Positions 1 through 64,000 of a DNA stretch of 64,000 nt are shown in pieces. A program made the translations under genes and the position numbers. How positions within the stretch are numbered: the first letter of the stretch is position 1; every line of letters begins with the position of its first letter. Origin of the DNA: Antedon mediterranea (taxonomy: Eukaryota > Echinodermata > Crinoidea > Comatulida > Antedonidae). The notes below the pieces were generated by a model. That model ran no database searches, was not told the DNA's origin, and saw only the letters and a program-made list of their open reading frames with translations. The stretch spans positions 26,648,001 through 26,712,000 of the forward strand of contig NC_092674.1 of assembly GCF_964355755.1 (NCBI RefSeq), written 5' to 3'.

Positions 1-19
1 AGCCAGCATGTTGACCTTA

Positions 20-815
<796 letters not shown>

Positions 816-1480
816 TTTCGAACCGTATGGATTGAAAGAATTGACCAATTAGCAGTCATTTATCAGCTTCGCTAAGTGGATAAAAGTTGTTACAAAACTA
901 TAAGTGTTGTCTGTGCTGACACCTGCATGCAAATTAGCATTTTACATTGCCAGTGAATGCTGCAGTGCTCTTTGAATGTAGCAATGAAAGCAATGTATAT
1001 CTCACTATTTACTACACTATTGTAGACCTTTGCCCTAGGCTAATCTAATTTAGAAACATGTGATATAAATAACTATACTAGTGTACCATATTTAAATTGT
1101 TGTTTATCTTATGACCACTGCACAGCCAATTGCAATGCCATTTTTTTACTAATTGTACCTTCAAGAAGTTAGTTGAAACCTTAAAATAACTGTATGTGAT
1201 GAAACACAAATTCAAATTAAGGAAGAGTTTGTGGTCCACTTGCTCATGTGAAATGAAACAACATCTTCATTATTCTGACTTTATTAAAAACACAATTTTA
1301 TATAATAATTTGCATGACAAACAATCCAAAGTTCTCGCTCTGTTGACAGATTAACTCATGTGATAGAGGGCGGTATACTATTTCTTTATAGGCTGTATTT
1401 TTTTGTATGGTTGTGCAACAACACGCGTGAAAACATACGGTAATTTTTAATGTTTAAGCTTAATAACATATCATTTCACA
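816..1480. promoter_or_regulatory. Divergent intergenic region between TMEM144-like and eIF5B
   Basis: About 665 bases separate the two start codons, so both 5' UTRs and promoters must lie here unless upstream non-coding exons exist. I see no clear TATA box at a convincing distance and no other gene. A bidirectional promoter is inferred from the geometry only. Confidence 0.5.
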
Positions 1481-4400
1481 ATGGGTAAATCAAAGAAAGG
1501 AAAGACAAACAAGGAAACAATAGCAGAACCGAACGTGTAAGTTTTTCATTGTCTTATTTTTCTTAAAATGAAAGTGGATTGTAGAAAATCATACCACACG
1601 GACCAGTGATTTCCTCTCCCACATGCTTGATTGTCGAGCCTACTAGGCTACGTCTCTATTCTAGCCTAACTAGCCTAAACCCAGCGGAGGCCTATGACAT
1701 GTTTAGTGTCTCAGATTATTTCCGTTCCGCTGGCTGCGACTGTCTCCTATATAATCCCAGATTCGCCAGATTTGCATTGGCCTACATAATATTCATATAT
1801 AAATATAGGCCTATCTCATTACAAATATACCTGTAATAAAGGTGTCAGATGAAATCGGTCGCGTCTGAAATCGGTCGCGTTTGAAATCGGTCGCGATAAA
1901 ATCAACTTCCGGCATTTTGTATGGCGCGCCGCTAGAGCTATACGTTTAATGATATCGGTCGCGTTTGAAATCGGTCGCGCTATTTTGCATGGGACGCACT
2001 AGATACATTTTAAATGTAAACGCTAATTATGTTTTTAGTTAATTTTGAATATAGAATTTCTAATACTATTAACAATTGTTTTACCTCGATCGTTATTATT
2101 TTTTTAGTACAGTAAATATAAATATTATCTCATTATTTATAAATAATTTGTGTTTTCATTTTATCTTACGTCAGGTGTCAATGAATAATTGTAATGTGTT
2201 TAGAAAATCGTTTTAAAAAGTGTTATTGAATATTGTTTAAGTTTTTGAAAAGATTAACATGCCACTGTTTAAAGTTTTAATAATGTTGAAATAATTTAAT
2301 ATTAAACAATTAGACGCGCCTATTGCGTATTTTTTAATCGCAGTTAATTACGAAACTAGTTTTATATCTGCAAGTGGATACCAGCTCAATGAGGTTTATG
2401 CAATAAAGGAAGATGATGTATGATGATGATTTTTACGTTCGATTTCCGCCACTCTTACGTGAGCATGGTTTTAGGATAATACTAATAAAATAATATGCCG
2501 TTATAAATCAATCTACAGGGCCTATACTATGACTATGCAGTATGCTGTACAATGATAGGCCTATATGTGATAATAATAATGGATGGATATTAAAAGGTGG
2601 GCACGATTCTCAAAGAGGTAATCTTGCACTGATATTTTAAACATTTAGATGTACGAACGGCGTACGGATGTGAGACACTGAGTGGTACTTATATTATTTA
2701 CATTAAAGTGATTATTATAAATGAAGAAATATTCAAATTAAAAACTATAGTATCGCCGACGTAGGCCTATATACGTAAATTATATACATCGTTTCACCAT
2801 GGAACTATGTTTCACAAAAACACGTGCAGTGCAGAGGCCTATATATAGATGTTTCAAACGTATGGTTAGTAATAGGCCTATACGTCATCTTTACATGGCC
2901 ATGGACAACGATCGTAGTACGTGTTTTGTCCATGATTTGACACACTAGTGCGTGTTTTTTTTAAGGGGAATCCCCGTCAGCAAAATAACGTGCAGTTAAC
3001 GTCGTCTGCACGATCATAGAAGGCGCATCCACGTTATGGCCTATTTCGGGGTTTATTTCAGTAACTCGTCTTTTAACGACCCGCATATAATAATCATTTT
3101 TACTAGAAACTATTTTAGGCCTAAACATTAGAAATAAAAATATACACGTGATTTTCCTCAACAATAATCATTATAGGCCTCTACTTAATCCTACATAACG
3201 TACGGACATAAATAAAATAGAAATTAAAATAAGGTGGTCCAATATATGATATATCTGCCACATTATGCATAAGTATAAAAATGGATACGCTGGCTTTACG
3301 GGTTATACATTGTAACGTTTATTGTTTTTAAATAAATTGTTCTCTTTTACGTAATTGTTTGCATAATACTGTATTACTAAAAGACACAGACGTATATTCT
3401 CTATACAGTATAATATATTAATTACAGTACATATAATAAAATAGAGGTAAATTATTATATGCCTAATAAAATATTTAAACGTGTTTAGAAATGGCCATTT
3501 TGAAAAGACACGGTCTTTCTTCGAGACCTGTGAAATAAAAAAAAATGATTGATAATAAATATTATTAACCAAAATAAAAAATATCCACATAAATAATCTG
3601 GTTCCTAAAAAATATCAATTAAATCTAGACTATATAAACGAAGAAAATGTAAATCCCGCTAGCATGCATCTCGCTCCATACAAAATAGCGCGACCGATTT
3701 CAAGGGCGACCGATTTCAAACGTATAGCTCTAGCGGCGCGCCATACAAAATACCGGAAGTTGATTTTATCGCGACCGATTTCAAACGCGACCGATTTCAC
3801 ACGCGACCGATTTCATCGTAAACCGTAATAAATAGTATACTAATAAGGCCCCTCTCTACCTAGCCTGACCTACTAGTTTAATTTTACTTTTATTAATTGA
3901 AACAAAATATTTTTAATTTCTCCTAAGTTTAATCTTCTGACAATACACAATTGTGTCTTAAATATATTATTAAGTAGTAGTATTATTATTTTCAGTGACA
4001 AGGAAGTTGATGATATTGATTTGGATACAATTCCATCGAAAATTAACGAAGGACAAAAAGAAAAGAAAAAAGGAAAAAAGAAGAACAAAAAAGACTGGTA
4101 AAATTCACAATTTCGTTAAAAATAAATGTCAAAGTGAAAATTTTATTAACAAATATATTTTTTTTATATTTTTATAATTAAATTTTTTCAGGAATGAAGA
4201 TGAATTGTTAGATGATATTGATTATTTAGAGAACAACGATAAAGAGAAGAAAGAAGAACCAACAAAGGAAAGTGATAAACCGGTAGAGGTGGAAGAAGAA
4301 AAGAAAGGAGGAAAAAAGGGGAAGAAGCAGAATAAGAAAGATGTGTAAGTTAAAGTACAAAGCTAGTATGCCTATCTAGACAATGCATATCTGGACAATT

Positions 4401-7400
4401 CCTCCCCCATCTAGCACTAACATCCCACCTCCTTTCCCAATTCTCTTTGGTTCTAGTATTCATGTAGATGGGTGGTGGTGGTTGTCCTAGAATATTGATT
4501 TATAGTAATGATTATGTTATCATACAATAATGCCCTGTTAAATGAACTTTGTGCTCAAATGCTTTGATGCTAGATGATAGATTGAATTGTAGTGAAATCT
4601 TTAACTGCTTCTATCAGGTAGTAGTAACAATAAATCCTGTCCTGTCCACTTGCAATTCTACCTCCATTTCTTTACCTCCAAATTATTTTGAATAATTTGT
4701 GTTTTGTCGCAGTGACTATGATGACCTTGCGGATGAGATTGCAAATTTGGCAATTGCTGATTCAACACCTAGTGCTGCGGAAAAACCAATACAACGCAAC
4801 CAGGATGGAAAGAAATCAAAAAAGAAGAAGAAGAAAGACTTGTAAGTTAAGCTTTCAACAATGTAGTGCTTACCCTTTTAATACGTTTGTCTTTTATTGG
4901 CACCCACACACACACATTAATTTTATTAATAAGAGAAATACATTTTTTCAAAGGTGATCTGATTTTTATTTTTATTCTAGTGATCTTGAGGATGAAGACA
5001 ATGATGAATCTACGGAAAAAATGATCAGCAGTGAACAGGTATGTAGTGGCACTGTGGCTTGGTGGTTGATATTCTTGCTTACCAATCCCAGGGTCATTGG
5101 TTCAAATCCTATCATAGTTCCAGTGTTTTTCTAACAGGCAATACAGCACCCTAAGTTAGCCTCATATGAGATTTGGTTTAGAAAGAATGGATTTCCCATC
5201 TTATATAATCAATAATAATAATTGTAAGGGATGGATAGGTAATCACCAAATTTAGAGTTTTCATTCCTAGTAGGAATACATAGATAGTAGGTAAACCATT
5301 TCTTTATATTTAGAACAATGAAATCTCAGAAACACAAACTGACGAAATTGATGATGGCCCAAAAATTAAGACGGCGGCGCAAAAAAAAGCAGAGAAGAAG
5401 GAAAGGGAACGCAAGAAAAAGGAACAGCAAAAAGCCGCTTCAAAAGCAAGTAAAACAAAGTCCGAGAAGGTGGAAGAAGTGACAGAGAAGGCTAAAGAAA
5501 CAGCGGAGGAATCATTGGTCAAACCAGCTGATGAAGCAAAACCTGTTGATGAAGCAGAACCGAAGGACGTAGAAGGTATGATTCTTATTTTAATCTTTAA
5601 TTTCATTTAGATTTATATTTAAGCTCTGTCTACACTTTCAAACTAGTGATGTGCCCAAATATGGAAGTGATATTCCCAAATATGTCAGTGATATGACATC
5701 ACCATGTCCATATTATTTGGTCACATAAAGTTTGATGGTGTAGACAGAGCTTTAGATTAAGGAGGCTTTTCTTGTTTGGACCATTGGCCTATGGTTTCCT
5801 CTTGAGCTGTTTTCAAATTTTGTATAAATAAATAAAAGGAGTAGGGGCCTTGGAAAAAAGAGGATTTTAGGTCTGTAGATTTGTAAAACCATCCCTACTG
5901 ATAAAGAATTGAATATTCATTTTTTCTGTTTATTTGATTATTAGGTGAAGAAGAGGCAGAAGATAAGGATGATAAAAAGAAGAAAAAGAAAAAGAAGAAA
6001 GATAAAAAAGGAAAAGATGATGAAGAGAAAGAAAAGAAGAAAAAGCCTAATAAAGGTGAGCTTTAGAATTTGTTTACTATACTTTTATTTTTTAAATATT
6101 TTTTTAACCAATTTAATTATATTGGTAATATAGATTAGCACAAATAAAGCACACAAATATTTATTATTAGTAATAATAATAACTAATATTGTTTTGTTTT
6201 ACCAGCTATGCTTGAGGCAATGAAAATTGCTTTGAAACAAAAACAAGAAGAGGAGGAACGATTAAAATTGGAGGAAGAAGAACGAATACGTAAAGAGGAA
6301 GAAGCTTTTCAGAAAAAAGTAGAACAAAAACGCTTGGAAAAGGAAATGAAGGATAAAGAAAAGCAGAGAAAGAAGGTAAGACAATTGAAAATAAAGTTTC
6401 AAAGGATAGAGACACTTTTAATCTCAAAGAAACTGTAGAGCTCTGTCTACACTATCAAATTTTATTTGTCAAAAAATGTGATGTGCCCAATATATGAACA
6501 TGATTATGTCATACCACTACTATATTTTTGCATATTATCACTACTATGTTTGGGCACATCACACTTTTTTTGTCAAACTAAGAGGTGGATAAACTGAAAT
6601 ATATATTGTTAATCGTTTTCCTAGCAACGTCTGTATGAAATTAATAACTTCTAAATCTAAACATTTCCAAAATGGTGTATTTGTACAATGGAATAGTAAC
6701 AGTAGAGTGAAAAGGTGTTATCACTGTTAAAGGGTATAAAATATTTTATTTCTATATTATTGTATAGGAAAGAATTGAAAGACTTAAAAAGGAAGGCAAG
6801 TGGCTCACACCGGCTCAGAAGGAAGCAAGGGCGAGGGCGGAGGCTCAATTACAAGCGATGCGAGATCAAGGAATTGTTATCCCAACGAAAGTAGATGAAG
6901 ATAAAAAACCACAAAGAGTTCGATACGGTACCAGGAAAAAGAAAACAAAAGGTTTGTTAAAGCGTTGTAATTCAGTCCGATTTTATTACAATATTATCAA
7001 AATGAAATTGTCATTATCATTATTCTTGTCATCATTGTCAATATTTTAATCATTGTAGGCCCTACTTATCATTATCATCATCATTTTTATTATTATCATT
7101 GTCATCAGCATCTTCACCCATCTCATCCTTATTATCAATAGATCATTTTTGTATGTTTTTAAGTCATTTAGTGACAAATTTATGATTGTATCTGAATACA
7201 TTGTAGTAGAAGTAAAACAAGAAGACGTTCCTGCAAAGGAGGAGGCAGAACAAATTGAAGAACCACCTACATCTGAAGGTATAACAAGTTTATGATTTAT
7301 TTGTATAGTTTTTTTATTGTTTCTTTGTTAAAGTGTTAAAATAAAGTTATTCATTTATGCCCTATTCAAAATGAATCTTTTTGAAATATTTTTTTTTAAT

Positions 7401-10400
7401 TCAGCCACTCCTGTAAGTGAGAAACCAGAAGAGGTAGTTGAACCAGAGGTGATGGAGGTTGAGGAGGATGTCAAAGACAGCTGGGATGATGTCAAAGATG
7501 ACTGGGAAGAAGAAATTGAGGTGGCGAAATCACCCACTGAAGCAGGTACAACAGGTTCATTGATAAGGACAATTTTGTCAAGACTATCTATAATTATTCT
7601 ATGTGCTACAAATATAACCATAATAATTTTCAAAAACAAACAAATAAAATTTGTTGTGCAATATCATTGTCTATACAGTTTTGTGTATAGTGTATAAATG
7701 TGTTTTCACAAAAAGTGACAGTCTTGGTACGGTACACTGTTTGTGAGAACAGCAGTATCTGTTCAATCAAATAATACTGCCGATTGGAGGAGGGCTTTTA
7801 CTCGTATTTAATATATCTTTTTACAGATGCGAATAATATGAATATTTACAAATATAATTTATTTATTACAAAATTTAGAACCAAAAGTAAAACTTGAAAC
7901 AAAGAAATCTGTAGATGAATCAGTTGAGGATGACGAGGAAGAAGATGGAGAAGAAAGTGATGGTGAGGAGGATGAGGAAGGAAGTGAAGAGGAAAGCGAG
8001 AGTGAGGAAGAATCATCGTCAGAAGAGGAGGAAGATGATTTATCTCCAGCAGAAAGAGCACGAGCGAAAGCTGTGAAAAGGATTCAGGTACCATCTTTGC
8101 ATACAAATTCAACATGAAAATTGAAATTATAATCATTTTAGTTTTAAAAATGACAAATTTACAGTTAAAATTAGGAGCCTAGAAATCCCAAATGCTTCCT
8201 TATCATGGCTTTTAAAATGCATTCTGAATAATTTCACGATTTTATTTATTTGTGTCTTGTCAGCTTTTAGTTAAGTAATTGTTTCCAACAATATTTTATT
8301 CAGAAATGTTTTTTTATTATTAACAACAGCAAAGGAAAGAAGAAGCAGAAAAACATGTGTCCTTGGACAAACTAAGATCACCGGTTGTTTGCGTACTGGG
8401 ACATGTGGACACGGGTAAAACAAAGATCCTGGATAAGGTATGTGTAAATGCAACAGAACAATTGAATTGTTGGTAGGAGGAGTCATTTCTGTGGTATATA
8501 TGGCACCATCTCATAATATATATTCCTGTATCTTGATAAAATACTGATGTAATATTCTTTGATTCAGATAAGGCATACGAATGTACAGGACGGTGAAGCA
8601 GGAGGTATTACTCAGCAAATTGGTGCAACAATGGTACCAGAATCGGCAGTTAGAGAGCAAACAAAGATGTGTAGACAGGTATAAAATGATTTGGTAATAT
8701 CAGTGGTTGTGGTATTGGTGCTAGTGCTGCTGATATTGGTGGTAGTGATGGTATCTGTGCCAGTGATGATGGTATATGTGCCAGTGCTGTTGGTATCTGT
8801 GTCCGTGCTGTTGGTATCTGTGTCAGTGCTGTTGGTATCTGTGTCAGTGCTGTTGGTATCTGTGTCAGTGCTGTTGGTATCTGTGTCAGTGCTGTTGGTA
8901 TCTGTGTCAGTGCTGTTGGTATCTGTGTCAGTGCTGTTGGTATCTGTGTCAGTGCTGTTGGTATCTGTGTCAATGCTGTTGGTATCTGTGTCAATGCTGT
9001 TGGTATCTGTGTCAATGCTGTTGGTATCTGTGTCAATGCTGTTGGTATCTGTGTCAATGATGATGGTATCTGTGCCAGTGCTGTTGGTATCTGTGCCAGT
9101 GCTGTCGGTATCTGTGCCAGTGCTGTTGGTATCTGTGTCAGTGCTGTTGGTATCTGTGTCAGTGCTGTTGGTATCTGTGTCAGTGCTGTTGGTATCTGTG
9201 TCAGTGCTTGTTGGTATCTGTGGTAGTGATTATGGTATCTGTGCCGGTGCTGATGTATCTGTGGTGGTATTGGTTTTTTTCGGTGCCAATTCTGTATATC
9301 TGTGGTAGTATTGGTTTTTACGGGGCCAACTACTGTTGGTATCTGTGGTAGTGATTGTGGTATTGGTGATAGCTGTATGGTGGTGTCATGATAGCAATGA
9401 TTTTGTAAATAGGGAGGCCTACAATGATATTGGTAGAGGCATTTGTAATGGTGCTAATGATATAACTGTAAAGATGATGAAGATTTTAATGATAGCATTG
9501 TTAATATTTTTAATAATGACACTTTCATTTTATTCTTCTTACAGTTTACTAAAACTGATATGAAATTTCCTGGTCTTCTTATCATTGACACGCCTGGTCA
9601 TGAATCGTTCAGCAATTTGAGGACAAGAGGATCATCGTTGTGCGATATTGCAATTCTAGTCGTAGACATTATGCACGGCTTGGAACCACAGACGATTGAG
9701 TCGCTGAATTTGTTAAAATCAAGAAAAACACCATTTGTAGTGGCCTTAAATAAGGTATGTAATGGCCAATTTACACAGCTGAGCGGTAACGGTAATGAAA
9801 ATATAGAATCTATTTTATTTCTTATGACCATGTGCTGAGTGAATGTACAGTTTCCGATAGATACAGATTCTACATGGAACAAGCTATGCAGTTTTCCACT
9901 TACCGTTACCCCTCTAAATACATTCCTATATCTTTTTTATGTACAGCTTTTAAAAAGGACGTTAACACAATACAAGTTTTGCATTTATCTCTGCCATTTT
10001 TATTTATAACAACAACACTGGTTTCAATTTTTTTTTGCCGTAACAGATTGATAGGTTGTATGGTTGGAAACCAAGTCCACATACAGATGTTATGAACACA
10101 ATTAAGAAGCAGAAGAAACACACGCAGGACGAATTTGAAGAAAGAATGAGGGCAGTTGTAACAGAATTTGCGGAACAGGTGAGAATTATATTGCAATTAG
10201 TTGATCTTTTGTTCCATTGGAATGTACGGCCACTCTTTTGGTTTTCAGTAGCAAAGTGATTGAACTGGTTGAGTCATTAGAACAATGCATTGAATAGGAT
10301 GTAGTTTGAGAAACAAAATTGATTTCATATTCATATTATTCTGAGTGCCTTCAAAATAACATATTCAAAATGAAAACAAAATAATATTTCTTATCACTAT

Positions 10401-13400
10401 CTCATTTATTTTTAATAACTGTCCTGTTGAGCCAGGAAAATATTCAATAAACTGTCCCTTCACAAGTATGTACCTTTTTCAATTAGGGGATGAACGCAGC
10501 CCTATTCTATGACAATACTGATGTACGTACATATGTATCGTTGGTGCCAACGTCGGCGCATTCTGGTGACGGAATGGGAAACCTCATTTCTCTAATCATT
10601 GAGTTAAGTCAAACAATGCTGGCGAAGAGACTAATGTTTTCTGAGGAGTTGCAGTGTACAACAATGGAGGTATGTAAATATATCCATTACTCAAACAAAA
10701 AAATTGTGATGTTCCCTTATATGGTCATATCACTACCATATTTGAGCACACTTTTCTTATCAAACTAATTCAAAGTGTAGACAGAGCTTTACATAAAGAA
10801 TGACGACTTTATTGTTTGTTTTTTAGGTCAAATCACTTCCAGGACTTGGAACTACTATAGATGCAATCTTGGTCAATGGTAGACTCCATGAGGGAGATAC
10901 CATTATTGTTGCGGGTCAAGAAGGGCCTATCGTTTCCCAAGTCCGTGGTCTTCTGATGCCACAACCTTTGAAAGAATTAAGAGTCAAAGTAAGTCACTCA
11001 AGAGACGATTATTCTGAAATTGAAAAAATTGAATGTTTTGTTTTGAATAATTATTATATTAGTATCAAAAGCAAAAGGGTAAAATATCCATGTAATATCT
11101 ATATGGTAAAATTATTTTTGGTTGGATTCGAACATAGAACTTTCACTTACAGGATGAGTGCCTTACCCATTAGACCACAGAGGAATTTGATTGTTTTTGT
11201 TTTTTTAAATTGGAAAAGTACAGTCAGTTTAAGAAACAATTGATATGATTTTATGATATGTTAATATCTTGATGTATAACAAGTCAAGTCGCATTTTATT
11301 TACCCCCATTTTTTATGTGTGCCATTATTTGCTTGGTGAATTTTTTCAATTAAATTGCTTTTCTGTTTTTTAGAATCCATATGATAAACATAAAGAAGTA
11401 ATAGCTGCTCAAGGTGTAAAGATTCTAGCAAAGGATATGGAGAAGGCGCTAGCTGGGATGCCACTACTGGCTACAAGATATCCAGATGAAGTGGAAATTA
11501 TGAAGGTAAAACAAACAAAGGATGAGACTATCGGCATGGTCAACCATGCATATAAATTAGTACTTTCTATCCGCGTGGTCAAGTATGCCAATAGTTAATA
11601 TTTGGTGTCAGCATAGTCGACTGCATCAAATTCATTTTTTTGTATTTGCTGACCTTGCAACTAATGCCTTGTTTTTCCATCATTCATAATGCCTTAATTC
11701 TGCACAGAAAACGAGGCTAAATGTCAACCATGCCGATAGAAAAAAATACCATACTGATAGTCACTTCTAATATTATTACATTCAGCTTAATGAGAATGAG
11801 TAGATAAATGGAAGAATACACATACAAAATCAGGAATGAATAGGGAACCTTTTCTAATATGAAACTATAAATAGCATGTCTTTGATTTTTCTGTGTCTAG
11901 GAAGAGGTAGCAGCTGCCTTAAAGGAGGCATTGTTCTCAATCAAGTTAGCTGAGCGAGGTGTCTACGTACAGGCTTCTACACTAGGCTCATTAGAGGCTC
12001 TTCTCGAGTTTCTTAGAACATCTAAAATTCCTGTATGTATTTAAATAATTGTATTTCCATTGTCTTATTTTGCTTGCCATGTAGCACTATCCATTTCGTG
12101 CAAAAAAAGCAATTTTAAAAGATTGATAAAAAAATCTCTGAATATGGGTTTTCCCTTAATATAATTCACTTCAATCAATAAATACTTAAGTAAAATAGTG
12201 AAGTTTCTTTATTAAATATACTTTTATATTGATGTGAAGATTGGATTGTCAACTTTCTTTTTTTTTTGTTGCAGTATGCTGGCATTAACATTGGTCCTGT
12301 TCACAAGAAGGACGTCATGAAGGCCTCGGTAATGTTGGAACATGATGCACAGTAAGTGTACTATCTGTCTGGTTCCAATCCATGTATGTAGGCATGTGTA
12401 GACATGTAACCTTAGTCATGTGTAGACATGTATACCTTTGGCATGTGTAGACATGTAACCTCAGGGATGTGTAGACATGTAACCTTAGGGATGTGTAGAC
12501 ATGTATACCTTTGGCATGTGTAGACATGTAACCTTATGCATGTGTAGACATGTAACCTTAGTCATGTGTAGACATGTAACCTTAGTCATGTGTAGACATG
12601 TAACCTCAGGGATGTGTAGACATGTAACCTTAGGGATGTGTAGACATGTAACCTTAGTCATGTGTAGACATGTAACCTCAGGATGTGTAGACATGTAACC
12701 TTAGTCATGTGTAGACATGTAACCTTAGACATGTGTAGACATGTAACCTTAGTCATGTGTAGACATGTAACCTCAGGGATGTGTAGACATGTAACCTTAG
12801 GGATGTGTAGACATGTAACCTTAGTCATGTGTAGACATGTAACCTCAGGATGTGTAGACATGTAACCTTAGTCATGTGTAGACATGTAACCTTAGACATG
12901 TGTAGACATGTAACCTTAGTCATGTGTAGACATGTAACCTCAGGGATGTGTAGACATGTAACCTTATGCATGTGTAGACATGTAACCTCAGGGATGTGTA
13001 GACATGTAACCTCAGGCATGTGTAGGCATGTAACCTTATGCATGTGTAGACATGTAACCTTATGCATGTGTAGACATGTAACATAAGGCATGTGTAGACA
13101 TGTAACATAAGGCATGTGCAGACATGTAAGCTTAAACATGTGTAAACATGTAACCTAGGCATGTGTAGACATGTAACCTTAGGGATGTCTAGGCATGTAA
13201 CCTTAGGCATGTGTAGACATGTAACCTTAGGCATGTGTAGACATGTAACCTTAGGCATGTGTAGACATGTATGAGGCATGTGTAGACATGTCACCTTTAA
13301 TAGGCATGTGTAGATATGTAACCTTGAACATGCGTAGACATGTAACCTTGAGCATGTGTAGAAAAGCAGTTCATGGTTTTAAAATAGTTATTTTGCTCAT

Positions 13401-14899
13401 TTTTATTTATATTTTTGGGTTATGATAATGCGTTACATATGAAATTTTGAGTAAGTGGATCTGGTTAAATATTATAGTTTGTTGTATGTAGTTATCTAAG
13501 CAATTTCCAATGTTGAGATCTTGTTTTGCTATACTTTAATATATTCTTATTCTAGGTATGCTGTGATTCTAGCATTCGATGTCAAAGTTGAACGTGAGGC
13601 CCAAGAGATGGCCGACAAAGAGGGCATCAAAGTTTTCCAAGCGGACATTATCTACCATTTATTTGACAAATTCATGGCTCACCGAGCAGAAGAAAAGCGC
13701 AAAAAGCGTGAAGAGTTTAAACATGTTGCCGTCTTTCCATGCAAACTGCGAATACTTCCACAACATATATTTAACTCCAGAGACCCTATTGTAATGGGGG
13801 TGATTGTAGAGGCAGGTCAACTTAAGGTCGGGACTCCCATTTGTGTTCCAGCAAAAGAGGTGAACATTTGTTGATTAACTGTTAGGTTGAATTGTATAGT
13901 TGCTCACCAGTCTGAAAATCTAACCAACTTAGGCCTAGCAATAGATTGTTAACTTCATCTAGGCCAATCCCATATTGTAGGCTTACAATGATCAACGTTT
14001 CTCTATACCTTAACCACAAGACTCGGAATACAAATATTGAAAAAAAAAAGAGACCTGTTTGGCTGTTAATACTAATTCACATATTCAACATTTATTTCAT
14101 ATTTAGTTCACTCATCTTGGATTTGTAACAAGTTTAGAGGTGAATCACAAACAAGTGCAGGTGGTACCTACAGGTCAAGAGGTCTGTATAAAGATCGAAC
14201 CAGTACCTAGCGAGGCACCCAGGCTATATGGCCGTCATTTCACACATGAAGATGTCCTTGTTAGCAAAGTAAGCCCTGTGTCATTGTATATTTCTACGTA
14301 ATTTAAATTTAACGGAAAAGTGATATCTAATTATGATAAATGGCTCTTATACGTGTTCAGCTTTTTGTAAACATTTTGAGAATTTTGCCACACATGGTTG
14401 TTGTCAATCAACCTGTAGTGCGCACCGTTTATAACTGTTCTGCTCCACGTCCAAAGTTGGGAGCACTGCCTTTTTGAATGGCCTAGCTTCCCGGCCTAGC
14501 TTTCGTCAAAGATTCCCGATGGATAAATTGGATAAAACTTTTTTTTACCTGTGTTATAAAACTATGATAAATAATGAATGTTTTGTGTGTATTAAACCGT
14601 GAGAATACTTTATTTAAGAAAAGATTAAATGCTCTATTTAACTCCACCTTGTTAAATAGAGCATTCAATATTTCAACGCGTGCAATTTTCTCCCCATACA
14701 ACTCGTAAACATTCATCATATGTAAAATAGTAAACTGGTTTTCACATGTCTTTTTCTCAATAAAAATTAATCCATATATTTTTTTACACAGATTAGCAGG
14801 GAATCAATCGATGCGGTCAAGAATTATTTCCGTGAAGAAATGAATAAGCCTGATTGGCTAGTTATGATTGAGTTGAAAAAACTGTTTGAAATTTTATGA
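1481..14899 (+). CDS. EIF5B: Eukaryotic translation initiation factor 5B (eIF5B), complete
   Basis: Ribosome-dependent GTPase that joins the 60S subunit to the 48S complex. Exons: 1481-1536, 3996-4097, 4192-4344, 4713-4841, 4981-5038, 5314-5575, 5945-6055, 6206-6375, 6768-6951, 7207-7278, 7405-7545, 7879-8087, 8330-8437, 8568-8678, 9545-9754, 10047-10178, 10487-10669, 10827-10988, 11374-11505, 11901-12032, 12275-12351, 13556-13859, 14107-14268, 14792-14899. They sum to 3468 bases (1155 residues plus stop; human about 1220). Residues 1-549 are a Lys/Glu-rich, poorly conserved tail starting MGKSKKGK. The GTPase domain shows GHVDTGKT (573-580), DTPGH (637-641) and NKID (691-694, split by an intron), followed by the beta-barrel, alpha/beta and C-terminal domains, ending KLFEIL. 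All splice sites are GT-AG and in phase. The long introns 1, 14 and 21 hold a transposon and two minisatellites. Confidence 0.96.
1841..3824. mobile_element. 2-kb non-autonomous DNA transposon with long repeat-filled TIRs (hAT-like target duplication)
   Basis: Inserted in eIF5B intron 1. Inverted ends of about 145-150 bases (1841-1993 and 3675-3824) are nearly identical when one is reversed. Each end carries five copies of the motif GAAATCGGTCGCG or close variants, three near the tip and two after a spacer containing GGCGCGCC. An exact 8-bp direct repeat, GTAATAAA, flanks it at 1833-1840 and 3825-3832, the duplication size of hAT-type elements. The interior (about 1.7 kb) is AT-rich with no transposase-like reading frame, so the element depends on a transposase elsewhere. 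The superfamily is inferred from the duplication length alone. Confidence 0.85.
5050..5120 (+). repeat. tRNA-derived SINE head (probable)
   Basis: In eIF5B intron 5. Contains an A-box-like stretch (TGGCTTGGTGG) and about 50 bases later a perfect B box (GGTTCAAATCC). No folding tRNA can be drawn, so this is a tRNA-derived repeat, not a tRNA gene. Confidence 0.45.
5622..5751. mobile_element. MITE, AGCTCTGTC family, copy 1 (complete)
   Basis: Inverted termini starting AGCTCTGTCTACACT, flanked by TTA on both sides (5619-5621 and 5752-5754). Lies in eIF5B intron 6. The TWA target duplication suggests the PIF/Harbinger group. Confidence 0.82.
6438..6582. mobile_element. MITE, AGCTCTGTC family, copy 2 (right terminus degraded)
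   Basis: The left terminus AGCTCTGTCTACACTATC is intact and the internal GTGATGTGCCCA block is present. The right end stops at TTTTGTCAAACTA. In eIF5B intron 8. Confidence 0.72.
8740..9225. repeat. 21-bp minisatellite in eIF5B intron 14
   Basis: About 22 tandem copies of a 21-base unit resembling TGTTGGTATCTGTGTCAGTGC, with decayed copies on both sides (8691-8740 and 9225-9400). Because 21 is a multiple of 3, every frame is open and gives false repetitive proteins. Confidence 0.93.
10683..10790. mobile_element. MITE, AGCTCTGTC family, copy 3 (left end lost)
   Basis: The right terminus GTGTAGACAGAGCT and the internal CATATCACTACCATATTT block are present; the left terminus is missing. In eIF5B intron 17. 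Confidence 0.68.
11117..11195 (-). repeat. tRNA-derived SINE head or tRNA pseudogene
   Basis: On the minus strand an A-box match (TGGTCTAATGG) is followed by a B-box match (GTTCGAATCC). Acceptor and anticodon stems do not pair, so it is not a working tRNA. In eIF5B intron 18. Confidence 0.5.
12389..13365. repeat. 24-bp minisatellite in eIF5B intron 21
   Basis: About 40 tandem copies of a unit resembling ATGTGTAGACATGTAACC followed by a variable six-base tail (TTAGTC, TCAGGG, TTATGC and others). A 167-base block is duplicated almost exactly (about 12677-12843 and 12844-13010), a seven-unit higher-order repeat. It fills most of the intron between 12352 and 13555. Confidence 0.95.
14628..14665. 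repeat. Perfect 15-bp hairpin in eIF5B intron 23
   Basis: AATGCTCTATTTAAC at 14628-14642 is the exact reverse complement of 14651-14665, with an 8-base loop. It may be the core of a decayed palindromic MITE. Confidence 0.7.
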
Positions 14900-16743
14900 A
14901 ATATTTTCTCATTTCTCTTAATTTGAAAATAATGAATGATATTGGAGGGGATCTTTAATTAAGTGTGCTCTGAACAGCCAGTTATATTGTAATGGATTAT
15001 CCTACTGTATTTCATTATGGTATCTGAGATCCACGGGTATATGTCAACAAAAATCAACTCGGGACTTAAGCTTAATGAATGATGCTAATTTAAAAAATTA
15101 TGCTAATTAAAAAAATTATGCTAAATTTAATTTGAAATTAATTTCAAAAGTGACCTTAAAGATGCAATGATGATATGGAGACCATGTTCGATTTAGTACA
15201 GGTCAGCTCGCCAAAGGCCAGTAAAACCCATGACAAGTCTGTAAGACTTCCTAGTAGCTGGGGATTGTTTTGGTCAGTCAAATTCACAAAAAAATCGCAT
15301 GAGAGATATTTAATTTTTACATGAAATACAAATTACCAAAAAAGACAAAATATACTAATTTTGTGTTAAAATTATTGATGGTCAGTTTAAAAAAAATTAT
15401 TTCTTAGCATGGTTAGCCAAATGGGCATGTAGGATAGGATTTCTAAGATCCGGTTACTTTAAGAGCAAACTTATATATATTGAAAAAAAAATGTATATAA
15501 AAATAATACACACCATTTATTATTTTATTTATTAAGGATGAGAAGTAAAGATATACTAAAACCACAGAGGATGTGAAAATGAATTTGTATATTGAATTTA
15601 ATTTTTACTTCCTCAAAATCTAAATGTATGTGGCTATTAGTTCAAACTTCGGTACATTGTTATAGAGGGGGGTATTTAGTATGCCATTGCTGCGTACAAA
15701 CTCAAACTTTCATTTTTATTAATAAAAATGTTAAAAGCAAGAAATGGCATGTTGCAAGGATTTACAATAAATTGTATGTAAAGAATATTGCATAACCTTT
15801 CACTGTTTTTTTTTATCAAACAATTTAAATTTATTTAATTATAAATATTTATTTATCTAATATATCTATACTCGCTTTATTAAATAAAAATATTTCTGAT
15901 TATGTTAAATTTACTATATATATTTATGCTACTTTTATCACATGAAGAAAAAGAAATATTTTTATTCAATAGTTCTACTCTATTGTACTGTAAAATCTCT
16001 AAAGCTAAACTTTCACCTCGTTGAACTCGTCTTGTGTTTCTAAAACCTAATGTCAACCATCTGGTACAAAGAGTTACCTTGTGGAAGGAATACAAAACTT
16101 AAGAAGTGGACAATGATCTCAAATGTAAGCAAGCTTTAATTGAAAGGTATGAAAGTTTGCATAAAGACATGGGCGTTCCAATAATGCTTTTTTAAAAGAC
16201 ACAGTTGACAGGTGCGGATCCAAGTGGGTTGCATTGGGGCGCACACTTCCTCTTTTTGACAGTTGAAACTACTTTTTGATATTGATTTTTACATACTATT
16301 AATATTGTATGTTAGTGCTCTGTTGGGATACCTCTATTGAGCTCTGTCTGCACTATCAAACTAGTTGGACAAAAAAGTGTGATGTGCCCAAATATGGTAG
16401 TGGTATGACATCATCATCTTTATACATGGGCACATCACATTTTTGTCATTGTAGACAGAGCTTTAATAAAATCAAAAGGAACTGTATCTTTCAAGACTGG
16501 GGAATCCATTATTAAGGAGACTTTTTGGGTCCTAAAGGTGTCTTCTTAATAGGGATTCTACTGTATTATATTTCTGGCTCAATCGACCTCATTTACTTTA
16601 GGTCCAAAACCACTAACACTTTACACCTATAAATGCAATGAATTTACTTTTTAAAATGCACATTCACATATAGAGTAATATTTAATTTTAAAATACTGTC
16701 AGGTTTTTTAACTATTGTAATAAGTATAAGGAGGACATCAAAT
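14900..16743. other. Convergent intergenic region, eIF5B 3' to ALG11 3'
   Basis: Contains both 3' UTRs. Candidate AATAAA signals for eIF5B lie near 15719 and 15765. Apart from a MITE at 16340-16462 and AT-rich low-complexity sequence, I see no gene. Confidence 0.6.
16340..16462. mobile_element. MITE, AGCTCTGTC family, copy 4
   Basis: Both inverted termini are present (AGCTCTGTCTGCACTATC on the left, TGTAGACAGAGCT on the right), flanked by TTG and TTA, a diverged TWA duplication. Confidence 0.8.
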
Positions 16744-19479
16744 TTATCGAAACAAAAGTTCTGTTGCTATCAAAAATTCTCTTTCAAACACTTCTTCTGA
16801 AAATCGTTTAACCGATTCACGAGCATTTTCACGTATTTTTAATCTATCAGCTTTTTTCATTAGTAAGATAGTTGCCATGGCATCCGCATACTCGTCAACA
16901 TCAGTTGCTAGGAAACCAGTTGGTTGGCCGTTGTACCGGACAACGATGTCCTTCTTTGGTCCGCCTGAATTGTGAGCAAGTATGATTGTACCAGCTGCCA
17001 TACACTCCACAACACCTTGAAAAGAGATGAAGGTATTTTTATATTAAAAACAACACCATGATGTACAAAGAAGTTCTCAATTTAAAAGTTTATAAAGTCG
17101 ACTCTCCCAATACTGGATACCTTTGGGCTGACCAAATATGTCTGGTTTACCTGAAAGTCTGTTATTCGGAATAATTTTTAATGCTAAAAAGAAATTTGGG
17201 ACCTTTTGGACCCTGAAAAATTGCTGGTATTGAAAGTTTCGAGTTTTCAGAGAGTCCGGTATTGGGAGAGTTTCCATTTCATAAACTAGTATTCACCACC
17301 CAAGTGAGAACAGTATTCACTTAATTTTGATAGGTGTTACTCCACAATACCCCACACAGGTTAAAGGATTATCTTTATGCTCTCCAAATTTTAATTATTA
17401 TTTTATTTGTAGTTACAGTATATACATTGTATCAATTGAGCCACCATGGTAACATTTCTTGCTCCCTTGCTTGTTATCACCAATGCATACACATTGGCCT
17501 ATATTAGTGTTGATACTGTAAACATTCAAAAAATGTGTTATTTATGAATAAAAGTATTAAGATCCTGTACCTATTCCAAAATGTTCATTCCACATAGTAT
17601 GAAGACCAATAGTAGCCTCTGAGAGGTGTTTTTTAAGCTCATCGAAACTAACATTTAACTTGAATTCAACGTTGGCACGTATGTTAAACCGTTCGCATAA
17701 TTCACGAAGCTCATCAACCCGCTCCATATCCTCTCTGTTCCTGCAGCTTCCCACCAGTATCAAGCGCAGATTACGATACGGATCATCCGAATAATTCTTT
17801 AATAGTTTGTTAAATGCTCGGATTTGTAATTGATGGTCTTTTTCTGGTCTAAATTGCGCAACGGAAACGATGGTATGCTGATGCAACGATCCGTCGTGTA
17901 ATGGTAATTTAAGAAATCCTGACGTATCGCAAGGCGGATACACTATGCTGGTTTTTTGCGGGCATTTCCAAATATCTAAAATATGGTTTTCGGTCCATGA
18001 AGAATTAACCATTATGACTTCGTTACGCGCACCCATGATACCGTAGAGGTACGCAAAAAGACGATAATAAACCAGTTTGAAGCAGCTGAGCACAGGATTT
18101 CTTGCAATAAAACCGGGATTATTGTGAGCCTCTCTTCGTTCCGCAACTCTCGCCAGCATGTCCGTACTTATAGTTGGATAATGCACATACGACCCTGTGC
18201 GGCAATTACCAATGTACTTAAAAAGCGGGATGGTAAACGCATAACCCATCGTATCTATGTACAAATCTGGGGTGAATTTCTGCAAAGCTTCTAGCCCTAG
18301 GCCTACAGAGCCGAGACTCTGTCCCAGTAGCGTGAAGAAAGGGTACGTGCTGGCCTCTACTAGATGACGTCTCTTCAGAAACACAAATTCAACCGGTTTT
18401 TCAACTGTAATGTTAAATCGTTGTTTTGCTTTTAAGATGATCTCCTCACCCGTGACATTCTGATCGCCGGTGTAGACTACACAACGTACAAATGAGTACC
18501 TGAAAAAGAAAGAAAAAAGGTCTATCAGGCAGGAAATTCAAGGGGTTTTATTTTGCAATCAGACACCCAGATTTCACAAGCTTAACCATTCTTGACTCAT
18601 GGTCATTCTCAGATGTTTTTCAGCCAAGTGAGAAAACCTTTCAATAGGCAGTCACTTAAAATACTCTTGAATGAAATTTGAAATAATTATAGGAATGATG
18701 CCATAATTATTATTATTAAATAGTATTTATTATGTAGCTTATTAAATATTAGATTGTGTTTTTTAATGTTTTATAGAGTTTTTTTTTTACACAACTACAT
18801 GTTTGTCCCCTGTTTGAACAAAATTACGGAAAAAACTATTCATCAAGTAAATATTGTTTAATACTAAAGAAAACATACAAACCTCCTTTGCAATGCTTGT
18901 ATGGCGCACCATAGTACCCTCTCCCCTCCTCCGCCTGCGTTGCAATAAGGGTGGAAAAACCCTACAACAACTGGTTGCATTCCATTTTCCGTTTTTTCCC
19001 ATAGATGTGGTATTTTCTTGTGTTTATTACGTTGAATAGATGACTTGATGTACACAAATGAACATGATATTATGATGACAATAGGACTAATTATAAGCAA
19101 TGCAAGAAAAAGTAGATTCCAAAGTAACCTACAAAAAAAAGTTTAATTATTGATTTCAAAAAATCTGCACAATATAGCAATTGCACATACATTTTTTGCG
19201 GAATTGCAAATTATTGCGCAAAAATAGGTCTATCCTTGAGCAATTTATTTAAATGGTTTTAATTATTCCTAGGCCTAGATCCTATCTGCTACTGTGCCAG
19301 CACAGAAGCATTGCATTGCTTTCTGGCTGTAGCATTGCATTGCTGTCTGGCTGTAGCAAGCGCGAGGAAGTAGCTAGCTAGAGCCAGGCTTGCACAGAAA
19401 CAAGTGGTTTCTGCGGTACTAAAATGTATGCCTACCTTTGTAAAATTAGAATAATCTGGATGAATGTTGATGCAACCAT
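16744..19479 (-). CDS. ALG11: GDP-Man:Man3GlcNAc2-PP-dolichol alpha-1,2-mannosyltransferase, complete
   Basis: Adds the fourth and fifth mannoses to the dolichol-linked N-glycan precursor on the cytosolic face of the ER. Exons (minus): 19436-19479, 18883-19128, 17571-18499, 16744-17015; 1491 bases, 496 residues plus stop, close to human ALG11 (about 492). The ATG at 19479 was chosen because its 44-base exon joins in phase to the next exon. The N-terminus is one long hydrophobic signal anchor (about residues 8-40). Then come [47 protein letters not shown] and [14 protein letters not shown]. The GT4 C-terminal site [15 protein letters not shown] carries the two glutamates. All these match ALG11 as remembered. 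It diverges from the copper ATPase gene; intron 3 holds a MITE. Confidence 0.96.
17097..17270. mobile_element. MITE with ACTCTCCCAATAC termini
   Basis: In ALG11 intron 3. GACTCTCCCAATACTGGA near 17099 is mirrored by TCCGGTATTGGGAGAGTT near 17252-17269. The element is about 170 bases with no coding capacity. Target duplication is not clear. Confidence 0.7.
19273..19370. repeat. Short tandem duplication in ALG11 intron 1
   Basis: Two copies of a roughly 25-base unit (GCATTGCATTGCT plus TCTGGCTGTA). Nothing else is recognisable here. Confidence 0.6.
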
Positions 19480-20526
19480 TTTAATTATTTTCTTCATTTC
19501 CAGCAGTTTCAACTGTTTAGTAAGTCTAGGCCTACTACCGGCTTGGCGTACAACATACAGCGACAAATTGCACAATATTAAAAATAAACAGAGCAAAAGT
19601 GCGACTTAAAAACCAATACTATCCTATCTTCTTCCATACAAACGTCTTATTTCGGACTCTTAGATTAGCACACTTGGGCTTTCCTATCAACAACAGTACC
19701 ACAGAAGAGGTGAAAGTTCACATGTTCTCGGTAAACAATTCAGAATTTGTGCGACGACGAGTAAATGGTGTCACTTTTCGTCGACTGTTTTCACGAAATT
19801 TGAATAAACATGTAATCAGAAAAAGGCATCATAAGTTTAAATATTAGTTATATTATTTGGTTTCACAGTAAATCTACTTTTTAAAGTGGTCTATACCGGG
19901 TAAGTAATGTCAAATTCTACCTTAATTAAGAACTGCTTTACTGACTGGTTGTAATTGAATTGCACACAGTCAGGTAAAAACGATTCCGTAGGCGGCCTAC
20001 TTTATATAAATTCTTGGCAATTGAATTGACCACAGGAGAGACATAGGCCTCAGACAGCTCAGGAAGTGAAAAATGACAAGCTTCACACATAGGCCTAGGG
20101 CCTATTAAACCTACATGTTTTGTCTAGACAAGTATCTAGGCAATTTTTGAAGTGTAATACATTTTTAGCCTGTGTGTGTATTTATTTTAATTTATTTTTA
20201 CAGTATATAATTAAAATTGTTATGAATGAATATTATAGATGGGCCTATCGAATAAAAAGAAAATTCTGTGCGCGCTCAAAAACACAAGCATGCGTAGAAT
20301 GATCTTCCTACTTGTTGTAGCGTGTTCAACAAACATTGAGACGCAATTTTATTTATTGCATTGGAACCAAAGCAATTGTGAAATGCCCTTAACTAATGTC
20401 CAATATACTGTACATTTTCTTTCACACTGCCCCATTTATCCTAAGTAAATACACTTAACTTTATACTGAATCGAAATCGTGATAACATCCCTTTTTTTCA
20501 GTTTTTAAAAAAGAATTTGTTGCCAG
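19480..20526. promoter_or_regulatory. Head-to-head intergenic region between ALG11 and ATP7
   Basis: 1047 bases between the two start codons, with no other gene. It must hold both promoters if first exons are as modelled. I cannot identify individual transcription-factor sites with confidence. Confidence 0.5.
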
Positions 20527-23500
20527 ATGGAGGAAGTATGTGTTATAGCAATTGAGGGAATGACCTGTGAATCTTGTGTGCGCAACATTCAACAATTCAT
20601 AGGTGATGACCTTGGGGTCAACAATATCAAGGTTAGTTAAAGATGTACATATGTTCCCCAAAAACATGAACAATGAAGATTCATAAATCAGATTTTGAAT
20701 AGGCTATTTTGTAGTTTTAATGAAGTTCACTTCACTTATATAGGCCTAATAAGGCATGAACTGTAGTTTTGTTTTGTTTCCAATTTTTGGTCAAAGTGAA
20801 TAACTATTATGGAACATTGATATGGCATACAGTACTGTATCCAACAACTAAATTAGAATTTTTTTTCAAAGGGACAATATCTTTAAACATTTGAACCATT
20901 GGAAACATAATATAAATAAATGATGATTAAATATAATTGTATAGAAATATATTGCATATTAATAATAATAATAATATATTTTTAAATAATGACAAATATA
21001 ATTAATAACTACTGTAATGATTATCATTATAACCAAAACCTAATAATTATCAATCATTCTATAACTAATAATTATCATTTATAATTAAAACCTATTTATT
21101 TTCATACAGTTTTATTATCAAAACAGGTTTAATATTCAATAATTATCATTTACAAATTTATATATTTTATTTCATCAAAAAAATGATGTTTATGTTTTTT
21201 TTTCTTAACTAATAATTTATAATTATTACTGTGTCAGATAGTCTTGTCATGAACATTTGAAATATGCAAACTAAATTAATTTTCAGTTTTATCGATTCCC
21301 TGGTTATTATACCAATACATTACAACAACAAAAATAAGTACAGTAATTGTGTTTTATGTTCAATTTTAAAATTCAATACTAAAGCAGCTTTTCAGCATTA
21401 TCAACTTCCTGGTATTATACTTATTATTATATAATAATATATTTATATTATTATTACACCAAATACATTTTTAAAAGTATTAGTTATGTTAAATTGTTTT
21501 GTCTCTATTCTGCTTTAGTCTGTATCAAATGTTGCACTGTTAATTGATTTGCAAGTCTGTGAAAAGACTAACCAGTACGTTATACTCATTATACATGCAG
21601 ACAACCTGCATACATTATTCTGATATTATATGAAATACACCAAGAACAAAATTAACCTTTGTACCAGTATATTATTTTCATTGATTTTACAACTATTTAA
21701 TCAACCTCTGTGTCAATTAATTTTATATTTGCAGGTATCTTTGGAGAAAAATGAAGCTGTTATCAAGTTTAATTCGTTGGTGACTACAACTCAGCAATTA
21801 TGTGATAAGATCGAAGATATGGGATTTGGAGCATCATTGAAAGATAACGGCACACAGAAAAAGACTGTGACGGTTTACATAAATGGCATGCGATCAACTT
21901 CATGCGCACAGTCTATCGAGAAAAAGTTATCAACTCTAGAGGGAGTTGATCAGATATCGATATCGTTTGAACGAGGACAAGGTGTAATTGCTTTTGTGGA
22001 GGGATCGACCAATCATGAACTGTTACTGGCTGCCATTCAGGAAATGGGATTTGGGGCCTCATTAAGCGAGACTGATAAACCATTAATTAATGAAGTTGTA
22101 ATACATGTGGATGGCATGACGTGTAACTCATGTGTGAAATCCATTGAAGGGAATATATCCACATTGAACGGTGTTAACAATATTACGGTCTCGCTTGAGA
22201 ATAAATCCGCAAAGATACAGTATAATCCGCAAAAAATGAATCCAAACACTTTGAAACAAGCGATTGAAGATATGGGATTTGTGAGCAGCTTTGACGAGTT
22301 AGACTCGGAATTACGAGATGTTGTAATCTCGGTTGGGGGAATGACGTGCCAGTCTTGTGTGCGTTCAATCCAGGATCATATTTCGACGCTGAAAGGAGTC
22401 GTTGAAATTGAAGTGTCTTTAGCGAAAGAGAAAGCTTTCGTAAAGTACGACCCTGTGTTAACTCAACCAGAAACAGTTCGGGAAGCGATAGAAGATATGG
22501 GGTTTGATGCGGAATTACCGAATCACAAAATGGTAATGATTGTGCTCTGTGTTGAAGGTATGACATGCCAATCGTGCGTAAAAAGCATTGAAGGGAAGAT
22601 GAAAGAGGAAGCTGGTATTGAAGAAATTACAGTTTCACTCGAAAATAAAAATGCTTCAATATCGTATAATCCTGACGTGACCACGTCAGAAAAACTGCGT
22701 CAAGGAATTGACGAAATGGGTTTCGACTGCTTTTTACCGGTAAACCTTGATACCACGGACCAAATTATGGAAAATACACAAACTACAATTGTATCCATTG
22801 AGGGTATGACATGTAATTCATGCGTTTGTTCGATCGAGGGAACTATTTCCGACAAGCCTGGTGTTAAGGCGATAAAAGTTTCACTCGCAGAGAAAAAAGC
22901 AGACATTGAGTTTTACCCGTCAAAAACTTCGCCAACTAATCTACGGGATGCCATTGATGATATGGGATTTGACGCTTCTCTTGTGGGTAAGTTGGTTCAT
23001 TTATTTACTCAGTAATCGTAAAATTGTTTTTATGTGCAATAGTTACTTTAAATTTATCTTTTTTTTTTAAAAATCATTTGTTCTTAAAAAGTAATAGTTA
23101 TTACCCGGAGAGAAAATATATACAGGATATATTTTTTTATTTTTTGCTGATATTATAAACTAAGTTAAATTGTAGATCTATTTCTACTACTGTACTCTAC
23201 TGCATTTTTATTTGTTTAAATTTGTCATTTATTCAACATCTACAGTACTGTGTCATGCACATAATATATCATGAAATCTACAGCTGACGTAAATGCCATA
23301 TTGTTACTGAGTTGAATATGACACAGTATATATAAATAATTCAGTATTAGGATTATTATTTATTATACTTAATATACCAGTAAGACTGGTGATTTTCTGC
23401 TCAAATCAGCCCAGCCAAATATACCTACAGTACTGTAGATTACCTATTTATATAAATATATGTTTTGCCATTTTTAATTATAATTTCTCAATGATATAAT

Positions 23501-26500
23501 GAAACATTTCAAACTATCGTTAGATCAGAAGTATTTCTAGGCAAGGGAAGAGTAAATTACATTGTAAATTCACTGTTCCTTAGCCAGACTACTGTACTGT
23601 ACTTTATTTATAATTATTATAAGCAGCAGTACAAGTCTGTACCTACAGGTACAGTATTATTGTTGTTAATCATGGATTGCTAGAATAACACAGTTTCTAA
23701 AGCTGCTGTTACTGTGCTTACCGTACCATAAACTTTATTCAATTGTATTAGTTCTTGAGATCCATGACGTGTACATACATCACGGCCACCAGGACGTCTA
23801 AACCCTTTCAATTACTGTATGCAGGCCAATTACAATTTACTTTTCTCTTATAGAAATGTTTGACTCTTTAAAATCATTCACCTAACAATTTATTAGATTC
23901 AGAATACTGTATTAAGATTAGTGTATAATACAGTACATTTCAAATGATCAACTCAATAGACAGTTTACTATTTTTCCAGTCCTATACTTGAAAGTTTTTA
24001 GTGTAAATTGCATGTACAGTACTGTCTACTAAAGGATGTCAGGTAGGAAGAGTCTTAAGCCTGGTTTCCATAAAATCTCTACACGACAGAGCGTAGCGAT
24101 TCTATGGAAACGCTAGAATTTATCGGGGATCTAGTACGCGAGTGATAAATATTCTTTGGTACGCGTATTACGATTCATCGCCGACAAAATCGGCAAAGTT
24201 GAACATGGTTGAACTTTGCCGATTTGACTGCGATGAATCGGGGAGCCTTCCCGATTGCGTCGGCGACATCTGCGCGTGTAGCGATTTTAATGGAAACGCT
24301 GTAGCGATTTTAATGGAAACCAGGCTTTAACCATGTACACTACTTACAGTGAATGTTAGAAAGAGGTGATCTACAGCATTTTATAAGGCCTTTAATTAAA
24401 TCCATTTTTATTAATTTGTTTATTTGTGTTATTTAATTTTCTCAAGTATATTGAGGGCCTCTTCAAGTCAGCTATACTGCTGCAGTAGAGTTACCCTTGT
24501 AAAACAAAGTTGAATAAATAAAGTAATTAATAAACTATATATCACAGGAAAATGATTGCAAATGTTACAATGCATGCTGTGTGTATCAGTAGCTAAATTC
24601 TTAATTGAGACACAAATAAAATATTAGCAAAAAGCCAACATCAAAACTATAAAGTATTAACCAGCCAGAAATAAATTTCAAAGCTAATACAGTACTGTAA
24701 ACCCTATAGATTTAATATAGTACATTATTATTGAAACCATTAAAAATTGTTGTTTATTTTTGTTTGTATCCGCACTGCGCTTGTGTCTATTAAGATTAGA
24801 TAGTAGTGCTATAATCCCAATATTATAAAGATATCCGTACTTGAAAGATGGATTGATAATTAATAGTGGACGGAAGTGGAAGCAAAATAGACCTTGGACC
24901 TACTGTAAGCCCTAGCTGGTAATCCAACAATAAAATTGTTTTAACAATAAAAAATAGTTTTACTTTAAAAAATGTTGTTACTAATTAATTATTCAAAAAT
25001 AAATATATCTCGTTTTTACTTTTTAAACACATGTTGAATTTGTCATACTTTAAAATCAACATTATTTTTTAAGAGAATACGTTTATTATACAGTAGACAC
25101 GTTTTTCTATCAAAATCTCATTTTAACACATTTAAAGCACATTTTTTATATTCTATGACATTCTCAACGCCATAACATTTTCATTATGTCCAGCCGCCAG
25201 CTTATGTTGAATTTTAAAATCGTAATTTGCTTTCCAAATATTGCTCTTTGATATTAAACACGACTCCCTTGAGACGTACCATATGTGAGTTTGTTTAATA
25301 TGCTTTTAAAACACTCTCGAAAATGATTTTATCTCGTTATTGTGTAAGTTAAAAGTATGTGTTCCGCATGGAATACCGTATTTATAGTAGGCCTACTGTA
25401 CAGTATTACTACTACTGCATAAAGTGTAAACAGAATTATATAGTACCAGCTGAATACAGTATTAATTTCAATGGTTCATACAAAAAGTGAGAAGTAATTT
25501 TCATGCGAAATAAATGCTTTTCATGCGAAATAAATGCATTTCCCCCATACAGTACAGTAGAACCTGTCTTTTCAGACATCCCTACTCAGGGACGCTTTTT
25601 AGTGAAACTAGTCAACTAACTAAGTGCCTATGTGTCCTAAAAGTGTCAAATTGGGGGTCCGTCTACTAGTAATGCAGTACAAACCTGTTTTCCGCCATCA
25701 AAAAAAAACAAAGAATGGATATTTGCCCATTAGTGAATAGAAGACATTGTTGACTATTCCAATTCAAATATTCATTCTACAGTTTAAACAACTTTAATCT
25801 CCTCACTGTAGTTTAAACTAGTACACTCACTCTTTGTCTACCAACAACATTTTATATTAAATTTATTGCAGGGGAAGATCTAGGTGGAATGCTTTGGGTG
25901 TGAGTTTCCCCTTTTTGACACCTATAATAAATTATGAACCACTTTTTGATAAACTATATTTTACACTTACAGACTAATTTTGCGTATAAAGAGACTTTTA
26001 ATAAGCTTGTACAGTACACTATATAATTGTTTTACTTTGTGCAATATTTGTTGTATTTGAATGTTTTTAGAAGCAACTGATCCTTTGAGTTATAAAGTAG
26101 TTAATTTTTTTGTTTTACAGTAGTTGCCCTTCACCATTGTGCTTTGTTTCTGTTACTGTATTATTTTAATGTCTATTGGTCGAATAAATAAATGAAATGA
26201 AAAAAAGACTATACAGTATTATCATTAAAAAGATCCACTATATAATTTAATAGTAGTAGTTTTTCTACACTTCCTATAACTTAATATTGTGTTTTCATTA
26301 TCCGAAGCATCAGACATTGGAAACGGATCAGGTTTGTTTGCCAATTTCTTGCCTGCCATTTCAGTTTATTACGTAATAACCTACCGTTAAGTGTTCTTAT
26401 TAAACTTTAACTACAATAGGCCACTGTACACATTTATATGTACAAGGGGTGTTAAAGAGGTGGTATAGGTTGAACATCTTTGAAGCTCTACACTATCAAA

Positions 26501-29500
26501 CTGTATGTGACAAAACAAATATGATGTGCCCATATATGGACAAGATGATGTCATACTGTATAACTGCTGTACCATACAGTATTTGGTCACATTACACTTT
26601 TTTGTTAAACTAGATACCTCCCCCAACATTTAAAATCCTGTCACATATGGACACGATGATGTCATATAAGTACTGTACCATATTTGGTCACATCAAACTT
26701 TTTTGTCAAACTAAATCCCTCCCACCAACATTTAAAAACCTGCCATAATTATGTGTTATAGATATTGTATATTGGGAAATCCTACTTGAACAACTTTCCT
26801 GCAACCTCCGACCTCAGCCCCTTTATCCTGTTTTGCATCTAACTATCCATATTGGCCGTCCTTTTCTGCATCTTGATTCCCCTATCTATATCTCTTGCAT
26901 GCACAGTATTTACTCTAAAAAAAAACCATCGTTGTACTATTAATATATTTCATGTCAATTTAACTACACTTTAATGTTAGTTATCATTATAAATGTAATA
27001 TGCCTGCAATAATTTAAAATGTAAAACTTTAAATGTTTCAATTTGAGCATCGGAGGCACTCAGGGTTTTTGGTGGTTTGTGTCAGGCACATAAGAGCAAG
27101 GTAGCATCTTTGCATCATGTTTATCTAATACTAACAACATGTTCTGCATTTTTCTTTTTTTAGATGCCACTGTGAACCCAGCATACAAAGAAAGTAAAGG
27201 GAATCGTAGTTTAAAAAGTATTCTAAAACGACCAAACCACCGCAAGCGGTTCCTTGAGGATTTGGAGCTTGGAGAAAGCGGCGTTAAAAAATGTCAATTG
27301 CAGGTGACCGGAATGACATGTGCTTCTTGCGTCGCTATCATAGAACGGAACCTGATAAAAGAGACAGGTAGGTAGAGTAGATAACTATTTCATAAAAAAT
27401 AGATGGAGAGATAATAGTTGGTTAAAATGAGTATACAAAAGAATACATTTAAACAATCATGCATGCATTGATTTTTCAAAATTGCGACAAGTCCAATACA
27501 AAACTGTCATGACAAGCAAGTTATTTACTAGTTTACAATTCATGAACTCTCTCATTTATCGAAACCAGATAATAATGATTTTAGAGTCAAATACGGTTTC
27601 TAAACATTTAAGCCTGAAAATAAAATAGTACCATACCATTTTTTTACCATCTTAATTACATTTGTTTTCTCCTTTTTATTTCAGGCATACACTCTGTGTC
27701 TGTGTCACTTATGGCTCAGAAGGCTGAGGTTGGCTACGACAGTGATTTGGTCACATGCAACAAGATTGCTAACTATATTAGTGACATGGGATTTGGCGCC
27801 AAGGTTTTGAAGGAGGACGATCAGACAACAGGGGATCAATATGTTGAAATACAGGTATGTTTTATTATTTTTCCGTACAATAAAGATAAAAGTTACTGCA
27901 CTTAAAATCGGTAAATTTAGCCTAAATATGAGAGTTCTGTAATTAAAAATAAATATTTATGAAGTTAAAACAAATTTAAAAATTCAAAATAACATTTATT
28001 TACTTATTAAAACAATTTAAACAACAATAGTGGAATAAACTAAACTACCAAAAGATATCATTAACAATCAAGGCTACACCTTCAGGACCCAACAAAGGTC
28101 CTCTAATAGGGGTGTCTCTTGAATAGTGGTATGCCATTTGTTTCAGGTAAAAGTTACCCCTTTATAGGGGTCAGCCATTGGTGTTAAAACATATTTTCGT
28201 TTATTTTATGAATATATGTCTCCTGAATATTAAGTTCTCTGTTTCTGATATTTATCATTATTTATTTAGATAACAGGAATGACTTGCGCGTCTTGCGTAT
28301 ATCTCATCGAGTCTACACTTAAAAAGAAGCGAGGAATTCTCTCGGCATCTGTTACATTAGCAACTTGTAGAGGGCGCTTTGAGTATGACCCAGAGCTGGT
28401 TGGTCCAAGAGATGTCATGGAATATGTTAGGGTAAGTGTTTTTATTATTGTTATTTGCTTATTTAATACCTGTTTGCTTATATTTTATGTCATGTTTGGC
28501 ACGCCATAGTCAGTTGTCTTTAGTAATAAAGTACTGAATTAGCATCTCTCACAAAATCGTGTTTTATTTATTAATTTGACACATCATTACATTTGAATTC
28601 AAATTTTGTACTTGATAACACAACCCATTTTCACATTATTTTGTAGGACGTTGGCTTTGGAGCAAGCCTGGCAACCAATGATACCAAAAGTAAAATGGCG
28701 ATAATAGACCACAAAGAAGATATACGAAGGTATCTCAATTGTTTAAAATGTTTAAATTCAAACTAGCAGATATCTCAGACGTAGCATATATTATATCATG
28801 TCATCTATAAGACATTAGAATTTCCTTTAAAGATTGATTGCATCACTAATTGGGAATACCAAGCAATTAAAACATTCTTATACATAAAGATATAGACAAC
28901 AGGGTTTCATAATTTAACAAATTAAATGTATTTACAATGTAAGTTCACCTCTCAATAATTATTATCATTTTAGACTAATAATAATAATGTATTTGTATTT
29001 TCTAATATACTGTACCTAAAGCTCTGTCTACACTATCAACCTTCATGTGAAAAAAATGTGAGGGGCCCATGGACTTGATGATGTCATATCACTACCATAT
29101 TTAGTCATATCACTACCATATTTAGGCACATCACACTTTTTTATTTAATAGTGTAGACAGAGCTTAAATTTGCCTTATTGTTGATTGGATTCAATTCAAT
29201 TCAATTCAAAACCTCAGTAACTTTTTCCTAGCAGATACATTAGGAATACAAAGTCTTTATTCGTTGTAATTATTTTTATTTTTTTTTACAGGTGGAGAAA
29301 TTCCTTTCTATTGTGTTTGTTGTTTGGTATACCTGTTATTATAATTCTTATACATGATATCAAGCATGGTGCCAATCAAAAACTCATCATTCCAGGATTG
29401 TCTTATGAAAACTTAATGTTGTTCTTACTATGTACACCAGTACAGGTAGGTTCTACAAGCCTGTAAACAAGATTTTTAGAAGGGGTTCTTTTTTTATGCA

Positions 29501-32500
29501 AAACAGGGAAAGTGCGAGTGTAGGAGGTTACCCTGGTACATCACAGCCACTGATCATAACTAGGCCTTCTGGGAGACCAGTGTTTGACTGAAGAGGTATC
29601 CCATTATAAATAAATAATAAAAATATTTATAATTTAATACAAAAAAATAGACTAAACAGGGATGAATGAATGAAAAAAATTGTTTTAGGCCTAGCCTAAC
29701 TAGAATTTGCCTGCCGGATTGGTAGAATTTTCTAGGCCTATTTACTAGCACAACCTAGACCAACAAAGTTCTATGAATTTGACTGTACCCAAACTTATGC
29801 TCTGTCTACTGCACTATCAAACTAGTTTGACAAAAAAAATGTAATGTGCCCAAATATGGTAGTAATTTACCCAAATATGGTAGAGATATGACATCATACA
29901 GTTTGATAGTGTAGACAGAGCTTTATAATGGATCTAAATGTCAGTTTAATTATCATACATTTTTTAATTTCAGCTGTTTGGAGGTCGGTATTTCTACGTA
30001 CAGGCGTACAAAGCCTTAAAACACGGGGCAGCTAACATGGACGTTCTCATCGTTCTGGCTACAACCATTGCTTATTTATATTCCATTTTTATCATTATTA
30101 TTGCTGTAATGCAAGGGGCAAGTACTAGCCCGATGACTTTCTTTGATGAACCACCGATGCTACTTGTGTTTGTCTGTTTGGGAAGGTGGTTGGAGCACAT
30201 GGCAAAGGTATATTTTATTTGTCTAAATATGGTAGCTATATGCCCAAATATGGTAGCGATATGCTCAAATATAATATGACATCATCATGTTCATATATGT
30301 GCACATTACATTTTTCTGTCACATAAAGTTTTATAGTGTAGACAGAGCTTTTAGTCCTAACTTGTTTTACCTGGTCAATACATCAATCAATCAATCAATC
30401 AAAGTAACATTTATTGCTCTTATAATTTCATAGTAAATGAAAATTAACAGTAAATATAATTAAAATAAGATGGACAAAATTCCAAAAAAGTAAAGCTTGT
30501 ATAAGGCAGCCCATCAGTGTATGCATAGGCTGGTCTGCCTAACTTTGCCAGCCCTTGCCTTCACTGTTAACAGAACATCAAAAATACTCCTTACTACAAC
30601 CAGTTTGACCTTTGAAATTCTTTGAATAGTAATGGAGCATTTTAGATTTTGGTATTGGCTATTGATACAATGATACATAGTAATATAGTTCTTTATTATT
30701 TATATTTTTTTTTTCAGGGTAAAACATCTGAAGCTCTGACAAAACTTATGTCTCTACAAGCCACTGAAGCCACTTTAATTAAATACAATGATAACGGTGA
30801 TATTGTGGAAGAGGTAGAAATGGACGTAGATCTTCTACATAAAGGGGACGTTGTCAAGGTGTTCCCTGGAGGGAAGATCCCGATTGATGGCACAGTTCTG
30901 GAGGGCAAGTCAATGGTTGATGAGTCTCTCATTACTGGTGAATCCATGCCTGTGATAAAGATGGCAGGTGAGAAGGGGGTTGTTGGTGCAGCTGATGTCA
31001 TTCAAACTCCCAAACATAAAATAGCTAGGGTTTTTTTGTACATATACACTTGTTGTTTATAAACTTAGTTGTGAGGTTTTGAATTTGAGACTTTTTGTTT
31101 TGGGCACAACATTGTGTTTTGAATTACTTCAAGTTAAATAATACATTAAATCCAGGGCTGACATTTGTTTCAGTTTAAGTGTGAAAAACAGTGGCTTTAT
31201 CTTTGGAATGGACCTTGTCATCTAAAGCCTTGTCTACACTATCAAACTAATTTGATCTGCCCATATATGGACATGATGATGTCATATCACAACCATATTT
31301 GGCCATATCAGTACCACATTTGGGTACATCACACTTTTTTTGTTAAATTAGTTTGATAGTGTAGACAGAGCTGAAGATTTATATAAAACAAATATGAACA
31401 AGTATAGGTTATTTTGAAAAATGATCCAAGCACGATCCTGGCCTTCAATTTCCAATCATTAAAAAAAATGTTTCTTTCCAGGGCACACTGTAATAGGAGG
31501 AACTATCAACCAGAATGGAACGCTATTTGTGAAAGCGACCCACGTAGGTGCTGATACAACCCTTTCACATATTGTGAAGTTGGTTGAGGAAGCACAGACT
31601 TCAAAGGTAGATTTTATTTATTTTATTATTTTGTAAATTAACTTGTATTAAACTAATATTATAAACAAAAACATTTTAAATGAAAAAAAAATTTAGTGTT
31701 ATACTAATTATGTTATAAACAAATGCTAAAAAAAAGGATTTTAAATGAGAGAAAAAATATTCTTAATATTTCAAATTAACATTCACCTGTGTTTTAAAAT
31801 ATTTTTCATATTTTTCATTTTCCTAGGCTCCAATCCAGAAGGTTGCTGACAAAGTAGCTGGTTATTTTGTGCCTGGCATAGTCAGTTTATCTCTGCTTGT
31901 ACTTGTCCTCCACATAGCGACTGGATATTCAAATCTAGAAGTAGCACATGCTTCCTACCAAGCTTCGGTACTAGGAATTTACTTTTTTGGACATTTTATG
32001 AAAGTTGTTTTATATTTAGGTTTTTTTCTACAATAATAATAATATTAATAATATGATTAAATTAATATTCATTTCAGAATGAAACAATGGGACGAAATGA
32101 GATGATTTTACAGTATTCTTTCCAATGTGCCATTGCAGTGCTTTGTATAGCCTGCCCATGTGCACTTGGCCTGGCCACCCCTACAGCCGTAATGGTTGGA
32201 ACCGGTGTTGGTGCCACTTTAGGAATTCTAATAAAAGGTGGCCAACCTCTCGAGATGGCGCACAAAGTAAAGGTTGTTGTGTTTGACAAGACGGGAACAA
32301 TAACACAGGGTGCACCACGTGTCATTCGTGTGGCGGTCTTTGAAAATCCTGTGGTGAAATCATTGAATAAACTGTTGGTGATTGTGGGATCAGCCGAGTC
32401 TAGCAGTGAGCATCCGATTGGCTCAGCCATTGTTAAGTACACAAAAGAGGTAGGTCAAATTTTCTTTAAAAGTGTAAACACAAACTAAATAGGCAGTTTT

Positions 32501-35500
32501 CACACAAGCATGTAAACGTTAACTGTAACGCTCTTTCCCAACATGCAACGCGCAAGCTATTCCATGATTTGTTTTAATACGAGCGGCGTATGTTGCATGT
32601 GTGACACATGCAGTGCGTTCTACACTTTCAGACAAAGTACACAACTGTTTGCAACTATGTTGTTATGCAAATGAGTAGAATGTGCGAAAACTCCCAATTA
32701 TTATTAATTTTAAACTTTATAGCCTAAACAGTATCATATTTATTGAATTATGGATTTATTTATGTATTTCATAAAGCAGAATTACATTTTTTTTGTTAAA
32801 ATGTAAAGCAAATGTAAAATAATGGGTTATATTAATTATTTATTACTGGAAATATTTTGACAGAAATTAAAAACTGAAGTGCTAGCAACGTGTAGTGATT
32901 TTGAAGCGGTGCCCGGATGTGGTTTAAAATGTACAGTTAGTGAAATTGAAGATCTTCTACTAAATTGTGAGGAAGATGAAGAACAAGAGAACATGCACAA
33001 AATGAATGGAAATGGCAGTCTCAACGGAATGCCAATTATTACGACATCATCTGTCGGTAAGTTGATGCTGATACTATATACTGTATAGTAAACACTTAAA
33101 ATTTTGTCAATATATTACAAACAACATTATTCTTTAAACAGGCACAACTCAAACGCCAACCAAGCCTGGTGTGTACACCGTTGTTATTGGCAACAGAGAA
33201 TGGATGCAACGACATTGTTACGACATCCCATACGAAGCTGATGAAGAAATGAAAGATCATGAAAAGAAAGGACAAACTGCTGTTTTGGTAGCAGTCAATG
33301 GTAAGCGTTATATTAAATATTAAACATATTTGACTGGTCTCTTTTGAGATCTAGTTCCTCGGACCCATCCAGTGGCGTAAGAGCTATGAGTGCTCGCTGG
33401 CTAAACCCAGGAGACCCAGTGCTTAGGGCCAGAGCAGGAGCAATCCAATGCAACTCCCCTGCGTTGGAGGACCCCTTAGTAGTGTTAACCAGGGGCCTTT
33501 GCCCACTGTGTTACGCCACTGGACCTATCACTGTTTCTGTCCGAGCTTTTCTTTTGCAAGCAGTTTGGGAGTTCATAATTTGCCTATTGTAGCACTGTTA
33601 ATAAAAAGCTGACCTTTAACATTTCAGGAATTGTACTTGGTATGATAGTCGTGGCAGATTCACTGAAACCGGAGGCTGCGCTGGCAGTGTACACGTTAAA
33701 GAAAAGGGGCCTACGCGTTGTACTACTAACAGGTGATAACCGCAAAACAGCCGAAGCGATCGCAGGTCAGGTTGGAATAGCTGAGGTGTACGCACAGGTG
33801 TTGCCACAACACAAAGTTGCAAAGGTCAAAGAACTACAGGCTAAAGGTCAACTTGTTGCCATGGTCGGTGACGGGGTGAATGATTCGCCGGCGTTGGCGC
33901 AGTCAGATGTCGGGATTGCCATAGGTACTGGTACGGATGTTGCAGTTGAAGCAGCTGATATTGTACTTATACAGGTGGGTTAATATGCAAATTAAATATT
34001 AAAATTACATTGTATGTTGATCATTATCAAAATATGTACGGTAATAATTGTTATTGTATATCAATATTTTATGAATCAATTAATTTTTAATCATAGTACT
34101 ATTCATTGAGAATGTTTTTATTGTAATTTTAAATTTTTTATTCAATTTTATTATATTATTTTTTTTTCTCTTTCAGAATAATCTTCTTGATGTAGTTGGA
34201 GCATTACATTTATCCAGAAAAACAGTTCGAAGAATTCATCTAAATTTTGGATTTGCAATTATATATAACCTTATAGGAATCCCAATTGCTGGAGGTACTA
34301 TCATAATAATAATATAATAATTTAGTTTGCCGCTCTGCAACCTATCCGTTTGAATTTGCGAAAAAATGGGTCACAAAATCCATGAAATTTTACACTGATC
34401 TGCAATGGTCAAAAATTGATTTAGTTGATTATTCAACTGTTATTTATTTATTTTTTTATTCAATGTTCTTTCCTCTTTCGTGGGATAACCCATGTTATTA
34501 TAATACAATGTACGATTCTGAACAGCACAATAATAATAATCTCAACAGCATCTTACAGCTTAAATACTGTATAACTCAAACAAGTAAGTGAGTGGTCAAG
34601 CGGTTATAACAGTGGAACCATTAGTACGTAGCCATAACATCGGCAAGGGTTCGAGGTTCACTCTCTCCATTCTAGTGGTAGAACAAGTCTTCTTGGATAA
34701 GGACTATAAACCGTAGGTCCAGTGTACACAACTAGCTCATATGTGCACTTTAAAGAACCTACAGTAGCGCATCTTTCGAGACTAGTACATCACAGCCACT
34801 AATTATAACTTGGCCCTCTGGGAGACAAGTCTTTGACTAAAGAGGTCGCCAAGTATAAATAAAATATTTAAATTCAGCCGCTATAGGAATATAGAATATA
34901 AAACTACTAGTGATATTATTGTGATTTTTATGATTTTCCATCAGGTTTATTCATGCCATGGGGCATAGCTCTGAAGCCTTGGATGGCATCAGCTGCCATG
35001 GCGTTCTCTAGTGTTTCTGTTGTCACATCCTCATTGTTGCTAAAATTGTAAGTCTACCATTCATTCATATTTTGCATCAGCAGCAGACACCTTGACTTTA
35101 TTTATCCTTTTTTTAATCGTCCTATTCATTATCATTTATCACTTTTTAAGGCTCGCCCAACAGAAGATGTTTTTCTTCATCTTCCCTAGCATCTGCCTTC
35201 AAACTCTGACCTTATGTCAATATTTTATTGCATTGTGTTTTATTATCTTTTATGTCAGAGTCTGTTATGAAACTTGAAAACTCAGAATACAGTAGAACTC
35301 CTCTTTTAATGTAAAACAAACAAGGGGATGATAATGTTTTAACACTGCCTACAATCCCTATTTTAAAGGGCACCTCTTTATTAAGGGGACACTTTGTTCG
35401 TTTCTGAAGGTGTCCCCTGCATAAAAGTTCTAATGTAGCTTTTTTGTACCTCCATAGTCATCACTAAAACAATACTCCATAATATAAAAATAGAGTGCAT

Positions 35501-36111
35501 ACTGTAATTTAACTGCACCCACTTTATTTATAACCGACACCATTGAACACATTTGCGCCTTTTCTAACGTTTGTAGTACATAAGCTGTTATCATTTTATA
35601 TCAATTACGTCTTGTTCTCTGATAGTTAGATTCCTGGAATAGTTTACCTGGCTTTTTAGTTTTATTTAATTGTGGCTAGACACTTTGAATGTCTATGTAA
35701 TCAGTCTTGTTTTGCTAAAAGCCAGAGTAGGCAAATCCAGAGCTTATTAAAATAGGTTTTGTAGGAAAAATAGTGTTTGAATTATGTATTTTATTATATA
35801 TGATTAATGACATCTGACCACACCTGTGGTCTTCATCTGACCTGGTGATATGCTGACCTCTGTTGTCTAGTGAAAGACAGTAAACAATATCATTGATTTG
35901 TTATTTTAGGTACAAGAAACCGGATTACTCAAGTCTGGAAAAGCCAAATTGCCACCAATTGAAGAATAGATCCCATCGAATATCCATTGACGTCAGCGAA
36001 GAGGAGGATGTTACCATTTTTAATAAACCAAAATCATGGAAGAAGTTTACTTTAAAGACATCGAAAGATTCTCTGAAAATGTCGTTGTTAGGAGGAGAAC
36101 ATGAAGATTGA
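20527..36111 (+). CDS. ATP7: Copper-transporting P1B-type ATPase (ATP7A/ATP7B type), complete, eight HMA domains
   Basis: Pumps Cu(I) into the secretory pathway or out of the cell. Exons: 20527-20631, 21735-22986, 27164-27367, 27685-27854, 28270-28431, 28647-28729, 29292-29445, 29974-30207, 30718-30967, 31482-31606, 31827-31967, 32078-32449, 32864-33056, 33142-33300, 33628-33974, 34177-34294, 34945-35047, 35910-36111; 4374 bases, 1457 residues plus stop. Eight heavy-metal domains are visible: MTCESC, a degenerate MRSTSC, MTCNSC, MTCQSC, MTCQSC, MTCNSC, then MTCASC twice (vertebrate ATP7 has six). The core shows TGES (861-864), CPC (986-988), phospho-Asp D1030 in DKTGT, SEHP (1070-1073) and GDGVNDSP (1282-1289). 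The tail has SLLGG, comparable to the dileucine trafficking signal. An in-frame TAA lies just upstream of the ATG. AATAAA occurs at 36292. Orthology to ATP7A versus ATP7B cannot be decided. Confidence 0.96.
24058..24326. mobile_element. 269-bp MITE with AGCCTGGTTTCCAT termini and nested hairpin
   Basis: In ATP7 intron 2. Inverted termini AGCCTGGTTTCCAT are flanked by TTA at 24055-24057 and 24327-24329, again a TWA-type duplication. The centre (about 24168-24240) folds into a long hairpin with arms containing AATCGGCAAAGTT and GATTCATCGC. Confidence 0.85.
26484..26612. mobile_element. MITE, AGCTCTGTC family, copy 5 (degraded)
   Basis: Left terminus reduced to AGCTCTACACTATCAAACT; the internal ATGATGTGCCCATATATGG block and the right-side CACTTTTTTGTTAAACTAG are present. 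Confidence 0.65.
26640..26715. mobile_element. MITE, AGCTCTGTC family, copy 6 (right half only)
   Basis: Repeats the internal and right part of copy 5 (ATATGGACACGATGATGTCA, then TTTTTTGTCAAACTA) directly after it, suggesting local duplication. Confidence 0.6.
29020..29164. mobile_element. MITE, AGCTCTGTC family, copy 7 (complete)
   Basis: Complete inverted termini flanked by TAA at 29017-29019 and 29165-29167. In ATP7 intron 6. The block CATATCACTACCATATTT is duplicated inside. Confidence 0.85.
29515..29625 (+). repeat. SINE 3' fragment
   Basis: Shares the block TACATCACAGCCACT, then CTGGGAGAC and GACTGAAGAGGT, and an A-rich TAAATAA tail with the fuller copy at 34583-34870. In ATP7 intron 7. 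Confidence 0.65.
29798..29922. mobile_element. MITE, AGCTCTGTC family, copy 8 (complete)
   Basis: Both termini are present, flanked by TTA at 29795-29797 and 29923-29925. In ATP7 intron 7, just upstream of exon 8. Confidence 0.83.
30215..30350. mobile_element. MITE, AGCTCTGTC family, copy 9 (left end lost)
   Basis: The right terminus GTGTAGACAGAGCT is intact; the left part has tandem AAATATGGTAGC blocks instead of a terminus. Begins within about ten bases of the exon 8 donor of ATP7. Confidence 0.68.
30379..30620 (-). repeat. Non-LTR retroelement 3' fragment, (GATT)n tail, minus orientation
   Basis: Read on the minus strand it ends AATAAATGTTACTTTGATT followed by GATT repeats (30379-30400), the microsatellite-like tail of CR1/L2-type elements. 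No coding part remains. In ATP7 intron 8. Confidence 0.5.
31226..31372. mobile_element. MITE, AGCTCTGTC family, copy 10
   Basis: Termini AGCCTTGTCTACACTATC and GATAGTGTAGACAGAGCT. Preceded by TAA but the right-hand duplication has decayed. In ATP7 intron 9. Confidence 0.8.
32492..32694. mobile_element. Possible MITE with GGCAGTTTTCACACA terminus
   Basis: In ATP7 intron 12. GGCAGTTTTCACACA on the left matches the reverse of TGTGCGAAAACTCCC on the right at 13 of 15 positions. The interior is less AT-rich than the intron. Target duplication is not evident. Confidence 0.5.
33370..33521. mobile_element. 152-bp hAT-type MITE (CAGTGGCGTAA termini)
   Basis: In ATP7 intron 14. Perfect inverted termini CAGTGGCGTAA, flanked by a near-exact 8-bp duplication (GACCCATC at 33362-33369, GACCTATC at 33522-33529). 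CAGTGGCG is a typical hAT end. Its GC content is visibly higher than the surrounding intron. Confidence 0.82.
34583..34870 (+). repeat. tRNA-derived SINE (about 285 bp)
   Basis: In ATP7 intron 16. The head shows an exact A box (TGGTCAAGCGG, as in type II Leu/Ser tRNAs) and a B-box-like GGGTTCGAGGTTC. A body of about 200 bases and a TAAATAAA tail follow. The body is shared with 29515-29625. Confidence 0.78.
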
Positions 36112-38049
36112 AAATACACTACATTACATAGGTTATTACTGTACATCATAGTACTGATATAATTAATGAATGTTTATGAGTGTAAAGGTACAAATAATAA
36201 CAAAATATAACCTTCCATCATTCACCTCATGCAATTATTTGTACCATTTTACGAATATAAAACATTCATTATTTGTTTTATATAACGTCGAAATAAATAA
36301 ATTCCTGTCATGCACGTCGGTCTGCTTCCGATGTTTACAAACAAAACAGGCAAAACGATTTCACAGTAATTGTATACTACATTTATTTTTCACCCACTAA
36401 CTGTTCAATAGTGCGTACTATTGCACGGCATGTGACCCACAATCGTCCTATCAAATGACAGGAATTTATTTAGGTGTAATAATAATACAATAACTACAAC
36501 TCCCTGCTAATACCACCGAGACAGCCTAGATTAGTAGCCATGTGTACTATCTAAATAAATTATTATGACATATCTTGTAAATTGGTCATTTTATATAAAG
36601 TATAAAAATAATATAAATAAATTATTTTAAATACAACCATATTAAGATTATTAGTTTGTTGTCATTTGTGTGAGAAATATGACCCACTTTATCTTTTAGA
36701 AAGGATCACATTTTTGTACAGTTTTTTATATTTTTAATAGTATAGATTAATTTAGAATTACATAATTTTCTGTCTGTACATTCATGTTAAAAAGCCTTGC
36801 ATACATAAATTATGTGTTCAAAATTGTATTTATATTCATACCATATATGTTAAATAAATATATATTTAAAGAAATTTATTTTTATGCAATTTAGATGCTG
36901 TCAGGAATAGTTTAATGTGTTAAATATAATGCTAGAAATGTTGAGGTTTTTCATAGCAATGTTCTTGGTTTTTTTTAACTGTCAAAAAAATGTGATTCTT
37001 TTCATTGTGTCAAAAGTAAAATCTTAAATAAAACAACAGTAACAGTATATATTTAAAAAAATGTAATGTCATTTATTTCATAATTGACCAGTTGCTAATG
37101 TACATCACATGACATTGATAAATTGAAACTACATGTACATAACATTTGTGTTGAAATTAAAGAACATGATATGTATATCTTATCTACTATACCTATATTT
37201 GTCCAGAATTTTATTTGTAAAATGTACGTAATCGTAGCATAAATGAAACAATATAAATAGATTTAAACAAAGGTATTAAATACAGTGTTTAACAGGGACA
37301 CTGTGAAACATAGTTACAATGATTTCGTAGCATAGCTCACAACAGATAGTGTCCAATAAATTTATATCATGTGAAAAAAGCAAACCATAAAATGGGCGGA
37401 ATTGTGAAAAGTTAATTAAGGAAGAACCGTTGAAGCAGATTGTTTCTTCATGTCAGTCACCGACACATTTCTTCTATCGTGAACTGCGAAATTTTTTTTT
37501 TTTTTTACAAATTCATATAAATACATATGAAAATACTTAACTACTATTTTTATTATTCGTTTATTAGAAAAATGTTAATATAGTGGTTTCCACTTTTGTT
37601 GATGATGAAAAGAAATTTTAAATCTTTAAACATCCCAATATACAGTTGACCAGCACACACAGTAGATCTCACTGTTAAAGGAGATACTGTAATAGGCAGC
37701 TATAGCCACCTCTATTCTGGGACACCCCCTACAGTATTAAAGGGACATCTCTAACTTTGTTAAAATCCCAATGTATACATTAAAATGTCACTAAAGTATA
37801 ATTTAAAATTTTAATTTTATTTACAGCAAATTTCAAATGTGTGTTTAACAAAATGTTTGGAAATACCAACAAATCATTTCTTTTTTAAGATTCTGTGTAA
37901 TGGTGAACAGATTTCTAAATTAGTTATTTAATTAAAACATGCAAGTGATGTTATAACATGATTATACATTAAATATTATAAATACTAATATAAATAGATT
38001 AAAAAAAACTAAACCAGCACGAATGTGCAATACTCGGGGTACAACAAAA

Positions 38050-38222
38050 GTAATGACGTCATAAGACGGGATGTAACGTCACATACACATCAATAACCTT
38101 GTTACTAAATACGGCTATATTCCGAAAAGTTACGTCACATAACCGGAAATGGCATAATTACGATAAATTATGAAATCTCAAAGTGATTTTTTGCTATTTC
38201 CGGGAGCAGAAGTGACGTCACA
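38050..38222. promoter_or_regulatory. Cluster of CRE-like sites
   Basis: TGACGTCA occurs at about 38052 and 38211, with the related AACGTCAC and TACGTCAC between them, four sites in about 170 bases. They face no start codon I can model, so a regulatory role is only suggested. Confidence 0.35.
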
Positions 38223-38299
38223 ATATCATAAATAGGTTTTACTCTATATAGTCTTATTCTCAAAACCTTTGAACTGACACCAAACAAGGCTATATTACA

Positions 38300-38600
38300 A
38301 CGAAAATCGTTTTGCACCAAGGTACCATCTTCGAGACGTCATATGGCTGCATCCGGTTTGAAATTAAAAAATCTGGCTCTATAGCTTTGAGGACATGTGC
38401 CTGTAGTATACCCATGCCAAATCCCAGCTCAATACTACAACGAATAAGGGAGGAGTAGTACTTGATTGGTACCATGTTTATGATGTCATAATTCTGCATC
38501 CAGTTGAAGTACGAAAATGTTCTCTCTATAGCTTTGTTCACCTATTACCCTAGTATATGCATACCATGTTTCAGAGCCGTCAGACGACGCGTAAAGAACT
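38300..38600 (-). repeat. Two-copy 147-bp tandem repeat with protein-like periodicity
   Basis: CTCTATAGCTTTG recurs at 38377 and 38524. On the minus strand both copies translate to the pattern KAIE-x2-F-x3-N-x-MQ-x-YD-x3-MVP. The frame (38290-38541) has no recognisable homology. It could be a fragment of an unknown repeat-encoded protein. Confidence 0.45.
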
Positions 38601-38764
38601 AGTAGGACTTGATAGTTGCCTCAATAGTGTCCAGATGGAAGAAGAGGAAAAGGAAAAAGAAAAGAGGAGAAGATAAGATAAGCGAGTCCTAGACTCGGGT
38701 GCCCCAAGTAACCCCGAGTAAAAACATGTCATCAGGGTTCATAGGTTCTACTGTACTACAAACA

Positions 38765-41700
38765 TCATACTACAAAGTTGCCATTGCCCTGGGTACTCTG
38801 CATTACTGGTAACTGGCTTCTGTTATTTTCTTTATTGGGCCTACATACATTACAATTCAGTAATTCATCAAAAATTTGTTTTTCATTTTCATTCATTGTC
38901 CCTTGTGTCGTCAATGCCTTTGCGATGTGTGAAACCTTTATCTCATCTTCCAATGTTTTGCATATTTGAACTAAGTCGTCAAATGGCATGTTCCTTCCCT
39001 TGAAGGTAAGCATATAATGTTGCGGTAATTGCATTTGTTGAGCAATTTTTATAACAGTTTGCGGTGAACTGTTTAGAATACTACGTAGTTGTTGATACAA
39101 TGAATCTGGTGTAGATTTTTCCATCAAATCATCAATCGAGCACATACAAGGATCTCCTTCAAAAGAAAATATAATTTAACATTACCAAATATGATGGGTG
39201 TACACATTATTGATACTGTTATACAAATTTTTAGCAATTTAAAGTTAGGTATACATGTGTTTTCTTTAATGAAATATATAGTTTTTAAATGATACCTACT
39301 TGTTATAGTACTTGTATCAGAGATTTCTGCAGAAGGGGAATTGGGCAGTAGCATTTCAGTTGTTCCATTCACATGTGGTAATTCATCTTTATTTCTATGG
39401 GAATTTGTACCTGTTAACCAGTGTGGAAAGTCAATAAGCAAATTAAAAAATGTGAGAGTTTGGGAACAGACTCCTGATGAGAATCAGGGTTCCTATGTCA
39501 TTTTTTAACAGAATGAATTGAAACTCAGAAGATCAACCTATCAATCACAAACTCTTGTGTGATATGTGTATCTTTCATAATCCCCTCCCCCTCCTAAATT
39601 TGGAAAAATTCAATGCAAAATAGGGCATGAATTGAGTTTAGCACTTGAATTTTTAGGTCCTCACTCTCATTTCAAAATTCTGGATCCATCACTCTTTATC
39701 TTGTCAAATTACATCTGTAAAATTGTGTTCGCATAACGCATCCACACATACATCATCTTGCCTAGGCTCTTTTGTAAAATATGCAACGGAAAATAAGACA
39801 AATTTGCAAGGGAGCTTACCATTACGTTTGCCATTACCATTCCAACAATTTTTGCGACAACACCACCAACTAAGTGATACTGCCACTATCACAATTAAAA
39901 CACTGAACACACTAATAACTATGAATGAAAGAAAAACATTTGAAATATAAATATAGCAATACAACCAGAGTGACATGACAACTACCACGCTTGAAGTTGT
40001 TGGTGTATTCAATCATCAGTATTTTACAGGCACTACTTATCTTTAAAACCATATTTTGTTTGCAGTAATACAGGTGATAAGGTCATTTATTTCTAAATAC
40101 ATTATCTTTTCTTCCCATAGAGCACTATTTTTCTCTTATAATGCATCTGCTGACCTAGTGTATCTATGCCGTTTGATTGGTTGATTTTTTTTCATGTGCC
40201 ATGTATTATTTTAGTCCATTTTAATGATTAGGGGTACTATTGCACATTCATCTTTTTGTAAATATTCTCAGAGTGATGTGCTATGCACAAGGTTTGTGAG
40301 TGATTGATGGAAACCAACCCCTAGTGTTGAGAGCTACACTTTTCACTGGTACAATTGACCAGGCTGAGCCATAACAAATTTAACTCATAAACATTATTGT
40401 TTTAATACTTAGGCCTACCTATAGCACGTGAATTTGAAGTTGAACTTGTTGGTGCAACAGTTGTCACATCGGTCGTGGGTGCAACAGTTGTCAAAATTGA
40501 ACCTGAATAAAATAATGGAAATTGAAGAAATGCAATTTGTAAGTTATGAGATATTTCATGTCTCAAGGTGGTTTGATGGCGTAATAGGGTACAACACTGC
40601 AGTGATAGCAAGGTCAAATTATACAGCAAAGAAAAACAGGCAATTAGACTTATGATTTACAATGTAAGTTTTGACAGGTTGAATGCTTCTTGCTGGAAAC
40701 AGAATTACATCAGTGTTGTACACTAAAACGGTACACCAGACCATTATTATATTAATACAGTTCAGCGTTATAAGACGTGTTTCACACTAAAACACTGACT
40801 GTACAGTCACAACATTTGTTAGCATTGTATGCTAAAGCTCTGTCTACACTATCAAACTTTATGTGACAACAAAATGTGATGTTCCCATATATGGACATGA
40901 TGATGTCATATCACTACCATATTTGGGCATATCACTACCATATTTGGGCACATCACACATTGTTTGTAAAAACTGAGCTTTAAACACTATAATAATATCC
41001 TGGATGTATATAGCGCCTAATGTTGTGAAAGCACTGAACATTATTACCCCAGTCATTTTTTGCATCAAACACGTATGGAAACCTACTCCCATAATGCAGC
41101 TAGTAATCAGCGCAAAGTTGTGCCTTGATCTAACCGGGTACGCATTTATACACTTGGGTGGAGAGAGGCAAACGTAAGTGAAGTATCTTGCCTAAGGATA
41201 CAAGCAATGCGGCAGAGTTGGATTCGATCAACAAATACACTGCGCCACACACCCGTAAAGGTGTGTGGACCATAATTCCATAGCTGTGATATACTCCACA
41301 CTGAATTTAAATTATGTTTTGATAAACAATAGGCCTTCCGTAAATTACAGGATGTGAAGTAAAACCACAACATAATCATAAACGCAATGAAATTGTTGGT
41401 TGATTTTGTAACATATTTACAGTGTACATTATTTCCAAATTATAAATTGTATTATAATAATATACATATATATATATATTGTTTTCCACTCTTATTCAGA
41501 CTCCACCCTGGCTCCCTTTGTTATATTTCTTTTATTCCTGTCCACCCAGGCAGCACTTGCCAGCTTTATACTATGATGTTATCCAAATTCCTTCACTTGC
41601 ACTGATGAAGGGCTAGTGTTGCCCGAAAGCTCTGCTAACTTTTCTGGCTGTTTACTTTATCGTTTTGATTTAGCTTTTTGCTTTTTATTTTTGTATCTGG

Positions 41701-44700
41701 ATTTATATATACTGTATATATATTCAGAGAATTGTGTTGTTTCTGTGATGTTTGCATTCTATTCTGTGTTGTGCAATTTTCTGTGTATTTTACTGTTTTA
41801 TTTATATTTTATATGTCAGATGATATGCCAGTTTTTCAGTTTTAATGGACAAATAAAGATACTATGAGTATGACTCTATGGATCTATTCTTTAAAGATAT
41901 ATTGTCCTCCTAAACGTTTTTGTTTTCAAATTTTTTCAAAAACTGGATGGAAAAAAAAATTATTTACCTGAAAAAATGTAATTTAAATGGTTTTTGGTTA
42001 AAATCAACTTTTTTCTTTTTATAAGTGAAATAATAATTTTTTGTGGTTTTTTTTACAGAAGTGAATAACTTTATTAAAACCGCAAAATGGTCTGATTTTA
42101 ATAATCTTCATTTTTCATGTTTTTGGAGGACAATACATCAATCATTTCATTGTTATATTGGTGTTAAATTGCAGGCAACCAAAACCAGAATCTCAAAGAA
42201 TCAGAAACTCTCCAATTTTTTTACGGGTTCTAGATTTTTTTTGCGATACGGGTTCTACATAGGTGCCTGCCTGCATATTTCAAAATCCTGGATCAGCCCA
42301 AAGTTGTCAGGTTTTTGGAGAGTAGATAAGCTTACTATAAGTAGGGATGCTTCCATTCTGAGTTGTTGAAGATGACAATGTTGTTAGTACAGGATCATCA
42401 GTGCACTGCATCTTAGGCATGGCTAAAAGGTTTAAATCCGTAGCAAAATCATGTCCACAATATCTAGGGCATTGTAGTTCCATACACTCTGTTTCGTAAG
42501 ATCTTTTCACATCCTCTCCATTTGTTCTGCAATCTGCACATTCTAAACAATCGCCACTCCATTGATCCTTGTACATTCTAAAAATGTGATAATGGATAAA
42601 TTTAAATTTAATTCCATTTAATTAATAGAGATATTAACAATAGGTCTGGTAGTAGACTTTGTCCATCATGTAATGTGCGATGTCGTTTTTGAAATTCTTT
42701 TGTGCCGAACTCTATTCCTATTTTTAATACTGGTTTCTCTAGAATGTAATTTGTAACAATACGTTTTTAATGTTACTGTTTAATACTTTTACATTTTTTG
42801 TCATTTTTGGTCCATTTATGTATCTCTCAACCGACATTTCTTTGTTTTTTACTTTTAATATAATTTCTTTAATTTTGAACAGAGATTTAAGGGAAGTAAG
42901 CGCACTTCAAATCTGACCAATCACGACGTAATGAATCATCAACTGTCGCTTGTGATTGGTCAACTCACTTACATTGTGCCTACATTGTTAAGTTTTGGAA
43001 ACAAGTTTTAGTAAATGGTATGAGAAAAATCTTTAGAATGTCAAAAATGAGAACGGCCCGATTTGAACCCATGACTTTAGTATTGGTAAGAATGTTATCA
43101 GTGCATCTACCACAATCTATGGAACTGTTACTAAATTCACTATCTTATAAAGGGTAAAACAAAATTAATAAAACAGTTAAATAGATTCATTTTCACTATA
43201 CAGGTGTTAATTCACCTGTTTTTTTTTTTTTTTTTCATATTTCATGGTACTAAAAACAGGACCGACGCAGCGGTAACACACACACATAGTGTTTAATGTT
43301 GGGTACAGTTTACTCTTTTTTTTACTCTTTACAAGGTGTCTGAATACAATACAATTATATAATACAGTAGATAGGATAGATCAAATAATTATATATATTC
43401 ATACTAAACATGTATATATATTTATATAAGTAAAACTTTAAAAAGAGATATAGTGGCGCTGTGCAACACGGCGACACAGCTCGTCTCATTGTCTCACTAT
43501 TGTCACTCATTTTTTGACGTTATTTTCGTATATTTGGACTGTTTTGTATTGTGGAAGAAGTCATTTGATTTATACATTATGTTGTATGTGAAAGTTTTGA
43601 AATTTCTGTATTTTTTGCTGATATTTTGGTTGTTCTTACTGTGTGGATTGAGTAAGCCGGGCGGTGGAATTGCGTACACGTCATCTGATTTGCATTCCAT
43701 GGGCGAGAGGTCGACCTCACCGCTACCGGCACACGTTGAATTACCATCTGAGATACAACGTCGCAGGCTTCGGAAAAGGGGCAAGGCTGGTGGGGTCAGA
43801 AAGCGACTACAACGAAGGAAATGTAAGCCTTTTATACCATCTTTAATATTTGGAAATGTAAGATCTTTGAATAACAAAGTCGATTTACTCAGAGCAAACG
43901 TCGAACACTTCAGCGATTTTAGGAATGCCAGCTTACTTGCATTCACGGAAACCCACCTGAGCGATAAGCATAGCGATCAACATATTCAAGTAGTTGGCTT
44001 TAAATCTGTTCGTGGGGATCGTACAGCCGAAGCGAACAAAGATGGCGGTGGTGGTCTTTGCCTCTACATTAATGAGAAATACTGTCATCCAAATAACTCT
44101 ACGCTTAAGCTTCATAAATGTTCGCCACACTCGGAAGTGCTGGTTGTTGGTATTCGCCCCTACTATCTTCCGAGAGAGTTCTCGCATGTTATCAATGTTA
44201 TGGTATACATACCTAACAAAAAGCTTGAAAAGCCTGCTATAAATGAGATCGCAGAAATTATCGAAGGTATTGAGTGTAGTCACCCTGAGGCGCTTGTAAT
44301 TATCAATGGCGATTTCAACAGATGCAAGCTCAAGAAAACAACGGCCACTTATTATCAGCATGTTACATGTAAAACGAGGGACAACGCGATTCTTGATTTA
44401 TGCTACTCTAGTGTGAAGGATGCCTATATTTCGACCCCACTACCGAACTTGGGCAAATCTGATCATAATTTGATTTTACTCAGTCCTAAATATCGCCCGT
44501 TAAATAAGACATGCCAACCAAAAATTATTAATGTACGTAAATGGTCTCCTGAAGCCGAGGAAGCCCTGATAGCGGAATTTGAATCTACCGATTGGGATAT
44601 TTTTACGGAGGATGAAGATTTGAATAGTATTACTTATGCAGTGAGCTCGTACATAAACTTTTGTATTGATAAATGCGTTCCAGTTAAAAAAGTGAAAATC

Positions 44701-47700
44701 TACCCTAACAACAAGCCATGGATCACGAAAGGCGTTAAATTACTGTTGTGTGAGAAACGTAAAGCCTTTAAGATGGGCGACTCTAATCGTATGAAAATAT
44801 TGACTAGAGAGATTAAATCTGAAATAATGAAACAGAAGAACATTTATAGGAAAAAAGTTGAACATAACTTCAGGTCTAATAATATGAAACAAGTTTGGCA
44901 GGGTATGAAACTTATGAGTGGTTACACAAACGGTGGTAATACACCCACCTCGATTCCGAATGTTACTGTGCAATATGTTAATGAGTTAAATGAATTTTAT
45001 AACCGTTTTAATGTTCATGATTTTAAAAAAGAAAGAGAGGCTCTATTTAGCTTGTGTCGGGTGACTGAAGATGATCCCAAATTTAGTATAAGCATTTCTG
45101 ATGTACATAACGAATTTATGAAACTCAATTCATCGAAGGCTGCTGGGCCGGATAGAATCCCACCACGAGTACTTAAGGTCTGCTCTCCTCACCTTGATGG
45201 TATATTTACATTTATTTTCAATATGTGTCTTTCTTATCATGCGTTCCCGGATATTTGGAAACTTTCATGCATAATACCGGTACCTAAGAAACCTAAGATT
45301 AACTGCATGAATGATTTGAGACCCGTTGCACTCACGTCTGTCGCGATGAAAATATTGGAACGTATTATTTTAAAAATTATGCAACCTTATGCTGAAAAAG
45401 TGTTAGACCCGTTGCAATTTGCTTACCGATCACTCCGTAGTACCAGTGATGCGATTTATTTTAAATTACATAAATTGTATTCACATCTAGATAATGTAAA
45501 GAAAGGCCACTCGGCACGTATTATGTATTTTGATTTTCAATCTGCGTTTAATACCATACAACCCCATATCTTAGCAGACAAAATGTTGAATATGGAGTTT
45601 CCCCGTCCGATTGTTCGTTTAGTTTTAAATTTCATTTGTGATAGAAAACAATTTGTTAATATTAATGGTGTTAAGTCAGAAATCGTAACCTGACACCGGT
45701 GTTCCTCAGGGTACTGTCAACGCACCTAAATTATATTCCTTGTATACGGCGGATTACAGATCTTTAAATGATGAGCTTTGCCCCGTTGTTAAATTCGCTG
45801 ATGACACTAGCACTATTGGTCTAATAGTTTCAAACAATGATGAAAATTATCGTAGCGAAATACAAAGATTTGTTAAATTTTGTGACGATAATTATCTCCA
45901 AATAAATGCATCAAAAACAAAGGAGATGATCATTGATTTTAGGACTAAACATAAATTTAATTTTCAACCAATCACTATCAAAGGTAAAGAAATTGAAATT
46001 GTTGACCAGTACAAGTATCTAGGAATTGTTTTCAATGATAAACTGAGTTGGGGAGACCATATAGACTTCATCAGCAAAAAATTAAGTCCCAGAATGTATT
46101 GTATGAGAACTTTATATAAATTTAACTCCTGTGATTTGATGTTACTTTCGTTCTATAGATCCGTTATATGTAGTGTTTGGACGTATTGCCTCTCCTGTTG
46201 GGCTGGTAATGTTACCGGAGGGAATAAAGGACGCCTTGAAACTTTCATCCGTCGGGCTGGTAAAATGATTGGTCTGGAACTGCCTTCCTTTACCGAAGTG
46301 CACCTAGAACACCTCCAGAAAGATTTCGAACGCATTGAGTCGGATGCCTCTCATCCTCTCCACAAAGTGATCATAGACCAACTTAATCCAAGTGGTAGAT
46401 TGAGGCTCCTCAGTGTGAAAACAAATCGATTTGCTAAATCCTTTATTCCCTCCGGTATCATCCAGTACAACAGGAAGTCAAGAAGATAATTTTATATTGT
46501 AATTTTTTAGATGTTTTTATATGAATGGTTTTATGCTATATTTGTTTTTATAGTGTTTTCTTTGTTATTATGACGAGCAATGAATTTCCTTTTTGAGGAT
46601 CAATAAAAGTTATCTTATCTTATCTTAAGGGAAAGGGAAGAAAAGAGAGAAAGAAAAGTGAAAGGAGAAGTAAGGGGGAAAAAAGAGAGGGAAAAAAAAT
46701 AAATAAATAAAATAAAATAAAAAAATAAATAAATAAATTAAAAAAAATAATAATAATAATAATAATGATAATTAATAATAATAATTATAAATAAATAAGG
46801 GAGTCAGTTTCTCTCTGTAAACTAAATAGAACAATAATACACAACCAAATACAGTAGAGCTAGCAAAACAGAGTTGGAGGAGCAGAGTCTTCACATATGA
46901 AGTTGGCTCCTAATACGAAGAAGAAGAAGAAGAAGAAGAAAATAAATATCAAATTCTGCAATTAACAATTCATTGTTCTAAGTAATCTAAACATATCTTA
47001 ATTCTATATGGTAAATAAAGATAATAAAGATATATAAAATTGTCCCCTAAACAATTTAGTGATTAACCTTCAATAAAAATACAAGATGGCTATTCAAATT
47101 GCATTAATCTTTATTTTTCATGTTTTTTGGGGGTTAATACATCTTTAATAAGTTTGTTTTCAGTTAAAAAAACACCCATATATACACAACTTACATAACA
47201 CACACAATTATTTAGGTTAGGTTTTCATTGGCACTATTTTTTGTTTTTAGTATGTGATGTGTGCTTTGTAAAGTTTATTAAATAAAATAAATTCACTCGC
47301 ATCGTAAACAATCACATTTGATCTGTATCTATAGACTACATGTGACTTACCCATAATCACATTCTGCCTTTGACTGCTCTATTATACTTAAAGCAATTCC
47401 AAAAATAATTTGATGCTAAAGAAAAGAACAACAAAAAAAACATTTAAAATATAATTTAAAATGTTACAAGGGCTATTAGTACATAGTAGGTTGAAATTTA
47501 ACATCACAATAGACACGTTTCGCGCTCGCGACCAATCAGAAATAGTGGGTATAGATTTGTAAACAAACCGAACACCTCTCGCCTAGTGCGTGTTGAAGCA
47601 TAGCGAAATGGCGACTGCCGAGTGCTTTTGTTGCAAGGTGCATCATAAATGTTGTATATGTTGGATAAATCGTGAATTTAACTACACAAAATCACTGAAT

Positions 47701-48764
47701 AATATTCCTGTTTTTAATTTTCAAACACTTGCTGAGTGGTTTGGTTTGGTTTCGGCTCCGAAGGATAGTGGCGCAAAATCTTGGAAATTCTTCAAGGAAA
47801 GGTACGTCCACGATGTGCTTGTGTCTCTCCGCCCGCCCGGTGGCGTTGCCTGATGCGGTACTTCGTCTACTAGGCCTAGGAGGCTTGGGTGTCTGTTTAA
47901 GTGCCGAAGAACATCACATAATACATGGAAGATGCAATTAATATATTTACGCAACATTTGTAAATAAAATCAACAGTTAACATGTATTAAATGCACCGTA
48001 ATATATATGTGTCAAACCAAAAATGACAATACATAAATAAAGTCGATGATTCCGAACCAAATGCCCAAATAATTCTACAGTGAATATAAAACATAAGTTT
48101 AGAAAATAAATAACATCCTTACCATGCCATTCCATCAAAAGGCTAGTTTTGACGATTGCTTTTTAAGATGATCATCTCTCAGTTCTCCCATGCTTTAACA
48201 TATACCTCTCGCTGTGTTTGTTTACCATTGTATACCCACTAAAAGGTCAAACTGACGGTGACCTCGCGAGCACGAAACGTGTCTATTGTGTATTTGTATT
48301 AGATTTTTTTAGATTTTTAGAGGTTATGTTACATTTTTTAATTTAGGCCTATGGCTATATTTTTATTCTATTTTTATTTTTAACATGGTTTTAAATTCAA
48401 TTCATCAAGGTTTTTAGTTTTTGTAAACTAATTTTCAGTAACTATCCTTTCCATCATATTGGGATTACAATTCACAGTAGGCCTACATCTATTGGTATTT
48501 AATTACAGTATTAACTATTTTACCAAACACAGATATTATTGTAGTGTAGGCTAATACTGTATATACTAATCTATGTAATTAGGCCTAATCTTCTATAAAA
48601 TATATAAACATTTTTTAGAATATCTAAACTGTATACATTCTTCTTCACCCCATGATTTAACGATTTTAATATTTCACTTTTTATATAAAATTTAAACAGA
48701 AATAAAATCCTATATAATAACAAGCCAGTGCCAGTTTAAAACATACCTTCACATTCAACAACAT
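38765..48764 (-). CDS. TNF-receptor-superfamily-like type I membrane receptor with death-fold-like tail
   Basis: Seven exons (minus): 48747-48764, 47351-47415, 42336-42577, 40419-40502, 39820-39918, 39300-39410, 38765-39156; 1011 bases, 336 residues plus stop, every junction GT-AG and in phase. Residues 1-23 look like a signal peptide (MLLNVKHQIIFGIALS). Next is a small ectodomain with eight cysteines (ECDYGMYKDQW, CLECADC, CPRYC). A Thr/Ser/Pro stalk follows with TTVAPT twice, then a membrane helix (about 137-157) ending WWCC, possibly palmitoylated. The last exon (207-336) is helical and resembles a death domain (LYQQLRSILNSS to IAKALTTQG). The 18-base first exon is the least certain piece. 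Introns 1 and 2 hold transposons. The exact receptor type is unknown. Confidence 0.68.
40836..40979. mobile_element. MITE, AGCTCTGTC family, copy 11
   Basis: The left terminus AGCTCTGTCTACACTATC is complete and preceded by TAA. The right terminus is reduced to ACTGAGCT. In intron 3 of the receptor gene. Confidence 0.76.
40983..41275 (-). repeat. tRNA-derived SINE with conserved tail (minus orientation)
   Basis: Read on the minus strand: a head with TGGCGCAGTGT (A box) and GATCGAATCC (B-box-like), then CTTAGGCAAGATACTTCACT, TGCCTCTCTCCACCCAAG, TACCCGG and a final GCGCTATAT. I recognise this order from SINEs common in marine deuterostomes; the family name is not certain. Confidence 0.75.
41488..41880 (+). 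mobile_element. Retroelement 3' end (Penelope-like?) with hammerhead-like core
   Basis: Contains CTGATGA (41602-41608), a stem GGGC/GCCC, GAAA (41625-41628) and a short AGC/GCT stem, the layout of a hammerhead ribozyme core. The segment ends with AATAAAGATACTATGAG. Penelope-like elements are known to carry such motifs. No reverse transcriptase remains here. In intron 3 of the receptor gene. Confidence 0.45.
42896..42972. repeat. Palindromic sequence with CCAAT-containing arms
   Basis: TGACCAATCAC at 42914-42924 is mirrored exactly at 42952-42962. A tRNA-like B box (minus strand, GGGTTCAAATC) lies near 43071. Probably part of a decayed repeat. Confidence 0.5.
43453..45693 (+). pseudogene. Endonuclease-reverse transcriptase ORF, 5' segment (interrupted by frameshift)
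   Basis: Encodes the endonuclease and reverse-transcriptase fingers and palm up to the motif A region. It ends at a stop in the wrong frame just before the PQG motif. Apart from this one break I see no other lesion, suggesting a fairly recent insertion. Confidence 0.85.
45700..46489 (+). pseudogene. Reverse transcriptase ORF, 3' segment (FADD motif onward)
   Basis: Continues the protein in another frame with PQGT, KFADDTSTIG (RT motif C), YLQINASKTKEM and YKYLGIVF, then a C-terminal region ending at the stop near 46487-46489. The conserved order proves that it belongs with the preceding segment. Confidence 0.87.
46626..46950. repeat. Low-complexity purine-rich and AT microsatellites
   Basis: A GGGAAA/GAAAAG-rich stretch passes into AATA and AAT repeats (46690-46800); a GAA run lies at about 46917-46940. 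It follows the tail of the retrotransposon. Confidence 0.85.
47505..48290 (+). mobile_element. 786-bp DNA element with CACAATAGACACG inverted termini
   Basis: In intron 1 of the receptor gene. The left end CACAATAGACACGTTTCG and the right end, reversed, agree over about 27 bases. A second matched block (TAGTGGGTATA and GTAAACAAAC) lies inside each end. It carries one open frame (47608-47853). No clear target duplication is found, so the superfamily stays open. Confidence 0.72.
47608..47853 (+). CDS. Small Cys-rich ORF inside the 47505-48290 element, unknown function
   Basis: 81 codons from an ATG at 47608. It begins MATAECFCCKVHHKCCICW, seven cysteines in 19 residues, which suggests a zinc-binding head, followed by an aromatic-rich stretch (FQTLAEWFGL). 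A GT donor-like site (AAAGGTACGT) follows the KFFKER codons at about 47803, so it may be the first exon of a transposase-like gene cut short here. I do not recognise the family. Confidence 0.35.
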   Translation: MATAECFCCKVHHKCCICWINREFNYTKSLNNIPVFNFQTLAEWFGLVSAPKDSGAKSWKFFKERYVHDVLVSLRPPGGVA

Positions 48765-49320
48765 TATTTTCACCGCGCCCTCGGAGTACCTGATGAAGAA
48801 GATTTCGTATTGTAGCCTAGCTAGACCGTCTCCTTTTTCGTGAAATATCTCCAGATCTTTTGTACGCAAATGCTTATAAATAATATTTTAGATTGTCAAA
48901 AACTCCCAGGTCAAGAGTATCTTATCCAGAAGGTCTATGTCTAGTGTATTTGACACAAGAAAGACTGTGTATTATTCACAAATACTTTCGATTTCCATAC
49001 GATCACGCCATTGTCATCACAGAGTCATATAAATATGGAGCTATATTGTGTAGTCGTTTTTTGATAACTGAGAACTATCAGTGTGTATCATCCTCGTACA
49101 TAACTGTTTCTTAGTTGTAATAAAGATCACATTATTATAACATCTAGCATGTTATTATAATATATAAATTTATAGGTACCAATACTAATATTTTTATTTT
49201 CAAAAAAATTTGATTAGTATTTTAATAACACTAAAACAACATTCTTAATATAACAAATGATATGTAGTACTACTAAATCAATGTCTAATGCATAAAGGAC
49301 TATTATATGTACAGTATTAT
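48765..49320. other. Region 5' of the receptor gene, up to the satellite
   Basis: Should contain the receptor's 5' UTR and promoter if the 18-base first coding exon is right. No other feature is recognised; AT-rich from 49130. Confidence 0.4.
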
Positions 49321-52300
49321 GATCAGTGTAGTTACAATTTGATAACTGAGCACGCATCTTTTAATATCTACCTCATCAATAATTAGCATTGATATCATAT
49401 ATCAGATTGTTGGATATGATCAGTGTAGTCATAATTTGATAACTGAGCACGCATCTTTTAATATCTACCTCATCAATAATTATTTTTAATAATCTATATC
49501 ACATTGTTCGATATAATCAGTGTAGTCAAAATTTGATAACTGAGCACGCATCTTTTAATATCTACCTCATCAATAATTATTATTAATAATCTATATCACA
49601 TTGTTCGATATGATCAGTGTAGTCAGAATTTGATAACTGAGCACGCGTCTTTTAATATCTACGTCATCAATAATTATTATTAATAATCTATATCACATTG
49701 TTCGATATGATCAGTGTGGTCAGAATTTGATAACTGAGCACGCATCTTTTAATATCTATTTCATCAATAATTATTATTAATACCCTACATCACATTGCTG
49801 GATATGATCAGTGTAGTCAGAATTTGATAACTGAGCACGCATCTATTAATATCTACCTCACCGATAATTATTATTAATATCATAAATCATACTGTTAGAT
49901 GGGATCAGTGTAGTCATAATTTGATAACTGAGCACGCATCTTTTAATATCTACCTCATCAATAATTATTATTAATAATCTATAGCACATTGTTTGATATG
50001 ATCAGTGTAGTCATAATTTGATAACTGAGCACGCATCTTTAAATATTTACATCATCAATAATTATTAATAATAATCTATATAACATTTTTGGATATGATC
50101 AGTGTAGTCATAATTTGATAACTGAGCACGCATCTTTAAATATCCACCTAATCAATAATTATTATTAATATCATATATCACATTGTTCAATATGATCAGT
50201 GTAGTCAGAATTTGATAACTGAGCACGCATCTTTTAATATCTACCTCATCAATAATTATTATTAATATCATATATCACATTGTTGGATATGATCAGTGTA
50301 GTCATAATTTGATAACTGAGCACGCATCTTTAAATGTTTACCTCATCAATAATTATTATTAATAATCTATAGCACATTGTTTGATATGATCAGTGTAGTC
50401 ATAATTTGATAACTGAGCACTCATCTTTTAATATCTACCTCATCAATAATCAATGTTAATAATCTAAATCACATTGTTTGATATGATCAGTGTAGTCATA
50501 ATTTGATTACTGAGCACGCATCTTTTAATATCTACCTCATCAATAATTATTATTAATATCTTATATCACATTGTTGGATATGATCAGTGTAGTCATAATT
50601 TGATAACTGAGCACGCATCTTTAAATATCTACATCATCAATAATTATTAATAATAATCTATATCACATTTTGGGATATGATCAGTGTAGTCATAATTTGA
50701 TAACTGAGCACGCATCTTTTAATATCTACCTCATCAATAATTATTATTAATATCTTATATCACATTGTTGGATATGATCAGTGTAGTCAGAATTTGATAA
50801 CTGAGCACGCATCTTTAAATATCTTACCTCATCAATAATTATTATTAATAATCTATATCACATTGTTGGATATAATCAGTGTAGTCATAATTTGATAACT
50901 GAGCACGCATCTTTTAATATCTACCTCATCAATAATTATTATTAATAATCTATAGCACATTGTTTGATATGATCAGTGTAGTCATAATTTGATAACTGAG
51001 CACGTATCTTTAAATATCTACATCATCAATAATTATTAATAATAATCTATATCACATTTTTGGATATGATCAGTGTAGTCATAATTTGATAACTGAGCAC
51101 GCATCTTTAAATATCCACCTAATCAATAATTATTAATAATATCATATATCACATTGTTCGATATGATCAGTGTAGTCAGAATTTGATAACTGAGCACGCA
51201 TCTTTTAATATCTACCTCATCAATAATTATTATTAATATCTTATATCACATTGTTGGATATGATCAGTGTAGTCATAATTTGATAACTGAGCACGCATCT
51301 TTAAATGTTTACCTCATCAATAATTATTATTAATAATCTATAGCACATTGTTTGATATGATCAGTGTAGTCATAATTTGATAACTGAGCACGCATCTTTT
51401 AATATCTACCTCATCAATAATTAATGTTAATAATCTAAATCACATTGTGGGATATGATCAGTGTAGTCATAATTTGATAACTGAGCACGCATCTTTAAAT
51501 ATCTACCTCATCAATAATTATTATTATTAATCTATATCACATTGTTGGATATAATCAGTGTAGTCATAATTTGATTACTGAGCACGCATCTTTTAATATC
51601 TACCTCATCAATAATTATTATTAATATCTTATATCACATTGTTTGATATGATCAGTGTAGTCATAATTTGATAACTGAGCACGCATCTTTAAATATCTAC
51701 ATCATCAATAATTATTAATAATAATCTATATCACATTGTGGGATATGATCAGTGTAGTCATAATTTGATAACTGAGCACGCATCTTTTAATATCTACCTC
51801 ATCAATAATTATTATTAATATCTTATATCACATTGTTGGATATGATCAGTGTAGTCAGAATTTGATAACTGAGCACGCATCTTTAAATATCTACAGCATC
51901 AATAATTATTATTAATAATCTATATCACATTGTTGGATATAATCAGTGTAGTCATATTTTGATAACTGAGCACGCATCTTTTAATATCTACCTCATCAAT
52001 AATTATTATTAATAATCTATAGCACATTGTTTGATATGATCAGTGTAGTCATAATTTGATAACTGAGCACGCATCTTTAAATATCTACAGCATCAATAAT
52101 TATTAATAATAATCTATATCACATTTTTGGATATGATCAGTGTAGTCATAATTTGATAACTGAGCACGCATCTTTAAATATCCACCTAATCAATAATTAT
52201 TAATAATATCATATATCACATTGTTCGATATGATCATTGTAGTCAGAATTTGATAACTGAGCACGCATCTTTTAATATCTACCTCATCAATAATTATTAT

Positions 52301-54070
52301 TAATATCTTATATCACATTGTTGGATATGATCAGTGTAGTCAGAATTTGATAACTGAGCACGCATCTTTAAATGTTTACCTCATCAATAATTATTAATAA
52401 TAATCTATAGCACATTGTTTGATATGATCAGTGTAGTCATAATTTGATAACTGAGCACGCATCTTTTAATATCTACCTCATCAATAATTAATGTTAATAA
52501 TCTAAATCACATTGTTGGATATGATCAGTGTAGTCATAATTTGATAACTGAGCACGCATCTTTAAATATCTACCTCATCAATAATTATTATTAATAATCT
52601 ATATCACATTGTTGGATATAATCAGTGTAGTCATAATTTGATTACTGAGCACGCATCTTTTAATATCTACCTCATCAATAATTATTATTAAGATCTTATA
52701 TCACATTGTTGGATATGATCAGTGTAGTCATAATTTGATAACTGAGCACGCATCTTTAAATATCTACATCATCAATAATTATTAATAATAATCTATATCA
52801 CATTGTGGGATATGATCAGTGTAGTCATAATTTGATAACTGAGCACGCATCTTTAAATATCCACCTAATCAATAATTATTAATAATATCATATATCACAT
52901 TGTTCGATATGATCAGTGTAGTCATAATTTGATAACTGAGCACGCATCTTTAAATATCTACCTCATCAATAATTATTATTAATAATCTATATCACATTGT
53001 TGGATATAATCAGTGTAGTCATAATTTGATTACTGAGCACGCATCTTTTAATATCTACCTCATCAATAATTATTATTAAGATCTTATATCACATTGTTGG
53101 ATATGATCAGTGTAGTCATAATTTGATAACTGAGCACGCATCTTTAAATATCTACATCATCAATAATTATTAATAATAATCTATATCACATTGTGGGATA
53201 TGATCAGTGTAGTCATAATTTGATAACTGAGCACGCATCTTTTAACATCTACCTCATCAATAATTATTATTAATATCTTATATCACATTGTTGGATATGA
53301 TCAGTGTAGTCAGAATTTGATAACTGAGCACGCATCTTTAAATATCTACCTCATCAATAATTATTATTAATAATCTATATCACATTGTTGGATATAATCA
53401 GTGTAGTCATAATTTGATTACTGAGCACGCATCTTTTAATATCTACCTCATCAATAATTATTATTAAGATCTTATATCACATTGTTGGATATGATCAGTG
53501 TAGTCATAATTTGATAACTGAGCACGCATCTTTAAATATCTACATCATCAATAATTATTAATAATAATCTATATCACATTGTGGGATATGATCAGTGTAG
53601 TCATAATTTGATAACTGAGCACGCATCTTTTAACATCTACCTCATCAATAATTATTATTAATATCTTATATCACATTGTTGGATATGATCAGTGTAGTCA
53701 GAATTTGATAACTGAGCATGCATCTTTCAATATCTACCTCATCAATAATTGTTATTAATATCTTATATCACATTGTTGGATATGATCAGTGTAGTCAGAA
53801 TTTGATAACTGAGCACGCATCTTTAATATCTATTTCATCAATAATATTATTAATACTCTACATCACACTGTTGGATATAATCAGTGTAGTCATAATTTGA
53901 TAACTGAGCACGCATCTTTAAATATCTACCTCATCAATAATTATTATTAATAATCTATGTCACATTGTTGGATATGATCTGTATATTCATAATTTGTTAT
54001 AACGCATCTTTTAATATCTACCTAATCAATAATAATTATTAATACTTAATGTTGGATATGATCAGTGTGA
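49321..54070 (+). repeat. 97-bp satellite A, forward array (about 49 monomers)
   Basis: Monomers begin GATCAGTGTAGTCATAATTT and contain GATAACTGAGCACGCATC and an AT-rich palindromic part (AATAATTATTATTAATAAT). Shared variants recur at fixed spacings: the GATTACTGAG variant at 50505, 51573 and 52640 (1067 bases, 11 monomers), then 53028 and 53416 (388 bases, 4 monomers). This is true higher-order structure. Confidence 0.95.
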
Positions 54071-54753
54071 TTTTGTTAGATTTACTGTATACAAGAGATC
54101 GAGTCGATGGGTTTTGAAAATGTGTTATTCTTTTGTTCCTAATTACCCTATTGATTTGTATCCGTTTGCTGTTTAAATTTATAATTTTAAGAACGCATCG
54201 TTTATGATGAACGTGTGCCGTTGTAAAAATAAAAATATTCCATATCTTTTTATGTTTGATATGTATTGTAGGGGCCATCATGAGACATGCTTTGGCTTCT
54301 ATTGAGGGTCCCAGTTCTTCTTAACAGAATAAATGTGCAGTTAATGAATAATTTGATAAATGAGGACGTGTGTTTTAACATCGATCTATTCAGACCGTAA
54401 TACTCTTCCAGAAATGATATGTTGCTATAATAGGCCTATGACAAATTTCCATTACATTAATAATTCAATTAAGATTTGAAATGTGTCAGAAACACTAAAG
54501 AAATCCAGTAATTTTATTGATTAATAATTATTTATACCATTTCTGATGAACGAACAGAAAACTAAACTTGCAGCCAATCAAAAAGCTGCTGCACTGTATA
54601 AGTAGGGAATTTTAAGTAGGAGTTGTTTTAAATGTCATTGGTCTCGGCTAATCAGTTATTGCCATTTGACTATGATAGGCATCTTTATTACCAAACAATA
54701 TTAAAATATAATGACTTCCTTCACTTTTTACAACCTAGTTTGTGTTTTAAAAT
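54071..54753. other. Spacer between satellite A and satellite B
   Basis: About 680 bases of unique AT-rich sequence. One decayed satellite A monomer is visible around 54345-54400 (GATAAATGAGGACGTGTG). No gene. Confidence 0.6.
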
Positions 54754-57725
54754 GTCAATTTTGGATAAATTTACAGATTTTACTATTTAAACTGCGTAAA
54801 CTTAATGCAAACTTTAAAAAAACACCCACAAACATCATCCAAACAACTTAATATTGATTATACCACTACAAGAACTATAAAAGAGGACAATTTATGAAAT
54901 AATTTCATTGAAATATCTCTAGGTTTGAATTTTTAGGGTAAAAGATGTCAATTTTGGATAAATTTACAGATTTTGCCATGTAAACTGTGCAAACTTTAAA
55001 AAAACACCCCACAAACATCATCCAAACCACTTAATATTGAGTATACCACTACTAGAACTATAAAAGAGGACAATTTATGAAATAATTTTATTGAAATAGC
55101 TCTAGGTTTGAATTTTTAGGGTAAAAAATGTCAATTTTGGATAAATTTACAGATTTTACCATGTAAACTGCGTAAACTTAATGCAAACTTTAAAAAAAAA
55201 ACCACAAACATCATCCAAACAACTTAATATTGATTATACCACTACTAGAACTATAAAAGAGGACAATTTATGAAATAATTTTATTGAAATAGCTCTGGTT
55301 TGAATTTTTAGGGTAAAAAATGTCAATTTTGGATACATTTACAGATTTTGCCATGTAAACTGCGTAAACTTAATGCTAACTTAACAAAAACACCCCACAA
55401 ACATTATTCAAACAACTTAATATTGATTATATCACTACTAGAACTGTAAAAGAAGAGAATTTTTGAAATCAATTTATTGAAATAGCTCTGAAGTTTGACT
55501 TTTTAGGGTGAAAAATGTCAATTTTGGATAAATTTACAGATTTTACCATTTAAACTGCGTAAACTTAATGCAAACTTTAAAAAAACACCCACAAACATCA
55601 TCCAAACAACTTAATATTGATTATACCACTACAAGAACTATAAAAGAGGACAATTTATGAAATAATTTCATTGAAATAGCTCTAGGTTTGAATTTTTAGG
55701 GTAAAAGATGTCAATTTTGGATAAATTTACAGATTTTACCATTTAAACTGCGTAAACTTAATGCAAACTTTAAAAAAACACCCACAAACATCATCCAAAC
55801 AACTTAATATTGATTATACCACTACAAGAACTATAAAAGAGGACAATTTATGAAATAATTTCATTGAAATAGCTCTAGGTTTGAATTTTTAGGGTAAAAG
55901 ATGTCAATTTTGGATAAATTTACAGATTTTGCCATGTAAACTGTGCAAACTTTAAAAAAACACCCCACAAACATCATCCAAACCACTTAATATTGAGTAT
56001 ACCACTACTAGAACTATAAAAGAGGACAATTTATGAAATAATTTTATTGAAATAGCTCTAGGTTTGAATTTTTAGGGTAAAAAATGTCAATTTTGGATAA
56101 ATTTACAGATTTTACCATGTAAACTGCGTAAACTTAATGCAAACTTTAAAAAAACACCCACAAACATCATCCAAACAACTTAATATTGATTATACCACTA
56201 CTAGAACTATAAAAGAGGACAATTTATGAAATAATTTTATTGAAATAGCTCTGGTTTGAATTTTTAGGGTAAAAAATGTCAATTTTGGATAAATTTACAG
56301 ATTTTGCCATGTAAACTTAATGCTAACTTAACAAAAACACCCCACAAACATCATTCAAACAACTTAATATTGATTATATCACTACTAGAACTGTAAAAGA
56401 AGAGAATTTTTGAAATAAATTTATTGAAATAGCTCTGAAGTTTGACTTTTTAGGGTGAAAAATGTCAATTTTGGATAAATTTACAGATTTTACCATTTAA
56501 ACTACGTAAACTTAATGCAAACTTTAAAAAAACACCCACAAACATCATCCAAACAACTTAATATTGATTATACCACTACAAGAACTATAAAAGAGGACAG
56601 TTTATGAAATAATTTCATTGAAATAGCTCTAGGTTTGATTTTTTAGGGTGAAAAATGTAAACTTTGGATAAATTGACAGATTTTACCATGTAAACTGTGC
56701 AAACTTTAAAAAAAAACACCCCACAAACATCATCCAAACAACTTAATATTGATTATACCACTACTAGAACTATAAAAGAGGACAATTTATGAAATCATTT
56801 TATTAAAATAGTTCTAGGTATAAATTGACACATTTTACCATGTAAACTGTGCAAACTTTTAAAAAACACCCCACAAACATCATCCAAACCACTTAATATT
56901 GATTATATCATTATTAGAACTATAAAAGAGGACAATTTATGAAATAATTTTATTGAAATGGCTCTAAGATTTTTTTAGGAGTGAAAAATGTCAATTTTGG
57001 ATAATTGACAGATTTTACCATGTAAACTGCGTAAACTTAATTAAAAAATACCTCACAAACATCATTCAAACAATTGAATACTGATTATACCACTACTAGA
57101 ACTATAAAAGAAGACAATTTATGAAATCATTTTATTAAAATAGTTCTAGGTTTGACATTTTTGGGGTGATTATGAAATAATTTTATTGAAATAGCTCTAG
57201 GAATAAATTGACACATTTTACCATGTAAACTGTGCAAACTTTTAAAAAACACCCCACAAACATCATCCAAACCACTTTGATTATATCATTATTAGATAGA
57301 ACCATAAAAAGAGGACAATTTATGAAATAATTTTATTGAAATGGCTCTAAGATTTTTTTACTAGGAGTAAAAAATGTCAATTTTGGATAATTGACAGATT
57401 TTACCATGTAAACTGCGTAAACTTATTTAAAAAATACCCCACAAACATCATTCAAACAATTGAATACTGATTATACCACTACTAGAAATATAAAAGAAGA
57501 CAATTTATAAATCATTTTATTATTAAATAGCTCTAGGTTTGACATTTTTGGGGTAAAAAACCACTTAATATTGATTATCACTAAAACTATAAAAGAAGAC
57601 AACTTATGAAATGATTTTATTGAAATAGGTCAAAGTTTGACCTTTTTGGATAAATTGACAGATTTTAAAGTGTAAACTTTACAATGCAAAAAAGGCCATC
57701 TGCAAACATCCTTCAAACCACTTAT
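54754..57725 (+). repeat. About 190-bp satellite B array (about 15 monomers)
   Basis: Monomers begin GTCAATTTTGGATAAATTTA and contain CACAAACATCATCCAAAC and GAACTATAAAAGAGGAC. Variant markers recur about 950 bases apart (for example at 54975 and 55931, and 55452 and 56399), a five-monomer higher-order unit. Monomers become shorter and more diverged after 56800. Confidence 0.93.
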
Positions 57726-57755
57726 TATATTAAGACAATATTAATATTTGAAGCA

Positions 57756-60585
57756 GATATAAAATGATGCATACTCAGTTATCAAATGACTAGGCCTACA
57801 CTGATCATATTTGATATTGGTATATAGACAGTTAATATTAATTATTGTTGAGGTAGTTCAAACTATGATTACACTGATCATATCCAAAATTGTGATATAG
57901 AATATTATTAATAGTTATGGAAAAGATAGATATTAAAAAACTAAACAGATCATATCCAACAGTTTGATATAGATTATTAATATTAATTAATGATGATGCA
58001 GATATTAAAAGATTTTTGCTCAGTTATCAATTTATGACTACACTGATCATATCCAACTATGTGTTATAGATTATTAATAATAATTATTGATGAAATAGAT
58101 ATTGAAAGATGCGTGCTCAGTTATCAAATTATGACTACACTAATCATATCCAACATTGTGATATAGATTATTAATAATAATTATTGATGAGGTAGATATT
58201 AAAAGATGCATGCTCAGTTATCAAACTATGACTACACTGATCATATCCAACATTGTGATATAGGATATTATTAATAGTTATTGATAAGGTAGATATTAAA
58301 AAACCAAACAGATCATATCCAACAGTGTAATATAGATTATTAATATTAATTATTAATGAGGTAGATATTCTTCTTCTTTATTGTATCAAACAAAAACAAT
58401 TTCAATACAAAAGGTAGCCAAGATATAGCCGAAGCTAATCAAGCTTGGTACCTTTTATCTTAACTAACTTAAGCTACGAAATTAACAAATGAATAACAGA
58501 ACTTAAAAGAAAATAAAAATTTGATAACGTCAAAAACCAAACAAAAAATGTTGAATAATAAATAAATAACATAACATAACATTAAGTGCTGTATGTACTA
58601 TACTGTAATAAACAAAACCATATCAGTTCAATAGATCTGATGAATTAACAATATATAAAACATTGTAAATTATAGATTATTCTTTTATATACTTAAATAA
58701 AAGTAATTCTAAAGATGTATGCTCAGTTATCAAATTATGACTACACTGATCATATCCAACAATGTGATATAAATTATTAATAATAATTATTGATGAAATA
58801 GATATTGAAAGATGCGTGCTCAGTTATCAAATTATGACTCCACTAATCATATCCAACATTGTGATATAGGATATTATTAATAGTCATTGATAAGGTAGAT
58901 ATTAAAAGATGCATGCTCAGTTATCATATTATGACTACACTGATCATATTGAACAATGCAATATAGATTATTAATATTAATTATTGATGAGGTAGATATT
59001 AAAAGATGCATGCTCAGTTATCAAATTCTGACTACACTGATCATATCCAACAATGTGATATAGATTATTAATAATAATTATTGAAAGGTAGATATTAAAA
59101 GATGCGTGCTCAGTTATCAAATTCTGACTACACTGATCATATCCAACAATGTGATATAGATTATTAATAATAATTATTGAAAGGTAGATATTAAAAGATG
59201 CGTGCTCAGTTATCAAATTATGACTACACTGATCATATCGAACAATGTGATATAGATTATTAATATTAATTATTGATGAGGTAGATATTAAAAGATGCGT
59301 GCTCAGTTATCAAATTCTGACTACACTGATCATTATCGAACAATGTGATATAAGATATTAATAATAATTATTGATGAGGTAGATATTAAAAGATGCGTGC
59401 TCAGTTATCAAATTCTGACTACTGTACACTGATCATATCCAACGTGATATAATATATTATTAATAGTTATTGATAAGGTATATATTAAAAAACTAAACAG
59501 ATCATATCCAACAATGTGATATAGATTATTAATATTAATTAATGATGATGTAGATATTAAAAGATTATTGCTCAGTTATCAAATTATGACTACACTGATC
59601 ATAACCAACAATGTGATATAGATTATTAATAATAATTATTGATGAAATAGATATTGAAAGATGGGTGCTCAGTTATAAAATTATGACTACACTGATCATA
59701 TCCAACATTGTGATATACTGTAGGATATTATTAATAGTTATTGATAAGGTATATTAAAAGATGCGTGCTGTTATTAAATTATGACTACACTGATCATATC
59801 GAACAATGTGATATAGATTATTAATATTAATTATTGATGAGGTAGATATTAAAAGATGCGTGCTCAGTTATCAAATTATGACTACAATGATCATATCCAA
59901 CAATGTGATATAAATTATTAATAATAGTTATTGATAAGGTATATTAAAAGATGCGTGCTGTTATTAAATTATGACTACACTGATCATATCGAACAATGTG
60001 ATATAGATTATTAATATTAATTATTGATGAGGTAGATATTAAAAGATGCGTGCTCAGTTATCAAATTATGACTACAATGATCATATCCAACAATGTGATA
60101 TAAATTATTAATAATAATTATTGATGAAGGAAATAGATATTGAAAGATGCGTGCTCAGTTATCAAATTATGACTACACTAATCATATCCAACATTGTGAT
60201 ATAGGATATTATTAATAGTCATTGATAAGGTATATATTAAAAGATGCGTGCTCAGTTATCAAATTCTGACTACACTGATCATATCGAACAATGTGATATA
60301 TTATGATATTAATATTAATTATTGATGAGGTAGATATTAAAAGATGCGTGCTCAGTTATCAAATTATGACTAACACTGATCATATCCTACATTGTGATAT
60401 AGGACATTATTAATAGTTATTGATAAGGTAGTTATTAAAAGATGTGTGCTCAGTTATCAAATTTTGACTACAAAGATCATATCCAACATTGTGATGTAGA
60501 TTTATATTAATATTAATTATTGATGATGTAGATATTATAAGATGCATGCTAAGTTATCAAATTGTTACTACACGGATCATATTTG
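57756..60585 (-). repeat. 97-bp satellite A, inverted array (about 26 monomers)
   Basis: The same monomer as at 49321-54070 but on the opposite strand (ACTACACTGATCATATCCAA and GATGCGTGCTCAGTTATCAA). Copies are more diverged than in the forward array, with internal deletions. The array is interrupted at 58370-58710. Confidence 0.93.
58370..58710. mobile_element. 341-bp insertion in the inverted satellite array
   Basis: Interrupts a monomer between GTAGATATT and AAAGATG. Read on the minus strand it ends GATACAATAAAGAAGAAGAA, like a retroelement 3' tail with a GAA repeat. No coding part. Confidence 0.65.
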
Positions 60586-60994
60586 ATTTTGTGATTGATG
60601 ATATATTCATATAAAGAGTGTACAATACTCACAGTATTTTTTAATCCATCCACATGAAGAAGAGACACAAGAAGAGTTGTTTGAAATTGTGAAGCCTCAC
60701 AACCTTACTAATTGTGATGACATTTAATATAATATTACAGCCATACACAAACAGTAAGGTAGTTAGGGTCACTACAATCTATTAAAATAATTAACATTAA
60801 TTTAACTGGAAACATTGTTAATTATCAGTTTGAGTTTGACTTTTGTCTCTTTTGTTGTAGAATTGAATCTCTGTTTATCCATTGCTTTCAACCTGAAAAT
60901 AAACAGGCCTAATACCTTGGCATTAGCAATGAAATCAACTTACACACTGATGAATCTTAATACTCCTACCTACCTATCTAATATTTTATATAGA
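60586..60994. other. Unique AT-rich sequence after the satellite
   Basis: No gene, repeat or RNA recognised. Confidence 0.5.
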
Positions 60995-61570
60995 TAGGCT
61001 GTCTATGACCCCCCAGCCTATCCCTAGCTAGGCCTATGCCTCTCTAGACCATTCTGCTGGCTAGCTAGCAAGGCCCTAGGCCTAGTCCTATAATTAATAG
61101 CACAGGTCTCATATAGATAGGCCTAGAGTGTTTAGACTGAGCCTGGTGGTTATATGCCTATTTAAACTAGGACTAGGAGGCAGGCCTAATCAGCCTAAAC
61201 TAAGGCCTAATAAACTAGTCTAGGCCCTAACTAGAATACATAGAGCTAGCTAGTTAGGCAGCCTAGGCCTAGCTACTTATTAGCTAGTAAGTAGGCCTAG
61301 CTAGCTAGCCTACCAGTTCCCTAGTAGGGCCTAACCAGGTGGGCCTAGCCTAGCCTACTACTCTAGGCTAGATCTTTCTATTTCTAGGCCTAGCTAGACA
61401 AGGCTAGCCATAGTAGGCCTAGTAGTACTAGGCCTACCTAGTTTTTAGGCCTAAACTATTAGCTAGAGTAGAGAGATGCTAGCCTAACTAGGCCTAGGCC
61501 CTAGCTAGCTAGCTAGGCCTAGACTAGGCTAGCCTATAATATAAATAGGCCTGCCCTCTACTAGGCCTAA
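60995..61570. repeat. CTAG/AGGCCT-rich low-complexity island
   Basis: By eye at least 15 AGGCCT hexamers and many more CTAG tetramers in about 575 bases, in irregular, not tandem, order. No sustained reading frame. The same words are scattered through the rest of the window at lower density. Confidence 0.8.
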
Positions 61571-63410
61571 TCTGCCCTTTTTGGAGGCTAAAATATCGTC
61601 TGAAATAAGCTATGACCTACAAATATAGCTTAACTATCTGTTTAAGGGTGACACTGATGATGGGTAATCAATAAAATATGCTTCTAAATCTACCTTTTTG
61701 GCTTGCAATCATAATATCCAGTCTAGCCTAGGCCTAGGCCTGCACGGATCAGGTAGCGAAACGAACGAAGTGAGAGCAGAGAGCTGAGGAGGAGGAGGCC
61801 TCCTCCTCGGCCTAGGTTTCAGGCAGAAAAGAACATCTTGAGTTTGTGTAATTATATATCTATTTATAGTTATTTTAAAATATATCCCTAACATTTAAAA
61901 AATTATATATATTACTGACAATTAATTCTAAGAATGATACTCTATCTAATGATATAATCAATTAAATGTATTTTCCGTACGAAATTAATTATATACGAGG
62001 ATGGCATAAGTGATAGTTCTCTGTTATCAAAAAACAACTACCAGTCGGAAAGCCGCGTTGGTAACGCATCACTGATTTCATTCATTGTGAGGGCGCGCTT
62101 CGTGGAAAATGTTGGAATTTTTGCTATTTTAGTACACTTTGAAAATTGTATAATTTTGATATTAGATGAAATCAATAAACGTATTTCAATAGTTGAACTG
62201 CAAGCGTAAATAATGATAAAAACTGTGATCTAAATTCCACAGTTTTTTTGTTTCGAGAAATATTATTATTTTGTGTATAAACTTTTTTATTTATATTTTT
62301 TTTTAAATGATGGTAAAAAATCATTAAATTTCATATTTTCTAGATAAGGTTTCAAGGCGAATTTAAAATCCTTTCAAGATAAACTATTAAGCTATCTATT
62401 AAAATAAAAATCTAATTTTAAGCTTTCTTGGGATGCAACTCCCACTAATCAAACCAAACCTACTACATTTCTGTTCAGTTACGATCGAAAAACCGCCATT
62501 TTGAAACTTTGTTTACGTTTTACGAAGCTGGTACGAATCGACCCGGACCGAATCGTGTCCCTGTTTAATCCGGCCTCACAGGCCTAAGGTTTCAATCTGC
62601 TGTCCGATTATTGTTCTATTTGGTTTCTGAGCTAGGAAAGGCCTACTTAGACTAGCTACTATAATTACTTACTTAACTTCTAGCCTAGCTAGGCCTAAAA
62701 ATAGTATTTTCTAGGCCTAGTTTAGGCTAGGCTGATAGTAGTTTGTGTTATAGGGCCTATAGTAGCTGGAGTAGAAGTAGACATAATCTGGGTATTCCAT
62801 AATCTAGGCTGGTAGGTCTATCCCAGCTCATATACCAAGCAAGAAGAAGCCTGAAGAAGAACCTAGGCCCAGAAAAAATTACAAAAACTGTTAAAAAACA
62901 ATAAATTGAAAAACAAAGTGCCAAAAGATAACCCATTTTCAATTTATATATAAATATGGTGGGGAATGTTATTTATAAAATCAAGCATCTTTTGTTTGAG
63001 AGACTCAACCATGTATTTTTATATGGTCATGTTTTTAAAAAAGATAATTATTAGCCCATCATTTACCTGAGTATTGTTAATTAGTTGGTACTTATAAGTA
63101 TATCAATATCTGGCAGTAAATGTCACACTTGTATACAGAAATATTCTATTACTTTATTAGATACAACTTACATTTCACACAAGCAATACATTTTTTCTTT
63201 TTATGTATACATATACAGAATGTGAAAAAATACAACCTTTCAAACAATTACTGATACAAATAGTAAATACTACTGTATATAAAAACTTCTAATAGCACCT
63301 TGTTCATCAGACATAACAAACTAGCTAGGCTTAATACTGTAAATATAAAATATGCCACCATATGTACTTTTTGAGATATCATTTTTACTCGAGTCTTACT
63401 GTTAATTGTA
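61571..63410. other. Apparently non-coding region
   Basis: Includes a 20-base palindrome (GAGGAGGAGG and its complement, 61789-61808), a YY1-like CCGCCATTTTG at about 62491 and GC-richer stretches around 62040-62110 and 62500-62580 that could be promoter-like. No exon model is supported. Confidence 0.4.
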
Positions 63411-63490
63411 CTGATTTTATGATTGTTTTATGTTTATATTGTATGCATCTGTGCGACTCTGGTTAATAAAGTAAATCAATCAATCAATTG
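63410..63490 (+). repeat. Non-LTR retroelement 3' tail, (CAAT)n
   Basis: The sequence runs into AATAAAGTAAATCAATCAAT, the polyadenylation-like signal plus short tandem tail seen in CR1/L2-type elements. The body upstream is not recognisable. Confidence 0.45.
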
Positions 63491-63627
63491 CAACTTAATT
63501 TATATCTTTATAAAAAATTTACTGATCTGAAACACTTCTACAACTTAAATGAATATAAATTTATATGTTATATTAGCGAATAAAATGAAAAACTATCAGC
63601 AATGATATTGAAATCGAGAAAACCACT

Positions 63628-63694
63628 TTACAGCTTCCACCGTCCAACCTCATATTGAAGAACGAGATAGAAAATCTTGATACCAACAAAAAAC
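63628..63694 (-). CDS. Possible terminal coding exon of a gene to the right of the window
   Basis: On the minus strand a good acceptor (pyrimidine-rich, TTTCAG) is followed by a frame reading FFVGIKIFYLVLQYEVGRWKL and a stop. Composition and hydrophobic pattern look protein-like, but 21 codons cannot establish it and no partner exon is in the window. Confidence 0.18.
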
Positions 63695-64000
63695 CTGAAA
63701 TGAAAATGAATAGCTGAAATGTAAAGAACTATTTAAATAATTGTCACTATGACGAAAACATTTTCTTAAATACTGTATAATTATATAATTATTCCACAAC
63801 CTGAAAACATATTCAGATAAAATATGACTGTACTGTAAGCCTACCATAAAAAAGCACTAAACACAAAACTTCCTTGTGTCTGTATATTTATTGTATAATT
63901 ATTAATACAGTAAATAAATTGTACCCATCAGTTGCCAATAATGAGGATATTTAACTATATGTCAGGCTGCGATTGGCTTAATTATCCTTCCCAACGCATC

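Follow-up and report, generated by a model that had tools for sequence, protein, structure and literature searches.

A divergent ALG11-ATP7 gene pair in Antedon mediterranea, probably kept since the common ancestor of sea urchins and vertebrates

Genes at the locus

Two genes lie head to head in the window, that is, the whole stretch of 64,000 nucleotides of A. mediterranea DNA analysed here (Table 1). ALG11 is encoded on the minus strand, and joining its four exons gives a model of 496 amino acids that is open from start to stop, with in-frame joins and GT/AG borders. The short first exon was predicted solely from reading frame and splice signals. The ALG11_N domain scored 240.4 bits (cut-off 29.8, E 2.6e-71), and the C-terminal group-1 glycosyltransferase domain (PF00534) scored 48.8 bits on the exon 3 open reading frame (ORF) and 26.6 on that of exon 4 (cut-off 26.4). 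ALG11_N marks a single locus in the assembly, with two exon matches, both inside the window. No relative was found among solved structures with the exon 3 ORF, nor in prokaryote and viral contig collections with a single ALG11 protein as query.

The ATP7 model, on the plus strand, comprises 18 exons (20527-36111) and 1457 amino acids, and is open from its start codon to a TGA at 36109-36111. Residues 1-710 contain eight HMA stretches, the second of which is missing the first Cys of CxxC. The complete set of P1B-type motifs, including the membrane CPC, is present, judged by a motif list that we take to define copper ATPases of this type. The best matches among solved structures were 7si3, a P-type Cu(+) transporter and presumably Xenopus ATP7B (1327 bits), and 7xuk, Copper-transporting ATPase 2, which is human ATP7B (1306 bits); the next solved copper ATPase, HMA4, reached 760 bits.

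The ALG11 start codon at 19479 and the ATP7 start codon at 20527 are separated by 1047 bp. A preliminary description had reported divergence across a gap of this size within 16744-36111; the in-frame joined models reproduce the gap to the base, and the interval is the span covered by the two coding regions. The orientation and the spacing of about 1 kb, measured between start codons, are those of an ancient conserved bidirectional pair. At the other end of ALG11, the 3′ end of an EIF5B-like gene faces the ALG11 3′ end, tail to tail.

Table 1. Positions of predicted features in the window
Feature	Position	Strand	Evidence and remarks
EIF5B-like gene, part	9461..14301	+	Pfam GTP_EFTU, IF-2, GTP_EFTU_D4; named by eye, borders approximate
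ALG11 exon 4	16744..17015	-	Stop TAA 16744-16746; Glycos_transf_1 4.9e-06 on its ORF; joined model
ALG11 exon 3	17571..18499	-	Pfam ALG11_N 2.6e-71, Glycos_transf_1 7.4e-13 on its ORF; joined model
ALG11 exon 2	18883..19128	-	Pfam ALG11_N 1.8e-14 on its ORF; joined model
ALG11 exon 1, predicted	19436..19479	-	44 bp, start codon 19477-19479; splice donor AAAG|GTAGGC, frame continues into exon 2
Gap between start codons, candidate bidirectional promoter	19480..20526	.	1047 bp; joined models, CpG observed/expected
ATP7 exon 1, predicted start codon 20527, first half of HMA 1	20527..20631	+	Joined model
ATP7 exon 2, remainder of HMA 1 and HMA 2-6	21735..22986	+	Pfam HMA 2.7e-78 on its ORF
ATP7 exons 3-6, HMA 7 and HMA 8	27164-27367, 27685-27854, 28270-28431, 28647-28729	+	Joined model
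ATP7 exons 7-18, encoding the membrane part and the catalytic core	29292..36111	+	Joined model; solved animal ATP7 chains 7si3 (1327 bits) and 7xuk (1306 bits)

The interval between the start codons

The observed/expected CpG ratio is 0.81 in the gap, 0.30 in ALG11 introns, 0.47 in ATP7 introns, 1.03 in ALG11 exons and 0.77 in ATP7 exons. Among 571 overlapping windows of the same length cut from the joined introns, 67 reach the gap level, a modest enrichment. Ten motif classes were counted there and none is conspicuous; the lowest shuffle fractions are 0.088 for metal-response cores and 0.094 for TATA. The metal-response core TGCRCNC occurs 13 times in the window (21.6 expected), once in ATP7 exon 1 and twice in the gap, where 0.51 are expected and where 8.8% of 500 Markov shuffles reach the observed count; this excess is suggestive at most. 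Directly 5′ of the ATP7 ATG are AG-ending stretches that would permit a 5′-UTR intron, so the spacing of transcription starts may differ from 1047 bp.

A perfect palindrome at the centre of the gap (TTTATATAAA, 20001-20010) was dropped as a signal, as the window holds six such palindromes (1.17 expected). Four families of short direct repeats and an inverted pair, in or beside the gap, were uninformative. No tRNA was found in the window, and Rfam at gathering thresholds gave no match there.

Chromosomal neighbourhood

Five genes with human counterparts near the copper pumps were sought: INTS6, RNASEH2B, VPS36 and SUGT1, which we take to lie in human 13q14.3 within about 1.1 Mb of ATP7B-ALG11, and PGK. 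All five are on the contig that carries the pair (C5), which makes up 9.0% of the assembly; random placement would give this result with a probability of ∼6e-6. INTS6 lies 26.1 Mb from the pair, VPS36 22.4 Mb, RNASEH2B 4.45 Mb and SUGT1 0.66 Mb. The RNASEH2B matches are weak (E 2.5e-4 and 9.5e-4), VPS36 was detected via EAP30, which matches contig C1 as well, and SUGT1 was identified by a Pfam SGS match alone. The GLUE family of VPS36 had no match in the assembly, and a solved-structure search with the SUGT1 candidate found nothing. Since these four genes are scattered over 0.7-26 Mb here versus ∼1.1 Mb in human, the order of these neighbours has been broadly scrambled while the pair has held at 1 kb. 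Chance reassembly of the pair is unlikely because chromosome-scale linkage is conserved.

PGK is encoded on the strand opposite to ATP7, 54 kb further downstream, and about three gene-like stretches without firm names intervene. A table row in PMC12936413 gives the human order COX7B, ATP7A, PGAM4, PGK1, TAF9B; in this Xq21.1 segment PGK is near a copper pump, as it is here, although the distance, strand and intervening stretches described above set the A. mediterranea arrangement apart. Because PGK lies near the pair and human PGK1 flanks ATP7A, a single locus here combines neighbours of both human paralogues, ALG11 of ATP7B and PGK1 of ATP7A.

Age of the pair

Two microRNAs of sea urchins are present in the genome, miR-2010 as an exact match in a hairpin of -50.6 kcal/mol and miR-2011 with one mismatch in a hairpin of -38.7 kcal/mol; the mature sequences match those in a table of PMC4669494. 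With both of them in good hairpins, the genome reads as ambulacrarian, and probably as that of an echinoderm. The protostome marker mir-2 gave no Rfam match among the 60 of 131,623 candidates that were scored, which is uninformative, and a COX1 search of the assembly for mitochondrial DNA gave no match.

Passages of PMC8027023 describe a ∼1 kb bidirectional promoter between human ATP7B and ALG11, and the statement is repeated in a passage of PMC8774088. They bear out the head-to-head human arrangement that the preliminary description had put forward, and they are the source of the comparison made here. The same two genes are thus divergent and ∼1 kb apart in both lineages; promoter function is described for human, and for A. 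mediterranea it is inferred. Because human has the same pair and this genome looks ambulacrarian, the pair dates to at least the deuterostome ancestor, as had been proposed beforehand, unless it was formed twice, and it has probably been kept since the common ancestor of sea urchins and vertebrates. The tail-to-tail EIF5B-like gene is a feature of the A. mediterranea locus; human ALG11 presumably has no such neighbour.

Literature searches for ALG11 and ATP7B as a head-to-head pair returned nothing, and the excerpts returned for a bidirectional promoter of the two concerned human ATP7B only. The titles and abstract openings examined from the synteny literature make no mention of an ALG11-ATP7 pair, an excerpt of a mouse defensin paper mentions Atp7b and Alg11 together, and the main text of PMC3815023 names neither gene. 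According to excerpts of an amphioxus study, ancestral bidirectional promoters form a class, with 372 putatively ancestral cases (PMC6292497). These are likewise divergent pairs of conserved genes kept for a very long time, but they are a chordate set, and A. mediterranea is outside the chordates. ALG11-ATP7 would be a further case of this known class of ancient bidirectional pairs, and its human half is already published.

Persistence of the pair

We are moderately confident in a reading in which ALG11 and ATP7 were inherited as a divergent pair from the deuterostome ancestor and the ∼1 kb gap serves as a bidirectional promoter for both genes. By analogy with human, the gap is most likely one promoter region; a break inside it would strip a needed secretory-pathway gene of its promoter, and breaks would thus be selected against. 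The preliminary description had suggested a shared promoter or a chromatin constraint, and in A. mediterranea both are candidate causes. Vertebrate genome duplications would then have copied an ALG11-ATP7-PGK block, of which the ATP7B copy retained ALG11 and the ATP7A copy retained PGK1. The modest CpG enrichment, the lack of a standout motif, the room for a 5′-UTR intron before ATP7, the chance of neutral survival given below, the proximity of PGK and the position of the second ATP7 gene in the tree all count against this reading.

An ancestral pair could also have persisted passively, the 1-kb gap being a small target for breakpoints that needs no regulatory sharing, and we regard this as possible but doubtful. 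Under simple breakage models with assumed inputs, in which 80-98% of adjacencies with gaps of 10-14 kb are broken, a 1047-bp gap remains unbroken with a probability of 0.66-0.89. Motifs in the gap give weak signals, and retention is not limited to a promoter-sharing pair, because PGK has stayed near although it has no promoter in common with the pair. Against luck stand the description of the human interval as a bidirectional promoter and the similar spacing in both lineages. Passive retention would suffice, and a shared promoter, with selection preserving the pair, is the reason for persistence that we favour. If sharing of the promoter goes back as far as the pair itself, the Wilson disease gene would have had its regulatory region tied to a glycosylation gene for more than half a billion years, and sequence from echinoderms could help to tell ancient core elements from those specific to mammals.

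A second ATP7 gene

A second ATP7-like gene is found on contig C3, with no ALG11 beside it. In a tree of the ATP7 core, built from five taxa with one distant outgroup and about 490 sites, this copy rather than the ALG11-linked one is nearer vertebrate ATP7B, weakly (UFBoot 78). The AU test excludes the two A. mediterranea copies as sisters (p 0.034), which the KH (0.087) and SH (0.099) tests do not, and a grouping of the linked copy with ATP7B is retained (AU p 0.256). ALG11 has one locus and ATP7 two copies, and this five-taxon tree leaves both copies as candidates for the vertebrate orthologue; position favours the linked one.

The tree hints at an old duplication of ATP7. In one such scenario, which would not conflict with an ancestral pair, ATP7 had already become two genes when chordates and ambulacrarians split, one of them beside ALG11; both were kept here, and the ATP7 at the vertebrate ALG11 site derives from the other or was partly overwritten by it. 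The existence of the C3 gene, its grouping with ATP7B and the AU result on the two copies speak for this scenario; the KH and SH results, the small tree, the retained alternative and the position of the linked copy speak against it, and we consider it improbable. In a fuller reconstruction, which we put forward as unlikely though conceivable, the ALG11-ATP7-PGK block would be near-ancestral and would have been split by the vertebrate duplications into ATP7B-ALG11 and ATP7A-PGK1, the free copy being lost or its sequence replacing the linked one. Independent origins of the adjacency in vertebrates and here are very improbable: the sole hint is the C3 copy's place in the tree, by which strict orthology of the linked copies may not hold, and against such origins stand the five human neighbours on the contig of the pair and the nearby PGK, which mirrors human ATP7A-PGK1.

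According to the review PMC3308323, animals outside the chordates possess just one copper ATPase; a second ATP7 gene in an apparently non-chordate genome runs counter to this. The locus with ALG11, ATP7 and PGK supports the derivation of ATP7A and ATP7B from one chromosomal segment.

The ALG11-ATP7 gene pair

Head-to-head ALG11 and ATP7 genes had been proposed in the preliminary description, and gene models confirm this arrangement, with 1047 bp between the two start codons. Both models form uninterrupted reading frames from start to stop (see table). Pfam detects ALG11_N or the group-1 glycosyltransferase domain in the ORFs of ALG11 exons 2-4, and exon 1 is a prediction based on splice signals. 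The ATP7 model contains all of CPC, TGES, DKTGT, SEHP and GDGVNDSP, and has one weak donor, in exon 11 (TCG/GTACTA). Its N-terminal region (20527-28729) carries eight HMA stretches, the second of which, judged by eye, no longer has the leading cysteine of its CxxC motif (GMRSTSC). A solved-structure search with ATP7 ranked 7si3, which we take to be Xenopus ATP7B, first (1327 bits), followed by human ATP7B 7xuk (1306) and HMA4 (760).

Features located in the window, on its contig (C5), on another contig of the same assembly (C3) and in L014, a separate stretch adjoining the left edge of the window; plain numbers are window positions
Feature	Location	Strand	Remarks
ALG11, 4 exons	19436-19479, 18883-19128, 17571-18499, 16744-17015	minus	in-frame join, GT/AG borders, 496 aa
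ATP7, 18 exons	20527-36111	plus	joined model, 1457 aa
Second ATP7-like gene	C3:36718700-36729430	minus	core matches 36718700-36721572, 51-67% identity
PGK	C5:26737840-26740234	minus (opposite to ATP7)	53.7 kb past ATP7 stop
INTS6	C5 0.56 Mb		Integrator subunit 6 top solved-structure match
VPS36	C5 4.24 Mb		EAP30 match; VPS36 top solved-structure match
RNASEH2B	C5 22.2 Mb		weak, E 2.5e-4 and 9.5e-4
SUGT1	C5 27.3 Mb		profile match; no match in solved-structure search
Gene-like ORFs	38765-42621	minus	one cysteine-rich, one death-domain-like by eye
Non-LTR-like element	43408-46489	plus	reverse transcriptase in two ORFs
Minisatellite-like arrays	8612-9453, 12315-13378		several frames open (from ORF lists)
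TMEM144-like pieces	603-848, L014:6716-7150	minus	window piece just under cut-off
miR-2010 precursor	C5:3045834-3045855		strong hairpin
miR-2011 precursor	C3:28281254-28281275		strong hairpin

Age of the pair and its chromosomal setting

The human ATP7B-ALG11 order given in the preliminary description proves correct: passages of PMC8027023, restated in PMC8774088, describe a bidirectional promoter of ~1 kb common to both genes. The pair is therefore present in both the ambulacrarian and the chordate branch of the deuterostomes and is very likely ancestral. Mouse Atp7b and Alg11 are mentioned jointly, without orientation, in a passage of PMC2807441. Work on amphioxus has already described 372 putatively ancestral bidirectional promoters (PMC6292497), and ALG11-ATP7 thus adds a new and well-dated case to an established class. 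The most useful additions beside the pair are the ALG11-ATP7-PGK locus and a second ATP7 gene.

A single PGK gene accounts for the seven matches in the assembly (8/8 candidates scored). It was the one gene sought from the ATP7A side, where a table in PMC12936413 gives the human Xq21.1 row as ATRX, MAGT1, COX7B, ATP7A, PGAM4, PGK1, TAF9B. PGK thus lies near a copper ATPase in Antedon as in human, here 54 kb downstream, so that a neighbour of ATP7B (ALG11) and a neighbour of ATP7A (PGK1) flank one ATP7. The vertebrate genome duplications would have duplicated an ALG11-ATP7-PGK block, with a different partner lost from each copy, and the layout here is what such a history would lead one to expect.

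Four further genes, INTS6, VPS36, RNASEH2B and SUGT1, which we take to flank ATP7B in human 13q14.3, were sought together with PGK in the assembly (354.4 Mb, 18 contigs), in which the window occupies C5:26648001-26712000, and all five were located on C5 (31.9 Mb, 9.0% of the assembly). The probability of this under random placement is about 6e-6, and the chromosome is therefore conserved as a linkage group. The GLUE family gave no match in the search for VPS36, and EAP30 has an additional match on contig C1, presumably SNF8. The distances to the pair are 0.66 Mb for SUGT1, 4.45 Mb for RNASEH2B, 22.4 Mb for VPS36 and 26.1 Mb for INTS6, so the surrounding gene order has been scrambled, while the pair itself was kept at 1 kb.

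The gap as a candidate promoter

By analogy with the human pair, the gap (19480-20526) is likely a promoter common to both genes in Antedon. At 0.81, the CpG observed/expected ratio of the gap exceeds that of the introns of ALG11 (0.30) and ATP7 (0.47), but coding exons come close to the gap value (1.03 in ALG11, 0.77 in ATP7), and a ratio of 0.81 is reached by 67 of 571 overlapping windows cut from introns to the gap's length. None of ten motif classes counted in the gap was convincingly in excess over shuffles. The human ATP7B core promoter lies within 130 bp of its ATG, according to a passage of PMC8027023. Just 5' of the Antedon ATP7 ATG, the motifs tttttttcag and ttgccag (directly before ATG) could mark the end of an intron in the 5' UTR, in which case the two genes may begin transcription nearer each other than the start codons imply.

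Passive retention, in which the genes stayed together without selection because the gap is small, would also account for the pair, without a shared promoter. Small gaps persist passively in a breakage estimate with assumed inputs, and PGK, which needs no common promoter, likewise stayed close; selection may therefore have maintained the arrangement but need not have done so.

A second ATP7 gene

The first exon of the C3 copy lies near 36729.4 kb (by eye), and its ORFs contain four HMA domains (one of five pieces under cut-off). ALG11_N matched nothing outside C5 in the assembly, and nothing resembling ALG11 stands in the ORF lists for the 13 kb that precede the C3 copy. Core identity is 62.5% between the C5 and C3 copies, 62.2% between C5 and human ATP7B, and 64.2% between C3 and human ATP7B. 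In the best core tree the C3 copy joins vertebrate ATP7B (SH-aLRT 77.3, UFBoot 78). This is weak evidence, the tree being built from five sequences with a distant outgroup and with a C3 core joined by hand. A sister topology of C5 and C3 is excluded by the AU test (p 0.034) and retained by KH (0.087) and SH (0.099); C5 with ATP7B is also retained (AU 0.256). These comparisons hint weakly that the two copies may stem from an old duplication. The tree cautions against treating the linked C5 gene as the strict sequence orthologue, although the position of this gene favours that view. A passage of PMC3308323 describes the copper ATPase as single in non-chordates and gives six HMA domains for vertebrates and seven for amphioxus; in contrast, the Antedon genome has two such genes, one with eight HMA domains.

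Other features

Between ATP7 and PGK lie the non-LTR-like element, a DUF229-like piece scoring under the family's cut-off, and a coiled-coil gene recognised by eye. The five minus-strand ORFs tested at 38765-42621 matched no Pfam family; past 46.5 kb, the window was covered by the ORF list only. Minisatellite-like arrays lie near or inside the EIF5B-like gene, and TMEM144-like pieces flank the left edge of the window.

Mature miR-2010 and miR-2011 are printed with sea-urchin names in a table of a sea cucumber paper (PMC4669494). In the assembly, miR-2010 has a single exact match (hairpin -50.6 kcal/mol) and sea-urchin miR-2011 a single match with one mismatch, located in the 3' arm of its hairpin (-38.7 kcal/mol); reversed-pattern controls gave 0 matches each. 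The two matches point to an ambulacrarian, probably echinoderm, genome. To our knowledge, both microRNAs are restricted to ambulacrarians.
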